Source of the DNA: Sphingobium sp. WTD-1
Lineage (GTDB): Bacteria > Pseudomonadota > Alphaproteobacteria > Sphingomonadales > Sphingomonadaceae
Direction of reading: 5' to 3'
Length of the DNA: 64,000 nt
Assembly: GCF_030128825.1 (NCBI RefSeq)
Contig: NZ_CP119128.1
Span: forward strand, 62,001-126,000
Position numbers and translations under genes: made by a program. Below, piece after piece: positions 1 through 64,000 of the stretch. The notes below the pieces were generated by a model that worked only from the letters and a program-made list of their open reading frames with translations, searched no databases and had not been told where the DNA came from. How positions within the stretch are numbered: the stretch's first letter is position 1; every line of letters begins with the position of its first letter.

Positions 1-110
1 TCGCCCTGGACGTCGGCCATCGCGGGCGTCGCCACGAGCCCCCCGACCGCAAGAATCATGCTGGCCTGCGCGAGGATCGCCGCGCAGAGACGAAGGATCT
101 GCCTGACCAT
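1..110 (-). CDS. traH: TraH N-terminus, cut by window edge
   Basis: Only the first 36 or so codons are present, read leftwards off the window. They encode a hydrophobic signal peptide ending near ATPAMA, followed by ADVQG, which resembles the start of mature TraH, the F-type periplasmic pilus-assembly protein. The ATG shares one base with the TGA of traF, so translation is probably coupled. The traF-traH order matches F-type transfer operons. The call rests on position and the signal-peptide boundary, because too little sequence is present to show a domain. Confidence 0.6.
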   Translation of the reverse strand, partial: MVRQILRLCAAILAQASMILAVGGLVATPAMADVQG

Positions 111-1027
111 CAGAAGTCACTCCCGGGTTTGACGCTGGTGAGCGTGAAGATGCGGTTCATCACCTCGTCGGCCGCCATCACGCCGTAGCCGATCGGCATC
201 GGCCGCTTGGTGACCGTGTCGAAGAGGACGAGCGCAGGGACCTGCTGCCCGCGCATCCCCATCGCCTTGTACTGACCGGTATCGACCGTGTAGTTCGGGA
301 AGGCGCGGGTCGGACCGCCATCGAGAGAGATCGCCATGACGGTGAGGCCGAAGCGATCCGAAATGCTGCGCATGATCGGGCCGAAAGTCTCGCACGCCGC
401 GCAAGCCGAGGAATAGAAATAGAAGACGCCGTAACGCTGCGAGATCTGCGACAGCACGCGTTCGCGGTCGGCGTTGCGCGTATCGAGCCAGGTCCGCTTG
501 CCCAACTGGTTGACCGGACGCTGGAGCGTGTAGTCAAGGTCGGGATTCTGCCAGATCGTGCGCTGCCACATGTCGGCGAAGGACGACGCCCGGTCGAGCT
601 GCTCGCGCTGGAACGCGATATAATGGGCGATATTCTCGGGCGTCGGTTCGAGGATCGCGCGCGCCTTGAGTTCCTCCAGCTCCCTGGCGATCGCCGCAAG
701 TCGCTCGGTCGACGAGCGGGCGGGTTGCGCCGACTGCTGCTCGCTCGCCTTGGGCTTGGGCTTCTCGCAATAGAACCAGGTGCCAAGCCGCCGCTCGCGG
801 CAGTAGAAATCGTCGCCTGTCTGGGCGGCTACCCGGTCGGCCCCGCCAAGATCCTCGTCGCCCTGCCGGTCGGCAGACGACGGCGCCTCGCTTTCGCGGG
901 ACGAGGATACAGAATCGAGGAGCGGCGTCAGTTCCTGCGCGCTTGCGCCCGCCACAGGGGCGATGCCGCCTGTGGCGAGCGACAGGATGAGGGCAAGGGT
1001 CAGGGCGTTGCGCATATCAATCCTCAT
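110..1027 (-). CDS. traF: F-type conjugal transfer protein TraF
   Basis: This 305-aa protein has an N-terminal signal peptide (ending near AGASA) and is predicted to be periplasmic. TraF proteins of F-type secretion systems carry a C-terminal thioredoxin-like fold and help assemble the pilus. Here the C-terminal half has a CxxC pair (SACAACETFGP, about residue 210), as expected of a redox-active member; E. coli F TraF itself lacks it. The middle (SSTERLAAIARELEELKARA) is probably helical. The gene overlaps the 137-codon gene upstream by 14 bp and touches traH downstream. The start keeps the signal peptide intact; MRN, five codons later, is also possible. Confidence 0.9.
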   Translation of the reverse strand: MRIDMRNALTLALILSLATGGIAPVAGASAQELTPLLDSVSSSRESEAPSSADRQGDEDLGGADRVAAQTGDDFYCRERRLGTWFYCEKPKPKASEQQSAQPARSSTERLAAIARELEELKARAILEPTPENIAHYIAFQREQLDRASSFADMWQRTIWQNPDLDYTLQRPVNQLGKRTWLDTRNADRERVLSQISQRYGVFYFYSSACAACETFGPIMRSISDRFGLTVMAISLDGGPTRAFPNYTVDTGQYKAMGMRGQQVPALVLFDTVTKRPMPIGYGVMAADEVMNRIFTLTSVKPGSDF

Positions 1028-1430
1028 CTTTCTTCTGGTGGTGCTTCTCGCGATCGTCCCTTGCCCGCCTGTCGAGATAGGCGCGCAGCATGCCGAGCAG
1101 GGACGGCTCGCGGGCGGAGATCAGCTTGGCCATGTCCTCGCCCAGGATGCGGAACAGGTTGCCGTAGACGGCGATGACGAGCGTGCGGGCGTGGCGCCTG
1201 GGATACAGCGTCGTGCCGCGCCGCAGGACAAGGTTGGCGCGAATGAGGCGGGCGATCGTGGGTTCCAGATCGGCCGCCCGCAATCGGGTATCGAACCACG
1301 CGTCGAGCGTGGGAATGAGGAATGCCGCCGGATGCGGCCCTACCCGCAGCAGCGCGACAAGCAGCGCGAACTCGGCGATCGAGAGATCGGGAAACGGCCT
1401 ATGGTCCGCGAGATTGGCGATCACGCTCAT
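1017..1430 (-). CDS. Hypothetical protein between traN and traF
   Basis: This 137-aa protein was not recognised. It has no signal peptide, a leucine/alanine-rich helical N-terminal half, a possible winged-helix-like stretch (LEPTIARLIRANLVLRRG) and a very basic and acidic tail rich in R, K, D and H. It overlaps traN by ATGA and traF by 14 bp, so it is co-translated with core transfer genes and probably has a transfer-related cytoplasmic role. A wing-like turn followed by TLYPRRHA might suggest nucleic-acid binding, but that is speculative. Confidence 0.7.
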   Translation of the reverse strand: MSVIANLADHRPFPDLSIAEFALLVALLRVGPHPAAFLIPTLDAWFDTRLRAADLEPTIARLIRANLVLRRGTTLYPRRHARTLVIAVYGNLFRILGEDMAKLISAREPSLLGMLRAYLDRRARDDREKHHQKKDED

Positions 1431-3520
1431 TTGCCCGCCTTGCTGTCGTAATAGGCCTTGATCCGTTCCTGGATCTGCCTGGAGGTTTCGATCTCGTCGG
1501 GGAGCTTCGCTGCGTCCACGAACTCGGCATAGACTTCGGTGAAATCCATCTTCGAAAGGTCGAGCCGCGAGAATTCGTCGAGGGTGAAGCCCTTGCAGGT
1601 TTCCTTCTTGGCGCTGCCCCATGGCTTGTTGATCTGCGGGCGACCCTGTTCCTGAAGAATGCGCGAGAGCTTGCTCTCGAAGCAGCAATAGGCCGTCGAT
1701 TTGGACGTGCAGATGCCCAGCACCTTGTCGGTGCAATATTGGCCGAGCTTGTGGCACATCCCCATGCGATCCTGGACGTCGAGCAGCTTCTCCTGGTTCG
1801 AGCACATGAACATGGTGAGGAACGGGGTCGCGAGCGCGGCGATCGCCGCAGGCCCACCGGCGATCGCCGCGGCGCCCGCAGCGGTCGTGATGAGCCCGGA
1901 GGCCTTCCCCGCGCAGCAGTTGACGAGACCGAACACCGGCTTGTGGCAGGTCTGCCGCTTGCCCGAGAACAGCGTCATCGTGTCGGGATTGAACTCTTCC
2001 TTCGCCTGACCGAGCGCATGAAGGCCAACCACCGCATCCTTGAACTCGGTCGACGCCTCGCGCTCGACCGGCTCGCACTGGCCGTCGAGGCAATAGACGT
2101 CATCGCCGCAGATATATTGCTTGGGCTGGGTCGTGGGCGCCGTCGGAATCGGGCACTTGTAGACCTTCGTGGTGACCTGGCACGGGCCGACCTGGGGATC
2201 GTCGAGACATTCGTCGCGCACATAGACGCACTGCGGATTGCCGGCGAGCTCGCCGCAATCGCTGGCCTGGGTCGTGCCGACGCAGCTGTAGGTGCGCTCC
2301 CAGTTCCAGCACGCCCGCGTAATCTGGACCCCGTTGACGGTGCGCGTGGTCGGATCGGGATCGACGCAGGTTTCCGACTTCAGCTCACAGGTCTTGCCTG
2401 CGGTCGACGCTTTGCACATCGCCTCGTCCCGGCGCTCATTGACCACCTGTCCTGTCGTCTCCACGGAATAGGAGCGGGCAACTGCCGGGCTGTCGCACTC
2501 GTAGGTGATTTCCTCGCCATCGGCGAAGTCGGGCTCGAAGCATTTGCCGAGCGTCCCCTGGAGGCAGACGGGATATTGCACCGTTTCGCGCGAGCGCACC
2601 CGGCACACGCCGTTCGCGACCGGCTGCGTGAACGCAGGAAAGCAGCGCCGGCCCGTATTGTTGCCCGCGCGCGGCGGATTGCCAACCCAGTTTTCGCAGA
2701 CATAGATATATTTGGTCGAACCCGGCGTCACATCCATGACGAGCGGGGTCCGGCAGACCGCCGCGCTTTCCTCGACCTTGGTTCCCGTGTTGCAGGTCGC
2801 CTCATAATAGCCTGCCGACCCGCCTGGAGGGAGCGGCTTGCAGCTGCCGTCGGTTGCCCCCACCGACTGACCGCTCAGATAACTGTTGGGATCCTTCTCG
2901 ACATCCTGCGCGCGACCGACCTCGCCCGCCCCAAGCGTCACCTTGAGGCGACCCGGATCGGTGACCATGCGCCACGCATCGTTATGCCCTGCCGCCGATC
3001 CGCCCGCCGCGATCAGGGCATCGGGATCGTCGGCATAGGCTTGCGCCGGATTGGCGGTGGCCGAGTAGCCTGGAACCTGGCTGAGCGGTGTCGAGGTCGG
3101 CAGGCTTGCCGCGCTTGCCCGCGACGATTTGCCGAGCGCCTTGGCCTGCTCACGCGCCGCAGCGAGATCGCCCTTGGGATAGACATAGGGCTGGCCCGGT
3201 GTCTGGGTCGGCACTTGCTGCGCGGCCTGCGCCTGCACGCGTGCGGCTGCGGTTGTTGCGCTGGGCGCCTGTGTCACCGTCAGGGACGGCGCTGCCATGG
3301 CAGACTGTGCCTGCGCGGGCTGGGGCGCAGAGGTCGCGGACGGGCCAGGCGATGCCTGGGCAGACGGTGTCGGCTGCGCCGCCTCATTGAAATAGGGATA
3401 GTCCTGAAGATCGTAATAGCCACCGCTCGGGCTCGCCTGCGCGCTCGTTTGCGCAAGCGCTGCCCCCGGCAGCGAAAGGAGAGCCATGACGGCGCTCGCA
3501 AGGATGCCCCTCCCCGCCAT
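1427..3520 (-). CDS. traN: TraN mating-pair stabilisation protein
   Basis: This 697-aa secreted protein has a signal peptide ending at ALA-QTSA. TraN is the outer-membrane adhesin that stabilises mating pairs in F-type systems. The N-terminal third is low-complexity, rich in P, Q, A and S. From about residue 230 onward the protein is extremely cysteine-rich (for example CVDPDP, CGDDVYCLDGQC, CHKPVFGLVNCCAG), the hallmark of TraN, which depends on disulfide isomerases; dsbC and a CxxC-bearing TraF are in the same operon. The chosen ATG at 3520 lies 2 bp after the trbC stop and gives the signal peptide. Confidence 0.92.
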   Translation of the reverse strand: MAGRGILASAVMALLSLPGAALAQTSAQASPSGGYYDLQDYPYFNEAAQPTPSAQASPGPSATSAPQPAQAQSAMAAPSLTVTQAPSATTAAARVQAQAAQQVPTQTPGQPYVYPKGDLAAAREQAKALGKSSRASAASLPTSTPLSQVPGYSATANPAQAYADDPDALIAAGGSAAGHNDAWRMVTDPGRLKVTLGAGEVGRAQDVEKDPNSYLSGQSVGATDGSCKPLPPGGSAGYYEATCNTGTKVEESAAVCRTPLVMDVTPGSTKYIYVCENWVGNPPRAGNNTGRRCFPAFTQPVANGVCRVRSRETVQYPVCLQGTLGKCFEPDFADGEEITYECDSPAVARSYSVETTGQVVNERRDEAMCKASTAGKTCELKSETCVDPDPTTRTVNGVQITRACWNWERTYSCVGTTQASDCGELAGNPQCVYVRDECLDDPQVGPCQVTTKVYKCPIPTAPTTQPKQYICGDDVYCLDGQCEPVEREASTEFKDAVVGLHALGQAKEEFNPDTMTLFSGKRQTCHKPVFGLVNCCAGKASGLITTAAGAAAIAGGPAAIAALATPFLTMFMCSNQEKLLDVQDRMGMCHKLGQYCTDKVLGICTSKSTAYCCFESKLSRILQEQGRPQINKPWGSAKKETCKGFTLDEFSRLDLSKMDFTEVYAEFVDAAKLPDEIETSRQIQERIKAYYDSKAGK

Positions 3521-3522
3521 CG

Positions 3523-4266
3523 TCAGGGCGTCCGACCGAGATTGGCAAGCGCGGTCCTGGCGACCAGCGCGCCCGGACCGTTTGCCTCCGCGAAGGTCTC
3601 CAGCGCGTAACGGACGGTCACATTGCCCGCCATCCGGTCGAAGGGTGGCGGCGTCGTCTTGCAGGTCAGCCCGTCGCAGGGCGTGAAGTCGCTCGATGCA
3701 ACGACATAGGTCGGGACGGCGCTCACATCGAACGCGCGGAACAGACGTGGGTCGATGCCGATCGAGGCGAACTGCTGCTCCTTGTCCACGACCTTTGCGA
3801 GCGCTGCGATGAAGGCCTTGCCTGAGTTGCCGGGAAAGCCCCGGAACACGACCACGCCGCCCACCGCCGAGGTCTCGGCGATGATGCGCTTCAGGGCCTG
3901 GGGGGGCATTGAGGTCGAGACGAACACCATGAACTGGGGCGCGGTGCCGCGATTGTCCTTGAGGTTGGCCGACGCGGTCTGGATCATCTCGTCGAAATCG
4001 ACGACGCCTGCCGGTCCCTTGGGCAACCGGGCCTTGTCGATCGTGCGCATCTTCTCCATCGCGACCGCCTGCACGGTCTGCGCATCCTGGCGGAACGCCT
4101 CGCCACGCCGCTGAACCTCGCCGACGAGCGCGGCTGCATCGGCGTCCGCCTTGGCCGAGCGCGCACGGACCGCATCGAGATCGAGCCCCTCCACGCTCTG
4201 GCCGAGCACGGCCGCACCGGTGCCGATGGAAGCGATCGCGGCAATCGATAGAAGGAGCTTCTTCAT
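3523..4266 (-). CDS. trbC: TrbC pilus assembly protein (F-type)
   Basis: This 247-aa protein begins with a short signal peptide (MKKLLLSIAAIASIG) and is probably periplasmic. F-type TrbC acts with TraW in pilus assembly. The C-terminal domain reads QFMVFVSTSMPPQAL, then GGVVVFRGFPGN, then FRAFDVSAVPTYVV, the thioredoxin-like TrbC_Ftype pattern with a cis-proline-like VP. Two cysteines sit in DGLTCKTT. The gene lies directly upstream of traN and 8 bp after traU, the same traU-trbC-traN order as on F. Confidence 0.9.
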   Translation of the reverse strand: MKKLLLSIAAIASIGTGAAVLGQSVEGLDLDAVRARSAKADADAAALVGEVQRRGEAFRQDAQTVQAVAMEKMRTIDKARLPKGPAGVVDFDEMIQTASANLKDNRGTAPQFMVFVSTSMPPQALKRIIAETSAVGGVVVFRGFPGNSGKAFIAALAKVVDKEQQFASIGIDPRLFRAFDVSAVPTYVVASSDFTPCDGLTCKTTPPPFDRMAGNVTVRYALETFAEANGPGALVARTALANLGRTP

Positions 4267-4274
4267 CGCCAACC

Positions 4275-5288
4275 TCAAAACATGCAGCAGTTGCGCTTGC
4301 GCCAGAGCAGATACCCAAAGTCCTCGCCCCCCACCGGGAAGGCGCGACCGGCGTCTGGCGGCAGCGTGGACGCGCCGATCGTCGAACAGGCGAACTTGCC
4401 GCTCACGGTCGGCGTCGGATTCGTCATCTGGATGCGGTATTGGGACTTCTTGAGGATCGGCATGACGTACTTGTTGCAGAGCGCCTTGGACCCTGCCGTC
4501 CCCCATGCGAGGCCCTGCCGGTGCATCTTGAAGAGCAGCCGCTCGGCCGCGAGGCGCGAGGACTGCACCGGCGAATTATGCGCCGCGATGTTGCCGTTCA
4601 TCGGGAACATCGACCCGTTGCACCCGGAACACCAGAACATCTGATCGATCGGCAGCGCCGCGGTCGCCGCCGCGCAATCGGCTGCGCATGCCGCGACCGC
4701 GATCGGATTGTTGAACAGCGCGACCTCGGGATTGATGAGAGTCGTCAGCACATCGTCGTTCCAGAGCGGATCGATCTCGGTCATGTAGGCGACGTCGAAC
4801 GAGGCCTGCTCGAAGCACAGGAAGTCGGTGAGGATCTCCATCCAGTAGAGCAGCGGATAGACGTAATAATGGGCCTGCCAGTTGGCCGAGTTCTGCGTCG
4901 TGCCGCCACCGATCCGGGGGCCGGTATATTGGCCTTGCCCAATGTCGAGACCCGGATTGAGCCGCAGCCCGCCAAGGTTGGGAAAGCACCAGGGCTTGGT
5001 CGTGACGTCGACGAGCCGGGCTGGTTCCCAAAAGCCGATCGATATGCCGATCCGGGGAACAGGCGATCCGCACGCGCAAACGGGCAACGACGGATTCTTC
5101 GTGTCGGGCCGGCTTCCCGGCCAGATATGCGCGCCGCCGATCGACAGCGGAAACAGACAGGACCAGCACACATCGGTCACAGGGTTCACGAACTTGCCGG
5201 TGCAGTTGGCAGGCAGCGCACTGGCGGGCGCGGACCATGCAGCGAGCGCGGCCAGGAATGCCAGAAGGCCCACAAGACGCCGCATCAT
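4275..5288 (-). CDS. traU: TraU conjugal transfer protein
   Basis: This 337-aa exported protein has a signal peptide (MMRRLVGLLAFLAALAAWSAPASA). TraU is a periplasmic, cysteine-rich protein needed for DNA transfer more than for pilus assembly. Family marks seen are CTGKFVNPVTDVCWSCLFP near the N-terminus, WEPARLVDVTTKPWCFPNLGG in the first half, FWCSGCNGSMFP in the middle and a final CCMF. The ATG overlaps the stop of the upstream 95-codon gene by 4 bp. Length and motif order are typical. Confidence 0.95.
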   Translation of the reverse strand: MMRRLVGLLAFLAALAAWSAPASALPANCTGKFVNPVTDVCWSCLFPLSIGGAHIWPGSRPDTKNPSLPVCACGSPVPRIGISIGFWEPARLVDVTTKPWCFPNLGGLRLNPGLDIGQGQYTGPRIGGGTTQNSANWQAHYYVYPLLYWMEILTDFLCFEQASFDVAYMTEIDPLWNDDVLTTLINPEVALFNNPIAVAACAADCAAATAALPIDQMFWCSGCNGSMFPMNGNIAAHNSPVQSSRLAAERLLFKMHRQGLAWGTAGSKALCNKYVMPILKKSQYRIQMTNPTPTVSGKFACSTIGASTLPPDAGRAFPVGGEDFGYLLWRKRNCCMF

Positions 5289-5572
5289 GGCAATGGCTCC
5301 TCACCTTCGCTCTTGCGAACCCTCGCGTCGAAATAGGTATTGTCGGCGCGGTTCTTGCGCACGACGTAGAGCGGCACGAGGATGACGAGAGCGAGGACAA
5401 GTCCCGCGATCATGCCCCCTGCCCCCGATCCGAACAGAGCGTGCAGCGGTCGGATCGCGGGCACGGCGAGCGCCAGCGCAAGCGCGGACCACAGGATCGA
5501 CAGGCGCATCGCCTTGAGGCCCGGCGTTTCGGGCGCGGCCATCGGCGTCCTGAGCATGTCGAGCCACATCAT
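5285..5572 (-). CDS. Small membrane protein between traW and traU
   Basis: This 95-aa protein has two predicted membrane segments (LSILWSALALALAVPAI and GMIAGLVLALVILVPLYVV) and a charged C-terminal tail. It was not recognised. It overlaps traW and traU by 4 bp each, so it belongs to the transfer operon. On F nothing lies between traW and traU. Its topology would suit an inner-membrane accessory of the secretion channel, but there is no direct evidence of function. Confidence 0.7.
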   Translation of the reverse strand: MMWLDMLRTPMAAPETPGLKAMRLSILWSALALALAVPAIRPLHALFGSGAGGMIAGLVLALVILVPLYVVRKNRADNTYFDARVRKSEGEEPLP

Positions 5573-6228
5573 GCGCCCGCTCCCGGCATCTCGATCTCGC
5601 TGATCCTGAGCACTTCGCCTTGGGGCGCTACGACAGCGGGAACATGCGCGATCCCGAAATGGCTGGTGAGCTTGCCCTGCTGGTCGAAGAAGAAGCGGCG
5701 CTTCTTCTCGCCCATGCGATCGAAGGGCGACCCGGCGACGAAGATGATCTTGGCGTTCTGCGCGCTCCAGCGCTTCATCGCCCAGTCCACCTGTGCGTCA
5801 TCGCGCCCGTCGATGAACACAAGGTCAGTCTTCATCGCCACGAAGGAGAGCGGATTGACCCGCTGCCCCGCCTGCGCGACGAGCCGACCCTTCTGGTCGC
5901 GCACGTCCTGGTCGAGCACGATCGAGGGATCGAAGGTCCAGCTGCGTGCCTCGCGCACCGCAGCGATCCCTGCAACCGGCAACGGATTGCGCACCCGCTC
6001 CTGCGCCTTGACGCGCAGCGCTGCCTGCATGCGCTCGATGCTGCCATCGGCCTGCATGGTCTTGAGACGCCGGTCGATCGTGTCGAGAAGATCGGGTTCG
6101 ACGATCCCCCAGGTCTGTCCCATCACCCCATGGTCATGGGCCAATGCACCCTCGACGACAGGCCAGGCAGAGCTGGCGACCAGTGCGATGGCGAGGAAGC
6201 CACCGGCAAGGGCGACCCGGCGGATCAC
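5569..6228 (-). CDS. traW: TraW pilus assembly protein
   Basis: This 219-aa exported protein has a signal peptide followed by HDHGVMGQTWGIVEPDLLDTI, the characteristic TraW N-terminus. The middle holds DQDVRDQKGRLVAQAGQRVNPL and the C-terminal half KIIFVAGSPFDRM, also typical. TraW works with TrbC in F-pilus assembly in the periplasm. It overlaps the S26 peptidase gene by 4 bp and the next small gene by 4 bp, so all are probably made from one mRNA. Confidence 0.93.
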   Translation of the reverse strand: MIRRVALAGGFLAIALVASSAWPVVEGALAHDHGVMGQTWGIVEPDLLDTIDRRLKTMQADGSIERMQAALRVKAQERVRNPLPVAGIAAVREARSWTFDPSIVLDQDVRDQKGRLVAQAGQRVNPLSFVAMKTDLVFIDGRDDAQVDWAMKRWSAQNAKIIFVAGSPFDRMGEKKRRFFFDQQGKLTSHFGIAHVPAVVAPQGEVLRISEIEMPGAGA

Positions 6229-6812
6229 AGGATCGGCGTCCCGGTTCCGACCAGCTGCTTTGCGCAGGCAAAGCCGATCTCGGCATAGCGGCTGTCGAAC
6301 CCGTCGGGATGGGGCGTGCCGACATAATAGCAGCCCCTGGGGACACGCCCGACCGGGCCCGGGGTCAGCGGTTCGCCGGTGCGCGTCAGCGGCTTCATGT
6401 GCGCGACGCGGACGCCGTCGACATAGACATACGCGCCGCGATGCTCGACCAGCGCACCCGCCATCCCGATGACCCGCTTGCCGAACGGCCCTGTTTCCGG
6501 TCCGAAATGACGTCGCACCAGGGCATTGTCGGGCGGCACGAAAAACACATAGTCGCCCTTGGCCGGAGCCTTGTCGCGCGCGACGAAGAACGCCCAGTTG
6601 GGCAGGCTCTCCGAGGCATTGATCATGAAGGCGTGACTTTGCTGCCAGGCGCTGAGCGCATTATACCCCGCCCATCCGGTTGCTAGCAGCGCGACCGCCC
6701 CCCATTGCCGGACCCGGCGCGCGATGAGGGCCTTACGGGCGACATGCTCGCCCTCCCCTGCTCGCCCGGTCGCCGCGATCGCAGGCGCGTGCCTGTCAGT
6801 AGCCGCTGCCAT
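6225..6812 (-). CDS. S26-family conjugation signal peptidase
   Basis: This 195-aa protein has one membrane segment (about residues 37-53). It then carries the S26 motifs: a catalytic-serine region (NASESLPNWAFF, about 66-77) and a lysine region (FGKRVIGMAGA, about 110-120), followed by VPRGCYYVGTPHPDGFDSRY, the third family block. In F-type and H-type systems such a peptidase, called TraF-like or TrhF, processes transfer proteins such as the pilin. It overlaps trbI by 17 bp. It is not the thioredoxin-like TraF at 110-1027. Confidence 0.88.
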   Translation of the reverse strand: MAAATDRHAPAIAATGRAGEGEHVARKALIARRVRQWGAVALLATGWAGYNALSAWQQSHAFMINASESLPNWAFFVARDKAPAKGDYVFFVPPDNALVRRHFGPETGPFGKRVIGMAGALVEHRGAYVYVDGVRVAHMKPLTRTGEPLTPGPVGRVPRGCYYVGTPHPDGFDSRYAEIGFACAKQLVGTGTPIL

Positions 6813-7479
6813 TGAGGCCTCCCTGCGCGGGCGGTGCGACCGTCGCCTCGACAGGCGAGACGGGCGCTGGACCGAAGGGCGAGCCCTGCGGGGCAGGCGC
6901 CTGAACCTGCGCGGCCGGCGCGACACTCCCGGAGGCTGGTGGAAGCATCGCGCCGACCGCGGGACCGGAGGCGGGCACCGGCGCGGCCGCGGGAAGCGGG
7001 ACGCGCGCGAAGACCGCCTTGCGGATCTGGTCTGTGATATCGGGGACATTCTTGGAGAGGACCGCTTCGCCCACCAGCACGGTGGTGCCGCCCGCGCCGA
7101 CCTTGCGCAGCTCCTCGTCGAGCGTGCCCATGAATGCCCGCGTCTGCGCCGCAACCTGCTCGGGCGGGCTGTTGCTGTGGCTCTGGGCCTGCACATATTC
7201 CGACACGATCCCCTCGAGCCGGACGCTTGCCATCGGCACGGTGGCAGGCGGCGTGAGCAGATGCTTGGTCACCCATGCGCCCCAGAGCAGCACCGCCACG
7301 ATAAGCGCGGCTGCGACATAGGCGATCCTGGGCAGACCCTCGGGCTTGCGGCGCACGGCCTTCGCACCCGTGCCGCGCGCCGGCGAAGCGGGCGTGGCCT
7401 CGGGATGGAGCGTCGAAGCGACAGGAGCGGATTCGCCGGATGCGGGGGCCGCTGTGGACCGATCGAGAACGTCAACCAT
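6796..7479 (-). CDS. trbI: TrbI-like transfer protein (F-type)
   Basis: This 227-aa protein has a proline/alanine-rich cytoplasmic start, one membrane segment (IAYVAAALIVAVLLWGAWV, about residues 52-70) and a periplasmic domain (VRLEGIVSEYVQAQ to VGEAVLSKNVPDITD) that matches the F-type TrbI pattern. The last third is a low-complexity P/A/G linker. TrbI affects pilus outgrowth and retraction. It sits between traC and traW as on F, although here an S26 peptidase gene and a small membrane gene are interposed. Confidence 0.8.
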   Translation of the reverse strand: MVDVLDRSTAAPASGESAPVASTLHPEATPASPARGTGAKAVRRKPEGLPRIAYVAAALIVAVLLWGAWVTKHLLTPPATVPMASVRLEGIVSEYVQAQSHSNSPPEQVAAQTRAFMGTLDEELRKVGAGGTTVLVGEAVLSKNVPDITDQIRKAVFARVPLPAAAPVPASGPAVGAMLPPASGSVAPAAQVQAPAPQGSPFGPAPVSPVEATVAPPAQGGLNGSGY

Positions 7480-7849
7480 GCCGGGTGCCTTTCGTGGAAG
7501 TGACGATCGCGAGCAGCAGCTTGCCGCGCAGCAGCGCGACCACGCCGAAGGCGACGATGAAGGTGAAGAAAAGCTCGTCGCCGAACACCGCACGCCGCGC
7601 GCTGTCGGCCGCGACGAAGCGCGTGCCCAGATTGGCGACCTGCGAGAAGAAGCCGATCGCGGTGAAGTCGCCGAGCATCAGGAAGAAGAGGATCGCGACC
7701 CCGAAAGTCGCGAGCAGCGTCATCGCCATCCAGCCCGATGCGCGCAGCAGCACATAGCACATGTCGGCGAACGCGCGGCCGAACGCGCGCCTCCACGAAA
7801 AGGGCACCGGCGCTTTCCAGTCGGTGTCGAAGGGCGTGAGCGCGTTCAT
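7472..7849 (-). CDS. Small membrane protein after traC
   Basis: This 125-aa protein has two clear membrane segments (MTLLATFGVAILFFLMLG and ELFFTFIVAFGVVALLRG). It was not recognised. The ATG overlaps the traC stop by 4 bp and its own stop overlaps trbI by 8 bp. That tight coupling argues for a transfer function. TraC is a peripheral inner-membrane ATPase, so an integral partner encoded directly after it is plausible, but this is inference from context. Confidence 0.72.
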   Translation of the reverse strand: MNALTPFDTDWKAPVPFSWRRAFGRAFADMCYVLLRASGWMAMTLLATFGVAILFFLMLGDFTAIGFFSQVANLGTRFVAADSARRAVFGDELFFTFIVAFGVVALLRGKLLLAIVTSTKGTRHG

Positions 7850-10413
7850 TCGGCCGCCTCCGTGAGAGGCACGCCGACGGGTTTTCCGACATATTCCTCG
7901 GGATAGGCGACCCGCTCGATCGCCTCGTCCATCGAGCATCCCTGCTCGATCAGGTGCTCGATGTCGGCAAAAGTTTGCGGGCTCGAGGAGTAGAGCGTCG
8001 CGGAATATTTATCGAGCACGAGGCGGCCGACCGCCATCGAGTCCGGCCCCTTGATCATGATGTCGGAATATTCCGCGCCGTTGCGCTTGAGCGAGCGCAG
8101 CAGGCTTTCGGTATAGGGGTCCATGTCGAACCGGCCATGCTTCTGGAAGTCCGAGATCGTGTCGGGCTTCTGCATGAGAATGACCGACCAGTCCGAATTC
8201 TCGAGCGCGGCAAGGCTCCCTTCCGACTTGTAATAATCGTTCAGGCTCTGCGTCGCGGTGATGAGGGACGCGCCATATTTCCGGCAGGTCCGGCTGTAGG
8301 TTTCGACGAAATCGGCCATCGATCCGCCGCGCAGCATCTGCCACGCCTCGTCGATCAGCAGCGCCTTGGGGATCTGGCGATCCATCCGGCGCATCGTCTG
8401 CGAGGACATGAACATGATCGCGGTCAGCACGACCGAGCGCAGTTCCTCGCGGCTCGAGAGGTCCGACAGTTCGAAGACGGTGAGCGCGTTCGACATGTCC
8501 ACCGACGCCTCGCCGGTAAAGAAGCTGCCATAGGTGCCCGCACTCGAGAACGGGAACATCGCGATCGCCAGATCCTGGCCCTGCGGCGATCCGTCGGTGC
8601 GCAGCGCCTCGACCACATCGTCGACGCTGCCCCCCCGCCCCTTCGCTTCCCAGACCTGATTGACCGCGCGATCGATAAGGCCGCGCTCGGTATCGTTGAG
8701 CTTGTCGATGTGGCGACCCATCTGACCGACGATCGACTTGAGCATCGCGAGCGCGTCGATGAGATAATCCTCATCCTGCGCGACCAGCGCCTCGTCGATC
8801 ATCGAGAAGGGATTGAGGCTGAAGCCGTCGCGCAGGCGAAACTCGACAAAATTGCCGCCCAGGCTCTTGGACATATGTTCGAACGAGCGGCCATCGTCGA
8901 TCACGATGATCTTGGCACCGACCCCGGCGAACGCCGCGCACAGTTCCTGAAGCGCGACCGACTTACCCGACCCGGACTTGCCGAACACCGCGACATTGTG
9001 GTTACCCGCCTTGTTCTCGAAGGGCGACCAGAAGAAGGGCTGGCCGCGCCGTCCGATGAACATGAGGTGCGGCAAGCCCCCGCCCAGAAACTCGCCCTGG
9101 ATCGGCAGCATGTTCGCCGCGGTACTGGTGAGCATCGTGCGCAACCGCTTCATGCGCTTGAGATCGCTGTCGAGGCCGTTGCCCAGCGTCATCGGCAGGC
9201 ACGACATGAACGCCATGATCTGGAGAAAGCGTTCGTCGAGCAGGTCCCAGCCAGCGGCCTTGTACATCGACTTGACGGTGCGCTCGTTGGCATCGCCCAT
9301 CCCCTTGGGGCTGATGATGCCGACCGCATAATAGGCCTGCACCAGCTTCTTGCCGAGGCGCAGTTCCTGGGTGACATGCTCCCATTCGCGGCTCTGGTCC
9401 TTGAGCTGCGGCAGCAGGCGCGCCGACTTCGAATCCGCAAGGCTCGACGTGCGCATGAACTTGTAACCCGCCTTGGACGAGGCGGCCTGCTCGTCCTGAT
9501 AGCACAGGCACAACGAAGTCAGCGTCGGACAGCCAGGGCGCAGCTTGTCGGAGAACATGTCACCGATCAGCTTCTGCACGTCCCACGGTGCCCAGCGGTT
9601 GGGAAGATTGCGAACCGAGAAGAAGCGATAGTCGAACGTGTCGGGTCGGATCTCCTCATACTGGGTCTCACCCGAAAGACTGGTCACGGCGCGCAGCGGC
9701 TCGACCGAAACGAGCAGACGATCGGCGTGGACGACGGTCTGGACGTCGCGGCGCACGCACTGGTCGGCAATCGGATCGAGGTCGGAATATTCCGATACCT
9801 GGTCCGACACGTCGAACGCGGGCGCGGTAATGTCATCGATCAGCGCAATGAGATCGACCGGCTTCATTCGCGTGGCCGGCATGTCGATCGACGCCAGGGT
9901 CGAGACGATACTGTCGCGCACGCCAATCAGTTCTTCGGGTGTCGCTTTCGACGCAGCGATCGACACCGACAGAAAGATGCGATGATTGCGGACATGGAAA
10001 GGCCCGTCCTTCGACATCGAGACCCATGCCCCGTGCCGCAGGAACGCCGATCGCCGCTCCGCGATCTTGCGATGCACGCCGCCGGCCTTGAACCGTGGCA
10101 GCGCATATTGCGCGATCAGCGCGCCCACGCGCGGGCTCTGGAACGAGAGAAGCTGGACGCGCGCGCTGGGCGGCACGCTCTCGGAAAGCATCTGCGCGAG
10201 GATCTCGCCGGTGCGCTCATCGGCCCCCATGAGCGGCGCCAGCTCGAGCGCGAACGCAAGGCTGTCGGTCTGGTAGAACAGATCGTTGCGCGCGTCGAAG
10301 CTCCGATAGGGCAGCCATTGCGAGAGCATGGGCGCGCCGTGCGAGGGCGTACCCTGATCGGGGCCGCGTGTGTCACCCAGCAGCCGCGCGATGAAGCCTG
10401 TCTTAGCGGCCAT
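7846..10413 (-). CDS. traC: TraC, VirB4-like secretion ATPase
   Basis: This 855-aa protein is the energising ATPase of the type IV secretion channel and pilus assembly, acting at the inner face of the inner membrane. A TraC_F_IV-type N-terminal domain (about residues 30-280) is followed by a P-loop ATPase domain. The Walker A is GKSGSGKS at about 479-486 and the Walker B is KALLIDEAWQ at about 683-692. Downstream, GASLITATQSLNDYY is the usual VirB4/TraC motif. It starts 3 bp after traV and ends overlapping a small membrane gene. Length matches F TraC. Confidence 0.96.
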   Translation of the reverse strand: MAAKTGFIARLLGDTRGPDQGTPSHGAPMLSQWLPYRSFDARNDLFYQTDSLAFALELAPLMGADERTGEILAQMLSESVPPSARVQLLSFQSPRVGALIAQYALPRFKAGGVHRKIAERRSAFLRHGAWVSMSKDGPFHVRNHRIFLSVSIAASKATPEELIGVRDSIVSTLASIDMPATRMKPVDLIALIDDITAPAFDVSDQVSEYSDLDPIADQCVRRDVQTVVHADRLLVSVEPLRAVTSLSGETQYEEIRPDTFDYRFFSVRNLPNRWAPWDVQKLIGDMFSDKLRPGCPTLTSLCLCYQDEQAASSKAGYKFMRTSSLADSKSARLLPQLKDQSREWEHVTQELRLGKKLVQAYYAVGIISPKGMGDANERTVKSMYKAAGWDLLDERFLQIMAFMSCLPMTLGNGLDSDLKRMKRLRTMLTSTAANMLPIQGEFLGGGLPHLMFIGRRGQPFFWSPFENKAGNHNVAVFGKSGSGKSVALQELCAAFAGVGAKIIVIDDGRSFEHMSKSLGGNFVEFRLRDGFSLNPFSMIDEALVAQDEDYLIDALAMLKSIVGQMGRHIDKLNDTERGLIDRAVNQVWEAKGRGGSVDDVVEALRTDGSPQGQDLAIAMFPFSSAGTYGSFFTGEASVDMSNALTVFELSDLSSREELRSVVLTAIMFMSSQTMRRMDRQIPKALLIDEAWQMLRGGSMADFVETYSRTCRKYGASLITATQSLNDYYKSEGSLAALENSDWSVILMQKPDTISDFQKHGRFDMDPYTESLLRSLKRNGAEYSDIMIKGPDSMAVGRLVLDKYSATLYSSSPQTFADIEHLIEQGCSMDEAIERVAYPEEYVGKPVGVPLTEAAE

Positions 10414-10416
10414 GGC

Positions 10417-11220
10417 TCAGTCCTCCACGCGCGGAGAGAACGAGGCAGGCCGGTTCGCCGGGTTCCCCGAAGCGAATTCCGGCGCATTGCTTTTGGGCTT
10501 GGCACCGACCGGTGCCGGCGCGGGGGTTGCAGCCCGTGCAGCGACCGGGACCCCCTTCCCTGCCGCCGCCTCTCGCGCCTTGGCGCGCGCGGCTGCGACC
10601 GCCGCGGCGGTCGGGGCACCCACAGCGCTCGCCGGCGGTACTGCCACGACCGGCGCGGTCGCCGGGACTTCGACAGGTGCCGACGCGGACGGCGGGATCG
10701 GCGTACCGAGCTGCGAGAGGATCTCGGGGCTGACGTTGAGGACCTGCGTCGCGGCAAGGGCAGGACCGTGCCCGTCGGTCGCGGCGAGCCATTGGCCGTT
10801 ATCGACCACGGCCTGCACGACGCTCGTTTCATGATAGCGCCCTGCCCCGTCGACATGCGCGGGAAAGACGATGCGCAACACCTTCTGCGGACCCACACCC
10901 GACGCCTGCGGGGTCGCTGCATAGGCGATGCGCTGCGGCCCCGCCTGCCGCAAGGGCGCCTGGAAGGGACCTGCGGGACGATAGCTCGTCTCGCCGCTGA
11001 TTTCCGCGAGCGCCTTGTCGTCGATCACGGTTGCGGGCGCACAGCTGCCCCCTTGCGGGGCACCGCACGCAAAGCTGCCCTTGATGTTGGTCCCGAAGGT
11101 CGTGCACCCTGCCAGCAGCACAAGGCTCGTTGCCATCGCGATCGCGACCCGCCGGGTGCGGCCTCGCGGGCGATACTGGGACACCGGACAGTCCGGCAGA
11201 CGGATCGCCGAACGGCTCAT
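10417..11220 (-). CDS. traV: TraV outer-membrane lipoprotein
   Basis: This 267-aa protein has a lipoprotein signal with the lipobox LLAGC and the family motif TFGTNIKGSFACGAP with its conserved cysteines. TraV is the VirB7-like lipoprotein of the outer-membrane core complex, partnering TraK and TraB. The C-terminal third is an A/P/V-rich low-complexity tail. The start at 11220 overlaps the dsbC stop by 4 bp; an upstream in-frame start seven codons earlier is less likely. Confidence 0.9.
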   Translation of the reverse strand: MSRSAIRLPDCPVSQYRPRGRTRRVAIAMATSLVLLAGCTTFGTNIKGSFACGAPQGGSCAPATVIDDKALAEISGETSYRPAGPFQAPLRQAGPQRIAYAATPQASGVGPQKVLRIVFPAHVDGAGRYHETSVVQAVVDNGQWLAATDGHGPALAATQVLNVSPEILSQLGTPIPPSASAPVEVPATAPVVAVPPASAVGAPTAAAVAAARAKAREAAAGKGVPVAARAATPAPAPVGAKPKSNAPEFASGNPANRPASFSPRVED

Positions 11221-12029
11221 GACCTTGCTCCCTTCAACCATGCAAGAAGTTGCGCCTTGGGCTGGAACCCCTCCATCACCGCGCCATCGGAGCGCACGAG
11301 AACGGGCGTGCCGTTGAGACCGTGCGCCTTGGCGAACGCCTCATTCTCGTCGAGACCGCTGGTGTCGCACTTGCCCGTCCCTGGCACCGGGTCCTGCGCA
11401 TAGGCGGCGCGTACCGCTGCATGCCGGTCCTTCGCGCACAGCACGCGATCGGCGACGTCCCGGCTTCCGAGCACCGAGATCGGCCGCTCGATCACGCGCA
11501 CGTTCATCGTCTCGAGCGTCTGGCTGAGCGCCCGGCAATAGCCGCAATGGAAATCGGAAAAGACAGTGACGCTCTGGGACCCCGAACCCCATATGATCGC
11601 TCCCTTGTTCGAGAGCTTCGAAAGGTCGAGCGTGCGGACGGCCCCCCGTTGTTCCGTCACCCGCGCCCCGTTGCCGGGCGCAGAAGGCTCGGGCGCATCG
11701 GCTGCCGCATTGGCGCGCGCCGCGCCGCCCACCAGCATGTCGGGGTTGAGCGCCAACAGGCGCGCTGCCGTCAGGTCCTGCCGGGTTTCCATGTCATAGA
11801 CCCGGCCGATCACGAGATAGCGGGCCGACTTGTCGACATAGAAGAGATTGGCGCCGGCGGTAACTTCGCACAGCCCCTCGATCTTCGTGCAATCGATCCC
11901 GGTGATCGGCGTCTTGGGGAGCCGCTGCTGGAGCGCGGCCTGCACCTGCGGCCCGATCGCCGGCTCCGCGCTGCCGGTCAGCATCATCGCCGCGCTGGCC
12001 GCGACGCCAAGCAGAATATTCTGTGTCAT
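11217..12029 (-). CDS. dsbC: DsbC-like disulfide isomerase of the transfer operon
   Basis: This 270-aa periplasmic protein has a signal peptide, a DsbC_N-like dimerisation region (ITGIDCTKIEGLCEVTAG, YVDKSARYLVIGRVYD) and a thioredoxin-fold catalytic domain with FHCGYCRALS and a cis-proline loop (LNGTPVLV). DsbC enzymes shuffle disulfides; in F-type systems they help fold cysteine-rich TraN, TraU and others, all encoded here. The ATG at 12029 has a GAAAGG ribosome site at normal spacing; the ATG at 12035 is too close to it. Confidence 0.93.
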   Translation of the reverse strand: MTQNILLGVAASAAMMLTGSAEPAIGPQVQAALQQRLPKTPITGIDCTKIEGLCEVTAGANLFYVDKSARYLVIGRVYDMETRQDLTAARLLALNPDMLVGGAARANAAADAPEPSAPGNGARVTEQRGAVRTLDLSKLSNKGAIIWGSGSQSVTVFSDFHCGYCRALSQTLETMNVRVIERPISVLGSRDVADRVLCAKDRHAAVRAAYAQDPVPGTGKCDTSGLDENEAFAKAHGLNGTPVLVRSDGAVMEGFQPKAQLLAWLKGARS

Positions 12030-12053
12030 AAGCATATCCTTTCGGCCCGAGGC

Positions 12054-13373
12054 TCAGTTCTGGATGAAGACGCCTTCGAGGAAGACGATCTCGACATCGA
12101 TGCCGGTCGGCATCTCGATGATCGGCTGATATTGCTCGGCCCGCTCGATCAGATATTTGCTGACCATGTCGGCGGACTGGGCGATGCCGTTGCCCAGCCC
12201 GGCCTGTGCGATGTCGCCCATGCCGATCTGTTCGCGCTTCCCGTTGACCGTCACGTTGTTGCCGGTGAGGAGCGAGTTGGTGTTGGCCGAGAAGCCGCGA
12301 CCGAAACCACCTGCGATACCGGCGATGAAGGCCTGGCCGACAAGCCCGCCCTCGCGGCTGACCACCCGCCCGCGCACGCCGGTCTTGCCGGCAAAGCTGA
12401 TGAAGCCCTTGACGTCCGAGACCGCGAAGCGCCCATTGGCCTGCGGACAGGTCATCCGCTGGAGCTTCACATAGACCTTCTCCGAAGAGAGGTCGCCGCG
12501 TGCCGCGCCGTTGATGACGCAGCCCTCGATCCGGGTCGTGAGCAGCTTGCCGTTGCTGTAAACCGAGCGCGCCGGCCCTGTGATCCGCAGCACGACGGGA
12601 AGCGGATCGCTCTGCGACTGCACCCCTGCCGACGCATCGACGCCGACGATCACCTTGGCCTTCGCGATCGAATTGGGCGGCAGATAATTGGGGCTGTCGG
12701 TATAGCTGGTCGTGCCACCCGAAATGCGCGTCGCCGTTCCGCTCGGCCCGCCCTCGAACGAGACGAGCTTGATCGAGCGCGACTGCGACACCGCGGCAGC
12801 GGCCGCCTCCCCTGCGCTCATCGGTGCGCCCGGACCCCGATAGTTGGGCTGGCCCATCGGCCCGTACATCTGCGCGGGCGCCGGCGCAGGGGGCGCGCTC
12901 GACCGCTGCGCAAGCTGCTGACGAAGCTGGTCGTTCTCCTGCTGGTAAGCGCTCATCACCCGCTGGCCATCTGAGGCCATCGACTGTTTCTCGCCCTGGA
13001 GCGCGGCGATCTGCGCCTGAAGCTGCTCCATCTGCGCGCGCTGGCCGTCGACACCCTTCAACTGGTTGTTGATCGACTGCATCTGCGCTTCGGATGCCGC
13101 CTGCCACTCCCGGTCCGACATGTTCCGGTTGACCATGTCGTCGGTGGTGATCTTGACGACCTTGTCGTCTGCGCCCGACGTCTTGAGCTTGGTATCGTCG
13201 CCCATGACGTACCAGGACCCCAGCACCAGTGCGAGCGCGCCGCCGCAGCCAAGGTAGAGCAGCTGCTTCTTTCGGACGGCGTCGTTGCCGGCCATCAGTT
13301 CGCCCTCGCCTTCTTCAGGCTCGGCATCGAGTTGCTTGGGTTTCCTGCCGGGGAAAAGGTCCTTGAGGCTCAT
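12054..13373 (-). CDS. traB: TraB, VirB10-like channel protein
   Basis: This 439-aa protein has one membrane segment (LLYLGCGGALALVLGSWYVM, about residues 38-57), a predicted coiled coil (about 95-155, QMEQLQAQIAALQGE), a P/A-rich linker and a C-terminal beta-barrel-type VirB10 domain (VSFEGGPSG to IDVEIVFLEGVF). TraB bridges the inner and outer membranes and forms the core complex with TraV and TraK. It overlaps traK by 4 bp. Length and domain order are typical of the family. Confidence 0.95.
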   Translation of the reverse strand: MSLKDLFPGRKPKQLDAEPEEGEGELMAGNDAVRKKQLLYLGCGGALALVLGSWYVMGDDTKLKTSGADDKVVKITTDDMVNRNMSDREWQAASEAQMQSINNQLKGVDGQRAQMEQLQAQIAALQGEKQSMASDGQRVMSAYQQENDQLRQQLAQRSSAPPAPAPAQMYGPMGQPNYRGPGAPMSAGEAAAAAVSQSRSIKLVSFEGGPSGTATRISGGTTSYTDSPNYLPPNSIAKAKVIVGVDASAGVQSQSDPLPVVLRITGPARSVYSNGKLLTTRIEGCVINGAARGDLSSEKVYVKLQRMTCPQANGRFAVSDVKGFISFAGKTGVRGRVVSREGGLVGQAFIAGIAGGFGRGFSANTNSLLTGNNVTVNGKREQIGMGDIAQAGLGNGIAQSADMVSKYLIERAEQYQPIIEMPTGIDVEIVFLEGVFIQN

Positions 13374-14182
13374 GGCCGCACTCCGTTGGCGAGGCCCGAC
13401 GGCGTGACGATATACGCTGTGGTGACTTCACCGGGTTTGAGGTTGGGATTGGCGACCGATACGGCGATCGCGTTCGACGGCGCGATCGTTCCTTCGCCCA
13501 GCGCGACAGGCGATCCGCCCTTGTTCTCGATCCGCAACACGCGCCCTGCGAGCGCCGTGCCCCGATATTCGGTGAGCATCTGCACCTTGAGCGACCCCAC
13601 CATGACCGGATCGGTAACCGCGGGGCGGACGTCGAAGCCCTCGAGCGGGGCTTGCTGGAACATCGCTTGGACGAGCGTGGCGGACGCTTCCTGCGGCGTG
13701 GTGTCGGCCTGTGCGACCGCTGTCTGCGCCTCGCCTGCGATATCCTTGTTCTCGACGAACACCTGTTGCGCGTCGTCGCCTGCAAGGCGGCAGCTGAACT
13801 TGTAGACATACCCCTTGGAGGTCGTGCCGAAGAAGGAGACGTTGGCCCGCGAATAGGCTTCGGGAACAGAGACGTAGATGTCGCCGCGCGTCGGCTCGTT
13901 GACGACCGTGAAATCGTCGCTCTCGACGCCGGTGGTCAGCTTGGAGACACTGGCAAAGCGGTCGTCCTTGAGGCTGATCCGTGTGAGGCCGGACTTGGAA
14001 AGCGTGCAGGAAACCTCGCTATTGTCCTTTGCAAGCAGATGCTCGTCGGCAAAGGCAGGCGCAGCGAGCGCCATTCCCCCGACCAGGATCATGCCTGCGC
14101 CGACGAAGCGCGAGAGCGAGCAGACGCGGGAGGCGATCGCCGTCCCGCCTCCGATGAGGCCAAATGCGATCAGGGGCGTCAT
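13370..14182 (-). CDS. traK: TraK, VirB9-like secretin protein
   Basis: This 270-aa exported protein has a signal peptide ending at APAFA. TraK is the VirB9/secretin-like component of the outer-membrane core. It shows beta-rich sequence with LTRISLKDDRFASV near residue 65 and a C-terminal region (LTEYRGTALAGRVLRIENKG, then LKPGEVTTAYIV) matching TraK. It overlaps traE and traB by 4 bp each, preserving the F order traE-traK-traB. An internal start 30 codons downstream would leave a simpler signal peptide. Confidence 0.92.
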   Translation of the reverse strand: MTPLIAFGLIGGGTAIASRVCSLSRFVGAGMILVGGMALAAPAFADEHLLAKDNSEVSCTLSKSGLTRISLKDDRFASVSKLTTGVESDDFTVVNEPTRGDIYVSVPEAYSRANVSFFGTTSKGYVYKFSCRLAGDDAQQVFVENKDIAGEAQTAVAQADTTPQEASATLVQAMFQQAPLEGFDVRPAVTDPVMVGSLKVQMLTEYRGTALAGRVLRIENKGGSPVALGEGTIAPSNAIAVSVANPNLKPGEVTTAYIVTPSGLANGVRP

Positions 14183-14763
14183 GCCTCGTCTCCGGTTGCA
14201 GCGTCGTCCTTGTCGACCTTGGTGACCATGCCGAAGCCCTTCAGCTGAAGGGACAGGCCGCGATAGGACCAGTAGAAGCGGAAGGTTTTCGCCTCGGCAG
14301 TCACCGCCTTGGAGCCGACGACGGTATGCAGCGTGCCGGTCACTTCCGAGGTCAGGTTCTCAGGATCAACCTTCATGCTGGCGAGCGTGAAATACTGGCT
14401 GATGCTCGACCCGCGCTGTTCGCTCAGGATCTTCATGAGATCGCGCTTGAGCGAGCCGTGACTTTCGGGCGTCGCGATCTTGAGGATCGACTCCATCCAG
14501 TAGTCGAGATTTTCAGGCGAGCGGTTGAGCGTCATCAGCGCGGTGTCGCGCGTGACCATCTCGAGATACTCCCGGCTGACCCCGCTCGAGGACAGCGTCA
14601 GGGGCGTGCGGACGATAGGTTGAAGGACGATCTCGCGGTCGCGCGTCGCGCCGACCAGGAAGAGGATGACCACGAGGCCCGCGAGAACCAGCGCCACGAT
14701 GCCGAGCATGTTGCGCTGCTTGAGAACCCGCTGCGACTGCGCGAGACCGACACTATAATCCAT
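14179..14763 (-). CDS. traE: TraE, VirB5/8-like transfer protein
   Basis: This 194-aa protein has a short cytoplasmic N-terminus, one membrane segment (LGIVALVLAGLVVILFLVG, about residues 20-38) and a periplasmic domain with VSREYLEMVTRDTALMTLNR and LEDYW-like LDYWMESIL, the TraE pattern. TraE is the VirB8-like inner-membrane component. It is 1 bp downstream of traL and overlaps traK by 4 bp. Confidence 0.95.
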   Translation of the reverse strand: MDYSVGLAQSQRVLKQRNMLGIVALVLAGLVVILFLVGATRDREIVLQPIVRTPLTLSSSGVSREYLEMVTRDTALMTLNRSPENLDYWMESILKIATPESHGSLKRDLMKILSEQRGSSISQYFTLASMKVDPENLTSEVTGTLHTVVGSKAVTAEAKTFRFYWSYRGLSLQLKGFGMVTKVDKDDAATGDEA

Positions 14764-14764
14764 T

Positions 14765-15049
14765 TCAGCCCACCATCACGCGAAGGTGGGAGGGTGGCGT
14801 CGCCTTGAGACCGGTAAAACTCGACGGCAGGTGCCAGTAGGCCATGTGGAGAATCCACGATGTGGCCTTGCCGGCTTTGAGCTTTCGGAAGCCCCACCAT
14901 CCGAGCAACGAGACCATCAATCCGATCACGACGTGCTGCGAAAGGATGCCCCAGATGAAGGGGATCGCCATCGCGAGGAACTCGTCCAGCGTCCAGAAGC
15001 CGATCAGCTCCGGATCGTCGAGATGCGAAGGGATGGTATACCTGTCCAT
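14765..15049 (-). CDS. traL: TraL pilus assembly protein
   Basis: This 94-aa protein begins MDRYTIPSHLDDPELIGFWTLDE-like, the conserved TraL opening, followed by two membrane segments (about residues 25-58). TraL is the VirB3-like inner-membrane subunit that works with the TraC ATPase. It lies 41 bp after traA and 1 bp before traE, the classic traA-L-E order. Confidence 0.95.
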   Translation of the reverse strand: MDRYTIPSHLDDPELIGFWTLDEFLAMAIPFIWGILSQHVVIGLMVSLLGWWGFRKLKAGKATSWILHMAYWHLPSSFTGLKATPPSHLRVMVG

Positions 15050-15090
15050 AAGCGCTCACCGCCCTCCCAGCGGTTGATCCCAGTCGGTCC

Positions 15091-15414
15091 TCAGATCGTC
15101 GCGGTGACGGTCGAGGTGACGATCGGAATGCCGGTGCCCGCACCGACGCCGACGGCGACGGGAACGGCCACCTGGCCGAGGCTGAAGCGACCCGACGCAA
15201 GCGCGACGATGCCGCCGGCAAGGCTCATCACGGTGATGATCTTGCCGCCCGAGCCCTCGAGGAAGTCCGTGAACTTCGTGAGCGCGGTATTGAACGTGGT
15301 GTCGGTGCCCGCAAAGGCCGCCGAAGCGCCCAGGATCATCACGCAGGCGATGATCGCAAGGCCAAGAAGGATACCGTTGATCTGGTTACCCTTCGGCATC
15401 GAAAGTGCAGTCAT
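15091..15414 (-). CDS. traA: TraA-type pilin precursor
   Basis: This 107-aa protein has a long leader (MTALSMPKGNQINGILLGLA) with a probable cleavage after ASAAFA, leaving a mature pilin of about 72 residues with two hydrophobic helices (ITVMSLAGGIVALASG and VAVPVAVGVGAGTGIPIV), as in F-type pilins. The short loop between them carries R and S. The ATG at 15414 has a GGGGAAAGAG ribosome site; starts further upstream lack one. It is the first gene of the transfer operon and lies immediately downstream of the operator array. Confidence 0.88.
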   Translation of the reverse strand: MTALSMPKGNQINGILLGLAIIACVMILGASAAFAGTDTTFNTALTKFTDFLEGSGGKIITVMSLAGGIVALASGRFSLGQVAVPVAVGVGAGTGIPIVTSTVTATI

Positions 15415-15430
15415 GCTCTTTCCCCTTGGA

Positions 15431-15454
15431 AGACGACGCACAAGCACGTCGTCT
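15431..15454 (-). other. Hairpin in traA leader
   Basis: An 8-bp perfect stem (AGACGACG with CGTCGTCT) and an 8-base loop sit 17-40 bp upstream of the traA start codon, just above the ribosome site. It is likely within the 5' untranslated region, where it could affect traA mRNA stability or translation. No T-run follows it, so it does not look like a terminator. Confidence 0.45.
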
Positions 15455-15503
15455 CCGTTAAGAGGATATAAACTCATGGTGATCGCAAGTATTAAATCAT
15501 GGT

Positions 15504-15606
15504 GTGTAATAGAATTACACTAAAGGGTGTAATAGGATTACACACCTGTGTAACCAGGTTACACACTCCACATCATTGACGAGCAAACAGTGTAAAATTT
15601 TTACAC
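15504..15606. promoter_or_regulatory. Array of four 17-bp palindromic operators upstream of traA
   Basis: Four perfect inverted repeats share the form GTGTAAN-N3-NTTACAC: 15504-15520 (GTGTAATAGAATTACAC), 15527-15543 (GTGTAATAGGATTACAC), 15548-15564 (GTGTAACCAGGTTACAC) and 15590-15606 (GTGTAAAATTTTTACAC). Their centres are 23, 21 and 42 bp apart, so all lie on roughly the same face of the helix. They sit between the divergent traA and 116-aa genes. This is a strong candidate for cooperative binding of a dimeric regulator that controls the transfer operon. The regulator is not identified. Confidence 0.88.
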
Positions 15607-15747
15607 TCTTCGTTGCGATGTGGAAACGTATTACCAGTTCAGGTGCATTCCCGAAATTTTCGTTCGCTGAAATATTTTTATTACTGCGGCAAACTTTCTT
15701 CTGTTTGCGCTGGCGGGCGTCCGCTTACAGCGGTATCAATCGCCTCA

Positions 15748-16098
15748 ATGTCCCAAGCCCTATATACCTTTCGCGTTAGCGACCGCGTTTTCCGCCTCAC
15801 CGCCGATGCGATCAGGGTCTATTCCCTTAAGACCGGCCAATTCGAGACGGTTTCCTCGACTGCCATACATGGTCTCGGAATTATTGGAGAAATGCTCGAT
15901 TTCCGACAAATCTGGCGGTCGGCGAGCGAGCGTGACGAGACAGGTGATTATCGCATAACGCTGCGTATCAATCTTCGAGACAAACCCGCCTTCCAGGCCG
16001 CGAGGGAGGCCATCGCGAAGGCGACCGGCACAGTTCCTCCAGTTCGGTTCGTCTTTGTCAGCGCTCTTCTCGCCGTGTTTGAAGGAACCGATTCCTAA
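15748..16098 (+). CDS. Hypothetical protein divergent from traA
   Basis: This 116-aa protein was not recognised. It has no membrane segment or signal peptide. The N-terminal part (LYTFRVSDRVFRLTADAIRVYS) looks beta-rich and the C-terminal half (FQAAREAIAKATG, PVRFVFVSALLAVF) mixed helix and strand. It is divergently transcribed from traA across the operator array, the usual position of a regulator or entry-exclusion gene, but no helix-turn-helix is apparent. The start is the first ATG that gives a compact globular sequence; starts further upstream have no ribosome site. Confidence 0.6.
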   Translation: MSQALYTFRVSDRVFRLTADAIRVYSLKTGQFETVSSTAIHGLGIIGEMLDFRQIWRSASERDETGDYRITLRINLRDKPAFQAAREAIAKATGTVPPVRFVFVSALLAVFEGTDS

Positions 16099-16127
16099 AT
16101 CTGCGATGAACGGTGATTCACATGGGA

Positions 16128-16158
16128 TTGACAGAACCGACTCATACGGCTGTATGAT
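16128..16158 (+). promoter_or_regulatory. Sigma70-like promoter with overlapping palindromic operator
   Basis: A TTGACA hexamer at 16128-16133 and TATGAT at 16153-16158 are 19 bp apart, upstream of the HTH gene at 16185. A 16-bp perfect palindrome (TCATACGGCTGTATGA, 16142-16157) covers the spacer and -10 region, a position suited to autorepression. A G/C hairpin (ACCCCC at 16159-16164 with GGGGGT at 16171-16176) follows, and its right arm would also serve as the ribosome site. Confidence 0.6.
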
Positions 16159-16184
16159 ACCCCCCTAACCGGGGGTGCCATGCC

Positions 16185-16637
16185 ATGAGCGACCGGAGTA
16201 TCGGGTCACAAGAAAGCGTCAAACGCCAGGAGTGCTTCAGGCGCCTCTTTCTTCACGAGTGGAGACGACGCCGGATCACGAACAAGGAAATGGCCCGCAG
16301 GCTCGGCCGCAGTCTCAGCCTGATCAACAAGATCAAGGCATGCAATGCCGCTGTTACCCCGGTCATTCACAATCAACTCGTCGCTGTCCTCGAGATCGAT
16401 ATCGACGTTGCATCTTTCGCCATCGACATACTGGGGAAGCCCGAACTCTATTTTGACCCGGGTTTCCGGCAGTTCGTTCGCTGGATCGTCGACGTCGCGT
16501 CCAATTATGACAATGCGGGTGAGGAATGCGCCACGTTCATGGCACTTGCCAGCGAGGTTGGATCCGCTCCGGGCGCGCCGTCTATCTTTCAAAAGCTGTT
16601 AGGCGACATCCAAAGCCCGGTTGCTACAGCATCATGA
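16185..16637 (+). CDS. Helix-turn-helix regulator-like protein
   Basis: This 150-aa protein has a basic N-terminal region with a probable helix-turn-helix (ITNKEMARRLGRSLSLINKIKA, about residues 30-51) and an acidic, aromatic C-terminal half that could be a dimerisation or ligand domain. It is not close to any regulator I can name. It lies downstream of a strong promoter overlapped by a palindrome and in the regulatory region of the transfer operon. A regulatory role in transfer or plasmid maintenance is inferred from position and the HTH. Confidence 0.65.
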   Translation: MSDRSIGSQESVKRQECFRRLFLHEWRRRRITNKEMARRLGRSLSLINKIKACNAAVTPVIHNQLVAVLEIDIDVASFAIDILGKPELYFDPGFRQFVRWIVDVASNYDNAGEECATFMALASEVGSAPGAPSIFQKLLGDIQSPVATAS

Positions 16638-16683
16638 GTCGAGCGCGGTGTTGAAAGCAGATGTCTTATGACTATCCTGCCCC

Positions 16684-16947
16684 ATGCCCGAAAAGGACTC
16701 GACGACAAGGAGCGCACGGTCGATGCGTCGCAAAAAGCTGCGTGAGGACGCAGCTGGCTATCGACGTTCAACATACGCCCTCTCCCCTACATCCATCGAC
16801 ATCGTGGAGAAGATCCGGCAGCGCCTCACACTGCCGTCCCGCGAGGCAACGATCAACGCCATACTCGAACGGATCGATAGCGACATTCTCTTGCGCTACG
16901 AATTCCTTGGCCCGCGAACGCCAGATCGCGCCAACAAAGAGCCATGA
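16684..16947 (+). CDS. Small ribbon-helix-helix-like protein
   Basis: This 87-aa protein has a basic N-terminus (MRRKKLRED) followed by TYALSPTSIDIVEKIRQRL and SREATINAILERI, which resembles the strand-helix-helix core of ribbon-helix-helix DNA-binding proteins. Such proteins act as antitoxins, partition proteins or relaxosome accessories (TraY/TraM types). No partner toxin or relaxase is visible next to it. The function is unassigned; confidence in the ORF is moderate. Confidence 0.5.
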   Translation: MPEKDSTTRSARSMRRKKLREDAAGYRRSTYALSPTSIDIVEKIRQRLTLPSREATINAILERIDSDILLRYEFLGPRTPDRANKEP

Positions 16948-17131
16948 ATCCTACTGCCGGCAATCGGCTCAAACCGGCCGTCAGTTTAAGTCTCACTCCA
17001 CCATTGCGTGCTTCTGCGCAACACGTCGGCCAAGACTGGCGCGGATGCCGTTATCTAACTGGGAAATGCCTGTAGAACGTGGAAATCGACACACCAATTG
17101 CAGAGGCAATCTCGGTGGCCGACATCTCGGT
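16948..17131 (-). pseudogene. Serine-recombinase C-terminal HTH fragment plus flanking noncoding
   Basis: Minus-strand bases 17131 to 17051 encode EMSATEIASAIGVSISTFYRHFP and a stop. This resembles the C-terminal helix-turn-helix that ends Tn3-type resolvases and invertases. The rest of the gene is missing because an IS21 fragment begins at 17132. The 100 bp between this stop and the RHH gene (16948-17050) contain nothing I can identify. Confidence 0.55.
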
Positions 17132-17626
17132 TGTCAAACGGCGTTCAAAAGGGACCCCCGATCGGCGTCGAAGAGGGACCCCTTTTCGGATATGATGTTG
17201 GTTTGTTGAAGATGGCCTTGCGCTGCGTGCGGCGGAGGGCGGGCGTAGCCCGACCGGAGGCGCGCGCAGCGCAAGATAGATTTTTGAAGGCGCCGAAGGT
17301 GGCTGTCAGCTGCGGTTTTTGAAGCGCCAGCTGTCGTTGCCCGTCTCGACGATATCGCAGTGGTGGGTGACGCGGTCGAGCAGCGCCGTGGTCATCTTGG
17401 GATCGCCGAACACGGTCGGCCATTCACCGAAGGCGAGGTTCGTGGTGATGATGACGCTGGTGCGCTCATAAAGCTTGCTGATGAGGTGGAACAGCAACTG
17501 CCCTCCCGAGCGGGCGAACGGCAGATAACCGAGCTCGTCAAGCACGATCAGGTCGAGCCGCGACAGCTGCGCCGCCAGGGTCCCGCCTTTGCCGATCCGG
17601 GTCTCCTCTTCGAGGCGTGTCACCAG
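17132..17626 (-). mobile_element. Truncated IS21 (IS21-A) end with 3' part of istB
   Basis: This stretch is the reverse-complement counterpart of the right end of the IS21 element at 54,478-54,973. It begins with the same end sequence (TGTCAAACGGCGTTC) and carries the C-terminal part of the IstB ATPase (17306-17626, with [18 protein letters not shown]). It stops abruptly at 17626, inside istB. The other end and istA are missing. It is the left member of a roughly 495-bp inverted repeat whose partner lies 37 kb away. Confidence 0.85.
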
Positions 17627-17748
17627 GCCAGTCCATTCTCTGGCCCGATCGCGACGGTCGCGAGCGCGAATTAGCGATCATCCGCGTACGCCAGGCTGCG
17701 CCGACCGCCTGAACCGTTGGTCTCCGCCAGGCTTGTCAGGACAGCCAA

Positions 17749-17775
17749 TGGTGTGCCCTTTGCAGGGGCACACCA
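17749..17775 (-). terminator. Hairpin downstream of the desaturase gene
   Basis: A 10-bp perfect stem (TGGTGTGCCC with GGGCACACCA) lies 21 bp beyond the stop of the sterol-desaturase-like gene. There is no clear T-run on the minus strand, so it is at best a weak terminator or an mRNA 3' stabiliser. The remaining 17627-17795 sequence shows nothing else. Confidence 0.35.
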
Positions 17776-17795
17776 AGCATTTCCCATCAGCAGGT

Positions 17796-18608
17796 CTATG
17801 TCAGCGGAACATCGCGCTGGCCGCTCTTCCCGCCCGACCGGGACGGCTTTCGCCCATATCCCTCGCCCTGATCGAGCGTCCCGAACAGCCAGTCGTAGAG
17901 CAGCGTGATCGTCGCAAAATTGCCGCCGGTGAAGCGGGCATGATGATTGTGGTGCATCCGCGACATCGTCGCCAGATAGCGGAAGGGAAAACGATCGGAT
18001 TCCCACAGGTCATGATTGTGAAGGTTGATCTGCGAGAAGGCGACCCAGGTGATGACGATCGTCACGACATGGAAAGGCCCCATCAGCTGAGACAGCACGA
18101 AAATCGATCCGGCGTAGAGCCCAAGCCCCATGGCGACTTCCAGCGGGTGGATGTAGCTGGAATCCTGCCGGCAAGGGTTGTGCTGACGGTGGTGAACCGC
18201 GTGGACCCACATGAGGGGGCCTCCCAGGAAACCGCCGTCATGAAACAGGAACCGGTGCACCAGGTAGTAGAAGAAATCGTAGAACAGCAGAATCACGACG
18301 ATATCGAGCGCGACGTTCCACCACGCCTGGGGCTCCGCTGTCAGGCAGAAGGGCAGGATGAAGACGAAGATCAGCCCCATGAAGACTGGACCCCATCTAC
18401 GATTCCACGCCTGATTGGCGGCGTAGTTCGGCTTCGCCATCTTCGTGTCCCGCGCAGCCTGGTTGCGAGCGTACTCCGCGCGGAAGGTTGGAACGAGCAA
18501 GGCCAGATGCTTGCCGGCGAAGGTGAGCGCCGCAATGCCGATCGCCGCGTAGAGCGACAGCTGCCACTGGTAATGGCCCAGCAACTCTGAGAAAAATGAG
18601 GTGTCCAT
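17796..18608 (-). CDS. Fatty acid hydroxylase / sterol desaturase family protein
   Basis: This 270-aa integral membrane di-iron oxygenase has several hydrophobic segments. The histidine clusters of the family are present: HRFLFH (about residue 118), HAVHH (about 135) and HHNHH (about 219). Members hydroxylate or desaturate lipids, sterols or terpenoid-like substrates using O2. It lies just downstream of the C-terminal tail of Rieske-3. With the 13-kb inversion undone, it is the last gene of a seven-gene minus-strand oxygenase cluster. The substrate cannot be told from sequence. Confidence 0.85.
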   Translation of the reverse strand: MDTSFFSELLGHYQWQLSLYAAIGIAALTFAGKHLALLVPTFRAEYARNQAARDTKMAKPNYAANQAWNRRWGPVFMGLIFVFILPFCLTAEPQAWWNVALDIVVILLFYDFFYYLVHRFLFHDGGFLGGPLMWVHAVHHRQHNPCRQDSSYIHPLEVAMGLGLYAGSIFVLSQLMGPFHVVTIVITWVAFSQINLHNHDLWESDRFPFRYLATMSRMHHNHHARFTGGNFATITLLYDWLFGTLDQGEGYGRKPSRSGGKSGQRDVPLT

Positions 18609-18712
18609 GAGCGGTCTGTCCTTGAGCCTGCACGACCATGCCGATCTTGTGAGCGGCCTGATCGAACACCGTGGTAACGCTGTTCTCAGGTCGATCTTTG
18701 ACTGCGCGCAAT

Positions 18713-19015
18713 TCAGGTGCAGCCCTGACGCCGCTGCAACGACCGCCAGTCCTGCCTTGGCGGAGGCATTGCCACATAATGGTCGATCGCTTGTTCGAAG
18801 TGCCGGATCCGCACCTCCTGATAGTTGCCGAGGGTGAGCGATTTCTTCGCTGCTGCCTCAAGCCCCTCCTGTTGCAGGAACAGGTTGTCCGTGTCCTGGT
18901 CGAGAATACGGCCAAAGCCGTCATCCATCCCCTCGGCCTCGGTGAACGACTGCTTATCCGACAGGATGACGGGCTCTGCCGGCACCGGGCGACGCCCGTC
19001 GGCAGGCATCGGCTT
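18713..19015 (-). pseudogene. Rieske-3 oxygenase, C-terminal tail (separated by inversion)
   Basis: These 100 codons encode the C-terminal tail of a Rieske oxygenase alpha subunit (KPMPADGRRPVPAEPV, then FGRILDQDTDNL and LGNYQEVRIRHFEQAIDHY). No start codon or Rieske motif is present. The missing upstream part is at 23813-24010 and 31307-32250. Joining TTCCTC at 32243-32248 through a shared AA to this tail restores the frame exactly, for a protein of about 480 aa. The split is explained by the 13.2-kb inversion described in the findings. Confidence 0.88.
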
Positions 19016-19701
19016 ACCTGTGCAAGCGACCGGCCTCGAACGATGATTACTATCCCGCGTTTAACCAGGCCAACGTCAAGCTGATCGACGTCGCTGAGAC
19101 GCAGGGCGTCGAGCGTCTGACCGAAAAGGGCTTCGTCCATCACGGCGTTGAGTACGAGATCGACTGCCTGATCCTGGCATCGGGCTACGAAGTCACCAAC
19201 GATCTCGACCGGCGCTGGGGCATCTCGCGCATCGAGGGGCGCGACGGCCTGTCGATCTACGACTACTGGCGCGAGGGCTTCAAGACCTTCCAGGGCATGA
19301 TGGCGCACGGCTTTCCCAACATGTTCTTCACCGGCTTCACCCAGGCCGGCGCCAATGCCAGCAATTCGAAGACCTTCATCGATCAGGGCTTCCACATCGG
19401 CTATGTCGCCAGCCAGGCGCTGCTGCGCGGCGCGGCGGTGGTGGAGCCGACCAAGCAAGCACAGGACGCCTACATCGCCCACCTGCGCTCGGTGGCGGTC
19501 GACAACTCGACCTACATCAACGAGTGCACGCCGAGCTATTTCAACAACGAAGGCGACACGACCAAGAAGCGCCACATCTTCGGCGAGCCTTGGGGTGAGG
19601 GCTACTACGCGTTCGAAGCGATGCTCGAAAAGTGGCGCGCCGCCGGCGACCTTGCCGGCCTCGAGCTCACCCGCGAGCCCGCCTCGGTGCCGGCGGAATA
19701 A
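19014..19701 (+). pseudogene. BVMO, C-terminal part (separated by inversion)
   Basis: This is the C-terminal 229 codons of a flavin-containing Baeyer-Villiger type monooxygenase (LCKRPASNDDYYPAFNQ, then EYEIDCLILASGYEV, PNMFFTGFTQAGANAS and FGEPWGEGYYAFEAML). It has no start. The N-terminal part is at 32249-33416 on the opposite strand. The two parts share a TT/AA dinucleotide at their edges; joined there they give one 617-aa frame with KPYYRYLCKRP across the seam, a normal length for the family. The gene as found is probably inactive. Confidence 0.9.
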
Positions 19702-19755
19702 AACGCCCCACCGAGCGGCCCTGCGTCACATTCGCGCGAACAATGGGAGGTTCCC

Positions 19756-21162
19756 ATGAACAAGCCAGAAAAGATCGTTACCAAAGACCTGTCGGAGGCG
19801 CTGACCTATCCTGTCGAGGCCTTCATCAGCCGCGAATATGCCGAGGCCGAGCCTGAACGATTGTGGTCAAAGGTCTGGCAACAGGCCGGACGCGTCGAGG
19901 AGCTACAGCAGGTCGGCGACTATATCACGTACAACATCTGTCACGATTCGATCCTGATCGTGCGCGACACGCCCGAAACGCTGAAGGCGTTCCATAATGT
20001 CTGCCCGCATCGCGGACGGCGGCTGGTCGGCAACAACACCGGCGGCGGTCCCAAGACGATCGCACAGGACGACGGCACGCACAGCGCCCGAGGGAACCGG
20101 TTGAAATTCGGCTGCAACTATCACGCCTGGACGTTCAACCTCGATGGCGACGCGACCTATATCCCCGACCGTGAGGACTGGAACGGCGCGCTCGACAGCG
20201 TCTGTACGAGCCTCGCGCCAGTGCAGGTCGATACCTGGGGCGGCTGGATCTGGGTCAACATGGACCTCGATGCCGGTCCCTTGCGCGAATGGCTGGAGCC
20301 CGTCGCGTCACTGATCGACCCCTTTGAATTCGACAAAATGCGCTATCGCTTCCGCTACTGGGGCATCTTCGACTGCAACTGGAAGGTGGCGCTCGAGGCC
20401 TTCCTCGAGCCCTACCACGTCCAGGGCACGCACCCGCAGCTGATGAAGTACGGCGATTTCTACTCGTTCAGCAAGGCCTTCGGCCTGCACGGCCAGACAG
20501 GCTTCGACTCCAAGGCGCATCGCGAAACCCGGTCGGCCGTCGAGACCTCGGTCCACCGCGCCGCCGGCGACGGCGATCTGCGCACGACGATCGCCCGGAT
20601 GCAGGCCGAATACTGGGAAACGATCGGCGCCAGCACGAGCGAGACGCTGGTCCGCACGGCCCAGCGCCTGCCGGCGGAGCTGCCCGAGGGCACTGCTGCG
20701 GCGGAAGTTCACAGGCGCTGGATGGAGATGGCCGTCGCCGAAGACGCCGCGCGCGGCGTCCACTGGCCGGAGCTCAGCGACGCCCAGGTCGCCGCGGCCG
20801 GTCTGGCGCTGTCGATCTTCCCCAACGTCAATTTCATTCCCGGTCCAACCTTCGCGCTTTGCTACCGCGTCCGCCCCTATGGCACCGATCCCGACAAGTG
20901 CATCTTCGAGGCCGTCGCGCTCGATCGCTTTCCGCCCGGCGAGGAGCCCGACACCGAATGGACCTATGTCGAGCAGGATCTGGAGAAGTGGCCTTACGTC
21001 ATCGCCCAGGACATCTCGAACATGGTCGAGGTGCACCGGGGCTACAAGTCGCGCGGCTTTCGCGGGAACCTCCCCAATCCGTGGCAGGAGCGCAAGGTGA
21101 CGAACCTTCATCGCGGGCTGGCCACATACATGGGGACCGGCGCGCCGCAGCCGCTGGGCTGA
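19756..21162 (+). CDS. Rieske non-heme iron oxygenase alpha subunit (Rieske-1)
   Basis: This 468-aa oxygenase has an N-terminal Rieske [2Fe-2S] domain, with CPHRGRRL (CxH, about residue 83) and CNYHAWTF (CxxH, about 120). The catalytic domain carries the mononuclear iron ligands in EAFLEPYHVQGTHPQ (about 218-232). It inserts O2-derived oxygen into an aromatic or alicyclic substrate, with electrons from a ferredoxin and reductase that are not encoded in this window. It lies 54 bp after the BVMO remnant and 86 bp before the TauD gene. It closely resembles Rieske-4 in architecture. Confidence 0.93.
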   Translation: MNKPEKIVTKDLSEALTYPVEAFISREYAEAEPERLWSKVWQQAGRVEELQQVGDYITYNICHDSILIVRDTPETLKAFHNVCPHRGRRLVGNNTGGGPKTIAQDDGTHSARGNRLKFGCNYHAWTFNLDGDATYIPDREDWNGALDSVCTSLAPVQVDTWGGWIWVNMDLDAGPLREWLEPVASLIDPFEFDKMRYRFRYWGIFDCNWKVALEAFLEPYHVQGTHPQLMKYGDFYSFSKAFGLHGQTGFDSKAHRETRSAVETSVHRAAGDGDLRTTIARMQAEYWETIGASTSETLVRTAQRLPAELPEGTAAAEVHRRWMEMAVAEDAARGVHWPELSDAQVAAAGLALSIFPNVNFIPGPTFALCYRVRPYGTDPDKCIFEAVALDRFPPGEEPDTEWTYVEQDLEKWPYVIAQDISNMVEVHRGYKSRGFRGNLPNPWQERKVTNLHRGLATYMGTGAPQPLG

Positions 21163-21181
21163 TCGCCACCTACGACAAAAC

Positions 21182-21195
21182 TTGCGCTCGATCAA
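21182..21195 (+). promoter_or_regulatory. Degenerate Fnr-like box upstream of the TauD gene
   Basis: TTGCGCTCGATCAA has one perfect half (ATCAA) and one degenerate half (TTGCG). Its centre is 60.5 bp before the ATG, the same distance as the perfect box upstream of Rieske-3. It is weak on its own and is listed because of that matching spacing. Confidence 0.3.
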
Positions 21196-21248
21196 AGCAG
21201 CGGTCCGCGAGTGCCGACACACTCAGTCCAGTTACAGGAGATCGCCAC

Positions 21249-22097
21249 ATGGCCACCACCACGTTAAGCCGCCTCCGGGCGGAAGAGATCAAGCCGAAGA
21301 TCGGCAGCCGTGTCCTCAACACCAAAGAGGAGCTGCTCAGCGGCAGGCTGACCGACGAGATCAACGAGCTACTCGAGCAGAGGGGCGTGCTCGTATTCAA
21401 GCAGCTCCACTTCACGGACGACGAGCAGATCGCCTTCACCAACGCGCTCGGCGGCAACGCGACGGAGATCGGCTTTCGCAACAAGGCCGTATTCCCGATT
21501 TCTCTCGACAAGAGCATCAACCAGGAAGTCGTCGAATATCTCAAGGGATCGTTGTTCTGGCACATCGACGGGACGATGAACGATGTCCCCGTGCGCGGCT
21601 CGATCCTGACCAGCAAGGTCCTGCCGACCTGGGGCGGCAACACCGAATTTGCCAATTGCTATGCCGCCTATGACGATCTTCCCGACGAGACCAAGGCGCG
21701 GATCGACGGCTTGCGGGTCGTCCACACCATGTGGGCTTCGCAGCTCTATCACACGCCCGAGCCGACGCTGAAGCAGCTCACCGACTGGCAGAGCCGCGGG
21801 CAAGGCAAGCGCGAGCTGCCGCTGGTCTGGAAGCACAAGTCCGGCCGAAAGTCGCTCGTGCTCGGCAACACGGCGCAATATGTCGTGGGCGTCGATGCCG
21901 AAGAGAGCGCGCGGATTCTCCACGGGTTGCGGGAATTCGCGACCAGCGAGCCTTACCACTACTCGCACGAGTGGGAAGTCGGGGATTCGGTGATGTGGGA
22001 CAACACCGGGACCCTCCACCGGGCCATGCCCTACGATCCGGATTGCGGCCGGCTTCTACACCGCACGATCCTGCAGGGCGACGAGCCCTTCGCCTGA
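21249..22097 (+). CDS. TauD/TfdA-family 2-oxoglutarate-dependent dioxygenase
   Basis: This 282-aa Fe(II)/2-oxoglutarate enzyme of the cytoplasm carries the facial triad HxD (FWHIDGTMND, about residues 97-106) and the distal histidine (TLHRAMPYD, about 255), followed by the 2-oxoglutarate-binding arginine in RLLHRTILQGD. Family members hydroxylate or cleave substrates such as taurine, 2,4-D or sulfate and ether compounds; the substrate here is unknown. It sits between two Rieske oxygenase genes in the same direction, 31 bp before Rieske-2, so it probably acts in the same catabolic route. Confidence 0.9.
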   Translation: MATTTLSRLRAEEIKPKIGSRVLNTKEELLSGRLTDEINELLEQRGVLVFKQLHFTDDEQIAFTNALGGNATEIGFRNKAVFPISLDKSINQEVVEYLKGSLFWHIDGTMNDVPVRGSILTSKVLPTWGGNTEFANCYAAYDDLPDETKARIDGLRVVHTMWASQLYHTPEPTLKQLTDWQSRGQGKRELPLVWKHKSGRKSLVLGNTAQYVVGVDAEESARILHGLREFATSEPYHYSHEWEVGDSVMWDNTGTLHRAMPYDPDCGRLLHRTILQGDEPFA

Positions 22098-22128
22098 CCC
22101 CGCCGCTCTCTGACCAACAGGTGCCACT

Positions 22129-23577
22129 ATGGCCGAAATGGACCCCGCAAATTTCGACGCGGCCGAGCAGCTTCCGCCGGTTAACCCGCTGCGTATCGAG
22201 AACCCTGCGCTGATACCCGCCGCCCGCTATTACGACGAGGCGTTCTATCGCCTCGAATGCGAGCGGCTTTGGCCGAACGTGTGGCAGATGGCCTGCCGGC
22301 TCGAGCAGATTCCGAATGTGGGCGACTGGATCGAGTATTCGAACGTCGGCAAGTCTGTGATCATCGTCCGGACGAAGGACGGGATCAAGGCGCACCAGAA
22401 CCACTGCCGTCACCGCGGCGTGCCGCTCGCCGGCGGGCAGGGCAACGCCGAAGGCAAAAGCGCGCACGGAAATTGCGCCAAGAGCGGCTTCATCTGTCCG
22501 TTCCATGGCTGGCGCTGGAATATGGAGGGTGAGTGCACCTTCGTCTATGGCCGCCACCTGTTCGATGAGGAGCTGCTGGACAAGGACGAGCTCGCCTTGC
22601 GGCCGGTGCGGGTAGAGACCTGGGGCGGCTGCGCTTTCATCAATCACAACCCCGATGCGCCTTCGCTGCGTGAGAGCCTGGGACCCGTGCTCGACCGGCT
22701 GGAAGCGCGCGGTATGAGCAAGCTCAGGTCGGAATGGTGGTTCGCCACTGTGCTTCCGGCGAACTGGAAGGTGGCGATGGAAGCCTTCATGGAAGGCTAC
22801 CACGTGATGAAGACGCACCCGCAGCTTCAGCATGCGCAGCCTAGCCTCTACAACAGCCGGTACGGAAACGAGACCGGCGGGCTCGGACCCACGGTCAACC
22901 CCAACGCGTCCGCACGGCAAAACGTCTGCGAAGCGCTGGATTCCATGGAACTGCTCAGTGCCGGAATGGCCGGGCTCGTTCACGGCAAGGAAGTCGAGAT
23001 CGCCCGGCAGTTCGAACATGCCGAGCTACCCGAAGATCCGCAGGTCGCCATGATGACCTGGTATGGGATGGTCTGCGAGGCGATCACGAAGCAGCTGCGC
23101 GAGCGGGGTGAGGACGTGCCTGATCTCGTGCAGGTTATGCAGGAGCATCCGGTCGAAGCGGTCGAATACCTCTTCCCGCACTACTTCCTGCTAACCTACT
23201 TCACCTCGATGTCGTCATACCGGATCCGTCCGCTTGGGCCGGAAAGCTGTCTTTTCGAGATCTGGTCGCTGACCCACTTTCCCGAAGGCCAGGAACCTGA
23301 GCCGGTGCGCGAGTCCACCGTGCTGCCGTTCGACAGCCAGGACTTTCCGATGATCCCCCGCCAGGACTATTCCAACATCCCGATCCAGCAGAAAGGGCTG
23401 CATTCCGAAGGGCTCGACGTGTTGCGGCTGTCAAAGGAGCGAGAAGGGCTGATCAGCAATTACCAGCGGCTCATTGACGGCTATATCGCGGGCGCGGAAG
23501 GTGAACGGCTGGCCGCCGCGAACCGGAAGCTCGGCGGCAACTTCGACGGTCCGATCCTCGATCTGGAGCTCGAATGA
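22129..23577 (+). CDS. Rieske non-heme iron oxygenase alpha subunit (Rieske-2)
   Basis: This 482-aa protein has a Rieske centre from CRHRGVPLAG (about residue 92) and CPFHGWRWNMEG (about 124), and iron ligands in EAFMEGYHVMKTHPQ (about 223-237). Between them the sequence WGGCAFINHNPDAPSLRE is the usual inter-domain strand. It is not a close copy of Rieske-1. It lies 31 bp after the TauD gene and was probably co-transcribed with it. Substrate unknown; the nearest general type is the phenylpropionate/large-substrate Rieske group. Confidence 0.92.
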   Translation: MAEMDPANFDAAEQLPPVNPLRIENPALIPAARYYDEAFYRLECERLWPNVWQMACRLEQIPNVGDWIEYSNVGKSVIIVRTKDGIKAHQNHCRHRGVPLAGGQGNAEGKSAHGNCAKSGFICPFHGWRWNMEGECTFVYGRHLFDEELLDKDELALRPVRVETWGGCAFINHNPDAPSLRESLGPVLDRLEARGMSKLRSEWWFATVLPANWKVAMEAFMEGYHVMKTHPQLQHAQPSLYNSRYGNETGGLGPTVNPNASARQNVCEALDSMELLSAGMAGLVHGKEVEIARQFEHAELPEDPQVAMMTWYGMVCEAITKQLRERGEDVPDLVQVMQEHPVEAVEYLFPHYFLLTYFTSMSSYRIRPLGPESCLFEIWSLTHFPEGQEPEPVRESTVLPFDSQDFPMIPRQDYSNIPIQQKGLHSEGLDVLRLSKEREGLISNYQRLIDGYIAGAEGERLAAANRKLGGNFDGPILDLELE

Positions 23578-23812
23578 CAGCGCTCGGCGTGCAAGCGCAT
23601 CCTGTGGCCGCGTCTCGCCGGTCAGCGAAGCGGGCGTTTCTTGCCCCTGGGCGCTAGCGCCGCGATCAGGTCTGCGGCCGCCTCTACTCCGAGCAATGTT
23701 CTGCCTCCTCAGGCAAGCGAGCTGCGCTGCGGGTCAACGCTCAATTTGATCCGCATCAACAAGGGGAACGCAGCCCCGGGCGTACTTCCTGGCCATCAGG
23801 AGGACCAAGCTC
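23578..23812 (+). promoter_or_regulatory. Intergenic region with perfect Fnr box upstream of Rieske-3
   Basis: The 14-bp site TTGATCCGCATCAA lies at 23746-23759, a perfect TTGAT-N4-ATCAA Fnr/FixK palindrome centred 60.5 bp before the Rieske-3 ATG at 23813. With a class II position (-41.5) the transcript would start about 19 bp before the ATG. The rest of this 235-bp gap shows no gene. Confidence 0.7.
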
Positions 23813-24010
23813 ATGAACTATGCCGACGCGAAATTGCAGAAGGGCAGCGCCCGCTGCCCGGCGATCAGCACCCAGGAGATCATCGCTCGCGATGCAGTGC
23901 CTGCTCCCGATTGGGTTCGCTCGGAGGCCTACAGCTTCCTCGGCGACGAGGATATTTCGGCCGACCGCTACATCGAGGCTGATTTCGCGCGGCTCGAATA
24001 TGAGCGGATG
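23813..24010 (+). pseudogene. Rieske-3 oxygenase, N-terminal part
   Basis: These are the first 66 codons of a Rieske oxygenase (MNYADAKLQKGSARC to FARLEYERM). They are interrupted after ATG at 24010 by an IS256-family element. The next codon, TGG, resumes at 31307 after the duplicated octamer AGCGGATG, giving YERMWTRTWQFACREEH, the normal start of a Rieske domain. A ribosome site (AGGAGGAC region) precedes the ATG. The gene is broken twice: by this composite insertion and by the inversion at its 3' end. Confidence 0.9.
24003..24010 (+). repeat. Target-site duplication, left copy (AGCGGATG)
   Basis: The octamer AGCGGATG directly precedes the left end of IS256 copy 1 and recurs at 31299-31306, directly after the right end of IS256 copy 2. 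The 8-bp length is usual for IS256 transposition. It shows that the outer ends of the two copies entered the Rieske-3 gene at a single target. Confidence 0.92.
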
Positions 24011-24132
24011 GGTAGCGTCCGAGGAGCTGGTGTAATTTCAGTGCCGTCCACGGTGTGATCCTGGGTGGCCATCGAGGTGTATGGTCGAGGTGGAGTTTGC
24101 CGACTTCAACCCCGGACCACATGGAGACCCCG

Positions 24133-25338
24133 ATGACCAAGACGAACATGGACCTGTCCGACCTTCTGGCCAAGCACGATCAGGGAGACTTTCTGCGCAG
24201 CATTGCCGAGGCCGTCCTGCAGCTGATCATGGAGGCGGATGTCGAAGGCCTGATCGGCGCTGGCAAGCACGAGCGCAGCGGCGAACGCACGACGTGGCGT
24301 AACGGGTATCGAGAGCGCGCTCTCGATACCCGTCTGGGCACGCTGAACCTGCGGGTTCCCAAGCTGCGTCAAGGCAGTTACTTCCCGGGCTTTCTCGAAG
24401 CGCGCAAGACCTCGGAGCAGGCGCTGGTGGCCGTCATCCAGGAGGCGTGGATCAGTGGCGTATCGACCCGCCGCGTCGATGAGCTGGTGCAGGCCATGGG
24501 GCTGAGCGGCATTTCGAAGAGCACGGTGTCGAAGCTGTGCAAGGACATCGACGAACGTGTCGGCGAGTTCCTGAACCGCCCGCTCACCGGCGAATGGCCC
24601 TATCTCTGGCTTGACGCCACCTATCTGAAGGTGCGCCAGGGCGGAAGGATCGTACCAGTCGCGGCAATAATCGCCGTGGCCGCCAACACCGAGGGACGCC
24701 GTGAGATCATCGGCCTCGGTATCGGCCCGTCCGAGGCCGAGACATTCTGGACCGAGTTCCTTCGATCCCTGCGTGTTCGCGGCTTGGGAGGCGTCAGACT
24801 GGTCATCAGCGACGCGCATACAGGGCTCAAAGCCGCCATCGCCCGGGTCTTCGAAGCAACCTGGCAACGCTGTCGCGTCCACTGGATGCGCAACGCCCTG
24901 GCCCATGTCTCGCGTGGCCAGCATACCGTCGTCGCCGCTGCCATCCGGCAGGCCTTCGATCAACCCGACCGCACCCATGCCGGCGAAACCTGGCGAAAGG
25001 TCGCAGAGCAACTGCGCCCGCGCTGGCCAAAACTGGCTGATCTCATGGATGCCAGCGAGCACGACGTGCTGGCCTACATGTCATTCCCGCGCCAGCATCG
25101 CACCAAGCTGCACAGCACGAACCCAATTGAACGCCTGAACAAGGAGGTCAAGCGACGCGCCGATGTCGTCGGGATCTTCCCCAATGAGGCATCCATCACG
25201 CGTTTGATCGGCGCCGTACTGTTCGAGCAAAATGACGAATGGCAGACATCAAGCCGCTACATGATGGTCGAGGCATTCGCACAGATCGACAAGGAGGAGA
25301 TCGATCCCATCCTCAGCATAACCACAAAAGCCGCCTGA
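24133..25338 (+). CDS. IS256-family (mutator-type) transposase, copy 1
   Basis: This 401-aa DDE transposase has catalytic residues in LWLDATYLKVRQGG (first D), LVISDAHTGLKAAI (second D) and STNPIERLNKEVKRR (E). The element's ends are imperfect inverted repeats, GGTAGCGTCCGAGGAGCTGG on the left and the complement of CCAGCTTGACGGACGTGACC on the right. The ATG at 24133 follows a GGAG at suitable spacing. A 30-bp perfect palindrome lies inside the gene at 24303-24332. It differs from copy 2 by one residue seen (N versus S at position 5). It appears intact. Confidence 0.95.
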   Translation: MTKTNMDLSDLLAKHDQGDFLRSIAEAVLQLIMEADVEGLIGAGKHERSGERTTWRNGYRERALDTRLGTLNLRVPKLRQGSYFPGFLEARKTSEQALVAVIQEAWISGVSTRRVDELVQAMGLSGISKSTVSKLCKDIDERVGEFLNRPLTGEWPYLWLDATYLKVRQGGRIVPVAAIIAVAANTEGRREIIGLGIGPSEAETFWTEFLRSLRVRGLGGVRLVISDAHTGLKAAIARVFEATWQRCRVHWMRNALAHVSRGQHTVVAAAIRQAFDQPDRTHAGETWRKVAEQLRPRWPKLADLMDASEHDVLAYMSFPRQHRTKLHSTNPIERLNKEVKRRADVVGIFPNEASITRLIGAVLFEQNDEWQTSSRYMMVEAFAQIDKEEIDPILSITTKAA

Positions 25339-25436
25339 TCATGCCCTCAGGCCATCCAGAAAATTACACCAGCTTGACGGACGTGACCAGGGCTAGCTAC
25401 CCCGTCGGCAACTGACCCACCTCAAAGGGGATTCGC

Positions 25437-27206
25437 ATGGAATACAACAGCGGCAATTTCTACGCCTTCGCCCGCCCCCGCAAACCCGCAGGGGTGGATG
25501 GCAAGACCGCCTGGTTCGTCGGCTCGGGCCTTGCGGCGCTTTCGGGCGCGGCCTTCCTGATCCGCGACGGCCACATGGCCGGCGAGAGGATCACCATCCT
25601 CGAGCGGCTGGCGCTGCCGGGCGGCGCGCTGGACGGCATCGAGGAGCCGGAAAAGGGCTTCGTGATCCGCGGCGGGCGCGAGATGGAGGACCATTTCGAA
25701 TGCCTCTGGGACCTTTACCGCTCCATCCCCTCGCTGGAGATCGAAGGGGCCAGCGTGCTCGACGAGTTTTTCTGGCTCAACAAGGACGACCCCAACTATT
25801 CGCTGCAACGCGCCACCGTGAACCGGGGGCAGGACGCGCAGACCAACGGCCTTTTCACCCTGACCGAGAAGGCCCAGAAAGAGGTCATCAAGGTCTTCTT
25901 CGCCACCCGGGAGGAGATGGAGAACAAGCGCATCGACGAGGTCTTCGGCAAGGAATTCCTCGACAGCAACTTCTGGCTCTACTGGCGGACGATGTTCGCC
26001 TTCGAGGAGTGGCATTCAGCGCTGGAGATGAAGCTCTACCTGCACCGCTTCATCCACCATATCGGCGGGCTGCCGGATTTCTCGGCGCTGAAATTCACCA
26101 AGTACAACCAGTATGAATCGCTGGTCCTGCCGCTGGTGAAATGGCTGCAGGACCACGGCGTCAACTTCCGCTACGGGATCGAGGTGACGGATGTCGATTT
26201 CGACATCCAGCCGGGCCGCAAACAGGCGACCCGCATCCACTGGCTGGAGAACGGCAGCGCGGGCGGCGTGGATCTCGGCCCCGACGATCTGGTGTTCATG
26301 ACCATCGGCTCGCTGACCGAGAACTCGGACAGCGGCGACCATCACACGCCTGCGCGGCTGGACGAAGGCCCCGCCCCGGCCTGGGATCTGTGGCGCCGCA
26401 TCGCGGCGAAGGATCCGGCTTTCGGGCGGCCCGACGTCTTCGGCGCGCACATCCCCGAAACGAAGTGGGAGTCGGCGACGGTCACCACGCTCGACGCGCG
26501 CATCCCTGAATACATCCGCAAGATCGCCAGGCGCGATCCGTTCAGCGGCAGGGTGGTCACCGGCGGCATCGTCACCGCGAAAGATTCGAGCTGGCTGCTG
26601 AGCTGGACCGTCAACCGCCAGCCGCATTTCAAGAAACAGCCGAAAGACCAGATCGTTGCCTGGGTCTATTCGCTGTTCGCCGACGTGCCGGGCGACTATG
26701 TGAAAAAGCCGATGCAGGACTGCACCGGCGAGGAAATCACGCAGGAATGGCTCTACCACATGGGCGTTCCGGTAGAGGACATTCCCGAACTCGCCGCGAC
26801 CGGGGCGAAGACCGTGCCGGTGATGATGCCCTACGTGACCTCCTTCTTCATGCCGCGCCAGGCGGGCGACCGGCCCGACGTGGTGCCGGAGGGCGCCGTC
26901 AACTTCGCCTTCATCGGCCAGTTCGCCGAATCCAGGCAGCGCGACTGCATCTTCACCACCGAATACTCGGTGCGCACGCCGATGGAGGCGGTCTATACCC
27001 TGCTGGACATCGAGCGCGCCGTGCCGGAGGTGTACAACTCGACCTACGACATCCGCAAGCTGCTGGCCGCCACCGGCCGCCTGCGCGACGGCAAGGAACT
27101 GGACCTGCCCGGCCCGGCCTTCATCCAGAAGCTGCTGCTGCGCCGGATCGAGGGCACGCAGATCGGCGAATTGCTGAAGGAATTCCATCTGGTTTCCGGC
27201 GAGTGA
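25437..27206 (+). CDS. ohyA: Oleate hydratase (FAD-dependent)
   Basis: This 589-aa enzyme of the myosin-cross-reactive-antigen family adds water to the double bond of oleate and similar fatty acids, giving 10-hydroxystearate. The FAD-binding fold begins at about residue 24 with WFVGSGLAALSGAAFLIRDG. Further family marks are GFVIRGGREMEDHFEC (about 76-91), YNQYESLVLPLVKWL and NFAFIGQFAESRQRDCIFTTEYSVRTPMEA-like sequence near the C-terminus. Length matches bacterial homologues, so it looks complete. It starts 48 bp inside the composite element and its codon choice looks foreign to the neighbouring oxygenase genes. A GGGG run precedes the ATG. Confidence 0.95.
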   Translation: MEYNSGNFYAFARPRKPAGVDGKTAWFVGSGLAALSGAAFLIRDGHMAGERITILERLALPGGALDGIEEPEKGFVIRGGREMEDHFECLWDLYRSIPSLEIEGASVLDEFFWLNKDDPNYSLQRATVNRGQDAQTNGLFTLTEKAQKEVIKVFFATREEMENKRIDEVFGKEFLDSNFWLYWRTMFAFEEWHSALEMKLYLHRFIHHIGGLPDFSALKFTKYNQYESLVLPLVKWLQDHGVNFRYGIEVTDVDFDIQPGRKQATRIHWLENGSAGGVDLGPDDLVFMTIGSLTENSDSGDHHTPARLDEGPAPAWDLWRRIAAKDPAFGRPDVFGAHIPETKWESATVTTLDARIPEYIRKIARRDPFSGRVVTGGIVTAKDSSWLLSWTVNRQPHFKKQPKDQIVAWVYSLFADVPGDYVKKPMQDCTGEEITQEWLYHMGVPVEDIPELAATGAKTVPVMMPYVTSFFMPRQAGDRPDVVPEGAVNFAFIGQFAESRQRDCIFTTEYSVRTPMEAVYTLLDIERAVPEVYNSTYDIRKLLAATGRLRDGKELDLPGPAFIQKLLLRRIEGTQIGELLKEFHLVSGE

Positions 27207-27413
27207 GCAAAGCCGAGGGGGTGCGGTCGACGCTCGCCCCCTCGCGCCATGCTGCCGGCACCCTCTCGGCCCCTTGATCGTGGGCACCTCCCGCCGTTTG
27301 GAGGCCGGGCGTAGCGCGCCCGCCCTGTGGGCACAAACCCACACAACGGCCCGATTGGGGCCCACGTCGTACACTGGAGGGTGCCCACGCCCCGCCAAAG
27401 CCGCCAGAGCCCC

Positions 27414-28235
27414 ATGAATGCCCCCGTCGATGTCTCCTTCTTCCCGCGCGCTGCCAAGCCGCTGACCAGCTACCGGCCGTACTGGGCCAGGCGCTTCGGC
27501 ACGGCGCCGTTCTTGCCGATGAGCCGCGCGGAAATGGACCAGCTCGGCTGGGACAGTTGCGACGTGATCCTGGTCACCGGCGATGCCTACGTCGACCACC
27601 CCAGCTTCGGCATGGCCGTGATCGGCCGCGTGCTGGAAGCGCAGGGCTTTCGCGTCGGCATCATCGCCCAGCCCGACTGGCAGAGCAGCGAGCCTTTCAA
27701 GGCGCTGGGCCGCCCCAACCTGTTCTGGGGCGTGACGGCGGGCAACATGGATTCGATGATCAACCGCTACACGGCCGATCGCAAGATCCGCTCCGACGAC
27801 GCCTACACCCCCGGCGACGTGGGCGGCAAACGTCCCGACCGCGCCGCCATCGTCTACAGCCAGCGCTGCCGCGAAGCCTACAAGGGCGTGCCCATCGTGC
27901 TCGGCGGCATCGAGGGCAGCCTGCGCCGCATCGCCCACTACGACTACTGGAGCGACAAGGTGCGCCGCTCCATCGTGGTGGACAGCAAGTGCGACATCCT
28001 GCTCTACGGCAACGCCGAGCGCGCGCTGGTCGAGGTGGCCCACCGCATCGCCCGGCGCGAGCCGGTGGACAGCATCACCGACGTGCGCGGCACCGCTTTC
28101 GTGCGCCGCGCGCCGGCGCCGGACTGGTTCGAGGTCGACTCCACCACGGTCGATGAGCCCGGCCGCGTCGAGCCGCCGATCAACCCCTACCTGAGCACCA
28201 GCGAGCAGGCCGCCGCCCAGGGCCAGAGCTGCGCA
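27414..28235 (+). pseudogene. ygiQ: YgiQ-type radical SAM protein, N-terminal part
   Basis: This 274-codon fragment matches the N-terminal UPF0313/YgiQ domain ([64 protein letters not shown] blocks). The radical SAM core with its CxxxCxxC cluster is missing because the gene is cut at about 28235 and fused to an IS91 remnant. It lies 207 bp after the oleate hydratase; that gap contains no gene. It is probably non-functional. Its function in complete form is not established beyond radical SAM membership. Confidence 0.85.
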
Positions 28236-29637
28236 CTACCCGGACTTCATTGTACGGATCGAAGCGGAGGGCCGCTCGCTGCCCGGATATGTCCGCGAGG
28301 CGTTCGATGCCTACCTGCGTTGCGGCGTGCTCGAGCACGGCTTCCTGCGGGTGGTGTGCGAGCACTGCCGTGCAGAGAGGCTGGTGGCCTTCTCCTGCAA
28401 GAAGCGCGGGTTCTGCCCGAGTTGCGGCGCGCGACGCATGGCCGAGAGTGCGCGGCACCTGGTCGAGGAGGTGTTCGGCCCGCGGCCTGTGCGGCAATGG
28501 GTGCTGAGCTTTCCGTACCCCTTGCGTTTCCTGTTCGCCAGCAAGCCAGAAGCCATTGGCCCGGTGCTGGGCATCGTGCAGCGCGTGATCGCCGGCTGGT
28601 TGGCCGATCAAGCCGGCATCGACCGCGCCAGCGCCCAGTGCGGCGCGGTGACGCTGATCCAGCGCTTCGGCAGCGCGCTGAACCTGAATGTTCACTTCCA
28701 CATGCTGTGGCTCGACGGCGTGTACGACGCGAACGTCGAGCCCCCGCGGCGCAAGCCGCGCCTGCGCCGCGCCCGTGCCCCCACCTCTGCGCAACTGACG
28801 CAGCTCGCCAACACCATCGCGCATCGCGTCTGCCGGCACCTGACGCGCAAAGGCTGGCTGGAAGGCGAAGACGAATCCGTGTTCCTGTCCGACAGCGCGG
28901 GTAGCGACGACGGCATGGATGGGCTGCGGATGAGTTCGATGACCTACCGCATCGCCACCGGTCGCGACGCTGGCCGCAAGGTCGTCACGCTGCAAACATT
29001 GCCCGGTGACGCAGGCTCGCTGGAGGGCGACGCCGGCAAGGTCGGCGGCTTCTCGCTGCATGCCGGCGTGGCCGAGGAAGCACACGAAAGCCACAAGCTC
29101 GAAAAGCTGTGCCGCTACATCACGCGCCCGGCGATCAGCGAGCAGCGGCTGTCGATCTCACCGCAGGGTAGGGTGCGGTATCAGCTCAAGACGCCGTGGC
29201 GAAATGGGACCACGCATGTCGAATGGGATGCGGTGGACTTCATCGCCAAGCTGGCGGCACTGGTCCCGCCACCTCGCGCGCATCTCACCCGCTTCCACGG
29301 CGTATTCGCCCCGAATGCAAACCTGCGTGCGCAGCTGACGCCCTCGGGGCGCGGCAAGCGGCCTGCGGGCGATGCGGCGCCAGTGGACGTCAGCGCCCAC
29401 GACGAGCCGCGCAGCCCCGAGCAGAAGCGCCGTGCGATGAGCTGGGCGCAACGGCTCAAGCGGGTCTTTTCCATCGACATCACCACCTGCGCCCACTGCG
29501 GCGGCGCGGTACGGATCGTCGCCAGCATCGAGGAACCCACCGCCATCCGCGCCATCCTCGCCCACTTCGAGAAGCACGGCGCGCTGGAGCAAGCGCACTA
29601 CCGGCCCGCAGCGCGCGCGCCGCCGCCGGCCGCGTGA
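28231..29637 (+). pseudogene. IS91-family transposase, 5'-truncated
   Basis: This rolling-circle type transposase has a zinc-finger region ([31 protein letters not shown]), the HxH-type motif in [12 protein letters not shown], and a C-terminal Zn-ribbon (TTCAHCGGAVRIVASIEEP). It reads in frame from [15 protein letters not shown], but the first 20-30 residues of the family are missing, because the sequence is fused to ygiQ at about 28233. The element is therefore a remnant with only its 3' end. The 283 bp after it (29638-29920) hold the IS91 end (GTTGAAC near 29867) and about 45 bp of unidentified coding-like sequence. Confidence 0.85.
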
Positions 29638-30042
29638 CGAGGTGCCGGCCACACAGCCGGCAGCCAAGCCAGAGTCCGATCCGATGCGGCCACGACCCCG
29701 CAGGGCTGCGCTCGGCCCTGTGCCGGGATTCGGTGAGAAATGGCTACGCACTGAGCCGCTGCGTGGCCCCGCGATGTCGAAAACCCACGCATGAACCCCC
29801 GATCTGTGCCCAAAGCGGCGCTTGCGCGGCCGCTTCCTACCCGCCAGACTCGCAAAAAAGGGCGGTTGAACTTCCTATACCCACAAGGGCAAGCTGGGCC
29901 GCGCCTCGGGCGAGGGCTTCGGTAGCGTCCGAGGAGCTGGTGTAATTTCAGTGCCGTCCACGGTGTGATCCTGGGTGGCCATCGAGGTGTATGGTCGAGG
30001 TGGAGTTTGCCGACTTCAACCCCGGACCACATGGAGACCCCG

Positions 30043-31248
30043 ATGACCAAGACGAGCATGGACCTGTCCGACCTTCTGGCCAAGCACGATCAGGGAGACT
30101 TTCTGCGCAGCATTGCCGAGGCCGTCCTGCAGCTGATCATGGAGGCGGATGTCGAAGGCCTGATCGGCGCTGGCAAGCACGAGCGCAGCGGCGAACGCAC
30201 GACGTGGCGTAACGGGTATCGAGAGCGCGCTCTCGATACCCGTCTGGGCACGCTGAACCTGCGGGTTCCCAAGCTGCGTCAAGGCAGTTACTTCCCGGGC
30301 TTTCTCGAAGCGCGCAAGACCTCGGAGCAGGCGCTGGTGGCCGTCATCCAGGAGGCGTGGATCAGTGGCGTATCGACCCGCCGCGTCGATGAGCTGGTGC
30401 AGGCCATGGGGCTGAGCGGCATTTCGAAGAGCACGGTGTCGAAGCTGTGCAAGGACATCGACGAACGTGTCGGCGAGTTCCTGAACCGCCCGCTCACCGG
30501 CGAATGGCCCTATCTCTGGCTTGACGCCACCTATCTGAAGGTGCGCCAGGGCGGAAGGATCGTACCAGTCGCGGCAATAATCGCCGTGGCCGCCAACACC
30601 GAGGGACGCCGTGAGATCATCGGCCTCGGTATCGGCCCGTCCGAGGCCGAGACATTCTGGACCGAGTTCCTTCGATCCCTGCGTGTTCGCGGCTTGGGAG
30701 GCGTCAGACTGGTCATCAGCGACGCGCATACAGGGCTCAAAGCCGCCATCGCCCGGGTCTTCGAAGCAACCTGGCAACGCTGTCGCGTCCACTGGATGCG
30801 CAACGCCCTGGCCCATGTCTCGCGTGGCCAGCATACCGTCGTCGCCGCTGCCATCCGGCAGGCCTTCGATCAACCCGACCGCACCCATGCCGGCGAAACC
30901 TGGCGAAAGGTCGCAGAGCAACTGCGCCCGCGCTGGCCAAAACTGGCTGATCTCATGGATGCCAGCGAGCACGACGTGCTGGCCTACATGTCATTCCCGC
31001 GCCAGCATCGCACCAAGCTGCACAGCACGAACCCAATTGAACGCCTGAACAAGGAGGTCAAGCGACGCGCCGATGTCGTCGGGATCTTCCCCAATGAGGC
31101 ATCCATCACGCGTTTGATCGGCGCCGTACTGTTCGAGCAAAATGACGAATGGCAGACATCAAGCCGCTACATGATGGTCGAGGCATTCGCACAGATCGAC
31201 AAGGAGGAGATCGATCCCATCCTCAGCATAACCACAAAAGCCGCCTGA
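30043..31248 (+). CDS. IS256-family transposase, copy 2
   Basis: This is the second copy of the 401-aa mutator-type transposase, in the same orientation as copy 1 and identical apart from S instead of N at residue 5. The element spans 29921-31298, the same 1,378-bp length. The DDE residues are all present, and the same 30-bp internal palindrome occurs at 30213-30242. Two near-identical direct copies allow deletion of the intervening cargo by recombination. Confidence 0.95.
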   Translation: MTKTSMDLSDLLAKHDQGDFLRSIAEAVLQLIMEADVEGLIGAGKHERSGERTTWRNGYRERALDTRLGTLNLRVPKLRQGSYFPGFLEARKTSEQALVAVIQEAWISGVSTRRVDELVQAMGLSGISKSTVSKLCKDIDERVGEFLNRPLTGEWPYLWLDATYLKVRQGGRIVPVAAIIAVAANTEGRREIIGLGIGPSEAETFWTEFLRSLRVRGLGGVRLVISDAHTGLKAAIARVFEATWQRCRVHWMRNALAHVSRGQHTVVAAAIRQAFDQPDRTHAGETWRKVAEQLRPRWPKLADLMDASEHDVLAYMSFPRQHRTKLHSTNPIERLNKEVKRRADVVGIFPNEASITRLIGAVLFEQNDEWQTSSRYMMVEAFAQIDKEEIDPILSITTKAA

Positions 31249-31298
31249 TCATGCCCTCAGGCCATCCAGAAAATTACACCAGCTTGACGGACGTGACC

Positions 31299-31306
31299 AG
31301 CGGATG
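31299..31306 (+). repeat. Target-site duplication, right copy (AGCGGATG)
   Basis: This octamer follows the right inverted repeat of IS256 copy 2 and matches 24003-24010. Removing the composite element and one copy restores the Rieske-3 reading frame. Confidence 0.92.
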
Positions 31307-32250
31307 TGGACGCGCACCTGGCAGTTCGCGTGCCGTGAAGAGCATATTCCTGATATCGGCGACTATTGTGTTTACGACATAGGTGCTCATTCGTTCATCG
31401 TCACGCGCGTGGCCGAGCATGACATTCGCGCCTATTACAACGCCTGCCTCCACCGCGGCACAAAGCTGCGGCACAGCGGCACCGAAGGAAGCGCCAGCGA
31501 GTTTCGCTGCCCGTTCCACGGGTGGAGCTGGAACATCGACGGCTCGTGTCGGAAGGTGCTTTGTGACTGGGATTTCCCGCATGCGCGACCGGAGGAGCTC
31601 GCGCTGCCCGAAGCCCGCGTCGCCACGCTCGGCGGCTTTGTCTTCATCAACATGGATCCTGAGGCGCCGAGCCTCGAGGACTATATCGGCGAAGAGGCAC
31701 TCGCCCATTTCCGCGCGTGGAAGCTGGAGGACCGCTACGTCTACTGTCACGTGATCAAGCGGCTTCAATGCAACTGGAAGCTCAACCAGGAAGCGTTCCA
31801 CGAAGCCTATCATGTGCTCGAGACGCATCCGCAGGTCTCGCCGTCCAACGGCGACGCCAACTCACAATATGACTTCTACGGCGCTCATGTGAACCGCTTC
31901 ATCTCGACGCTCGGTGTCGTCAGTCCTCATCTTTATGGCAAGATCACCGAGCAGGATGTCCTCAACCAGTTCGTCCTGGGTGATGCGAGCGCGCTGGATG
32001 GCGCACAGCGGCGCCTGGCAGACGGCGAGACCGCGCGCAGCGCCATGGCCAAGCTGTTCCGCGCGGCTTTCGAGGCGGCGAACAATGCCGATCTTGGCGC
32101 AGTGTCGGACTCCGAACTGCTCGACTGCTTCTCCTACAACCTCTTCCCGAACATGTTCGTGTTCCCGGGGATCTCACTGCCGATGGTCTATCGGTTTCGT
32201 CCGGACCCGCGCGATCATCGGAAAAGCTTCTTCGAGGTGTTGTTCCTCAA
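31307..32250 (+). pseudogene. Rieske-3 oxygenase, central part
   Basis: These 314 codons carry the core of Rieske-3: CLHRGTKLRHSG and CPFHGWSWNIDG for the [2Fe-2S] centre, and QEAFHEAYHVLETHPQ for the mononuclear iron. The fragment continues 23813-24010 across the composite insertion and ends at RKSFFEVLFL. There it runs into the opposite-strand BVMO fragment at the inversion junction (AA at 32249-32250). The apparent extra residues NGNRA before the stop are junction sequence. The tail is at 18713-19015. Confidence 0.9.
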
Positions 32251-33416
32251 CGGTAATAGGGCTTGAGCGCTTCTGCGGTCTCCGGATCTTCGACGATATC
32301 GCAGCGCCGGCGCAGACGCTCCATTACGCGGTAGTCCATGATCTCGCGCCGGCGGGCGTACTCCTCCGGCGTGATGTCCGGCCAGCCCTCCGCCTCGAGT
32401 TCGGCGGCGAGATTGCGACTGATCTCGGTCCAGATATCCTGGACGAGATCGGGCTCCCCGGGGGACAGCCGCTCCATGGCGGCGTGATGGAAGTTCCTGA
32501 TCCGCTCTTCCTGCCAGCCGGGCTTCTGCGACCAAAACCACTCGGGGTCGATCGGCCGGTTGTTGCGGTGGTCGATCGTCGAGGGCGTGCGCTGAATCAC
32601 GTAGGTCTGGCCGGCGTACTTGGCGAGATAGGGCACGACCTGGATGGCGGTCGCGCCGGTGCCGATGATCGCCACCTTCTTGTCGCCGAGGTTGTCGAGC
32701 ACGGGGTTGCGCCACTCGCCGCCGGTATAGTCGTAATCCCAACGGGCCGTGTGGAAGATCTTGCCCTGAAAGTCGTCGAGCCCCGGAATGCCCGGCAGCT
32801 TCGGCTTGTTCAGCGGTCCCATGGCCAAGACCACGAAGCGCGCCTTGATGTCGTCGCCGCGGTTCGTGCCCACGCGCCAGCGGCTCAACCCCTCGTCCCA
32901 AACCAGGGTGTCGATCAGCGTGTGGAACAGAGCATTCTCGCGCAACTCAAACGTGTCGGCGATGATCTGGCAATGATCGTGGATTTCGTAGCCGTCGGCG
33001 AACTTCTTCGACGGCATGTAGTTCGTCTCTTCGAGCAGCGGCATGTAGACCAGGCTGTCGTTGTCGCACTGGATGCCGGGATAGCGGTTCCAGTACCAGG
33101 TGCCGCCGAAATTGCCGCCGTGATCGATATTGTAGAAGTCGCTGATGCCCGCCTTCTTGAGCTGGGCCGCAACCATCATGCCGCAGTAGCCGGCGCCGAG
33201 AATGACCACCTCGGTTTCACCAGTGATGGGCGCGCGCGGCTTGACCGGCGTGTACGGATCGACCTCATAGATGTCTGCCCACTTGCCGCTCGCGGACACA
33301 TACTGGTCATTGTGGTTCTTCTTGATCCGACGATCGCGCTCCCGCAGGTATTTGGCGCGCATCGCCGGGATATCGATCTCGCTGGCAGGCGGGCAATCGC
33401 TAGGCTTCAGGGGCAT
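32249..33416 (-). pseudogene. BVMO, N-terminal part (FAD/NADPH domains)
   Basis: This is 389 codons of a Baeyer-Villiger type flavin monooxygenase. It has the FAD Rossmann motif VVILGAGYCGMMVAAQL (about residues 51-67), the family fingerprint FQGKIFHTARWDYD (FxGxxxHxxxWD) and a second Rossmann motif VAIIGTGATAIQVV. The frame ends at AEALKPYYR, just where the inversion junction lies. The rest is at 19014-19701. The family inserts an oxygen atom next to a ketone using NADPH and O2. The ATG at 33416 has a GAGG ribosome site; longer upstream starts lack support. Confidence 0.92.
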
Positions 33417-33474
33417 GACGACCTCGTGTGTCTGGCTTCGGCCCTGTCGATGGTCCGTCCCGATCACTGGAACC

Positions 33475-33488
33475 TTGATTGCAATCAA
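33475..33488 (-). promoter_or_regulatory. Perfect Fnr box 1 upstream of the BVMO
   Basis: TTGATTGCAATCAA is a perfect Fnr-type palindrome centred 65.5 bp upstream of the BVMO ATG. A second perfect box lies 54 bp further upstream (centre to centre), about five helical turns, so the two would lie on one face of the DNA. Confidence 0.75.
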
Positions 33489-33528
33489 ATCCGCTATCTT
33501 GCCGAAAACAGGGACGATTTGCCGTGAG

Positions 33529-33542
33529 TTGATCCGGATCAA
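33529..33542 (-). promoter_or_regulatory. Perfect Fnr box 2 upstream of the BVMO
   Basis: TTGATCCGGATCAA is also a perfect TTGAT-N4-ATCAA palindrome, centred 119.5 bp upstream of the BVMO ATG. In tandem with box 1 it could allow two-site control by a Crp/Fnr-family dimer such as the one encoded at 48581. Confidence 0.75.
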
Positions 33543-33625
33543 GGAACAGGGCTCGGCTGCCGCCATCATGAAACGCATCGGTTCGCCTCCGATCCCCGAT
33601 CGGACCCGATACTCTCCCCACCTCC

Positions 33626-33652
33626 GGCTGGCCTCGTGCCAGCCCTTTTTTT
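33626..33652 (+). terminator. Rho-independent terminator with no gene in front of it
   Basis: A 7-bp stem (GGCTGGC with GCCAGCC), a 5-base loop and seven T residues form a canonical terminator for plus-strand transcription. No plus-strand gene ends just before it; the only plus-strand coding remnant upstream is Rieske-3, which stops at 32266. It may be left from rearranged DNA. The following 33653-34042 stretch, about 390 bp, shows nothing identifiable. Confidence 0.7.
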
Positions 33653-34042
33653 CTGGACTGACAGCTGCGTCGCGCAGCGTCGCTTGCGCAGTTCTTTCAT
33701 GATCGTCCGCTGAGGCGAGCCGTCGTAATCTCACGCGGCCGCGATGGCGTTGGCAGCGGAACACTGGCGTCAAGAATGTCACCGCGAGCAGCCGAAGCTT
33801 TGAGCAGGCGCTACCGCGGGGACCGTTCGTGAGACCGCAGGTTCCGACCGCGAACGGCAGCTTCAGCTCGGTCCACTCTGCGAGAGAGCGGCACGCAGGC
33901 ATAATGGCCAATCAGGGCAGCTGGAACGCCACTGGACGCCGGTCGGCCACCGATCGTGGCAAGCATCGCCTTGACCGCTCCGCCTCTGCGCAGACCGACA
34001 GCCGACCGCTGACGTGCTATGGAGCGCAAGCAGTCTGCAAGT

Positions 34043-35413
34043 TCATGGCACCTTCCGAGCAATCGGCTCGGGATGACCCGTGCCCATGTAGCGGGCAAGA
34101 TTGCGGTGCAGGCTGATGACGGCGCCCTCCGCCTTCGGATTGGGGATGTTTCCCCGATAGCCGAGATTCTTCATGCCCTGCTGCACCGCAGCCATGTTGG
34201 AAAAATCCTGCTGGAGCACGTGCGGGAAGTTCTCCGGCTCGGCGAATGTCCATTCGGTCTCGGGCGCCTGCCCATCCGGGTAGAGTTCGTAGACTGCGAC
34301 CTCGAAGTAGCACTTGCCGGGATCGAAACCGTAAGGCCGCGCCTGATAGCAGAGCATGTTGTTCACCGCATGGCCGATCTGCTGGTTCGGAAAGATCTGC
34401 CAGCTCGTGCCGCTCGCGGCGACGTGGGCGGGGTCGACCTCCGGCCAGAAGACACCGCGCTTCGCATCGATGGCCCGCGCGGTATCCAGCCAATATTTGA
34501 GCACCTCGCCCGCCGGCGTGCCCTCGGGCAGCACGTCGGGCAATGTCTGCGCGACATCGACCAACGTCTGCGTCGTGTTGGTGTTCACCCCTTCCCATGT
34601 GTATTTCTGCATCTCGGCGGTCGTTGTTCGCGGGTCGCCCGCCCCGAGCCGAAGCTTGGAGGCATTCTCCTTCGGCCCCTCGCCGGTGTCGTACCCGATG
34701 TGGCTGTGCTTGCCTTGCGGCCGGCCCCAACCGGTGAAGTCGCCGAACGCCATAAACTCCGGATGGGTGCCGGGCACATGGTAGGTCTCGTTGAAGGCCT
34801 CGAGCGCCACCTTCCAGTTGCAGTCGAACACCGTCCAGAAGCGCCAACGCGGCCGCATGTTCTGCAGCTCGAAGGGATCGAGCATCGTCGCAGCGGGTTC
34901 GAGATAATCGCGCAGCGGCTCGCAATCAGGATCGAGATTGACCCAGATGAAGCCGCCCCAGGTGTCGCATCTCACCGGGCCGAGGCGGGTATCCTCCTCT
35001 CGGAGCGCGCCGCCCCATTCATGCTGCGCCTGAATAAAAGTGCACTGCCCTTCAAGATCGAATGTCCAGGCATGGAAGCCGCAGACGAAGGTCATCTTCT
35101 TTCCGCGCGCATTGCGCTGCCCGGCAGGCGTGTCGACGAGGCGGCGGCCGCGATGGGAGCAGACGTTCCAGTAAGCCTTGATCGTATTGGCCTCAGTGCG
35201 GACGACGAGAACTGAATCCTCGAGGATGTCGTAGGTGAGGAAGTTGCCGATCTCGGGAATGTCTTCGACGCGGCCCGCCTGCAGCCAGACCTTTCGCCAG
35301 AGCCGGTCGCGCTCGGCGCGCGCATAGTCTTCAGAGACATAGGCTTCGACGGGAATCCGCACCGCCTTCGATGCGCGCTCTTCGGCCGCGGCGATCCTGC
35401 CCACCTCACCCAT
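34043..35413 (-). CDS. Rieske non-heme iron oxygenase alpha subunit (Rieske-4)
   Basis: This 456-aa oxygenase has Rieske ligands in CSHRGRRLVD (about residue 76) and CGFHAWTFDLEG (about 103), and iron ligands in EAFNETYHVPGTHPE (about 200-214). It is similar throughout to Rieske-1 (for example QQDFSNMAAVQQGMKNLGYRGNIPNP at its end), so the two may be paralogues with related substrates. The ATG at 35413 has GGGAG upstream; a longer frame exists but reads into the regulatory region. It is divergent from the amidohydrolase gene, with an Fnr-like box between them. With the inversion undone it heads the oxygenase cluster. Confidence 0.93.
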   Translation of the reverse strand: MGEVGRIAAAEERASKAVRIPVEAYVSEDYARAERDRLWRKVWLQAGRVEDIPEIGNFLTYDILEDSVLVVRTEANTIKAYWNVCSHRGRRLVDTPAGQRNARGKKMTFVCGFHAWTFDLEGQCTFIQAQHEWGGALREEDTRLGPVRCDTWGGFIWVNLDPDCEPLRDYLEPAATMLDPFELQNMRPRWRFWTVFDCNWKVALEAFNETYHVPGTHPEFMAFGDFTGWGRPQGKHSHIGYDTGEGPKENASKLRLGAGDPRTTTAEMQKYTWEGVNTNTTQTLVDVAQTLPDVLPEGTPAGEVLKYWLDTARAIDAKRGVFWPEVDPAHVAASGTSWQIFPNQQIGHAVNNMLCYQARPYGFDPGKCYFEVAVYELYPDGQAPETEWTFAEPENFPHVLQQDFSNMAAVQQGMKNLGYRGNIPNPKAEGAVISLHRNLARYMGTGHPEPIARKVP

Positions 35414-35546
35414 ATCCAGCTCCCTCAAAGTCGTCGCGACATGCGGCGTTGCTGCAGTCACATGTCTTGCGATCGCCGGGCTTTGATCGAGCGCAATTTC
35501 TGCTGCGGTTCGCCAGAGCGATGGCGGGCATGGCGGCGGCGACAAG

Positions 35547-35560
35547 TTGACCTCGATCAA
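35547..35560. promoter_or_regulatory. Fnr/FixK-like box between Rieske-4 and the amidohydrolase
   Basis: TTGACCTCGATCAA fits TTGA-N6-TCAA with one full ATCAA half and one TTGAC half. It lies about 140 bp upstream of Rieske-4 and 126 bp upstream of the amidohydrolase, in position to serve both divergent genes. Confidence 0.6.
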
Positions 35561-35679
35561 TGTCGCTGGCCTGCAAAGACGGACTAACCGGGGCAGCGCA
35601 CTTGTCGCTGGCAGAGCGGATTGACGGCGGAGAACTCTCCCCGCCCGGGTGCCCTGCATCGATGCAACGGAGAATTGCC

Positions 35680-37008
35680 ATGCACATGAACGATATGGTG
35701 GTCATCAGCACTGACGATCACATCTGCGAGCCCCCGACGCTGTTCGACAATCAGCTTTCGGGCGAGCTTCTCGCCTCGGCGCCAAAGCTCAAGACAGACG
35801 CCCAGGGAAAGAACTTCTGGCAGTATCAGGGCTATATCCGCCCCTCGGTCGGGCTTAACGCCGTCGTCGGCCGCCCGTTCGAGGAATACGGGATGGAGCC
35901 GACCTCTCTCGATCAGCTCCGCGATGGCTGCTGGGACGTGCACAAGCGCATCGACGACATGGACGTGAACGGCGTCGCCGCCTCGATGTGCTTCGGCAAC
36001 TCGATCGGCTTTGACGGCCAGACTTTTCACAAGGCGCCGGACAAAACGCTCTCGCTGCGCCACATGCAGGCCTACAACGACTGGCATCACGACGAATGGT
36101 GCATGGCCTATCCCGGCCGCTTCATTCCGCTTGCCATCATGCCCACCTGGGACATGGATGCGACGGTCGCCGAAATCCATCGGTGCGCCAAGAAGGGCTT
36201 CCGCGTCGTCTCGATGAACGAGAACCCCACGGTTCAAGGTCTGCCCAGCATTCACAACGACTACTGGAATCCGATGTTCAAGGCGCTGATGGACAACGAC
36301 ATGACCATCGCGCTCCATATCGGTAGCGGCAACCCGGCGCCTCACGCCTCGATGGAAACGCCTATCGAGGCCTGGATCAGCACGATGCCGCTTTCCGTCG
36401 CGCAGGGCGTCGCGGACTGGCTCCAGCTCGAGGAACTGCATCAATATCCGGACATGCGCATCATCGTCTCCGAAGGATCGATAGGCTGGGTGCCTTACCT
36501 GATGGAGCGCGCCGATTTCTCAAACTGGCGCCACAAGGCCTGGACGCGCTCGCGCTTCCAGGACATCAAGCCCAGCGAGCTGATGAAGCGTCACTTCGCG
36601 CACTGCTTCCTGTGGGATCCCTATGGCCTGAAGAACCTGGCGGAAGTCGGCGAGGACAATGTCACCTACGAGGTCGACTATCCGCATTCGGATGCGCTCT
36701 GGCCAGATGCGGCCGAACTCCTCTGGGAGCAGGTGAAGAACCTCAGCGACGAGCAGATCGACAAGGTCACGCACCTGAACGCCATCCGCTGGCTACGCCA
36801 CGACGCCCTGTTCGAACATAACCGCCGTGAGGACATGACCGTCGGCGCCTGCCATGCACGCGCGGCGGCCAAGCAGGTCGACACCGCGCCGAAGAGCTCG
36901 GGAGGCTCGGTTCCTACCACCGAAACCCGGCCGGTGACGTCGGGTGACGTCATGGAAATGTTCAAGGCTCACGCGGAAAAGCGCGCGAAGGAAGTGGAGG
37001 TCGCCTGA
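35680..37008 (+). CDS. Amidohydrolase family 2 (ACMSD-like) metal hydrolase
   Basis: This 442-aa TIM-barrel enzyme of the amidohydrolase-2 superfamily includes decarboxylases and C-C hydrolases of aromatic catabolism. Metal-binding features are STDDHICEPP at the N-terminus (D-x-H type), ALHIGSGNP near residue 210 and the catalytic aspartate region YEVDYPHSDALWP near 332. Its place beside oxygenase genes suggests it processes a ring-cleavage or carboxylated intermediate. The ATG at 35680 has a GGAGAA site. The C-terminal 40 residues are an extra charged tail. Confidence 0.88.
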   Translation: MHMNDMVVISTDDHICEPPTLFDNQLSGELLASAPKLKTDAQGKNFWQYQGYIRPSVGLNAVVGRPFEEYGMEPTSLDQLRDGCWDVHKRIDDMDVNGVAASMCFGNSIGFDGQTFHKAPDKTLSLRHMQAYNDWHHDEWCMAYPGRFIPLAIMPTWDMDATVAEIHRCAKKGFRVVSMNENPTVQGLPSIHNDYWNPMFKALMDNDMTIALHIGSGNPAPHASMETPIEAWISTMPLSVAQGVADWLQLEELHQYPDMRIIVSEGSIGWVPYLMERADFSNWRHKAWTRSRFQDIKPSELMKRHFAHCFLWDPYGLKNLAEVGEDNVTYEVDYPHSDALWPDAAELLWEQVKNLSDEQIDKVTHLNAIRWLRHDALFEHNRREDMTVGACHARAAAKQVDTAPKSSGGSVPTTETRPVTSGDVMEMFKAHAEKRAKEVEVA

Positions 37009-37031
37009 CCGCTCCGAACTGGTGCTGAGAG

Positions 37032-37064
37032 GCGCGGCGGAAGACAGTTCCGCCGCGCTTTATC
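37032..37064 (+). terminator. Terminator after the amidohydrolase
   Basis: An 11-bp perfect stem (GCGCGGCGGAA with TTCCGCCGCGC), a 5-base loop and TTTATCT lie 24 bp after the amidohydrolase stop. It is a convincing rho-independent terminator on the plus strand. Bases 37065-37255 hold no gene. Confidence 0.85.
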
Positions 37065-37260
37065 TGTTCACGCCGATTCAGTAGTTCTCGCGCCGTCCGC
37101 GGCTTGCATCAGCCAGGTCCTTGGAAAATGCCTCGGACCTTGTTTGGGGCTCGATGTCGGTTCCGCCGTCGCTTTGGAGAAGCGGGGTAGAGCGCTCCGC
37201 CCCATTGGCGGGTAAGGCCGAGTCCACCCCCCGTTCGGGATGTTGCTCCAGCCGCATACG

Positions 37261-37291
37261 AAAGGAAGCCCCGCCGGGGCGGGGCTTCCTT
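37261..37291 (-). terminator. Terminator after ompW
   Basis: A GC-rich perfect hairpin (GGAAGCCCCGCC paired with the complementary GGCGGGGCTTCC type arm) followed by TTTCG on the minus strand lies 11 bp past the ompW stop. It probably ends the ompW transcript. Confidence 0.75.
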
Positions 37292-37301
37292 CGTCAGCCT
37301 C

Positions 37302-37982
37302 TTAGAACCGGTAGGCCACCCCGGCGCTCAGAACCCAGGGGTCGAGCTTGTGGCGCGTCGCCAACACCTCGGCGCCCGAGGCGTTGGACCAGTGGGCGGT
37401 CGGCCGAACCCAGTACCGCTTGGCGTCGAGGCTCAAGCCGAACCCGGAATTGCCGAGCGCTACGTCGACGCCCGCCTGGACGGCCACGCCGAGCTTGTCG
37501 TTGAAGGCGAGCTTCGTGGCGCCAAGCAGCGAGCGGGCTGCCGCGCCTGGCTTTTCGTCGAAGAAGATGAAATAGGCCGGGCCCGCCCCGACGTAGGGCT
37601 TGATCCCGCTCGCCAGGGGCATGTGCAGTTTCACCGTGAGCGTGGCCGGTACGATCTTGCGATCCGCGACGAGCTGGCCGCCGGTGAGTGGCCCGGCAGC
37701 GACGTCGACGTCGTGCTGGGTGAGGCAGCAGATCGTTTCGACGGAGACATTCGGTGAGAAAAAATACTCGATCGCAGCGGTCGGCACGTAATTGTCGTCG
37801 GCCTTGGTGTCGGTTCCCGCCGGCAGGCCCGGATCGACCAGAACCTTGTCGATCTTGCCGTCCGGCAACACGGCGGTGCCCATGACCTTGACCTGCCAGC
37901 GTCCCGCGGCGTCACCCGCGAGAGCCGGCGTGGACATGGCGATCGCGGCAATGGTGGCGGCCGTTAGCGTTAGGTTTTTCAT
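37302..37982 (-). CDS. ompW: OmpW-family outer membrane protein
   Basis: This 226-aa protein has a signal peptide (ending at TPALA) and a small beta-barrel, ending in VAYRF with the terminal phenylalanine needed for outer-membrane insertion. OmpW marks include AIEYFFSPNVSVE and GIKPYVGAGPAYFIFF. OmpW forms a narrow hydrophobic channel and in enteric bacteria is induced under low oxygen. Here a TTGA-N6-TCAA box lies 99 bp upstream. It could import hydrophobic substrates for the adjacent oxygenase cluster, but that is speculative. Confidence 0.9.
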   Translation of the reverse strand: MKNLTLTAATIAAIAMSTPALAGDAAGRWQVKVMGTAVLPDGKIDKVLVDPGLPAGTDTKADDNYVPTAAIEYFFSPNVSVETICCLTQHDVDVAAGPLTGGQLVADRKIVPATLTVKLHMPLASGIKPYVGAGPAYFIFFDEKPGAAARSLLGATKLAFNDKLGVAVQAGVDVALGNSGFGLSLDAKRYWVRPTAHWSNASGAEVLATRHKLDPWVLSAGVAYRF

Positions 37983-38074
37983 CTTCCCTCATCCGCCGCC
38001 GCAGCGTTCGCCCCGCGCGAACAAGGATTATTGCGGCGACGACAATGCCCTATCGAGGCAGAAAACCGTGCGCC

Positions 38075-38088
38075 TTGACCCGGCTCAA
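38075..38088 (-). promoter_or_regulatory. Fnr/FixK-like box upstream of ompW
   Basis: TTGACCCGGCTCAA fits the TTGA-N6-TCAA core. It is centred 99.5 bp upstream of the ompW ATG and 156 bp upstream of the small plus-strand gene. It is weaker than the perfect boxes but well placed. Confidence 0.5.
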
Positions 38089-38237
38089 TATTCCGCGCAG
38101 GCGGCGTGATCTGCCGGAAGATTGCTCGTCATCAAATCCCCCGCTCGGCCGCCGTCGTATATACTCCGCACAACCTTTCGTTATACGTGGAAAGTCACAA
38201 TGACAGTGCTGTATGCCCGGCGACGGAAGAGTTTCAA

Positions 38238-38465
38238 ATGAAGCTGATGGCGCTCGTCGGGATTGCGGCGATCCTTCCCGGATCACTCAGCGGCATGCCG
38301 TCGTCGCAAACCCTGCTCTGGGTCCAGCTCTGTGCCAGCGACGGCTCTGCGCGAACCGTTCCGATCCCGGTCGAGCGGCAGCCGGATCCAAGCGACAGGC
38401 AATCCTGCTGCCTGACAGCGTGTCACGCCGATCGGTGCCGCAAGCGTCTTATGCGCGAAAGCTGA
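38238..38465 (+). CDS. Small exported cysteine-rich hypothetical protein
   Basis: This 75-aa reading frame has a hydrophobic start (MKLMALVGIAAILPGSLSG) and a basic C-terminal half with CCLTACHADRC. It was not recognised. The cysteine/histidine cluster could bind a metal such as copper, which would suit a place next to the cytochrome oxidase assembly genes, but this is a guess. A GGAAGAG ribosome site precedes the ATG. It converges with ccoS. Confidence 0.45.
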   Translation: MKLMALVGIAAILPGSLSGMPSSQTLLWVQLCASDGSARTVPIPVERQPDPSDRQSCCLTACHADRCRKRLMRES

Positions 38466-38511
38466 GCTGACCGAAGGCGGCTGACTTGTGCCGCTTGCGC
38501 CGCTGGGCGGC

Positions 38512-38703
38512 TCAGCGGTCGTGTTCGCGGCGGCCGGTTGGCGCCGGATCTTGCGATAGTTCGTCGCCTTCATCGAGCAGGATGCGCTCGGCAGCGCCGT
38601 CGAGATCGTCATATTGGCCGTTCCGCATCGACCAGTAGAAGGCGGCAAGGCCGAGCAGACCGAGAAACAGCGCTGCCGGTATGAGGATCGTAAGCCCGGT
38701 CAC
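38512..38703 (-). CDS. ccoS: CcoS (FixS), cbb3 oxidase maturation protein
   Basis: This 63-aa protein has one N-terminal membrane helix followed by AAFYWSMRNGQYDDLDGAAERIL, the diagnostic CcoS sequence. CcoS is needed to insert cofactors into the cbb3-type oxidase. It overlaps ccoI by 4 bp and is the last gene of the assembly operon. Confidence 0.95.
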   Translation of the reverse strand: MTGLTILIPAALFLGLLGLAAFYWSMRNGQYDDLDGAAERILLDEGDELSQDPAPTGRREHDR

Positions 38704-40814
38704 CGCGCGGCGTCCCGAAGACGCAGCGAATTGCCGACGACGATGATGGACGAGAGTGACATGGCAAGAGCGGCGACCAGCGGCGTCACCATGCCGGCAA
38801 CGGCCAGCGGCACGGCCAGCACATTATAGCCGATCGCCATGGCGAAGTTCTGCTTCACGACGCGCATCGTGCGCCTTGCGGCAGCGACGGATGCCGGCAC
38901 CGCCGAGAGAGAGTCGCCCAGAAACACGAGGTCGGCGGCGCTTTGCCCGACATCGCTTGCCGAAGACGGCGCCATGGAAACGTGCGCGGCATTGAGCGCC
39001 GGGCCGTCGTTGAGGCCGTCGCCGACCATCAGGACCCGGTGACCTTGCGCGCTGAGGCGTGCGATCACCTCAAGCTTTCCTTGCGGATCGAGATCGCCCT
39101 GCCCGCGCATGCCAAGCTTGACAGCGAGCCGCGCGACACGGCGCTCGCGGTCGCCGGAAACGATGGTAGGCTGCATATGCAGCGCATCGAGGCGGGCGAT
39201 CGCGGCGTCGGCATCGGGGCGCAGGGCATCTTCGAAGCGCAGCAGGCGGGCCGGCCCACCTCCCAGCCTGAACCCGGTGGTGAGCGCGTGGTGTCCGGGA
39301 GCCTCGCCGCCTTCAGGTCCGGCATCGTCGATGCGGCCGAGGAAGGCACGCTGCCCCTTCCAAATCGCGGCGACGCCAAGACCCGGGGCTTCCTCGACAT
39401 CGCTGATGTCGGCAGCCTCGATACCCTCCAGTGCTGTCGCCAATGCCCTGGCGAGCGGATGGCGGCTTCTCTGCGCAAGCGCCAAGGCAACCGGCCTTTC
39501 GTCCGGTGACAAATTCCCGTCATCGATCAGTCTCGGCCGGCCGAGCGTCAATGTTCCGGTCTTATCGAAAAGCGCGACATTCGCTTCAGCAAGACGCTCC
39601 AGGCCAGCGCCGTCGCGGATCAGCACGCCGCGGCGCATGAGCGAACCGGCCGCGACGACCTGGGCGACCGGGACGGCGAGGCCAAGCGCGCACGGACAGG
39701 TTATGATGAGCACGGCCACCGCAATCAGCACCGCCTGGTGCAATCCGGCGCCGGCGATCAGCCATCCGACCAGCGAGAGCGCGGCAAGGACGTGCACGGC
39801 GGGAGCATAATAGCGCGCAGCCCGGTCGGCGAGCCGCACGTACCGCGACTTCGCTCCACTCGCGGCTTCCATGAGGCGGGCGATGCCGGCGATCGCCGTC
39901 CCCTCGCCCGCGGCGCTGACTTTTACCGTCAGCGGCGCGGCGAGATTGATCGTGCCGGCAAGGACGGCGTCGCCGATGCCGACATTCTCCGGCGCGCTTT
40001 CGCCCGTGACCAGTTGCCGGTCGATGCTCGACGCCCCGCTGACGATCACGCCGTCCGCTGCGAAGGTTTCACCCGCCGCCACGAGCAGAGTCATGCCCGG
40101 GGCGATCTCTTCGGCGTTGCGCCATTCGGCAACGCCGTCCTTGCCGACGACCAGGCCCCGCGGCGCGCGCTGGCGCTGCAGCGCGGCGACGCCGTCTTCG
40201 GCGCGTACCCGCATCACGCTGTCGAGGAAGCGACCGGCAAGCAGGAAGAACAGCAGCATCACCGCGCCGTCGAAATAGGCGTGCGGACCGCTATTGATCG
40301 TCTCGTACAAGCTGGCGGCGCAGGCCATGGTCACGCCGATGCTGATCGGCACGTCCATGTTGGTGCGGCCGTGACGAAGAGCGCCCCAGGCGCTGCGGAA
40401 GAAGGGTCGGCCTGCATAGGCCACGGTAGGAAGCGCGATCAGCGCCGAGAGCCAGTGAAACAGGTCGCGCGTCGCGCCCTGCGCCCCGGACCAGACGCTG
40501 ACGGACAGCAACATGATATTCATTGCCGCAAAGCCGGCGACGCCGAGCGCGATGCCGAGTTCACGGCTTTCCGGCGCGCTGCGCGTCTCCTCCTCGCCGA
40601 GGAGGCGCTCCGCCGGAAAACCGATCCTGCCGATGATTTCCCTCAGGTGATCATCGCCAAGCTTGTCCGTATGGGCGATAGCGACCCGGCGCTTGGTGAA
40701 GTTGACCCTGGCGCTGATCACGCCGTCCGTCCGCGCCAGTCCGCCTTCGAGCTTGGCGATGCAGCCGGCGCAGTGCAGCCCCGGGACGCTGAACGTGCTG
40801 GTGACGGCGCTCAC
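38700..40814 (-). CDS. ccoI: CcoI (FixI), copper-exporting P1B-type ATPase
   Basis: This 704-aa heavy-metal P-type ATPase has an N-terminal metal-binding domain (VPGLHCAGCIAKLE, about residues 10-23) and the membrane CPC motif (TCPCALGLAVPVAQ). The phosphorylation site is DKTGTLTLG and the hinge is VGDGLNDGPALNAA. It supplies copper to the cbb3 oxidase from the inner membrane. The start is a GTG at 40814 that overlaps the ccoH stop (GTGA), leaving the whole metal domain. A longer ORF runs upstream but is only read-through of ccoH in another frame. Confidence 0.94.
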   Translation of the reverse strand: MSAVTSTFSVPGLHCAGCIAKLEGGLARTDGVISARVNFTKRRVAIAHTDKLGDDHLREIIGRIGFPAERLLGEEETRSAPESRELGIALGVAGFAAMNIMLLSVSVWSGAQGATRDLFHWLSALIALPTVAYAGRPFFRSAWGALRHGRTNMDVPISIGVTMACAASLYETINSGPHAYFDGAVMLLFFLLAGRFLDSVMRVRAEDGVAALQRQRAPRGLVVGKDGVAEWRNAEEIAPGMTLLVAAGETFAADGVIVSGASSIDRQLVTGESAPENVGIGDAVLAGTINLAAPLTVKVSAAGEGTAIAGIARLMEAASGAKSRYVRLADRAARYYAPAVHVLAALSLVGWLIAGAGLHQAVLIAVAVLIITCPCALGLAVPVAQVVAAGSLMRRGVLIRDGAGLERLAEANVALFDKTGTLTLGRPRLIDDGNLSPDERPVALALAQRSRHPLARALATALEGIEAADISDVEEAPGLGVAAIWKGQRAFLGRIDDAGPEGGEAPGHHALTTGFRLGGGPARLLRFEDALRPDADAAIARLDALHMQPTIVSGDRERRVARLAVKLGMRGQGDLDPQGKLEVIARLSAQGHRVLMVGDGLNDGPALNAAHVSMAPSSASDVGQSAADLVFLGDSLSAVPASVAAARRTMRVVKQNFAMAIGYNVLAVPLAVAGMVTPLVAALAMSLSSIIVVGNSLRLRDAAR

Positions 40815-41254
40815 GCCGGCACGTCCTTGACGAAACGCGCCGACTGTCCACCGTTCCGCAGTTCGAGGCGTACGCGCCAGCGTCCCGGCGGCAGCGGGGT
40901 TGTCGATCGCCACAAGCCCTGCGGGGATCTCCTGAACGTCAGCGGTTGGTCGGGAGCCCGGCCGAGCGGATGCTCGGCTACGCCGGCTAGCGTGCCTTCC
41001 CGCGGCGTTGTCTTGGCCTCGACAATCCGTCCTGGGATCAGAACCAGATCGAGCGTCCAGCCGAGGTCGTCCTGTGCCCGCGCCTCGGCCAGCCAGCGAT
41101 TGTACGCCTGGCTGGCGACGTAGGAATTCTCGACGACCGTGCCGCCGAACGTCGTGACGGCGAACCGCGCCATCACCAGATTGACGGCGATGATCGTCCC
41201 GAACATGCCCAGCATGATGAAGAGCATGTGGCGTCCGGTGAACTCGCGCCTCAT
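40811..41254 (-). CDS. ccoH: CcoH (FixH) assembly protein
   Basis: This 147-aa protein has one N-terminal membrane helix (MLFIMLGMFGTIIAVNLVMARFA) and a periplasmic domain with VVENSYVASQAYNRWLAEARAQ, the FixH pattern. It works with CcoG, CcoI and CcoS in building the cbb3 oxidase. It overlaps ccoG by 4 bp and ccoI by 4 bp. Confidence 0.93.
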   Translation of the reverse strand: MRREFTGRHMLFIMLGMFGTIIAVNLVMARFAVTTFGGTVVENSYVASQAYNRWLAEARAQDDLGWTLDLVLIPGRIVEAKTTPREGTLAGVAEHPLGRAPDQPLTFRRSPQGLWRSTTPLPPGRWRVRLELRNGGQSARFVKDVPA

Positions 41255-42792
41255 CGTTCGCTCTCCGGCCCCTCGAACACGGTGCTCTCGCGATCCGTTG
41301 CTCCTTGACCGTCGTTGGCTCGAATGACGAACGCGAAATCACGCTGCTGGCGTTCGGGCGCCGCGACATAGACCCGCGTCTTGCGGGCCTGGTCGGGGCC
41401 GATCGCGATCTCCACGGCCTGACCGGCGCCACCGCGCGCCTGCGCATCGGTCCAGATCTGCGCATCGGGCAGGCCCTCGATCGACAAAGTGACCGAGCGC
41501 GGCCGCGCTTCCATGTTGCGCACGTTGATGGTGTAGGCATTGCGCACCATGCCATCCGACAGCTGCACCCAGATGGGGTTACGCTCCATACGGACGCTGA
41601 GGTCAAGCCGCGTGCGCGATCCGAGCGCGAATAGCATCGCCAGGCCGATCGAGCCCCAGATCAGGAAGTAGATGAGCGTGCGCGGACGGAACAGCCGCTT
41701 GAGCGGCGGCTCCGGCGTCTTGCCATTGCCTGCGAGCAGCTCGTCGGCGACCGTCGAATAGCCGATCAGCTTCTTGGGCCTACCGATCCGCTCCATGATG
41801 TCGTCACAGGCGTCGATGCACAAACCGCAGGTGATACAGCCGATCTGCGGACCGTTGCGTATGTCGATGCCGGTGGGACACACCGCTACGCAGTTGTTGC
41901 AATCGATGCAGTCGCCGATGACACGCGGATTGTTTTCGGGAGCAGACGCCAGCGCCACAAGCGAGGGTAAGCCGTACTGCGCCTGGGCGCCGAGCTCGCC
42001 ATCGGGCTGGTGCACTGCGGGGCCCGCCCGTTTGATGCCGTGAGTCCGAGGCTCGCCCCGCCAGGCCTTGTAAGTGACCATCAGCGATTTCTCGTCGAGC
42101 ATCGCACCCTGGATACGCGGCCAGGGGCAACCATAGATGCAGAACTGCTCGCGCATCAGCCCGCCAAGTATGTAGGTCGTGGCGGTGAGCAGCCCGATCG
42201 TGAACCAGGCCTGATAAGGCGCGTCGAGCGCCCAAAGCTGGCGAGCGAGCGTCGGCGCATCGGCGAAGTAGAAGATCCAGGCGCCACCAGTCGCCACGGC
42301 GATGAGCAGCCAGATCGCGTGTTTGGTCACGCGCTTGGCGATCTTCGAAGGCCCCCACGGGGCCTTCTCCAGGCGCAGCTGGGCATTGCGATCGCCCTCG
42401 ATCGCGCGCTCGACATGCTGGAAGAGGTCGGTCCAGACCGTCTGCGGACAGGCATAACCGCACCATGCCCGGCCGACCGCCGAGGTCACGAGAAACAGGC
42501 CGATGCCGGCCATGATGAGCAGGCCGGCGACATAATAGAACTCGTGCGGCCAGATCTCGATCGAGAACATGTAGAAGCGACGGTTGGCGATATCGACAAG
42601 CACCGCCTGGTCAGGTGCATAGGGCCCGCGATCCCAGCGCAGCCACGGCGTGACGTAGTAGATCGTCAACGTCACTGCCATGACCAGCCACTTGAAGCGG
42701 CGGAACGGCCCGTCGATCGCCTTGGGAAAGACCTTCTGCCGCTTCTCGAACAGCTGCTGCTTGGAGCCGGTCAGATCATCTGGGCTGGACAT
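41251..42792 (-). CDS. ccoG: CcoG (FixG), ferredoxin-like cbb3 assembly protein
   Basis: This 513-aa membrane protein has about five membrane segments, the AWCGYACPQTVWTDLF motif and two 4Fe-4S motifs (CIDCNNCVAVCP and CITCGLCIDACDD). It is thought to reduce copper for the oxidase. The loop between TYKAWRGEPR and DCIDCNNC is longer than I recall for the family, by about 30-40 residues, with an unusual HQPDGELGAQAQYG stretch. It overlaps ccoP by 17 bp and starts the ccoGHIS operon. Confidence 0.95.
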   Translation of the reverse strand: MSSPDDLTGSKQQLFEKRQKVFPKAIDGPFRRFKWLVMAVTLTIYYVTPWLRWDRGPYAPDQAVLVDIANRRFYMFSIEIWPHEFYYVAGLLIMAGIGLFLVTSAVGRAWCGYACPQTVWTDLFQHVERAIEGDRNAQLRLEKAPWGPSKIAKRVTKHAIWLLIAVATGGAWIFYFADAPTLARQLWALDAPYQAWFTIGLLTATTYILGGLMREQFCIYGCPWPRIQGAMLDEKSLMVTYKAWRGEPRTHGIKRAGPAVHQPDGELGAQAQYGLPSLVALASAPENNPRVIGDCIDCNNCVAVCPTGIDIRNGPQIGCITCGLCIDACDDIMERIGRPKKLIGYSTVADELLAGNGKTPEPPLKRLFRPRTLIYFLIWGSIGLAMLFALGSRTRLDLSVRMERNPIWVQLSDGMVRNAYTINVRNMEARPRSVTLSIEGLPDAQIWTDAQARGGAGQAVEIAIGPDQARKTRVYVAAPERQQRDFAFVIRANDGQGATDRESTVFEGPESER

Positions 42793-43738
42793 TGCTCTTG
42801 GCCGCCTGGGAGGGAGCCGCTTGCGGCGCCGCGGATGCAGCGGCGCTTGGCGCGGGCTCGGGGATGAAATCCTCGCCGCCCCCCAGCGAGTGTACGTAAG
42901 CCGCCAGCATCTTCACCGTGACCGGATCGAGGCGCGCGCCCCAAGCCGGCATCACGCCATAGCGGGAGTTGTTGACCGTTTGCGCGAGCGCCTCCCGATC
43001 GCCGCCGAACAGCCAGATGGAATCGGCGAGATTGGGTGCGCCCAACTTGCGATCGCCCTGGCCCTGCGCGCCGTGGCACACCGCACAATTGTCGGCGAAC
43101 AGCTTCGCGCCGCGCTGCGAGGCTGCGCTCGGCTTCTCCTGACGGGAGATGACGCGAACGTGGCTGACCACGTCCTCCACCTGCTCGGAGGTAAGGATAC
43201 CATCGCGCCCGAACGCGGGCATCTGCGACATGCGCGTCTCGGCGTGACCGGGCTGGCGAATACCATGGACCAGGGTCGTGTGAATCTGCTTGATGTCCCC
43301 GCCCCAGAGCCAGTCGTCGTCGTTGAGGTTCGGATAACCCTTGCTACCGGCGGCGCCAGAGCCGTGGCACTGGACGCAGTGCACCTTGAACGCCGCGCGG
43401 CCGCCTTCGACCGCCGCCTGCATCAGCCGCGAATCCTCGTTGAGCCGCTCGATCGGGATGCGGGCGAGCGCAAGTTGCAGGGGCTCCTTGCGCAGGCGCT
43501 CCGCCTCCTCTTCGCCGGCCAATTGCTCGCGGCTCGACCAGCCGAGCACGCCCTTCGTCGCCGAATTGACCAGCGGCCAGGCGGGATAGAGCACCGTATA
43601 GGCTATGCCCCAGATGATTGTCGCATAGAGGGTCCACAGCCACCAGCGCGGCATGGGTGTGTCGAGTTCCTCGATCCCATCCCATTCGTGCCCGACCGTG
43701 GGCGTCCCCGTCGCCTCGTCGATCCGCTTGTCAGCCAT
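42776..43738 (-). CDS. ccoP: CcoP, di-heme subunit of cbb3 cytochrome oxidase
   Basis: This 320-aa subunit has an N-terminal membrane helix (WWLWTLYATIIWGIAYTVLYP) and two c-type heme sites, CVQCH and CAVCH, with methionine ligands in SQMPAFG and GVMPAWG. It passes electrons from cytochrome c to CcoO and CcoN. The C-terminal 30 residues are an A/P/S-rich tail. Two adjacent ATGs are possible; the second (43738) has the better ribosome spacing. It overlaps ccoQ by 8 bp. Confidence 0.95.
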   Translation of the reverse strand: MADKRIDEATGTPTVGHEWDGIEELDTPMPRWWLWTLYATIIWGIAYTVLYPAWPLVNSATKGVLGWSSREQLAGEEEAERLRKEPLQLALARIPIERLNEDSRLMQAAVEGGRAAFKVHCVQCHGSGAAGSKGYPNLNDDDWLWGGDIKQIHTTLVHGIRQPGHAETRMSQMPAFGRDGILTSEQVEDVVSHVRVISRQEKPSAASQRGAKLFADNCAVCHGAQGQGDRKLGAPNLADSIWLFGGDREALAQTVNNSRYGVMPAWGARLDPVTVKMLAAYVHSLGGGEDFIPEPAPSAAASAAPQAAPSQAAKSNVQPR

Positions 43739-43886
43739 CATCTTCCTCCAGGATCGAACGGGCGGCGCGGTCCTGCCGGGAGCGCGCGCCCTTTCGAAAA
43801 GTCCAGCCGACAAAAACCGCGAACATGATCGCCATGAGCACCAGGCCCCAGCTGTCGGCAAAGTGACGCAGCGCGTCGTAGGTCAT
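43731..43886 (-). CDS. ccoQ: CcoQ small subunit of cbb3 oxidase
   Basis: This 51-aa protein has one membrane helix ([16 protein letters not shown]) followed by a basic [13 protein letters not shown] and an acidic end, as in CcoQ. It lies between ccoO and ccoP, overlapping both. CcoQ stabilises CcoP in the complex. Confidence 0.9.
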
Positions 43887-44620
43887 CGGCGCCGCTCCTG
43901 CGCCGCGGCGGCATTGGTGTCGACCAGCGTGCCGAGCATCTGCAGGTAGGCGACGACCGCATCCATTTCGGTGAGCCTCGACGGATCGCCATCGAAGTCG
44001 CGCACCTGCGACTTGGGATAGCGCTTGGCGAGATCGGCCGCGTCGCCGTCCGACGAAGCTTGCAGCTTGGCGTCTGCTTCGGCGCTGTCGATCATTGCCT
44101 TTGTATAGGGAACGCCGACCTTGCGCAGCGCGCCTATCTTTCCGTCGATCCCCTTGAGGTCGAGTTCGGTGTCCGCCAGGAAGGCATAGGAGGGCATGAT
44201 CGATTCCGGCACCACCGACCGCGGGTCCTTCAGGTGCTGCACGTGCCATTCGTCCGAATAGCGCCCGCCCACCCGCGCCAGGTCGGGTCCGGTACGCTTC
44301 GAGCCCCACTGGAAGGGGTGATCGTACATGGACTCGGCGGCGAGGCTGTAGTGGCCGTAACGCTCCACTTCGTCGCGGAAGGGTCGGATCATCTGGCTGT
44401 GGCAAGTGTAGCACCCTTCGCGCACATAGATGTCGCGCCCCGCCTGCTCGAGCGGGGTGTAGGGCCGCATGCCCTCCACTTTCTCGACGGTGGAGTCGAT
44501 CCAGAACAGCGGCGCGATCTCGACGATGCCGCCGATGGCCACGGCTATGAAGGCGAAGACGCTGAGAAGAGTGACGTTGCGCTCCAGCTTCTTGTGCTGG
44601 GTGGCGAGCTGCGATGACAT
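43883..44620 (-). CDS. ccoO: CcoO, mono-heme subunit of cbb3 oxidase
   Basis: This 245-aa subunit has an N-terminal membrane anchor ([20 protein letters not shown]) and one c-heme site ([13 protein letters not shown]). Family sequence includes [24 protein letters not shown], and the heme-ligand methionine lies in SIMPSYAFL. It lies 13 bp after ccoN. Confidence 0.96.
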
Positions 44621-44633
44621 CAGACGTTTCCCT

Positions 44634-46295
44634 TCATTCAGCCGGGGTCGCGGCCGGCACGATCGGCCGGTCGGCTTCGGGATTGTAGGCGGCGCTCGAC
44701 ATGGGCGCTTCCTTGCGAAGCCGGCCCAGGATCGTCATCCACACGTTGTAGACCATGATCAGCGCACCCAGGAGATAGAGCAGGCCGCCAAGCACGCGGA
44801 TCGCATAGTAGGGCTTCATGGCCGCCACGATCTCGGCGAAAGCGTAGACGAGGTAGCCGTCCGAGCCATATTCCCGCGCCATCAGGCCCTGCGTGATGCC
44901 GGCGACCCAGAGCGCGGCCGCATAGAGCACCAGCCCCAGCGTCGCGAGCCAGAAGTGCCAGTTCACCATGCGCAGCGAATAGAGTCGCTCGCGTCCCCAG
45001 AGCCGCGGAACGAGATAGTAAAGCGCGGCGAAGGTAATCATCCCGTTCCAGCCAAGTGCGCCCGAATGCACATGGCCGATGGTCCACTCGGTATAGTGCG
45101 ACAGCGAGTTGACCGCCTTGATCGACAGCATCGGACCTTCGAAGGTCGCCATGCCGTAGAAGGCGAGCGCGAAGACCATCATGCGGATGATCGGATCGGT
45201 GCGGATCTTGTCCCAGGCTCCGTTCAGAGTCATCAGGCCGTTGATCATGCCGCCCCAGCTTGGCATCCACAGCACAACCGAGAAGACCATGCCCAGCGTC
45301 TGCGCCCAGTCGGGCAGCGCCGTGTAGTGAAGGTGATGCGGTCCCGCCCAGATATAGAGGAAGATCAGCGACCAGAAGTGAATGATCGACAGACGGTAGC
45401 TGTAGATCGGCCGCTCCGCCTGCTTGGGCACGAAGTAGTACATCATCGCCAGGAAGCCGGCGGTAAGGAAGAAGCCCACCGCGTTGTGGCCGTACCACCA
45501 CTGCGTAAGCGCATCCTGCACGCCGGCGAAGGCCGAGTAGCTCTTAGAGCCGAAGAGGCTTGCCGGCACCGCGAGGTTGTTCACGATGTGCAGCATCGCG
45601 ATCGTGATGATGAAGCTCAGATAGAACCAGTTGGCGACGTAGATGTGCGGCTCGGTCCGGCGCAGCAGCGTGCCGACGAAAACGACGAAATAGGCGACCC
45701 AGACGATCGTGAGCCACAGATCCACATACCATTCGGGCTCGGCATATTCGCGGCTGGCAGTGACGCCCATCAGGTAGCCGGTCGCGGCCAGGACGATGAA
45801 GAACTGGTAGCCCCAGAACACGAAGCGCGCGAGCGCCGGGAATGCGAGGCGCGCGCGGCAGGTGCGCTGGACGACGTAGAAGCTCGTCGCGATGAGCGCA
45901 TTGCCGCCGAAGGCGAAGATGACGGCAGACGTATGAAGCGGCCGCATGCGCCCGAAGCTGAACCAGGGCTCGAGGTTCAGGGTCGGGACGACCATCTGCG
46001 TCGCGATCACCACGCCGACCAGGAAGCCGACGACGCCCCAGAACAGCGTCGCAATGACGCCGAGCCGGATGAGATCGTCGTCGTACCGGGTCACATCCGG
46101 CATTGTCGCCGGCTTGAAGCCTGACAAGACCTGGAAGTCGGCCTTGTACATCGTGATCCAGGCGATCAGCAGGGCCGTGGCGGAGGCGATCGCCATGTGG
46201 ACCGAGAAGCCCGAATCAAGGGCGAGCGCGCAGGCGAAGAGCGCCAATATGGCCAGCAACAACCAGCCCCCGACCTTGAAGAGTAGTTCGTCCAT
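44634..46295 (-). CDS. ccoN: CcoN, catalytic subunit of cbb3 oxidase
   Basis: This 553-aa heme-copper oxidase subunit I has about twelve membrane helices. Heme and CuB ligands are visible in [52 protein letters not shown] and [15 protein letters not shown]. It reduces O2 to water with high affinity, so it is the terminal oxidase for low oxygen. It heads the ccoNOQP operon. A small membrane gene lies 23 bp upstream. Confidence 0.97.
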
Positions 46296-46318
46296 TCTCG
46301 CCGTCCTTTGCTTCTACG

Positions 46319-46618
46319 TCAGGGCCGTGCCGCGTAGGGATCGTTTTGCGTTTCGTTGGAGCCGATGGTGCGCGAAGCGACCAGCGCGAAGATCGTGAGC
46401 GCCCCGATCGTGGAGAGCACGTTGATGGCGAGCACGATCCGCACCTTGGTGCGGCTGGCCGATGGCCTCCGCTTGCGTCCCGGCGCGACCTCGTTGTTCG
46501 GCGTGTCCGTCAGTCGGGCCACGTCGCGCGCGCGGAAGAGCAACCAGGCTCCGCTTGCGATGGCGATGATCCCGAGCACGCCGATGATCATCCCCCACAT
46601 TCCGATGGGCAGGCTCAT
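46319..46618 (-). CDS. Small membrane protein upstream of ccoN
   Basis: This 99-aa protein has two membrane segments (GMIIGVLGIIAIASGAWLLF and VLAINVLSTIGALTIFALVAS) joined by a basic loop with RKRRPSASRTKV. It was not recognised. It is in the same direction as ccoN and 23 bp before it, so it is probably co-transcribed and oxidase-related. The ATG at 46618 is preceded by AAGGGG. Confidence 0.6.
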   Translation of the reverse strand: MSLPIGMWGMIIGVLGIIAIASGAWLLFRARDVARLTDTPNNEVAPGRKRRPSASRTKVRIVLAINVLSTIGALTIFALVASRTIGSNETQNDPYAARP

Positions 46619-47176
46619 GATCACTAACCCCTTGCTGTTGGCTGCCGGCTACGCTCCGCGTCGACAGCAAAGAAGCTGATACGGCTCGGCCGGCAGTCCT
46701 GTTCCCACGCTCTGAGGATAGGCAGAAAGCGCGACACTGATGTTGCGGATGGCTTCAGAGAGGCAAACTGGCACATGATCGACCCTTGGACATACGGCGC
46801 GCGTGATCGTTCGCGCCGCAGCTGACTGCCAAGGCCCCTCTCCCGCTTGCTTCAAGGCATGCTCGACAAGCATGCCGGAACCGGGCGACCATGTCGTCTC
46901 GCTGGTCGTCTCCACAAGGTTCGAGCGATCCGATAGCGGCGCCTTCGACGCCGAACTTTGCTTCAAATCAATATTCTGTCAAATCCAAAAAGATTGTCTT
47001 TGCGACACTTCCCGGCGCCTTTGCGACCGAACGACTAAGATCGCGATAAGCAGCGGCGTCCTTGGCACCACCGCTCGAGAGCTGCCCTGCCACGTAAAAC
47101 TGAAAGCCACGGGCAATTGGCCAGATTTTTGATGCTCCTCAATGAAACAGGCTGCTTGGCGCAGCAAGATCGCACC
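46619..47176. promoter_or_regulatory. Intergenic control region of the cco and hemN genes with two Fnr-like boxes
   Basis: This 558-bp gap separates the leftward cco genes from hemN. TTGCTTCAAATCAA (46958-46971; reverse TTGATTTGAAGCAA) has one full TTGAT half. TTGATGCTCCTCAA (47129-47142) has one TTGAT half and a TCAA half and lies 42 bp before the hemN start. Both are reasonable Fnr/FixK sites. No convincing gene is present, although minus-strand frames remain open. Confidence 0.6.
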
Positions 47177-48490
47177 ATGTGGCCTTACCATCCAGACCTG
47201 CTGGCGACCCCGGTCCCGCGCTATACAAGCTATCCCACAGCAGCCGAGTTCGGCAACGATGTGGGGGAGCAGGATTTCGCCTCTGCCCTTTCGAGAACAG
47301 ACGGCGATGTCTCGCTTTACGTCCATATCCCCTTTTGCGAAACGATATGCTGGTACTGCGGGTGCAACACGGGCCGTGCAAATCGCCGGCAGCGGCTGGC
47401 CAGCTATCTGGAGGCTTTGCATAGCGAAATCGCGCTGGTCGGCCGGATGCTGCCGAAGACCGCAACGGTCCGCCGCCTGTCCTTCGGCGGCGGCAGCCCC
47501 AATGCGATCACGGCTACCGATTTCGTTCGCCTGTTCCTCTCGCTCACGGACAGTTTTCGGCTCGAGAAGCCCGTCGTCTCGATCGAACTGGACCCACGCA
47601 CTTTGACCTCTGCGTGGGCGCAGGCGATCGCGGGCACGCGGATCAGCAATGCGAGCCTGGGCGTGCAGACTTTCGATCCGCGCCTCCAGGAGGCAATCGG
47701 GCGGATTCAGCCGCTACAGGACATCGAGCGGTGCACATCGATGCTGCGCGAGGCGGGCGTTACTTCCCTCAACTATGACCTCATGTACGGCTTGCCCGGA
47801 CAATCCGAGAAGGACCTCGCGGACTCTCTCGCCAAAGCGGTCGAGCTAGGCGCCGATCGGATAGCGCTGTTCGGTTATGCGCACGTCCCGCATTTGATCG
47901 CCCGTCAACGGCGGATCGATGCGGACGCGCTGCCCGATCAGGCGATGCGGTTTCGAATGGCCTCGCAGGGACATGAGCTGCTCACGAGGAGCGGCTATGA
48001 GGCTGTGGGCTTCGATCATTTCGCGCTGCCGCACGACGGCCTGGCGCAGGCGACCCGCGAAAGCCGGCTGTCGCGCAATTTTCAGGGGTTCACCGACGAT
48101 GACGCTCCTGTGGTGATTGGTCTTGGCGCGTCTGCCATAAGCAGCTTCCCCGACCTCCTCATCCAAAACGAAAAGAACGCAGGCCGCTATCGCATGATGC
48201 TTTCGCAGCAGCGCCTGACCGGCAATCGAGGCATCCGCCGGAATGCTGACGATCGTCTTCGCGGCGAGGTCATCGAGCAGCTGCTCTGCCAGGGGAAAGC
48301 GAGTGTGCCGGCTGATCTCCTCTTGCCCGCTCACGATCGCCTCGCGCCGTTCCTCGACCGCGGCCTGGTGTGCTGGGAGGGCGACACGCTCTCCATCGCC
48401 CCTTCCGCGCTCCCTTATGCACGCACTATCGCGGCAACTTTCGACGCCTACCGCCAACCTGACAGCAGGAGGTTCAGCTCGGCCGTGTGA
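47177..48490 (+). CDS. hemN: Oxygen-independent coproporphyrinogen III oxidase
   Basis: This 437-aa radical SAM enzyme converts coproporphyrinogen III to protoporphyrinogen IX without O2 for heme synthesis. The iron-sulfur motif CxxxCxxC is present in FCETICWYCGC (Cys54, 58, 61). The glycine-rich SAM region FGGGSPNAI and the GVQTFDP block follow, and YDLMYGLPGQ is also typical. The start at 47177 (MWPYHPDL) is chosen because the Fnr-like box lies over the earlier ATG at 47135. It neighbours the cco genes, which need heme under low oxygen. Confidence 0.95.
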   Translation: MWPYHPDLLATPVPRYTSYPTAAEFGNDVGEQDFASALSRTDGDVSLYVHIPFCETICWYCGCNTGRANRRQRLASYLEALHSEIALVGRMLPKTATVRRLSFGGGSPNAITATDFVRLFLSLTDSFRLEKPVVSIELDPRTLTSAWAQAIAGTRISNASLGVQTFDPRLQEAIGRIQPLQDIERCTSMLREAGVTSLNYDLMYGLPGQSEKDLADSLAKAVELGADRIALFGYAHVPHLIARQRRIDADALPDQAMRFRMASQGHELLTRSGYEAVGFDHFALPHDGLAQATRESRLSRNFQGFTDDDAPVVIGLGASAISSFPDLLIQNEKNAGRYRMMLSQQRLTGNRGIRRNADDRLRGEVIEQLLCQGKASVPADLLLPAHDRLAPFLDRGLVCWEGDTLSIAPSALPYARTIAATFDAYRQPDSRRFSSAV

Positions 48491-48580
48491 CCCGATCCTC
48501 CCTTAGGTAAACTACTAATGTCTCCGCCCCGGGGCCGCGGATAGGAACCGTGCACCCACCGGCCAACGCGCGGAGAGACC

Positions 48581-49270
48581 ATGAACGCCTGTACGCAATG
48601 CGCTGTTCGCGACAAGGCGATCTGCCATTCCTTGCCCGAGGAAAGCCTGGAAGAGCTCAATCGGCTGGGGCGGCATCAAATCGTCAAGAAGGGGCAGGCG
48701 CTTGTATGGCAGGGCGACGAGTCGCTCCTTGTCGGCAACGTGCTCGAAGGCGCGCTCAAATTGTCGGTCTCGAGCGCCGATGGCCGCGACCAGACGCTCG
48801 GTATCGTGCTGCCCAGCGATTTTATCGGACGTCCGTTCGGCGCGACGAGCATGCATTCCGTCATCGCCCTCACCGACTCGCGTGTCTGCACCTTCTCGCG
48901 CTCGGCGTTCGACACTTTCGCGCAAGATCACCAGCCCCTGGAGCACGGCCTACTGGAAAGGACCCTGACCGATCTCGACAGGGCCAGACAATGGATGATG
49001 ATGCTGGCGCGCAAGAGCGCCGGCGAGCGCGTCGCGATTTTCCTTCTGCACATCGCCAAGCGCCACTCCAGCGACAAGAGCGATGGACCGCTTCGCTTCG
49101 AACTGCCTCTCAGCCGCCAGGACATGGCCGATCTGCTCGGCCTCACGATCGAGACGGTCAGCCGGCAGATCACGCGTCTGCGGGACGACGGCATCATCAC
49201 GACACCCTCGCGCCGGGCAATCGTCATTCTCGACCAGGACGCGCTTGAGGCTTGCACGGGCGAGTGCTGA
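48581..49270 (+). CDS. fnrL: Fnr-type transcription regulator (FnrL-like)
   Basis: This 229-aa Crp/Fnr-family protein has N-terminal cysteines at 4, 7 and 15 and a fourth at 103, which can hold an O2-sensitive 4Fe-4S cluster. The cyclic-nucleotide-binding-like fold is followed by the DNA-binding helix-turn-helix LSRQDMADLLGLTIETVSRQITRLRDDGI. The recognition helix ETVSR is the type that reads TTGAT half-sites. It is the most likely reader of the Fnr boxes at cco, hemN, ompW and the oxygenase genes. It lies 90 bp after hemN. Confidence 0.93.
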   Translation: MNACTQCAVRDKAICHSLPEESLEELNRLGRHQIVKKGQALVWQGDESLLVGNVLEGALKLSVSSADGRDQTLGIVLPSDFIGRPFGATSMHSVIALTDSRVCTFSRSAFDTFAQDHQPLEHGLLERTLTDLDRARQWMMMLARKSAGERVAIFLLHIAKRHSSDKSDGPLRFELPLSRQDMADLLGLTIETVSRQITRLRDDGIITTPSRRAIVILDQDALEACTGEC

Positions 49271-49275
49271 AAGCG

Positions 49276-49878
49276 ATGCATCGGCCCTTCCACGTCGCCC
49301 CATGGCAGCTGACCCTGGGATGCGGCCTGTTCAAGCTCCTGCTCGCCGCCGGAGCTTTCGCTCTGCCGCTCCTGCACGTCGATGCACTCCCAAAGCTTGT
49401 CGGCTGGCTGTTGCTCGCCGGTGGCCTATCCGAGCTTCTGCTCTCATGGACCGGACGCCACAGCTGGGTGGGACGGATCACCTTCGGGTCGGGCGCTCTC
49501 ACGCTCGTGCTCGGCGCCCTCTTCGTGGGCGGACCGTGGCATGGCCTCTACCCGCTGGCGCCGTTCGTCATGATCTGGTTCCTCCTCCGCGCCTTGCTGT
49601 CGATCGACGTCGCGTTTCAGTCGCGCCTTACGCCCATGGCGAACTGGATATGGCTTCTCCTGCGCGGTTTCGTCGATCTCGCCTTGGGGTTGTTGCTCCT
49701 GGCTGGCGCGCCGTTTGCCATGCTGGTGATCGCCGTCTTTGGCGAAGCACCGGAATTTGTGAGGCTATTCTCGGCGACGCTCGGCTTGAGCTTCGCGGTT
49801 GCCGGCGGAGGCCTTTGTGCGATCGCGCTGACGCAAAGGCGCTATCGCCGCCCTGATCCCTTCATGACCAACACTTGA
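49276..49878 (+). CDS. HdeD-like (DUF308) membrane protein
   Basis: This 200-aa protein has six predicted membrane segments with paired hydrophobic repeats (for example LVGWLLLAGGLSELLLSW and ITFGSGALTLVLGALFVGG), as in HdeD/DUF308 proteins, which are linked to acid or stress resistance in enterics. It starts 5 bp after the fnrL stop and is probably co-transcribed with it. The start could also be the TTG at 49252. Confidence 0.75.
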   Translation: MHRPFHVAPWQLTLGCGLFKLLLAAGAFALPLLHVDALPKLVGWLLLAGGLSELLLSWTGRHSWVGRITFGSGALTLVLGALFVGGPWHGLYPLAPFVMIWFLLRALLSIDVAFQSRLTPMANWIWLLLRGFVDLALGLLLLAGAPFAMLVIAVFGEAPEFVRLFSATLGLSFAVAGGGLCAIALTQRRYRRPDPFMTNT

Positions 49879-49941
49879 ACTCGGCTGCAGACGGGTGCGC
49901 TATCCGGTAGGTAACGCGAGAGCGCTGCTCCTCTGCGTACG

Positions 49942-50100
49942 TCAGGCGACCAGCTGCGCGGAGAGACCGATGTCGCGAAGGTCGTCTCCGGTGACCGCAT
50001 TTGTGACCAGGGCGGCTTCGTCGATTTCGAGCTTCATCATCCTGCCGATCGCCCCTGAATAGTCGAAGGCCGCTTGGCTGAGGAAATCCGTCCAGGCTGA
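49942..50100 (-). pseudogene. Phasin-family protein, C-terminal part
   Basis: This encodes the last 52 residues (SAWTDFLSQAAFDYSGAIG to IGLSAQLVA) of a phasin-like protein whose first 84 codons are at 57901-58152. The two parts are separated by four insertion sequences. Joining ACG at 57901-57903 to TCA at 50098-50100 restores one 136-aa frame. Phasins coat polyhydroxyalkanoate granules. The gene is certainly disrupted in this molecule. Confidence 0.85.
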
Positions 50101-50102
50101 CG
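50094..50102 (+). repeat. Direct repeat flanking IS21-A (AGGCTGACG, left)
   Basis: The nonamer AGGCTGACG precedes IS21-A and recurs at 54974-54982 directly after it, consistent with a target-site duplication (IS21 elements usually give 4-8 bp). The right copy also abuts the left end of the IS3 element. Confidence 0.8.
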
Positions 50103-50217
50103 TGAGGATCAGCGTGCAATAGGCACCCCCTTCGTGGGGTGATCGGCGTGCAAAAAGGACCCCTTCATCCCGGGGATTTAGTTGGCCGACTGGTTTTGAT
50201 CAGTTGGCGAGAACGGG

Positions 50218-51578
50218 ATGTTGATCGTGGAGACAGTGGTTCGGATTCGGCGTGAGCATGCAGCGGGTAAGGCGATCAAGGCGATCGCTCGTGACCTTCG
50301 TTTGTCGCGGAAGGTCGTCCGCAAAGCGATCCGGTCGCCGGAGGCGGCGTTCAACTATCAGCGCAAAGTCCAGCCGCTGCCGCGGATCGGTCCTTATCAG
50401 GATCGTCTCGATGCGCTGCTTGAGGAGAACGAAGGTCGCGGCCGTCGCGATCGGCTACGGATGACGCGTATCCATGACCTGCTGGTGCGCGAGGGGTTCG
50501 ATGGATCCTATGATGCGGTGCGCCGCTATGCGGCGCGCTGGCGTGCTGCGCGGCGGAAGGATGCTGGCGAAGGCGCACCGGCGTTCATCCCGATGACCTT
50601 CCAGCCGGGTGAGGCCTACCAGTTCGACTGGAGCCACGAGGATGTGGAGATCGCCGGCAAGCCGATGCGGGTGAAGGTGGCGCATATGCGTCTCTGCGCC
50701 TCGCGCGCACCCTATGTCCGGGCCTATCCGCGCGAGGGCCAGGAGATGCTGTTCGATGCCCATGCCCGGGCGTTCGCGTTCTTCGGCGGTGTGCCGCGAC
50801 GCGGTATCTACGATAATATGAAGACGGCGGTGACGGCCGTGTTCACCGGCAAGGAACGTGTGTTCAACCGCCGCTTCCTCATCATGACCGATCATTACAT
50901 GGTCGAGCCGACCGCCTGCTCGCCGGCGGCGGGATGGGAGAAGGGCCAGGTCGAGCAGCAGGTCCAGACGATCCGAGGCCGCTTCTTCCAGCCGCGGCTC
51001 CGGTTCGCCAGCCTGGCCGAGCTCAACGGGTGGCTGGAGGCCGAGTGCCGACGCTGGGCCGAGCATCATGCCCATCCCGAACGCGGGGATATTACCGTCG
51101 CCGAGGCGTTGGATATGGAGCGACCGGCCCTGCAGCCGATCCTGACGCCGTTCGACGGCTTCCATGAGAGCGAGCATGCCGTCACCGGCACTTGCCTCAT
51201 CAGCTTCGATCGCAACCGCTACTCGGTCATGTCGACGGCCGCACGCCGGACCGTTCAGGTGCGCTCCTACGCCGATCGCATCGTCATACGCTGCGGGGAT
51301 GCGATCGTCGGGGAGCATGAGCGCCACTTCGGTCGGAACCGCACGATATACGATCCTTGGCATTATCTGCCGGTCCTCGCGCACAAGCCCGGTGCGCTGC
51401 GTAACGGCGCACCGTTCCAGGACTGGGATCTGCCGCCCGCCCTGCACCGATTACGGCGAAGGCTCGGCACCGGGGACGAGGCCGATCGCAGGTTCGTGCG
51501 GGTCCTCTCGGCGGTCCTCACCGATGGCCTGGAGCCGGTAGAGGCTGCCGTGCGCGAAGCGTTGGCGAACGGAACGGC
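50218..51578 (+). pseudogene. istA: IstA transposase of IS21-A, N-terminal part
   Basis: This is 453 codons of an IS21 transposase with an N-terminal helix-turn-helix (KAIKAIARDLRLSRKVVRKAI) and a DDE core (YQFDWSHEDVEI, RRGIYDNMKTAVTAV, CSPAAGWEKGQVEQQV). It is broken at ANGTA by IS21-B, with ACGGC duplicated. The last 51 codons ([15 protein letters not shown] onward) are at 53931-54084. Removing IS21-B and one ACGGC gives an exact 504-aa frame. Confidence 0.92.
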
Positions 51579-51655
51579 TGTCAACGGGCACCGAAGATTC
51601 CGCAAAAGTGGGCATCTAAAATTCCCTAGTTTGGCGGGAGGGTTTGTGTCGGTGA

Positions 51656-52516
51656 TCAGCCGTGATGGAGATCGGGCTTTTCCTTTGCTGGCGGGCGGCC
51701 GCGCCGCTTTGGCAAGGGCGGCGGGTTGTTGGACGGTGCCATGCGCGCATGCTCGGGCAGCAGGTCGGCGTGCTGTCGCATGCGATAGCTGGAGCCCTCG
51801 ATCTGGATGACCACAGCGTGGTGAAGAAGGCGGTCGAGCAGCGCGGTGGCCACCACCGGATCGCCAAAGACATCACCCCATTCGGCGAAGCCGCGGTTTG
51901 ACGTCAGGATCATGGCACCCTTTTCATATCGGGCGTTGACGAGCTGGAAGAAGAGATTGCCGCCGCCGGGCGTGACGGGAAGATACCCGATCTCGTCGAC
52001 GACGAGCAGGGAGGATCGGCATAGGAAGCGGATCTTCTCGCGCAACGTGCCCTCGCGTTCAGCCTTGGTCAGTGAAGCGATCAGATCGGCGAGCGGGATG
52101 AAGTAGACGCTCTTGCCCGCCTTCACGGCCTCGACGGCAAGGGCCGTGGCGATATGGCTTTTCCCGGTACCGGGCGGGCCCAGCAGATGCACCACCTCGG
52201 CCCGGTTGATGAAGTCCAGGCCAGCGAGCGCCAGGATGCGGTTCCGGTCGAGCGATGGCTGGAAGGAGAAGTCATATCCGTCCAGCGTCTTGATGATCGG
52301 CAGCCTTGCCATGCGCAGGGCTGCCTTGATCCTGCGGTTCTCCCGGAGCGACAGTTCTTCGTTCAGCAATATGTCGATGGCCTCGATGCCATCGATTTTG
52401 CCCTGCTCTATGCCGCGCAGGGTGGCGTCGAGCATCTCCAGGGCGCGTGGCATTTTGAGATGGACCAGGCTGCGGCGGATATTATCGACGCGGGATGCGG
52501 CACCCCCATGGTTCAT
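51656..52516 (-). CDS. istB: IstB ATPase of IS21-B
   Basis: This 286-aa AAA+ helper ATPase of IS21 transposition has a Walker A (LLGPPGTGKSHIATAL, about residue 107) and Walker B (LLVVDEIGYLPVTPGG, about 170). TSNRGFAEWGDVFGDPVVATALLDRLLHH-type sequence follows, as usual in IstB. The C-terminus is a basic PPPLPKRRGRPP tail. It overlaps istA by 4 bp (ATGA). It appears intact. Confidence 0.95.
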   Translation of the reverse strand: MNHGGAASRVDNIRRSLVHLKMPRALEMLDATLRGIEQGKIDGIEAIDILLNEELSLRENRRIKAALRMARLPIIKTLDGYDFSFQPSLDRNRILALAGLDFINRAEVVHLLGPPGTGKSHIATALAVEAVKAGKSVYFIPLADLIASLTKAEREGTLREKIRFLCRSSLLVVDEIGYLPVTPGGGNLFFQLVNARYEKGAMILTSNRGFAEWGDVFGDPVVATALLDRLLHHAVVIQIEGSSYRMRQHADLLPEHARMAPSNNPPPLPKRRGRPPAKEKPDLHHG

Positions 52517-53775
52517 GGCCGTTCTCCCCGCGCCAGTTGGCTGCCGATCGCTTGATAGATGGCCAGGGAGCGCACGGTGACATGCTCGCCTACACGACCG
52601 ATGGCGATTACCTCTTTACCATGGATACGGCGCTTGGCGCCGCTGCTGCCTGTCCGGTGCGCAGGATCGATCCTGCACTGCCGGCGCCCCTCAAGAACCG
52701 GGTGCTCGGCAATGACCTGGCCCCGGTCTACGATCCGGATCTTGTCGGGCAACTGCTGGATTTCGACGACGCGCCGGGTGCGATCGGGAACGCTGTAGTA
52801 ATTGCCGCCGACCGAGACCATCCCATCGTGGCTGACGCGGCGCTCCAGCTTCAGAACAGCGTCAAAGCGGCCCGCCGGAAGCAGCTGCAACTCAGGCTGC
52901 TCGGCGGCGAAGGCTTCAGCAATAATCCGCTGCGTCGTGCCGTGGACACGGACGTTGGCGACGGTATCGAGCCAGTCGATCAGCTGGACATTGAGATCGT
53001 CCAGATTGCGGAAGCTCCGGCCCAGGAAGAAGTCCTTGCGGATATAGCTGAACGGCCGCTCGACCTTTCCCTTGGTCTTGGCCCGATAGGGACGGCAGGC
53101 GCGTGGCACGAAGCGATAATGCCCGGCCAGAGCCAGCAATGATCGATTGTAGATGATATGGCCCTGATCATCTTCCCCGGTCACGGCGGTTTTCATGCGA
53201 TCGTAGAGGATTTCGATCGGGACGCCGCCGAGCGCTTCAAAGGCCTGCATATGACAGCGCAACAGGCTTTGGAGATCCTGATGCATGACGTAGCGCGCAA
53301 ACAGGAAGCGCGAATGGCCCAGCACCAGGCTGAACAGCCAGACGATCCGGCTGACGCCGGGCTCATCGGTAAATTCGACGACGAACCGGGCAAAGTCGAC
53401 CTGTGCCTGCACGCCAGGCGGCGTCTCGAAGCGAACCTCGAAGGGCTTGGGGCCGTTTTCCGGTCGGATCGCTGCCAGGAACCGCTTTACCGCGGTATAG
53501 GCGCCCATATACCCCAGCTCACGGATTTCCCGCGTCAGACGCGCCGCCGTCAGATCGGGAAAGGCCGTCACTCGTTCACGCAAAAATTCTAGATAGGGTG
53601 CCAGTTTGTTCGGTCGGCCAAGCATGCGCGGGCCGTAAACCGGGGCCTCGATGCCCCGTTCGATATATTTTCGGATGGTCTTGGGGTCGCGACCAGTGCG
53701 TCGGGCAATGGCGGATATCGATACGCCCTGTCGATGTAGTTCGAGGATCATCATCAATTCTCCAAGTCGGATCAT
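52513..53775 (-). CDS. istA: IstA transposase of IS21-B
   Basis: This 420-aa transposase has an N-terminal HTH (VSISAIARRTGRDPKTIRKYI) and a DDE integrase core (VQAQVDFARFVVEF, VPIEILYDRMKTAVTG, CRPYRAKTKGKVERPFSYIRKDF). It appears complete. It is followed directly by istB and is transcribed opposite to the host IS21-A. Confidence 0.94.
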   Translation of the reverse strand: MIRLGELMMILELHRQGVSISAIARRTGRDPKTIRKYIERGIEAPVYGPRMLGRPNKLAPYLEFLRERVTAFPDLTAARLTREIRELGYMGAYTAVKRFLAAIRPENGPKPFEVRFETPPGVQAQVDFARFVVEFTDEPGVSRIVWLFSLVLGHSRFLFARYVMHQDLQSLLRCHMQAFEALGGVPIEILYDRMKTAVTGEDDQGHIIYNRSLLALAGHYRFVPRACRPYRAKTKGKVERPFSYIRKDFFLGRSFRNLDDLNVQLIDWLDTVANVRVHGTTQRIIAEAFAAEQPELQLLPAGRFDAVLKLERRVSHDGMVSVGGNYYSVPDRTRRVVEIQQLPDKIRIVDRGQVIAEHPVLEGRRQCRIDPAHRTGSSGAKRRIHGKEVIAIGRVGEHVTVRSLAIYQAIGSQLARGERP

Positions 53776-53820
53776 CGGCCCCGTCTCCGCGTCTGCAAAG
53801 GAGATGAGGACAATGTCGGC

Positions 53821-53862
53821 TCATCTCATTCTGCCGGGGCTAGCCCCGGCAGAATGAGATGA
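53821..53862. repeat. 42-bp perfect palindrome in IS21-B
   Basis: Bases 53821-53862 read the same on both strands without a loop; the centre is CTAG at 53840-53843 and each arm includes CATTCTGCCGGGG. It lies between the istA start and the element end. It could form a cruciform or a very stable RNA hairpin that limits read-through transcription of istA. Confidence 0.9.
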
Positions 53863-53930
53863 AGGGGCCACCAACTAGGGAATTTTCAAAGCCCACTTTT
53901 GCGGAGAATTGCACGACCGATGACAACGGC

Positions 53931-54084
53931 CAGCGACGAGCTGATCCTCAACATCCTCTCCCGGCGCCGCGAGCCGGCGACACCCCACAGCATCGTCACT
54001 TCGGAAGACCGGATGCTGCAGCATCCTCCGCTCGCCGACTGTGCCCGCTATGATCTGCTGCGAGGCTATGATGCAGCGGCATGA
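53931..54084 (+). pseudogene. istA: IstA of IS21-A, C-terminal part
   Basis: These are the last 51 codons of the host IstA ([16 protein letters not shown] to [11 protein letters not shown]), after IS21-[14 protein letters not shown] is the usual IstA ending. It overlaps the start of istB. Confidence 0.88.
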
Positions 54085-54799
54085 TATGATCGACACGATG
54101 CGCGGCCTCGGACTCAAGGGCATGGCGGCGGCGTTCGACGAGGCGGTCACTACCGGCCTCCAGCGCAAGCGCACCACCATGGAGATACTGACCGACCTGC
54201 TCCGTGCCGAGGCGACCCACCGGGATGCAGCCTCCATCCGCTATCGGATGACGGCTGCGAGGCTGCCCGTGGTGAAGGACCTGGAGCGGTTCAGCTTCGA
54301 GGGCACACCGATCAATGAGGAGATGATCCGCTCCCTTCACGACGGCTCCTTCCTCCCGCCTCGCCGCAATATCGTGCTGGTCGGCGGCACGGGGACAGGC
54401 AAGACCCACCTCGCCATCGCGATCACCGCCAATGTCGTGCGAAGGGGCGCTCGCGCCCGCTACTTCAACACCGTCGATCTGGTGACACGCCTCGAAGAGG
54501 AGACCCGGATCGGCAAAGGCGGGACCCTGGCGGCGCAGCTGTCGCGGCTCGACCTGATCGTGCTTGACGAGCTCGGTTATCTGCCGTTCGCCCGCTCGGG
54601 AGGGCAGTTGCTGTTCCACCTCATCAGCAAGCTTTATGAGCGCACCAGCGTCATCATCACCACGAACCTCGCCTTCGGTGAATGGCCGACCGTGTTCGGC
54701 GATCCCAAGATGACCACGGCGCTGCTCGACCGCGTCACCCACCACTGCGATATCGTCGAGACGGGCAACGACAGCTGGCGCTTCAAAAACCGCAGCTGA
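54068..54799 (+). CDS. istB: IstB ATPase of IS21-A
   Basis: This AAA+ ATPase of about 243 aa has a Walker A ([16 protein letters not shown]), Walker B ([17 protein letters not shown]) and the usual IstB sensor region ([15 protein letters not shown]). It starts at ATGATG overlapping the istA end. The C-terminal part is duplicated in inverted orientation at 17132-17626. It is intact, although its istA partner is broken. Confidence 0.93.
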
Positions 54800-55041
54800 C
54801 AGCCACCTTCGGCGCCTTCAAAAATCTATCTTGCGCTGCGCGCGCCTCCGGTCGGGCTACGCCCGCCCTCCGCCGCACGCAGCGCAAGGCCATCTTCAAC
54901 AAACCAACATCATATCCGAAAAGGGGTCCCTCTTCGACGCCGATCGGGGGTCCCTTTTGAACGCCGTTTGACAAGGCTGACGTGACCCCCTGATTTTCCT
55001 CCAAGTGTGATTAGAGTCCGGCCCTGAAGGACGGACGGACG

Positions 55042-55308
55042 ATGAAGCGATCGAGGTTCACGGAAGAGCAGATCATTGCGGTGCTGAAGGAAGCCGAGGC
55101 CGGTGCGAAGACCGGCGAGCTGGCCCGGCGCCACGGCGTGTCGGAAGCGACGATCTACAACTGGAAGGCCAAGTATGGCGGCCTGGAGGTGTCCGAGGCG
55201 CGGCGGCTGCGCGCGCTGGAGGACGAGAACGCCAAGCTGAAGCGGTTGTTGGCCGATGCGATGCTGGACAACGCAGGCCTGAAGGGCCTCCTCGCAAAAA
55301 ATTGGTGA
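55042..55308 (+). CDS. IS3 OrfA
   Basis: This 88-aa helix-turn-helix protein (RFTEEQIIAVLKEAEAG, then RRHGVSEATIYNWKAKYGG) ends with a leucine-zipper-like segment (RALEDENAKLKRLLADAML). Near its end the heptamer AAAAAAT (55296-55302) is a likely -1 frameshift site producing the OrfAB transposase, because orfB is in the -1 frame and overlaps. Confidence 0.93.
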   Translation: MKRSRFTEEQIIAVLKEAEAGAKTGELARRHGVSEATIYNWKAKYGGLEVSEARRLRALEDENAKLKRLLADAMLDNAGLKGLLAKNW

Positions 55309-55850
55309 CGCCCGCTGCCAAGCGAGAGGCGGTCGCTCGTCTCCAGGCAGCCCTGGGGATGAGTGAGCGGCGGGCGTGTCGTGTCATCGGCGCTGATCGG
55401 AAGAGCATGCGCTACCGGTCGCAGCGGGATGATGATGCCGATCTTCGGTCGAAGCTGCGCGAGCTGGCGCAGCAGCGCCGCCGGTTCGGCTATCGCCGGC
55501 TGCACATCCTGCTGCGGCGGGAGGGCGTGGTGATCAACCGCAAGAAGACCCAGCGGCTCTACCGCGAGGAGAAGCTGGCGGTCCGACGACGAAGGAACCG
55601 TCGCCGCGCCATTGGTGCGCGGGCGCCGGCGCCTGTGCTGGCGTTGCCCAACCAGCGATGGAGCCTGGACTTCGTGCACGATCAGATGGCGTCGGGACGC
55701 CGGTTCCGGGTGCTCAACATCGTCGACGATGTGACCCGCGAGTGCCTGCGTGCGGTGCCGGATACGTCGATATCGGGGCGCAGGGTCGTGCGCGAGCTAA
55801 CCGACCTCATCGCCGAGCGCGGCAAGCCCGGCATTATCGTCAGCGACAAC
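55302..55850 (+). pseudogene. IS3 OrfB, N-terminal part
   Basis: These 183 codons of the IS3 integrase-type transposase include the HTH_21 region (RRACRVIGADRKSMRYRS) and the first catalytic aspartate (NQRWSLDFVHDQM). The frame is cut at IIVSDN by the IS110 element. It continues at 57511 with [10 protein letters not shown], restoring the second catalytic motif SDNGTEL. Confidence 0.92.
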
Positions 55851-56085
55851 GTCCTGGGTCACGAAGGAAAGCGAGATTTGGTCAACAGATCTCTATGCGC
55901 CGACATTGAGCGGCGAGGCATGCATTCTGAGCCAGATGGCTTCCACCGTCAACGGGATCGCTCCCTGCCATAGCAAACACAGGATCCAGCGGCGCCGAAG
56001 CGGCCGTGGTCCTCACCGTCCTTAGAACGAGATACGCACCCAGGTGGAAGGCCCGAACATTATCTACAGGGTCGCTTTCGCGCCC

Positions 56086-57357
56086 TCACGGCACTTGCAG
56101 AGAGGGGTCCTTCCACCTGGCATCCGACCGTTCAAGGAACGGTCGGTACTCTGTCCCCGTCTTGATGACGGCATGGGCAACGCGCGCCATCTTGGCGGTG
56201 AGCGCCGTCATCGCCTTGCGGCGACGATCGGCATCGTCCGCGTGCCCGGCAGTGTATCGTCCGAGCTTGTCGCGGAAACTGTTGTTGCGCTGACGTGCGG
56301 CGACCTGGGCAGCCATCCAAAAGGTCCGCCGCAATCGCGCATTACCGTATTTGGACAGCATCGTGCGGCCTCGGAATGTGCCGGACTGCCGGGTCGCAAG
56401 ATCAAGACCGCAGAACTTCAGGAACTGGCGGTGATGGCTGAAGCGGCGTAGATCGCCTGCCTCGGCGAGAATGGTCAACGCATTGATGGGCCCAATGCCG
56501 GGGATCATGCGCAAGAGCTGATAATCGCGGTTTTCGGCCAGCATGGCATGCGCCGTTCGCTCGATCTCGTCGCGCTGTCGGATCAGGTTGCGTGCTTGGG
56601 CGATCACCATGCGGAACATAGCGATCGAGACGGAATCCTCGTCGACAGGTAGCGCCACGGAGGCGCAGGCGGTCTCGTAGATATCGTTGATCAGCCGGGC
56701 TTTGGACACCTTGCGGCCGACCAAGTCCCATGCTTCGCGGGAGAAAGTCTCCTGGCCGAGCACAGTCATGCTGGCTGGGGTCGGGAATCGTTCGAGCAGA
56801 GCAAGGAACCAGTCGGATCGGCTGTTGCCAGCGAAGCGTTCAATCTCCGGGAAATAGAGCGGCAGGTAGTGGGTCAGGATGCGATGCCATGTCTGCGTCT
56901 TAGCCTTGGAGATCGCCTCGTGCGTTTTCGACATCTCCTGCAGGTCGTTGATCCCGGCGGCGAGCGGATCGACGTATCGCTGGGTGGCGCCAATCCGCAG
57001 CATGTGCAGGATCACTTGCGCATCCTTGGAATCGTTCTTGTCCCAGCCATTGTGCAGAGCCTCGCGCGTTCGAGCCAAGGCAACGGACGAGATCAAGCGC
57101 AACTCGAAGCCGGCGGACAGCAGGCGATGCGCCAGCGTGCGATGGTAGTTACCAGTAGCCTCGAAGCCGACGATGATCGGACGCCCGATGTCGCTAAGAT
57201 CCGTGGCCAGGCGATCATAATCTGCCTTTGTCGCCATCACCGTCATGCGACGTCGGGGTCCGCCTTCTGGACGTTCGATCAGGACCTCCTGGCGGTGTTT
57301 GGACATATCGATGGCTACCAGCACGGCGTCGGTGGGATTAGAGCTACGCTTGGTCAT
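56086..57357 (-). CDS. IS110-family DEDD transposase/recombinase
   Basis: This 423-aa protein has the N-terminal DEDD domain: [14 protein letters not shown] (D), [17 protein letters not shown] (E) and [17 protein letters not shown] (D, D). The C-terminal Tnp_20 domain has [20 protein letters not shown] and [15 protein letters not shown] with the usual serine region. IS110 enzymes use an RNA guide to choose target and donor DNA. The ATG at 57357 starts [10 protein letters not shown]; the frame extends 21 codons upstream without support. Confidence 0.94.
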
Positions 57358-57420
57358 GGTCGGTCTGTCTCCAAAGGGTTGAGTCGACAACTTCACTTTA
57401 GAGACCTGCGGGCCGATCAT

Positions 57421-57476
57421 GACCGCCTTGATGAAGCCTGCGGGCGCTACGCGCCCTTGCCTTCATCAAGGCGGTG
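57421..57476 (-). ncRNA. Candidate bridge-RNA region (hairpin) of the IS110 element
   Basis: A 14-bp perfect stem (CCGCCTTGATGAAG with CTTCATCAAGGCGG) encloses a second 6-bp stem (GGGCGC with GCGCCC). It lies between the element end and the transposase start, where IS110-group bridge RNAs are encoded. No guide loops were verified. Confidence 0.35.
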
Positions 57477-57510
57477 CGCCCCTTCGAGGGGCCGCTTCCC
57501 AATGTGCTAC

Positions 57511-57873
57511 GGCACCGAGCTGACCTCGAACGCGGTCCTCGCCTGGTGCGGGGAGATCGGCGTCGAGTGGCACTACATCGCTCCGGGCAAGCCGATGCAG
57601 AACGGCTACGTCGAGAGCTTCAACGGTCGCATGCGCGACGAACTGCTCAACGAGACCCTGTTCCTCAGCCTGGACCATGCTCGCGTGGCGATCGCCGCCT
57701 GGGCCGACGACTACAACCGGGAGCGACCGCACTCAGCCCTTGGATACGAAACCCCAGCGGCGTTCGCCGCTGAACTAGATAAGCAATGGCCTGCTTCGCT
57801 ACGCCCTACGGGCTCCGCTGCGCAGGCCATTGCTCAACCCGCGCTCATGCGCAACAAAGCTGCCGGGCTCTAA
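57511..57873 (+). pseudogene. IS3 OrfB, C-terminal part
   Basis: The last 120 residues of OrfB include [15 protein letters not shown] and the catalytic glutamate region [21 protein letters not shown], then [13 protein letters not shown]. In frame with 55302-55850 when the IS110 insert is removed (303 codons in all). Confidence 0.92.
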
Positions 57874-57900
57874 TCCCCGCTGGTGGAAACCAGGGGGTCA

Positions 57901-58152
57901 CGTCAAGGCGGCAACAATATCTCCGGGTGACTGCGCGGTGCCCAGTTCGCCCACCAGCGTCATGTCTGCTTCGAGACGCCGCGACGCCAACCTCAACGCG
58001 TCGCGCTGACATTGCTGTACGAACTGCCCTGCCGCTCCCTGGGCACTGGAAACGAGTTCCGATACGATCGATATGCTTGGTGCAGCAGCCGCAAGCTGGG
58101 TTTCCACGAAGGTGTTCCAGAAGTCCGTAGCCATCAAACCGTCGTCAGCCAT
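57901..58152 (-). pseudogene. Phasin-family protein, N-terminal part
   Basis: These 84 codons (MADDGLMATDFWNTFVETQL to SPGDIVAALT) resemble the helical start of a phasin (SELVSSAQGAAGQFVQQCQRDALRLASRRL). The frame runs into the IS3 end. The C-terminal part is at 49942-50100. The ATG at 58152 has GAGAAGG upstream. It is divergent from the GH130 gene. Confidence 0.82.
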
Positions 58153-58337
58153 CGCCTTCTCGCAATCTCGAGTTGTTGTTGCGTTGCAGCAGGGTACAAC
58201 TTGCAGCGTAGAGATGCGAGACCCGGGGAAGCGGAATTGCCGATCGCGCGTTACGGCCTGCAGCACTCCAGACCTGCCGTCCTCCGCCTGCATCCGCAGC
58301 AGGCCCGGCTTGGTCTTCATCGAAGCGGGGATTCGAG

Positions 58338-59636
58338 TTGATCAACCACAGCCTTGTCCGCGAACTCGGGCCCACCTTGCGCGCAGATCCCTCGCGGGTC
58401 GTCATTCGGCCGTTCGTCCCGGGCGACGATCCGACCGTGCCCGATCCTGCGCTGCGATCCAGGATCGGCCGCATCATCGAGCGGATCGTCGCACTTGACG
58501 CACAGACATGCCGCTCCGAGCTTGAGCGCATCCTCGCCAGTCTTGCCGGGCGTCACGGCGACGTCGAGCAGGTGCTGCTGCGGCGGTGCAACGACCTTGT
58601 CTGCCCCCCTGCAATCCCCTCCCCCGGACTGACGAAGGATCAGATGCTCCTCATCGGCGCCTATATGAGCGCTGAATATTCGTACGAATCCGCCGCCCTT
58701 TTCAATCCGAGCATCGTGCCGCACCCCGAGGCGGCGAAGGTCGCCGGAGCGTCCCGCTTCCTGCTCTCGCTCCGCGCTGTCGGAGAAGGTCATCTCTCGT
58801 CCATCACTTTCCGGACCGGACATTTCGACGGCTCGCATGTGGAGCTCGATCCGGTCAGCGCCATTTCGACTCCGCCGCGGGTCGAGCCGCTGCCGGGCGG
58901 AGAGGCTGACGATCCCGGGGTCCGCCTGACCTGCGGAAGCTTCCCGGACATCTCATCGCTGGTTATTTTCCCCGTGACCTTCCGTCAGAGGCATGGCCTT
59001 GAAGATCTGCGGCTTACTCGCTTCGAGGAGGAGAATGGCTACAGCTTCTACCTGGGGACCTATACCGCAGCCGGGGGCGAGACCGTCCGCCAGGAACTGC
59101 TGCGGACCACCGATTTTCAAAGCTTTGAATTGAGCGCGCTGCGCACCGATGTATCCGACACCAAAGGAATTGCGATTTTCCCGAGGCGCATTGCCGGGCA
59201 CTATGCCGCTCTCGCGCGCCTCGATCACGAAAGCATCTGGCTGCTTCGGTCCAATGACCTCTACAATTGGACGGATGGAGCGACCATCCTGCGGCCCTGC
59301 TTCCCGTGGGAATTTGTGCAGCTCGGCAATTGCGGGTCGCCGATCGAACTCGACGAAGGTTGGCTCGTGATCACCCATGGCGTCGGGCCTGTTCGTAACT
59401 ACAGCCTTGGCGCCTGTCTTCTCGACAAGCAAAATCCTGCCCTCGTGCTGGGACGCTCCACGTCCCCATTGATCACCACTGACCCAAAGGATCGGGACGG
59501 CTACGTCCCGAACGTGGTCTACAGCTGCGGGGCTCTCCTACATGAGCGGACCTTGCTGCTGCCCTATGGCCTCGCCGACTCTTTCGTCAGCTTCGCCACT
59601 GTCGACGTCGATCGGCTGCTGGCCACACTCCGCTAA
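58338..59636 (+). CDS. Glycoside hydrolase family 130 (mannoside phosphorylase-like)
   Basis: This 432-aa five-bladed propeller enzyme reads GNCGSPIELDEGWLVITHGVGPVRNYSLGACLLD, which is the GH130 signature region, and YVPNVVYSCGALLHERTLLLPYGLADS near the end. Family members phosphorolyse beta-mannosides or hydrolyse them. The likely start is TTG at 58338 with GGGG before it. Its role beside stress and glycolytic genes may be carbohydrate-reserve use. Confidence 0.85.
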   Translation: MINHSLVRELGPTLRADPSRVVIRPFVPGDDPTVPDPALRSRIGRIIERIVALDAQTCRSELERILASLAGRHGDVEQVLLRRCNDLVCPPAIPSPGLTKDQMLLIGAYMSAEYSYESAALFNPSIVPHPEAAKVAGASRFLLSLRAVGEGHLSSITFRTGHFDGSHVELDPVSAISTPPRVEPLPGGEADDPGVRLTCGSFPDISSLVIFPVTFRQRHGLEDLRLTRFEEENGYSFYLGTYTAAGGETVRQELLRTTDFQSFELSALRTDVSDTKGIAIFPRRIAGHYAALARLDHESIWLLRSNDLYNWTDGATILRPCFPWEFVQLGNCGSPIELDEGWLVITHGVGPVRNYSLGACLLDKQNPALVLGRSTSPLITTDPKDRDGYVPNVVYSCGALLHERTLLLPYGLADSFVSFATVDVDRLLATLR

Positions 59637-59675
59637 AGCCTAAACCGGCCAACCGCGCCGATGCGGCGTGAACGA

Positions 59676-60509
59676 TCAGTGAGCCAGCAGGACCGGGCAA
59701 CTGGGATGGTCGAGAACGGACCGTGTCGCGCCGCCAAGCACGAATTCCCGCGCGCGCGAGTGGCCAAAGGCGCCCATGACCAACAGGTCGCCCTTCGTCT
59801 CTTCGCGGTAGGCCTGCAAGGCAATGCCCGCATCCCGCCCGCCAGCGGGCACCTCTACCATTTCGGCCGTGATTCCGTGACGCTCGAGAAAGCGGCAGGC
59901 GTCGGCAACCGGCGTGTCGCGGCCCACGTCCTTGTCCTGAGTCACGGTGACAAGGGCGACGGAGCTGGCCTGATGGCAAAGCGGCAGCGCATCGGCGAGG
60001 GCGCGAGCAGCCACACGGCTTCCATCCCACCCCACGATGATGCGCTCGAACTTCAGAGCTGCCCCCTCCCCTGGAAGGAGCAGCACCGGCCTTGCCGACT
60101 CGAATGCCAGGCCCTCAGCCATCGCCGGCGTCGCGGGATGGCCATGGACCGGAACGATGGTCAGGTCATAAGCGCGCGCTTTTTTTGCAAGCGCCCAGTG
60201 GGTCACCTGCCCGGGGCAGTCGATGACGAAGGCCTCGCCGCGTCGCGACTCGTCGACAACTGCGGAAAACTGCTGGACCAGCGCGTCCGCCTGCTCCTCG
60301 CTGCGGCGGTTCTCCGCCGCAATGATCTGATCGGCCTGAAGCAATTTGTTCGCCAGCCAGTTCGATACGGGAGGAACGTGCACGCGGCAGACGCCGAGCG
60401 ACAGCCTCGCTCCGATCAGCGCCGCGGCTGCTTGTGCACGCTCGATCGCTTCCACCGGGGTGGCTTCGGCGTAACTGTTCGCCTGAAGAAGTATGTCGCG
60501 AATAGCCAT
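59676..60509 (-). CDS. Universal stress protein, tandem UspA
   Basis: This 277-aa protein has two UspA-like halves. The second has the ATP-binding style motif (VMGAFGHSRAREFVLGGATRSVL, about residues 243-265) and ends in CPVLLAH; the first lacks a full nucleotide motif. Such proteins support survival in stress and low oxygen. The ATG has GGAGG upstream. It converges with GH130. Confidence 0.92.
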   Translation of the reverse strand: MAIRDILLQANSYAEATPVEAIERAQAAAALIGARLSLGVCRVHVPPVSNWLANKLLQADQIIAAENRRSEEQADALVQQFSAVVDESRRGEAFVIDCPGQVTHWALAKKARAYDLTIVPVHGHPATPAMAEGLAFESARPVLLLPGEGAALKFERIIVGWDGSRVAARALADALPLCHQASSVALVTVTQDKDVGRDTPVADACRFLERHGITAEMVEVPAGGRDAGIALQAYREETKGDLLVMGAFGHSRAREFVLGGATRSVLDHPSCPVLLAH

Positions 60510-60858
60510 CTCAAACCTCCGTTTCGCCTGGTATCGCAGACCCGGCGCCGTGCGCCGATCCGTAATCATCCGGAAAGACCGAAAGGCGCAGCCCGCTAGA
60601 CTGGCACCGCGACAGCTGCCGCTTGCTCGCAGCGCAGCCCATGCTCGAAACGATTGGGTGAGGACCACGTCTCCGCGGCATCGAAGCAGGCGCGGAAAAA
60701 AGGATGAAGATACTCTGGATGGGGCGGAGCGGCGCGGCGTGATGGTGCGAAAATGTGCCGGCCTTGGCGGACGGAGCCTCTGGTCTCTTGGCCGATTTGC
60801 TTCTTGAACACGCGTACCGTCCTGTCCAGCCTAGATCTCCTGAATAGCGGAGTAATCC
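60510..60858. other. Intergenic region between the divergent Usp and pfkB genes
   Basis: This is a 349-bp gap containing the promoters of two divergent genes. I see no Fnr box of the TTGAT type and no convincing gene. A GGAG ribosome site lies 7 bp before the pfkB start. Confidence 0.5.
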
Positions 60859-61791
60859 ATGCCCAGTATTTCGACGCTCACCCTCAACCCCACAATCGAT
60901 GTCGCTTACGAAGTGGGGCAGGTCTATCATACGCGCAAGATGCGGACCGAGGCGGAGTTTTATTCGCCCGGTGGCGGCGGCATCAACGTTGCCCGGGTCT
61001 TCGTTCGGCTCGGAGGCAACGCACGGAGCTACTATGCCTCAGGCGGCGCCACAGGGCCTGCTCTCGACGGCCTGCTCGACCTGCATCAACTCGTACGCAA
61101 TCGCATTCCCATCCAGGGTCACACGCGGGTAAGCTCGGCCGTTCTCGAGCGGGAAACCGGCAAGGAGTATCGGTTCGTTCCTCAGGGTCCGAGCTTTACC
61201 TCCGCCGAATGGCAGGCCTGCCTCGAACAGCTCGCTCAGGCCAAGGGCGATTTCCTGGTCGCGAGCGGCTCTTTGCCGCCTGGCGTCCCGGAGGATTTCT
61301 ACGGCCGCGTCGCCACGATCATGGCGACGCGCGGAATACCGATGGTACTCGACAGCTCGGGTCCAGGCCTGAAAGGCGGCCTGGCGGAGGGCGGCTTGTT
61401 CCTGATCAAGCCGAGCATCGGCGAACTTCGGCAATTCGTGGGCGAAGATCTCGCCGCGATCGAGGACGTGAGCGAAGCTGCCATGGCGATCGTCCGCGCA
61501 GGCCAGTCCAGATATGTCGCAGTGACCATGGGACATGAGGGCGCGCTCCTGGCGACTCCTGACGGCGCGCAGATTCTGCCTGCCCTGGAAGTCGACGCGA
61601 AGAGCGCCGTGGGCGCGGGCGACAGCTTCCTCGCAGCAATGGTTTTCGCGCTGAGCTGCAGCTGGTCGATCACGGACGCATTCCGCTTCGGTGTCGCAGC
61701 CGGCGCTGCCGCGGTCCTTAACCCGGGTCACGATCTCGCTCAGGCCGAGGAGATCCGCCGCCTCTACCCACAGGTGCCGCAACCGGCCTGA
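60859..61791 (+). CDS. pfkB: PfkB-family 6-phosphofructokinase
   Basis: This 310-aa sugar kinase begins STLTLNPTIDVAYEVGQV and has the N-terminal PfkB signature (PGGGGINVARVFVRLGG, about residues 38-54). The C-terminal ATP-binding signature with the catalytic Asp is AKSAVGAGDSFLAAMVFAL (about 248-266). It resembles E. coli PfkB and phosphorylates fructose 6-phosphate; tagatose 6-phosphate or fructose 1-phosphate are possible alternatives. Sphingomonads often lack Pfk in central metabolism, which makes it interesting here. Confidence 0.88.
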   Translation: MPSISTLTLNPTIDVAYEVGQVYHTRKMRTEAEFYSPGGGGINVARVFVRLGGNARSYYASGGATGPALDGLLDLHQLVRNRIPIQGHTRVSSAVLERETGKEYRFVPQGPSFTSAEWQACLEQLAQAKGDFLVASGSLPPGVPEDFYGRVATIMATRGIPMVLDSSGPGLKGGLAEGGLFLIKPSIGELRQFVGEDLAAIEDVSEAAMAIVRAGQSRYVAVTMGHEGALLATPDGAQILPALEVDAKSAVGAGDSFLAAMVFALSCSWSITDAFRFGVAAGAAAVLNPGHDLAQAEEIRRLYPQVPQPA

Positions 61792-62016
61792 TGCTCGGCC
61801 GAGCTCGCCGCCCTCCCCCGCACAACTAGACGGCAACGCCCGGCATCCGCTCTTGCCACCTGCAAGGCGACCGAGCCGAAGAGGGCGCAAACATCTTAGC
61901 ACCGGCGCGAAGCGGATCGACATTGGCCAGGCGCTCGTCCCGCTTGATTGCGCCATGGGAACCCGCCGCGCCGCGGCCACTGTGATCAGCCGGCATGACC
62001 GGTTCGACCGGCGGCC

Positions 62017-63054
62017 CTACCCGTTCCCGCTACCGCCGACGGCAGAAGATCGGGCGCTCGCTACCACGGGGTGGCGCGGCCGCTGGTCCTTTTCGAAACA
62101 GGTAAGATTATCGATCGTGGTCGCCGCGATCGCGGTCATCGCCTCGACGGTGAAGAAGGCCTGGTGGCCGGTGATCAGCACGTTCGGAAAGGTGAGCAAC
62201 CGCGCAAAGAGGTCGTCCTGCAGGATCTCGTCCGACAGGTTTTCGAAGAAGAGGTCGCCCTCTTCCTCGTAGACATCGAGACCGAGATAGCCGATCACCC
62301 CGTTCTTGAGCCCCTCGATTAAGGCCCGGGTGTCGACAAGCGCGCCGCGTCCGGTGTTGATGAGCATCACGCCTCGCTTCACCCGCGACAGCGCATTGCC
62401 GTCGATCAGATGCCGCGTCTCCGGCGTCAGCGGGCAATGAAGAGTAATGATGTCGGAGGAGGCTAACAGGGTCTGCAGATCGACGATCTCGGCGCCGGCC
62501 GCGCAAATCTCGGGTGTCGGCGCCGGATCGTGAACAAGGATGCGGCAGCCAAAGCCGGCAAGGATCCGCGCCACCGCGGTGCCGATCTTCCCCGCTCCGA
62601 CGACGCCTGCGGTGCGGCCCTTGAGATCGAAGCCAAGCAAGCCGTCGAGCGCGAAATTCCCTTCGCGAACCCGCGCATAGGCCCTGTGGATCTTGCGATT
62701 GAGCGTCAGGATAAGTCCGACGGTGTGTTCTGCAACCGCATCCGGCGAATATGCCGGGACCCTGCCGACGGCGATGCCGAGCTCGTTCGCGGCGGCAAGG
62801 TCGACATGATTGAAGCCAGCGCTGCGCAAGGCGAGCATTTTTGTGCCGCCGGCAGCAAGCCGCGTGAGGACCGGGCGATCGAGCACATCGTTCACAAACG
62901 CGCATATGGCAGAGGTCCCTGCTGCGAGCAGCGCGCTTTCCTCGGTCAGGCGAACTTCGAGATAGCGCATCCGGTGCGGCGCGCCTTTCGCCGCATTGGC
63001 CTCATCCAGAAAGCGCCGATCATATGCCTTGGTGCTGAAAACCGTCACGTCCAT
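62017..63054 (-). CDS. ldhA: D-lactate dehydrogenase (2-hydroxyacid family)
   Basis: This 345-aa NADH-dependent enzyme reduces pyruvate to D-lactate. The NAD-binding motif is TAGVVGAGKIGTAVARIL (about residues 147-164), the substrate arginine is in NTGRGALVDTRAL (about 235) and the catalytic histidine is in ITGHQAFFTVEA (about 296). DVYEEEGDLFFENLSD is typical of the LdhA subgroup. It supports fermentation or redox balance in low oxygen. AGGGAAAG precedes the ATG. Gap 61792-62016 has no gene. Confidence 0.93.
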   Translation of the reverse strand: MDVTVFSTKAYDRRFLDEANAAKGAPHRMRYLEVRLTEESALLAAGTSAICAFVNDVLDRPVLTRLAAGGTKMLALRSAGFNHVDLAAANELGIAVGRVPAYSPDAVAEHTVGLILTLNRKIHRAYARVREGNFALDGLLGFDLKGRTAGVVGAGKIGTAVARILAGFGCRILVHDPAPTPEICAAGAEIVDLQTLLASSDIITLHCPLTPETRHLIDGNALSRVKRGVMLINTGRGALVDTRALIEGLKNGVIGYLGLDVYEEEGDLFFENLSDEILQDDLFARLLTFPNVLITGHQAFFTVEAMTAIAATTIDNLTCFEKDQRPRHPVVASARSSAVGGSGNG

Positions 63055-63360
63055 GGCTGCGCTTCCCTTTGTCCTCCACCGTAGCGGCCCGTATGTCCCT
63101 CAACGCGCAAGCACGTCGCCGAGGTTCCCGGGCGCCTGTGCATTGCCTTGTGGACATGCTCTCGACAACCTGTGTGTACCGCGGGGATTAGCTGTTGCTC
63201 GAAGACTGCGAGCAGCTGCTCGTCCCTGCACCTCGTCCCGCCGGACGGCGATTGGCGGCGGACCTCCGGAGCGTTACCTAGAGACAATGGCGGAAAGGAG
63301 CATCAAGCTGCCTTCCGCAAAGTACTCCACCCATCAAGCTAGCCAGGAAGAGGGTCGCCT
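63055..63360. other. Intergenic region between ldhA and ppsA
   Basis: This 306-bp gap lies between divergent genes and should hold both promoters. No clear Fnr box, hairpin or small gene was seen. AGGAAGAGG lies just before the ppsA start. Confidence 0.5.
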
Positions 63361-64000
63361 ATGCCAAGCTCTTTCGTCATCTGGTTCGAAGATGTCGGGA
63401 TCGCCGACATCCCGCGTGTTGGCGGCAAGAACGCCTCCTTGGGCGAGATGACCGTGGCGCTCGCCGCGGACGGGATGAGGGTACCCGCCGGCTTCGCGAC
63501 CAGCGCCGAGGCTTACCGTCTGTTCGTCGAGGAGAACGGTCTTACGCCCGAGATCGAAGAGCTTTTCTCATCCTATCACGCAGGCACTGCGACGCTTCAG
63601 GAAACCGGCGAAGCCATTCGCTCGCGCTTCCTCGAGGCGGAATTTCCCGCATCCCTCGCGAACGAAATCCAGGCAGCCTATCTGGAGCTCGGTGAGCGCA
63701 TCGGGTCAGATCGCCCTGCGGTGGCGGTGCGTAGCAGCGCAACGGCGGAGGATCTTCCAGACGCGAGCTTCGCCGGTCAGCAGGAAACCTTCCTCAACGT
63801 GCGCGGAAGCCGCGCCCTCCTGGAGGCCTGCCGGCGCTGCTACGCATCGCTCTTCACCGACCGCGCGATCAGCTACCGTGAAGCCAAGGGGTTCGACCAT
63901 CTCGAGGTCGCCCTGTCCATTGGCGTCCAGCAGATGGTCCGGTCGGATCTCAGTGGATCAGGCGTCATGTTCTCGATCGACACCGAGACCGGTTTCCCCG
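63361..64000 (+). CDS. ppsA: Phosphoenolpyruvate synthase, N-terminal part (cut by window edge)
   Basis: These 213 codons cover the start of the PEP synthase / pyruvate-phosphate dikinase ATP-binding domain: VGGKNASLGEM (about residue 20), VPAGFATSAEAYRLFVEENG, VAVRSSATAEDLPDASFAGQQETFLNVRG (about 121-149) and DLSGSGVMFSIDTETGF. It makes PEP from pyruvate and ATP. The frame runs off the window. The ATG at 63361 has AGGAAGAGG upstream. Confidence 0.94.
   Translation, partial: MPSSFVIWFEDVGIADIPRVGGKNASLGEMTVALAADGMRVPAGFATSAEAYRLFVEENGLTPEIEELFSSYHAGTATLQETGEAIRSRFLEAEFPASLANEIQAAYLELGERIGSDRPAVAVRSSATAEDLPDASFAGQQETFLNVRGSRALLEACRRCYASLFTDRAISYREAKGFDHLEVALSIGVQQMVRSDLSGSGVMFSIDTETGFP

Follow-up and report, generated by a model that had tools for sequence, protein, structure and literature searches.

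A plasmid of a soil Sphingobium carries a 13-kb piece of an operon for a breakdown pathway in reversed orientation, and two enzyme genes are cut at its ends. The inversion is real and cleanly resolved; most likely it was a single, conservative event with nothing lost at either junction. We regard it as probable that the operon was hit by a composite insertion and by this one inversion, the latter most likely through Ku/LigD end joining, and that the outcome is a dead end and not a switch.

Results

Junctions and reading frames

Within the window, the whole stretch of 64,000 nucleotides analysed here, the inverted segment meets its surroundings at two dinucleotides (Table 1). The sequence is ...CATCGGC-TT-ACCTGTGC... 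at the left junction and ...TTCCTC-AA-CGGTAAT... at the right; both junctions are confirmed exactly where the sequence-only reading had placed them. Inversion of 19016-32248, 19015-32249 or 19014-32250 in silico gives the identical sequence, and thus the breakpoint is defined to the dinucleotide. On re-inversion the Baeyer-Villiger monooxygenase (BVMO) becomes an open frame of 617 aa with ...KPYYRYLCKRP... across the join, and the C-terminal part of Rieske-3 becomes continuous (...FEVLFLKPMPADG...). The operation bears out the claim that both joins, that of BVMO included, are in frame with no base lost. These two in-frame joins amount to one piece of evidence, because the undoing of a clean inversion across two genes necessarily restores both. 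Homology, not frame, is the independent test of the inversion. The expectation that its undoing restores both genes stands for BVMO and fails for Rieske-3, which is still split by an IS256-bounded insertion of 7.3 kb.

Table 1 Coordinates of the inversion, the operon genes and the composite element in the window
Feature	Position	Strand	Remarks
Fatty-acid-hydroxylase/sterol-desaturase family gene	17796..18608	-	Pfam PF04116; outside the inversion
Rieske-3, C-terminal tail	18713..19013	-	outside the inverted segment
Left inversion junction, TT	19014..19015		C-terminal part of BVMO meets tail of Rieske-3
Inverted segment	19016..32248		13,233 bp; about 5.9 kb when the composite element and its duplication are subtracted
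BVMO, C-terminal part	19016..19701	+	
Rieske-1	19756..21162	+	open frame, within the inverted segment
TauD-type dioxygenase	21249..22097	+	open frame; Pfam PF02668; ends converted from the A3 annotation
Rieske-2	22129..23577	+	open frame, within the inverted segment
Rieske-3, N-terminal part	23813..24010	+	66 codons, MNYADAK...EYERM, cut by IS256 copy 1
8-bp target duplication AGCGGATG, left side	24003..24010		
IS256-family copy 1	24011..25388	+	1,378 bp; NF033543 above cut-off
Oleate hydratase	25437..27206	+	cargo of the element; NCBIfam above cut-off
Truncated YgiQ-type radical SAM gene	27327..28235 (end approximate)	+	cargo; NCBIfam E 3e-106
ISCR clade Ia transposase	28327..29637	+	cargo; NCBIfam above cut-off
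IS256-family copy 2	29921..31298	+	one mismatch to copy 1 in 1,378, same orientation
8-bp target duplication AGCGGATG, right side	31299..31306		
Rieske-3, middle part	31299..32248	+	between IS256 copy 2 and the right junction; begins with the 8-base target duplicate
Right inversion junction, AA	32249..32250		middle of Rieske-3 meets N-terminal part of BVMO
BVMO, N-terminal part	32247..33416	-	389 codons, then TGA (...KPYYR*)
Rieske-4	34043..35557	-	outside the inversion

Homologs through the joins

The homologs were retrieved with the joined sequences as queries, so that the lists consist of proteins related to the joined form; an incorrect register would nonetheless appear in them as a gap. 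The join is ungapped in all 120 listed homologs of BVMO (the best 120 of 7,997) and in all 120 of Rieske-3 (the best 120 of 5,278). KPYYRYLCKRP is found exactly in 55 of the 120 listed BVMO homologs, and in 55 of the remaining 65 the only changes are Y/F or Y/W. BVMO also passes through the join in 27 of 28 loci of other genomes (L003 to L030); the 28th, in S. lactosutens DS20, ends at codon 112. A conserved motif is coded at the BVMO site in 14 of the 14 relatives looked at. P0006, a database protein that matches 79% of Rieske-3 at 98% identity, passes through the other join. With in-silico re-inversion and homologs ungapped through both joins, the extent and the 2-bp register first proposed for the 13.2-kb inversion prove right.

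A slightly different alignment over 5 bp (GGTAA/TTACC) had been offered beside it, and results from the presence of TTACCGTTACC in the restored BVMO site. It does keep both frames open, with a BVMO of 615 aa (KPYYLCKRP) and a Rieske-3 that reads ...FLNGKPMP..., but BVMO is two residues shorter and Rieske-3 two residues longer than in the 2-bp register, and none of the 240 listed homologs (120 per protein) has this length at the join. We rejected it on these grounds.

The two registers bear on replication-template switching or another microhomology-driven repair, which might have acted in place of Ku/LigD end joining. Such a process would make use of the 2 bp shared at the breakpoint, or of the 5 bp TTACC nearby in the shifted register. 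But the latter contradicts the listed homologs, and the former is near the chance level, as at least 2 bp of shared sequence accompany 18% of about 20,000 simulated random inversions in the region. Two reciprocal switches without net gain or loss would moreover be needed, and we consider this route unlikely.

Composite element in Rieske-3

Rieske-3 is also split by a composite element of 7,288 bp bounded by IS256 copies (24011-31298). The YgiQ fragment in its cargo covers positions 1-206 of the 558 of the NCBIfam model and, as a fragment, stays below the cut-off. No further full-length IS256 copy was found in the genome beyond the pair. Because the pair provides the only full-length IS matches found there, it most likely arrived as one composite element. 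P0006 (source tag lgn), known as a protein only, starts by eye at an internal GTG codon of the window frame, a start that may fit an upstream insertion without the inversion.

Mobile DNA could in principle have driven the inversion itself, through the IS256 pair or through some element that has left since. The segment does contain both IS256 copies and the ISCR transposase, with IS21 remnants near it. However, no IS end and no target duplication is seen at either junction. Both IS256 copies point the same way and lie inside the segment, their nearest ends at a distance of 4,995 bp from the left breakpoint and 950 bp from the right one, and all this makes such an origin very unlikely. On a larger scale, an exact inverted repeat of 496 bp (17131-17626 and 54479-54974), the end of an IS21 IstB gene (PF01695), brackets about 37 kb including the inversion. 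Homologous recombination at this repeat pair could flip the whole ~37-kb block.

Gene order in relatives

In 21 of the 28 loci, BVMO is followed within 6 kb by one or more further cluster genes on its own strand, and in 17 the first of them is Rieske-1. The distance between aligned ends is 13-186 bp in the loci versus 54 bp from the BVMO part to Rieske-1 here. The order BVMO, Rieske-1, TauD, Rieske-2 is seen in three loci (L006, L007 and L012). L008 has BVMO, TauD, Rieske-2, desaturase and is the sole locus of the 28 with the desaturase found downstream; its gap of only about 0.7 kb between Rieske-2 and the desaturase is too small for Rieske-3 and counts against the proposed original order. 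Rieske-3 between these two genes was seen in no relative, and its original place in the operon is suggested by the window itself. The Rieske-3 relatives L067-L072 have only about 1.5 kb of flank each.

Seven loci (L003, L019, L021, L023, L025, L026 and DS20) have no cluster gene downstream on the same strand. The contig ends after 57 and 1,363 bp in L003 and L023, respectively, and more than 4 kb is left in L019, L021, L025 and L026. A relative of Rieske-1 stands upstream on the opposite strand in L023, L025 and L026. The genome that carries the window has on contig C1 a diverged BVMO/Rieske-1 pair (G000:C1:1056154-1059370; 58% and 51% protein identity, L002), a possible backup. The same contig has a second Rieske-3-type gene (G000:C1:5020239-5021636), 69% identical and without internal stops.

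Related plasmids and records

Sphingobium sp. A3 (NZ_CP060123.1, listed as S. yanoikuyae A3 plasmid unnamed1) matches the window from 1 to 25152 with two mismatches, at 326 and 16568; neither is at the left junction, which is identical. The A3 genome is described as a PacBio assembly corrected with Illumina data, with NZ_CP060123.1 as its 'Contig 5' (PMC8407694). Because this independent assembly carries the identical junction, the left junction is no assembly error, and the concern raised on that point by the sequence-only reading is refuted for this side. To an assembly or chimeric-read artefact in general we give practically no credence: beside the left junction shared by an assembly of another strain, another database sequence has a BVMO cut short at the same codon, and the junctions are reciprocal without loss.

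The A3 match stops inside IS256 copy 1 (L074 15824, window 25152), where a Tn3-family element adjoins. As it runs through the left junction into this copy, the inversion is present in A3, and so is at least IS256 copy 1 in Rieske-3; both predate the parting of the two plasmids. The N-terminal part of BVMO has no match in the A3 record. Window 37626-60000 is found elsewhere on that record at 98.7%. Window 1-17000 holds F-type conjugation genes (names from the A3 annotation), and because of them the contig looks like a plasmid; the PLSDB type of the A3 record is non-mobilizable.

The two junctions differ in outside coverage. With the left junction as query, 20 records matched, and only A3 among them did so over 80% of the query; with the right junction there were 15, none over 80%, so that no second DNA record was obtained for the right junction. 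P0241, a protein of 443 aa known as such only, ends at the same codon as the 443-aa frame of the window at the right junction; two of its last five residues differ, and its cluster includes the window's own protein. It may be taken as a hint, the sole one from outside, for the right junction.

A search of the genus (94 genomes) gave, among the matches listed and beyond the own genome, only one genome at 97%, to judge by place and score that of DS20. The match stops at BVMO codon 112 (L030 10336, window 33081), so the DS20 record retains the N-terminal side of BVMO only, and its break would fit an inverted or an un-inverted ancestor alike; nothing more of the operon turned up at that identity in the DS20 draft genome. 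Some kb beyond this break lie a tyrosine recombinase and an AbiEii-type gene. In a plasmid search a 21-kb query matched 1,361 records, and of the 25 listed among these A3's alone has cluster genes; the others match IS sequence. In the proposed search for relatives with the un-inverted arrangement, BVMO runs through the join nearly everywhere in the loci compared, and the whole un-inverted operon at >95% identity was found in no relative.

Mechanism of the inversion

The dinucleotide had suggested a serine recombinase, with simple end joining as the alternative and phase variation as a possible consequence. A serine recombinase that crosses over at 2 bp, possibly reversibly, would give a conservative, site-specific exchange centred on a dinucleotide, like the present one, and the genome has 20 resolvase-domain (PF00239) matches, seven of them on contig C2, which carries the window. 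But none of the 20 lies within the window, the nearest starting about 10 kb beyond its end, and the two sites are unlike each other. Centred on TT, the flanks of the original sites agree at 2 of 20, 5 of 26 and 14 of 60 positions, which is the chance level, and their dyad symmetry is 1/10 and 3/10. The longest inverted word common to both within 150 bp has 9 nt, and words of at least 9 nt occur in 97 of 200 random pairs. At the BVMO site, furthermore, the relatives looked at code for a conserved motif, and the left junction is oriented in A3 as it is here. Taken together, these points make a serine recombinase highly improbable, and neither that suggestion nor phase variation finds support. 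An unrecognised conservative recombinase that inverts at almost any pair of sites sharing only TT/AA is more improbable still, to the point of being barely credible; if true, it could silence this plasmid operon and on rare occasions reactivate it with no sequence lost.

End joining, in contrast, fits better than a serine recombinase, as the flanks and the 2-bp overlap are near chance. Two Ku genes and two LigD_N genes are present, each LigD_N within 5 kb of a Ku gene, on contig C1. End joining often trims the ends, and the untrimmed junctions count against it. On balance we infer Ku/LigD as the agent of the inversion.

Discussion

The reading we prefer, a composite insertion and a Ku/LigD-joined inversion, starts from an ancestral plasmid operon in which Rieske-4, BVMO, Rieske-1, TauD, Rieske-2, Rieske-3 and the desaturase would all have run in one direction. 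One lesion would be the insertion of the IS256-bounded composite element into Rieske-3, and the other a single conservative inversion with its ends inside BVMO and Rieske-3. For the latter, two double-strand breaks would have been rejoined with the middle piece reversed, via the shared TT/AA or by plain ligation. BVMO would thereby be deprived of its last 228 codons and Rieske-3 of its tail, and Rieske-1, TauD and Rieske-2 would now point away from the operon's upstream part. Loss of function of BVMO and Rieske-3 is predicted from the truncations, and Rieske-1, TauD and Rieske-2 have probably lost their expression.

The mechanism is ordinary and reveals no new system, and the example is unusually clean: a well-resolved conservative inversion that broke two genes at once, left no footprint and is older than the split of two sequenced plasmids. 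It documents the decay of a plasmid catabolic operon, by a composite element and an inversion here, by a later loss beside a Tn3 element in A3 and by a different break in DS20. It is also a warning to annotators, as the gene pieces at the two junctions derive from two genes.

Comparison with known systems places the parts of this locus as follows. The best NCBIfam model for the N-terminal part of BVMO is the PtlE-type BVMO (neopentalenolactone/pentalenolactone D synthase; E 7e-129), but this partial protein scores 430 bits where the curated cut-off is 1100, and no assignment is made. In invertons, both ends carry recombination sites in inverted orientation, as a rule with dyad symmetry. With them and with phase-variable inversions by serine recombinases, the present case shares a reciprocal inversion and a dinucleotide breakpoint. 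It differs in that the ends have no inverted repeats or dyad-symmetric sites, the window has no resolvase-domain match that could be a cognate recombinase, and both ends cut genes. The likeness to inversion by Ku/LigD NHEJ is closer, as the ends share neither long homology nor a recombination site, the junction has 2 bp in common, and the genome encodes two copies each of Ku and LigD; the difference is that no base was lost at either junction, and the mechanism is here proposed from sequence. The element in Rieske-3, finally, resembles an IS256-bounded composite transposon in its near-identical, direct IS copies with cargo between them and in the 8-bp duplication outside the pair, the target duplication of IS256 being 8-9 bp long; it is set apart here as a separate lesion that left the inversion junctions untouched.
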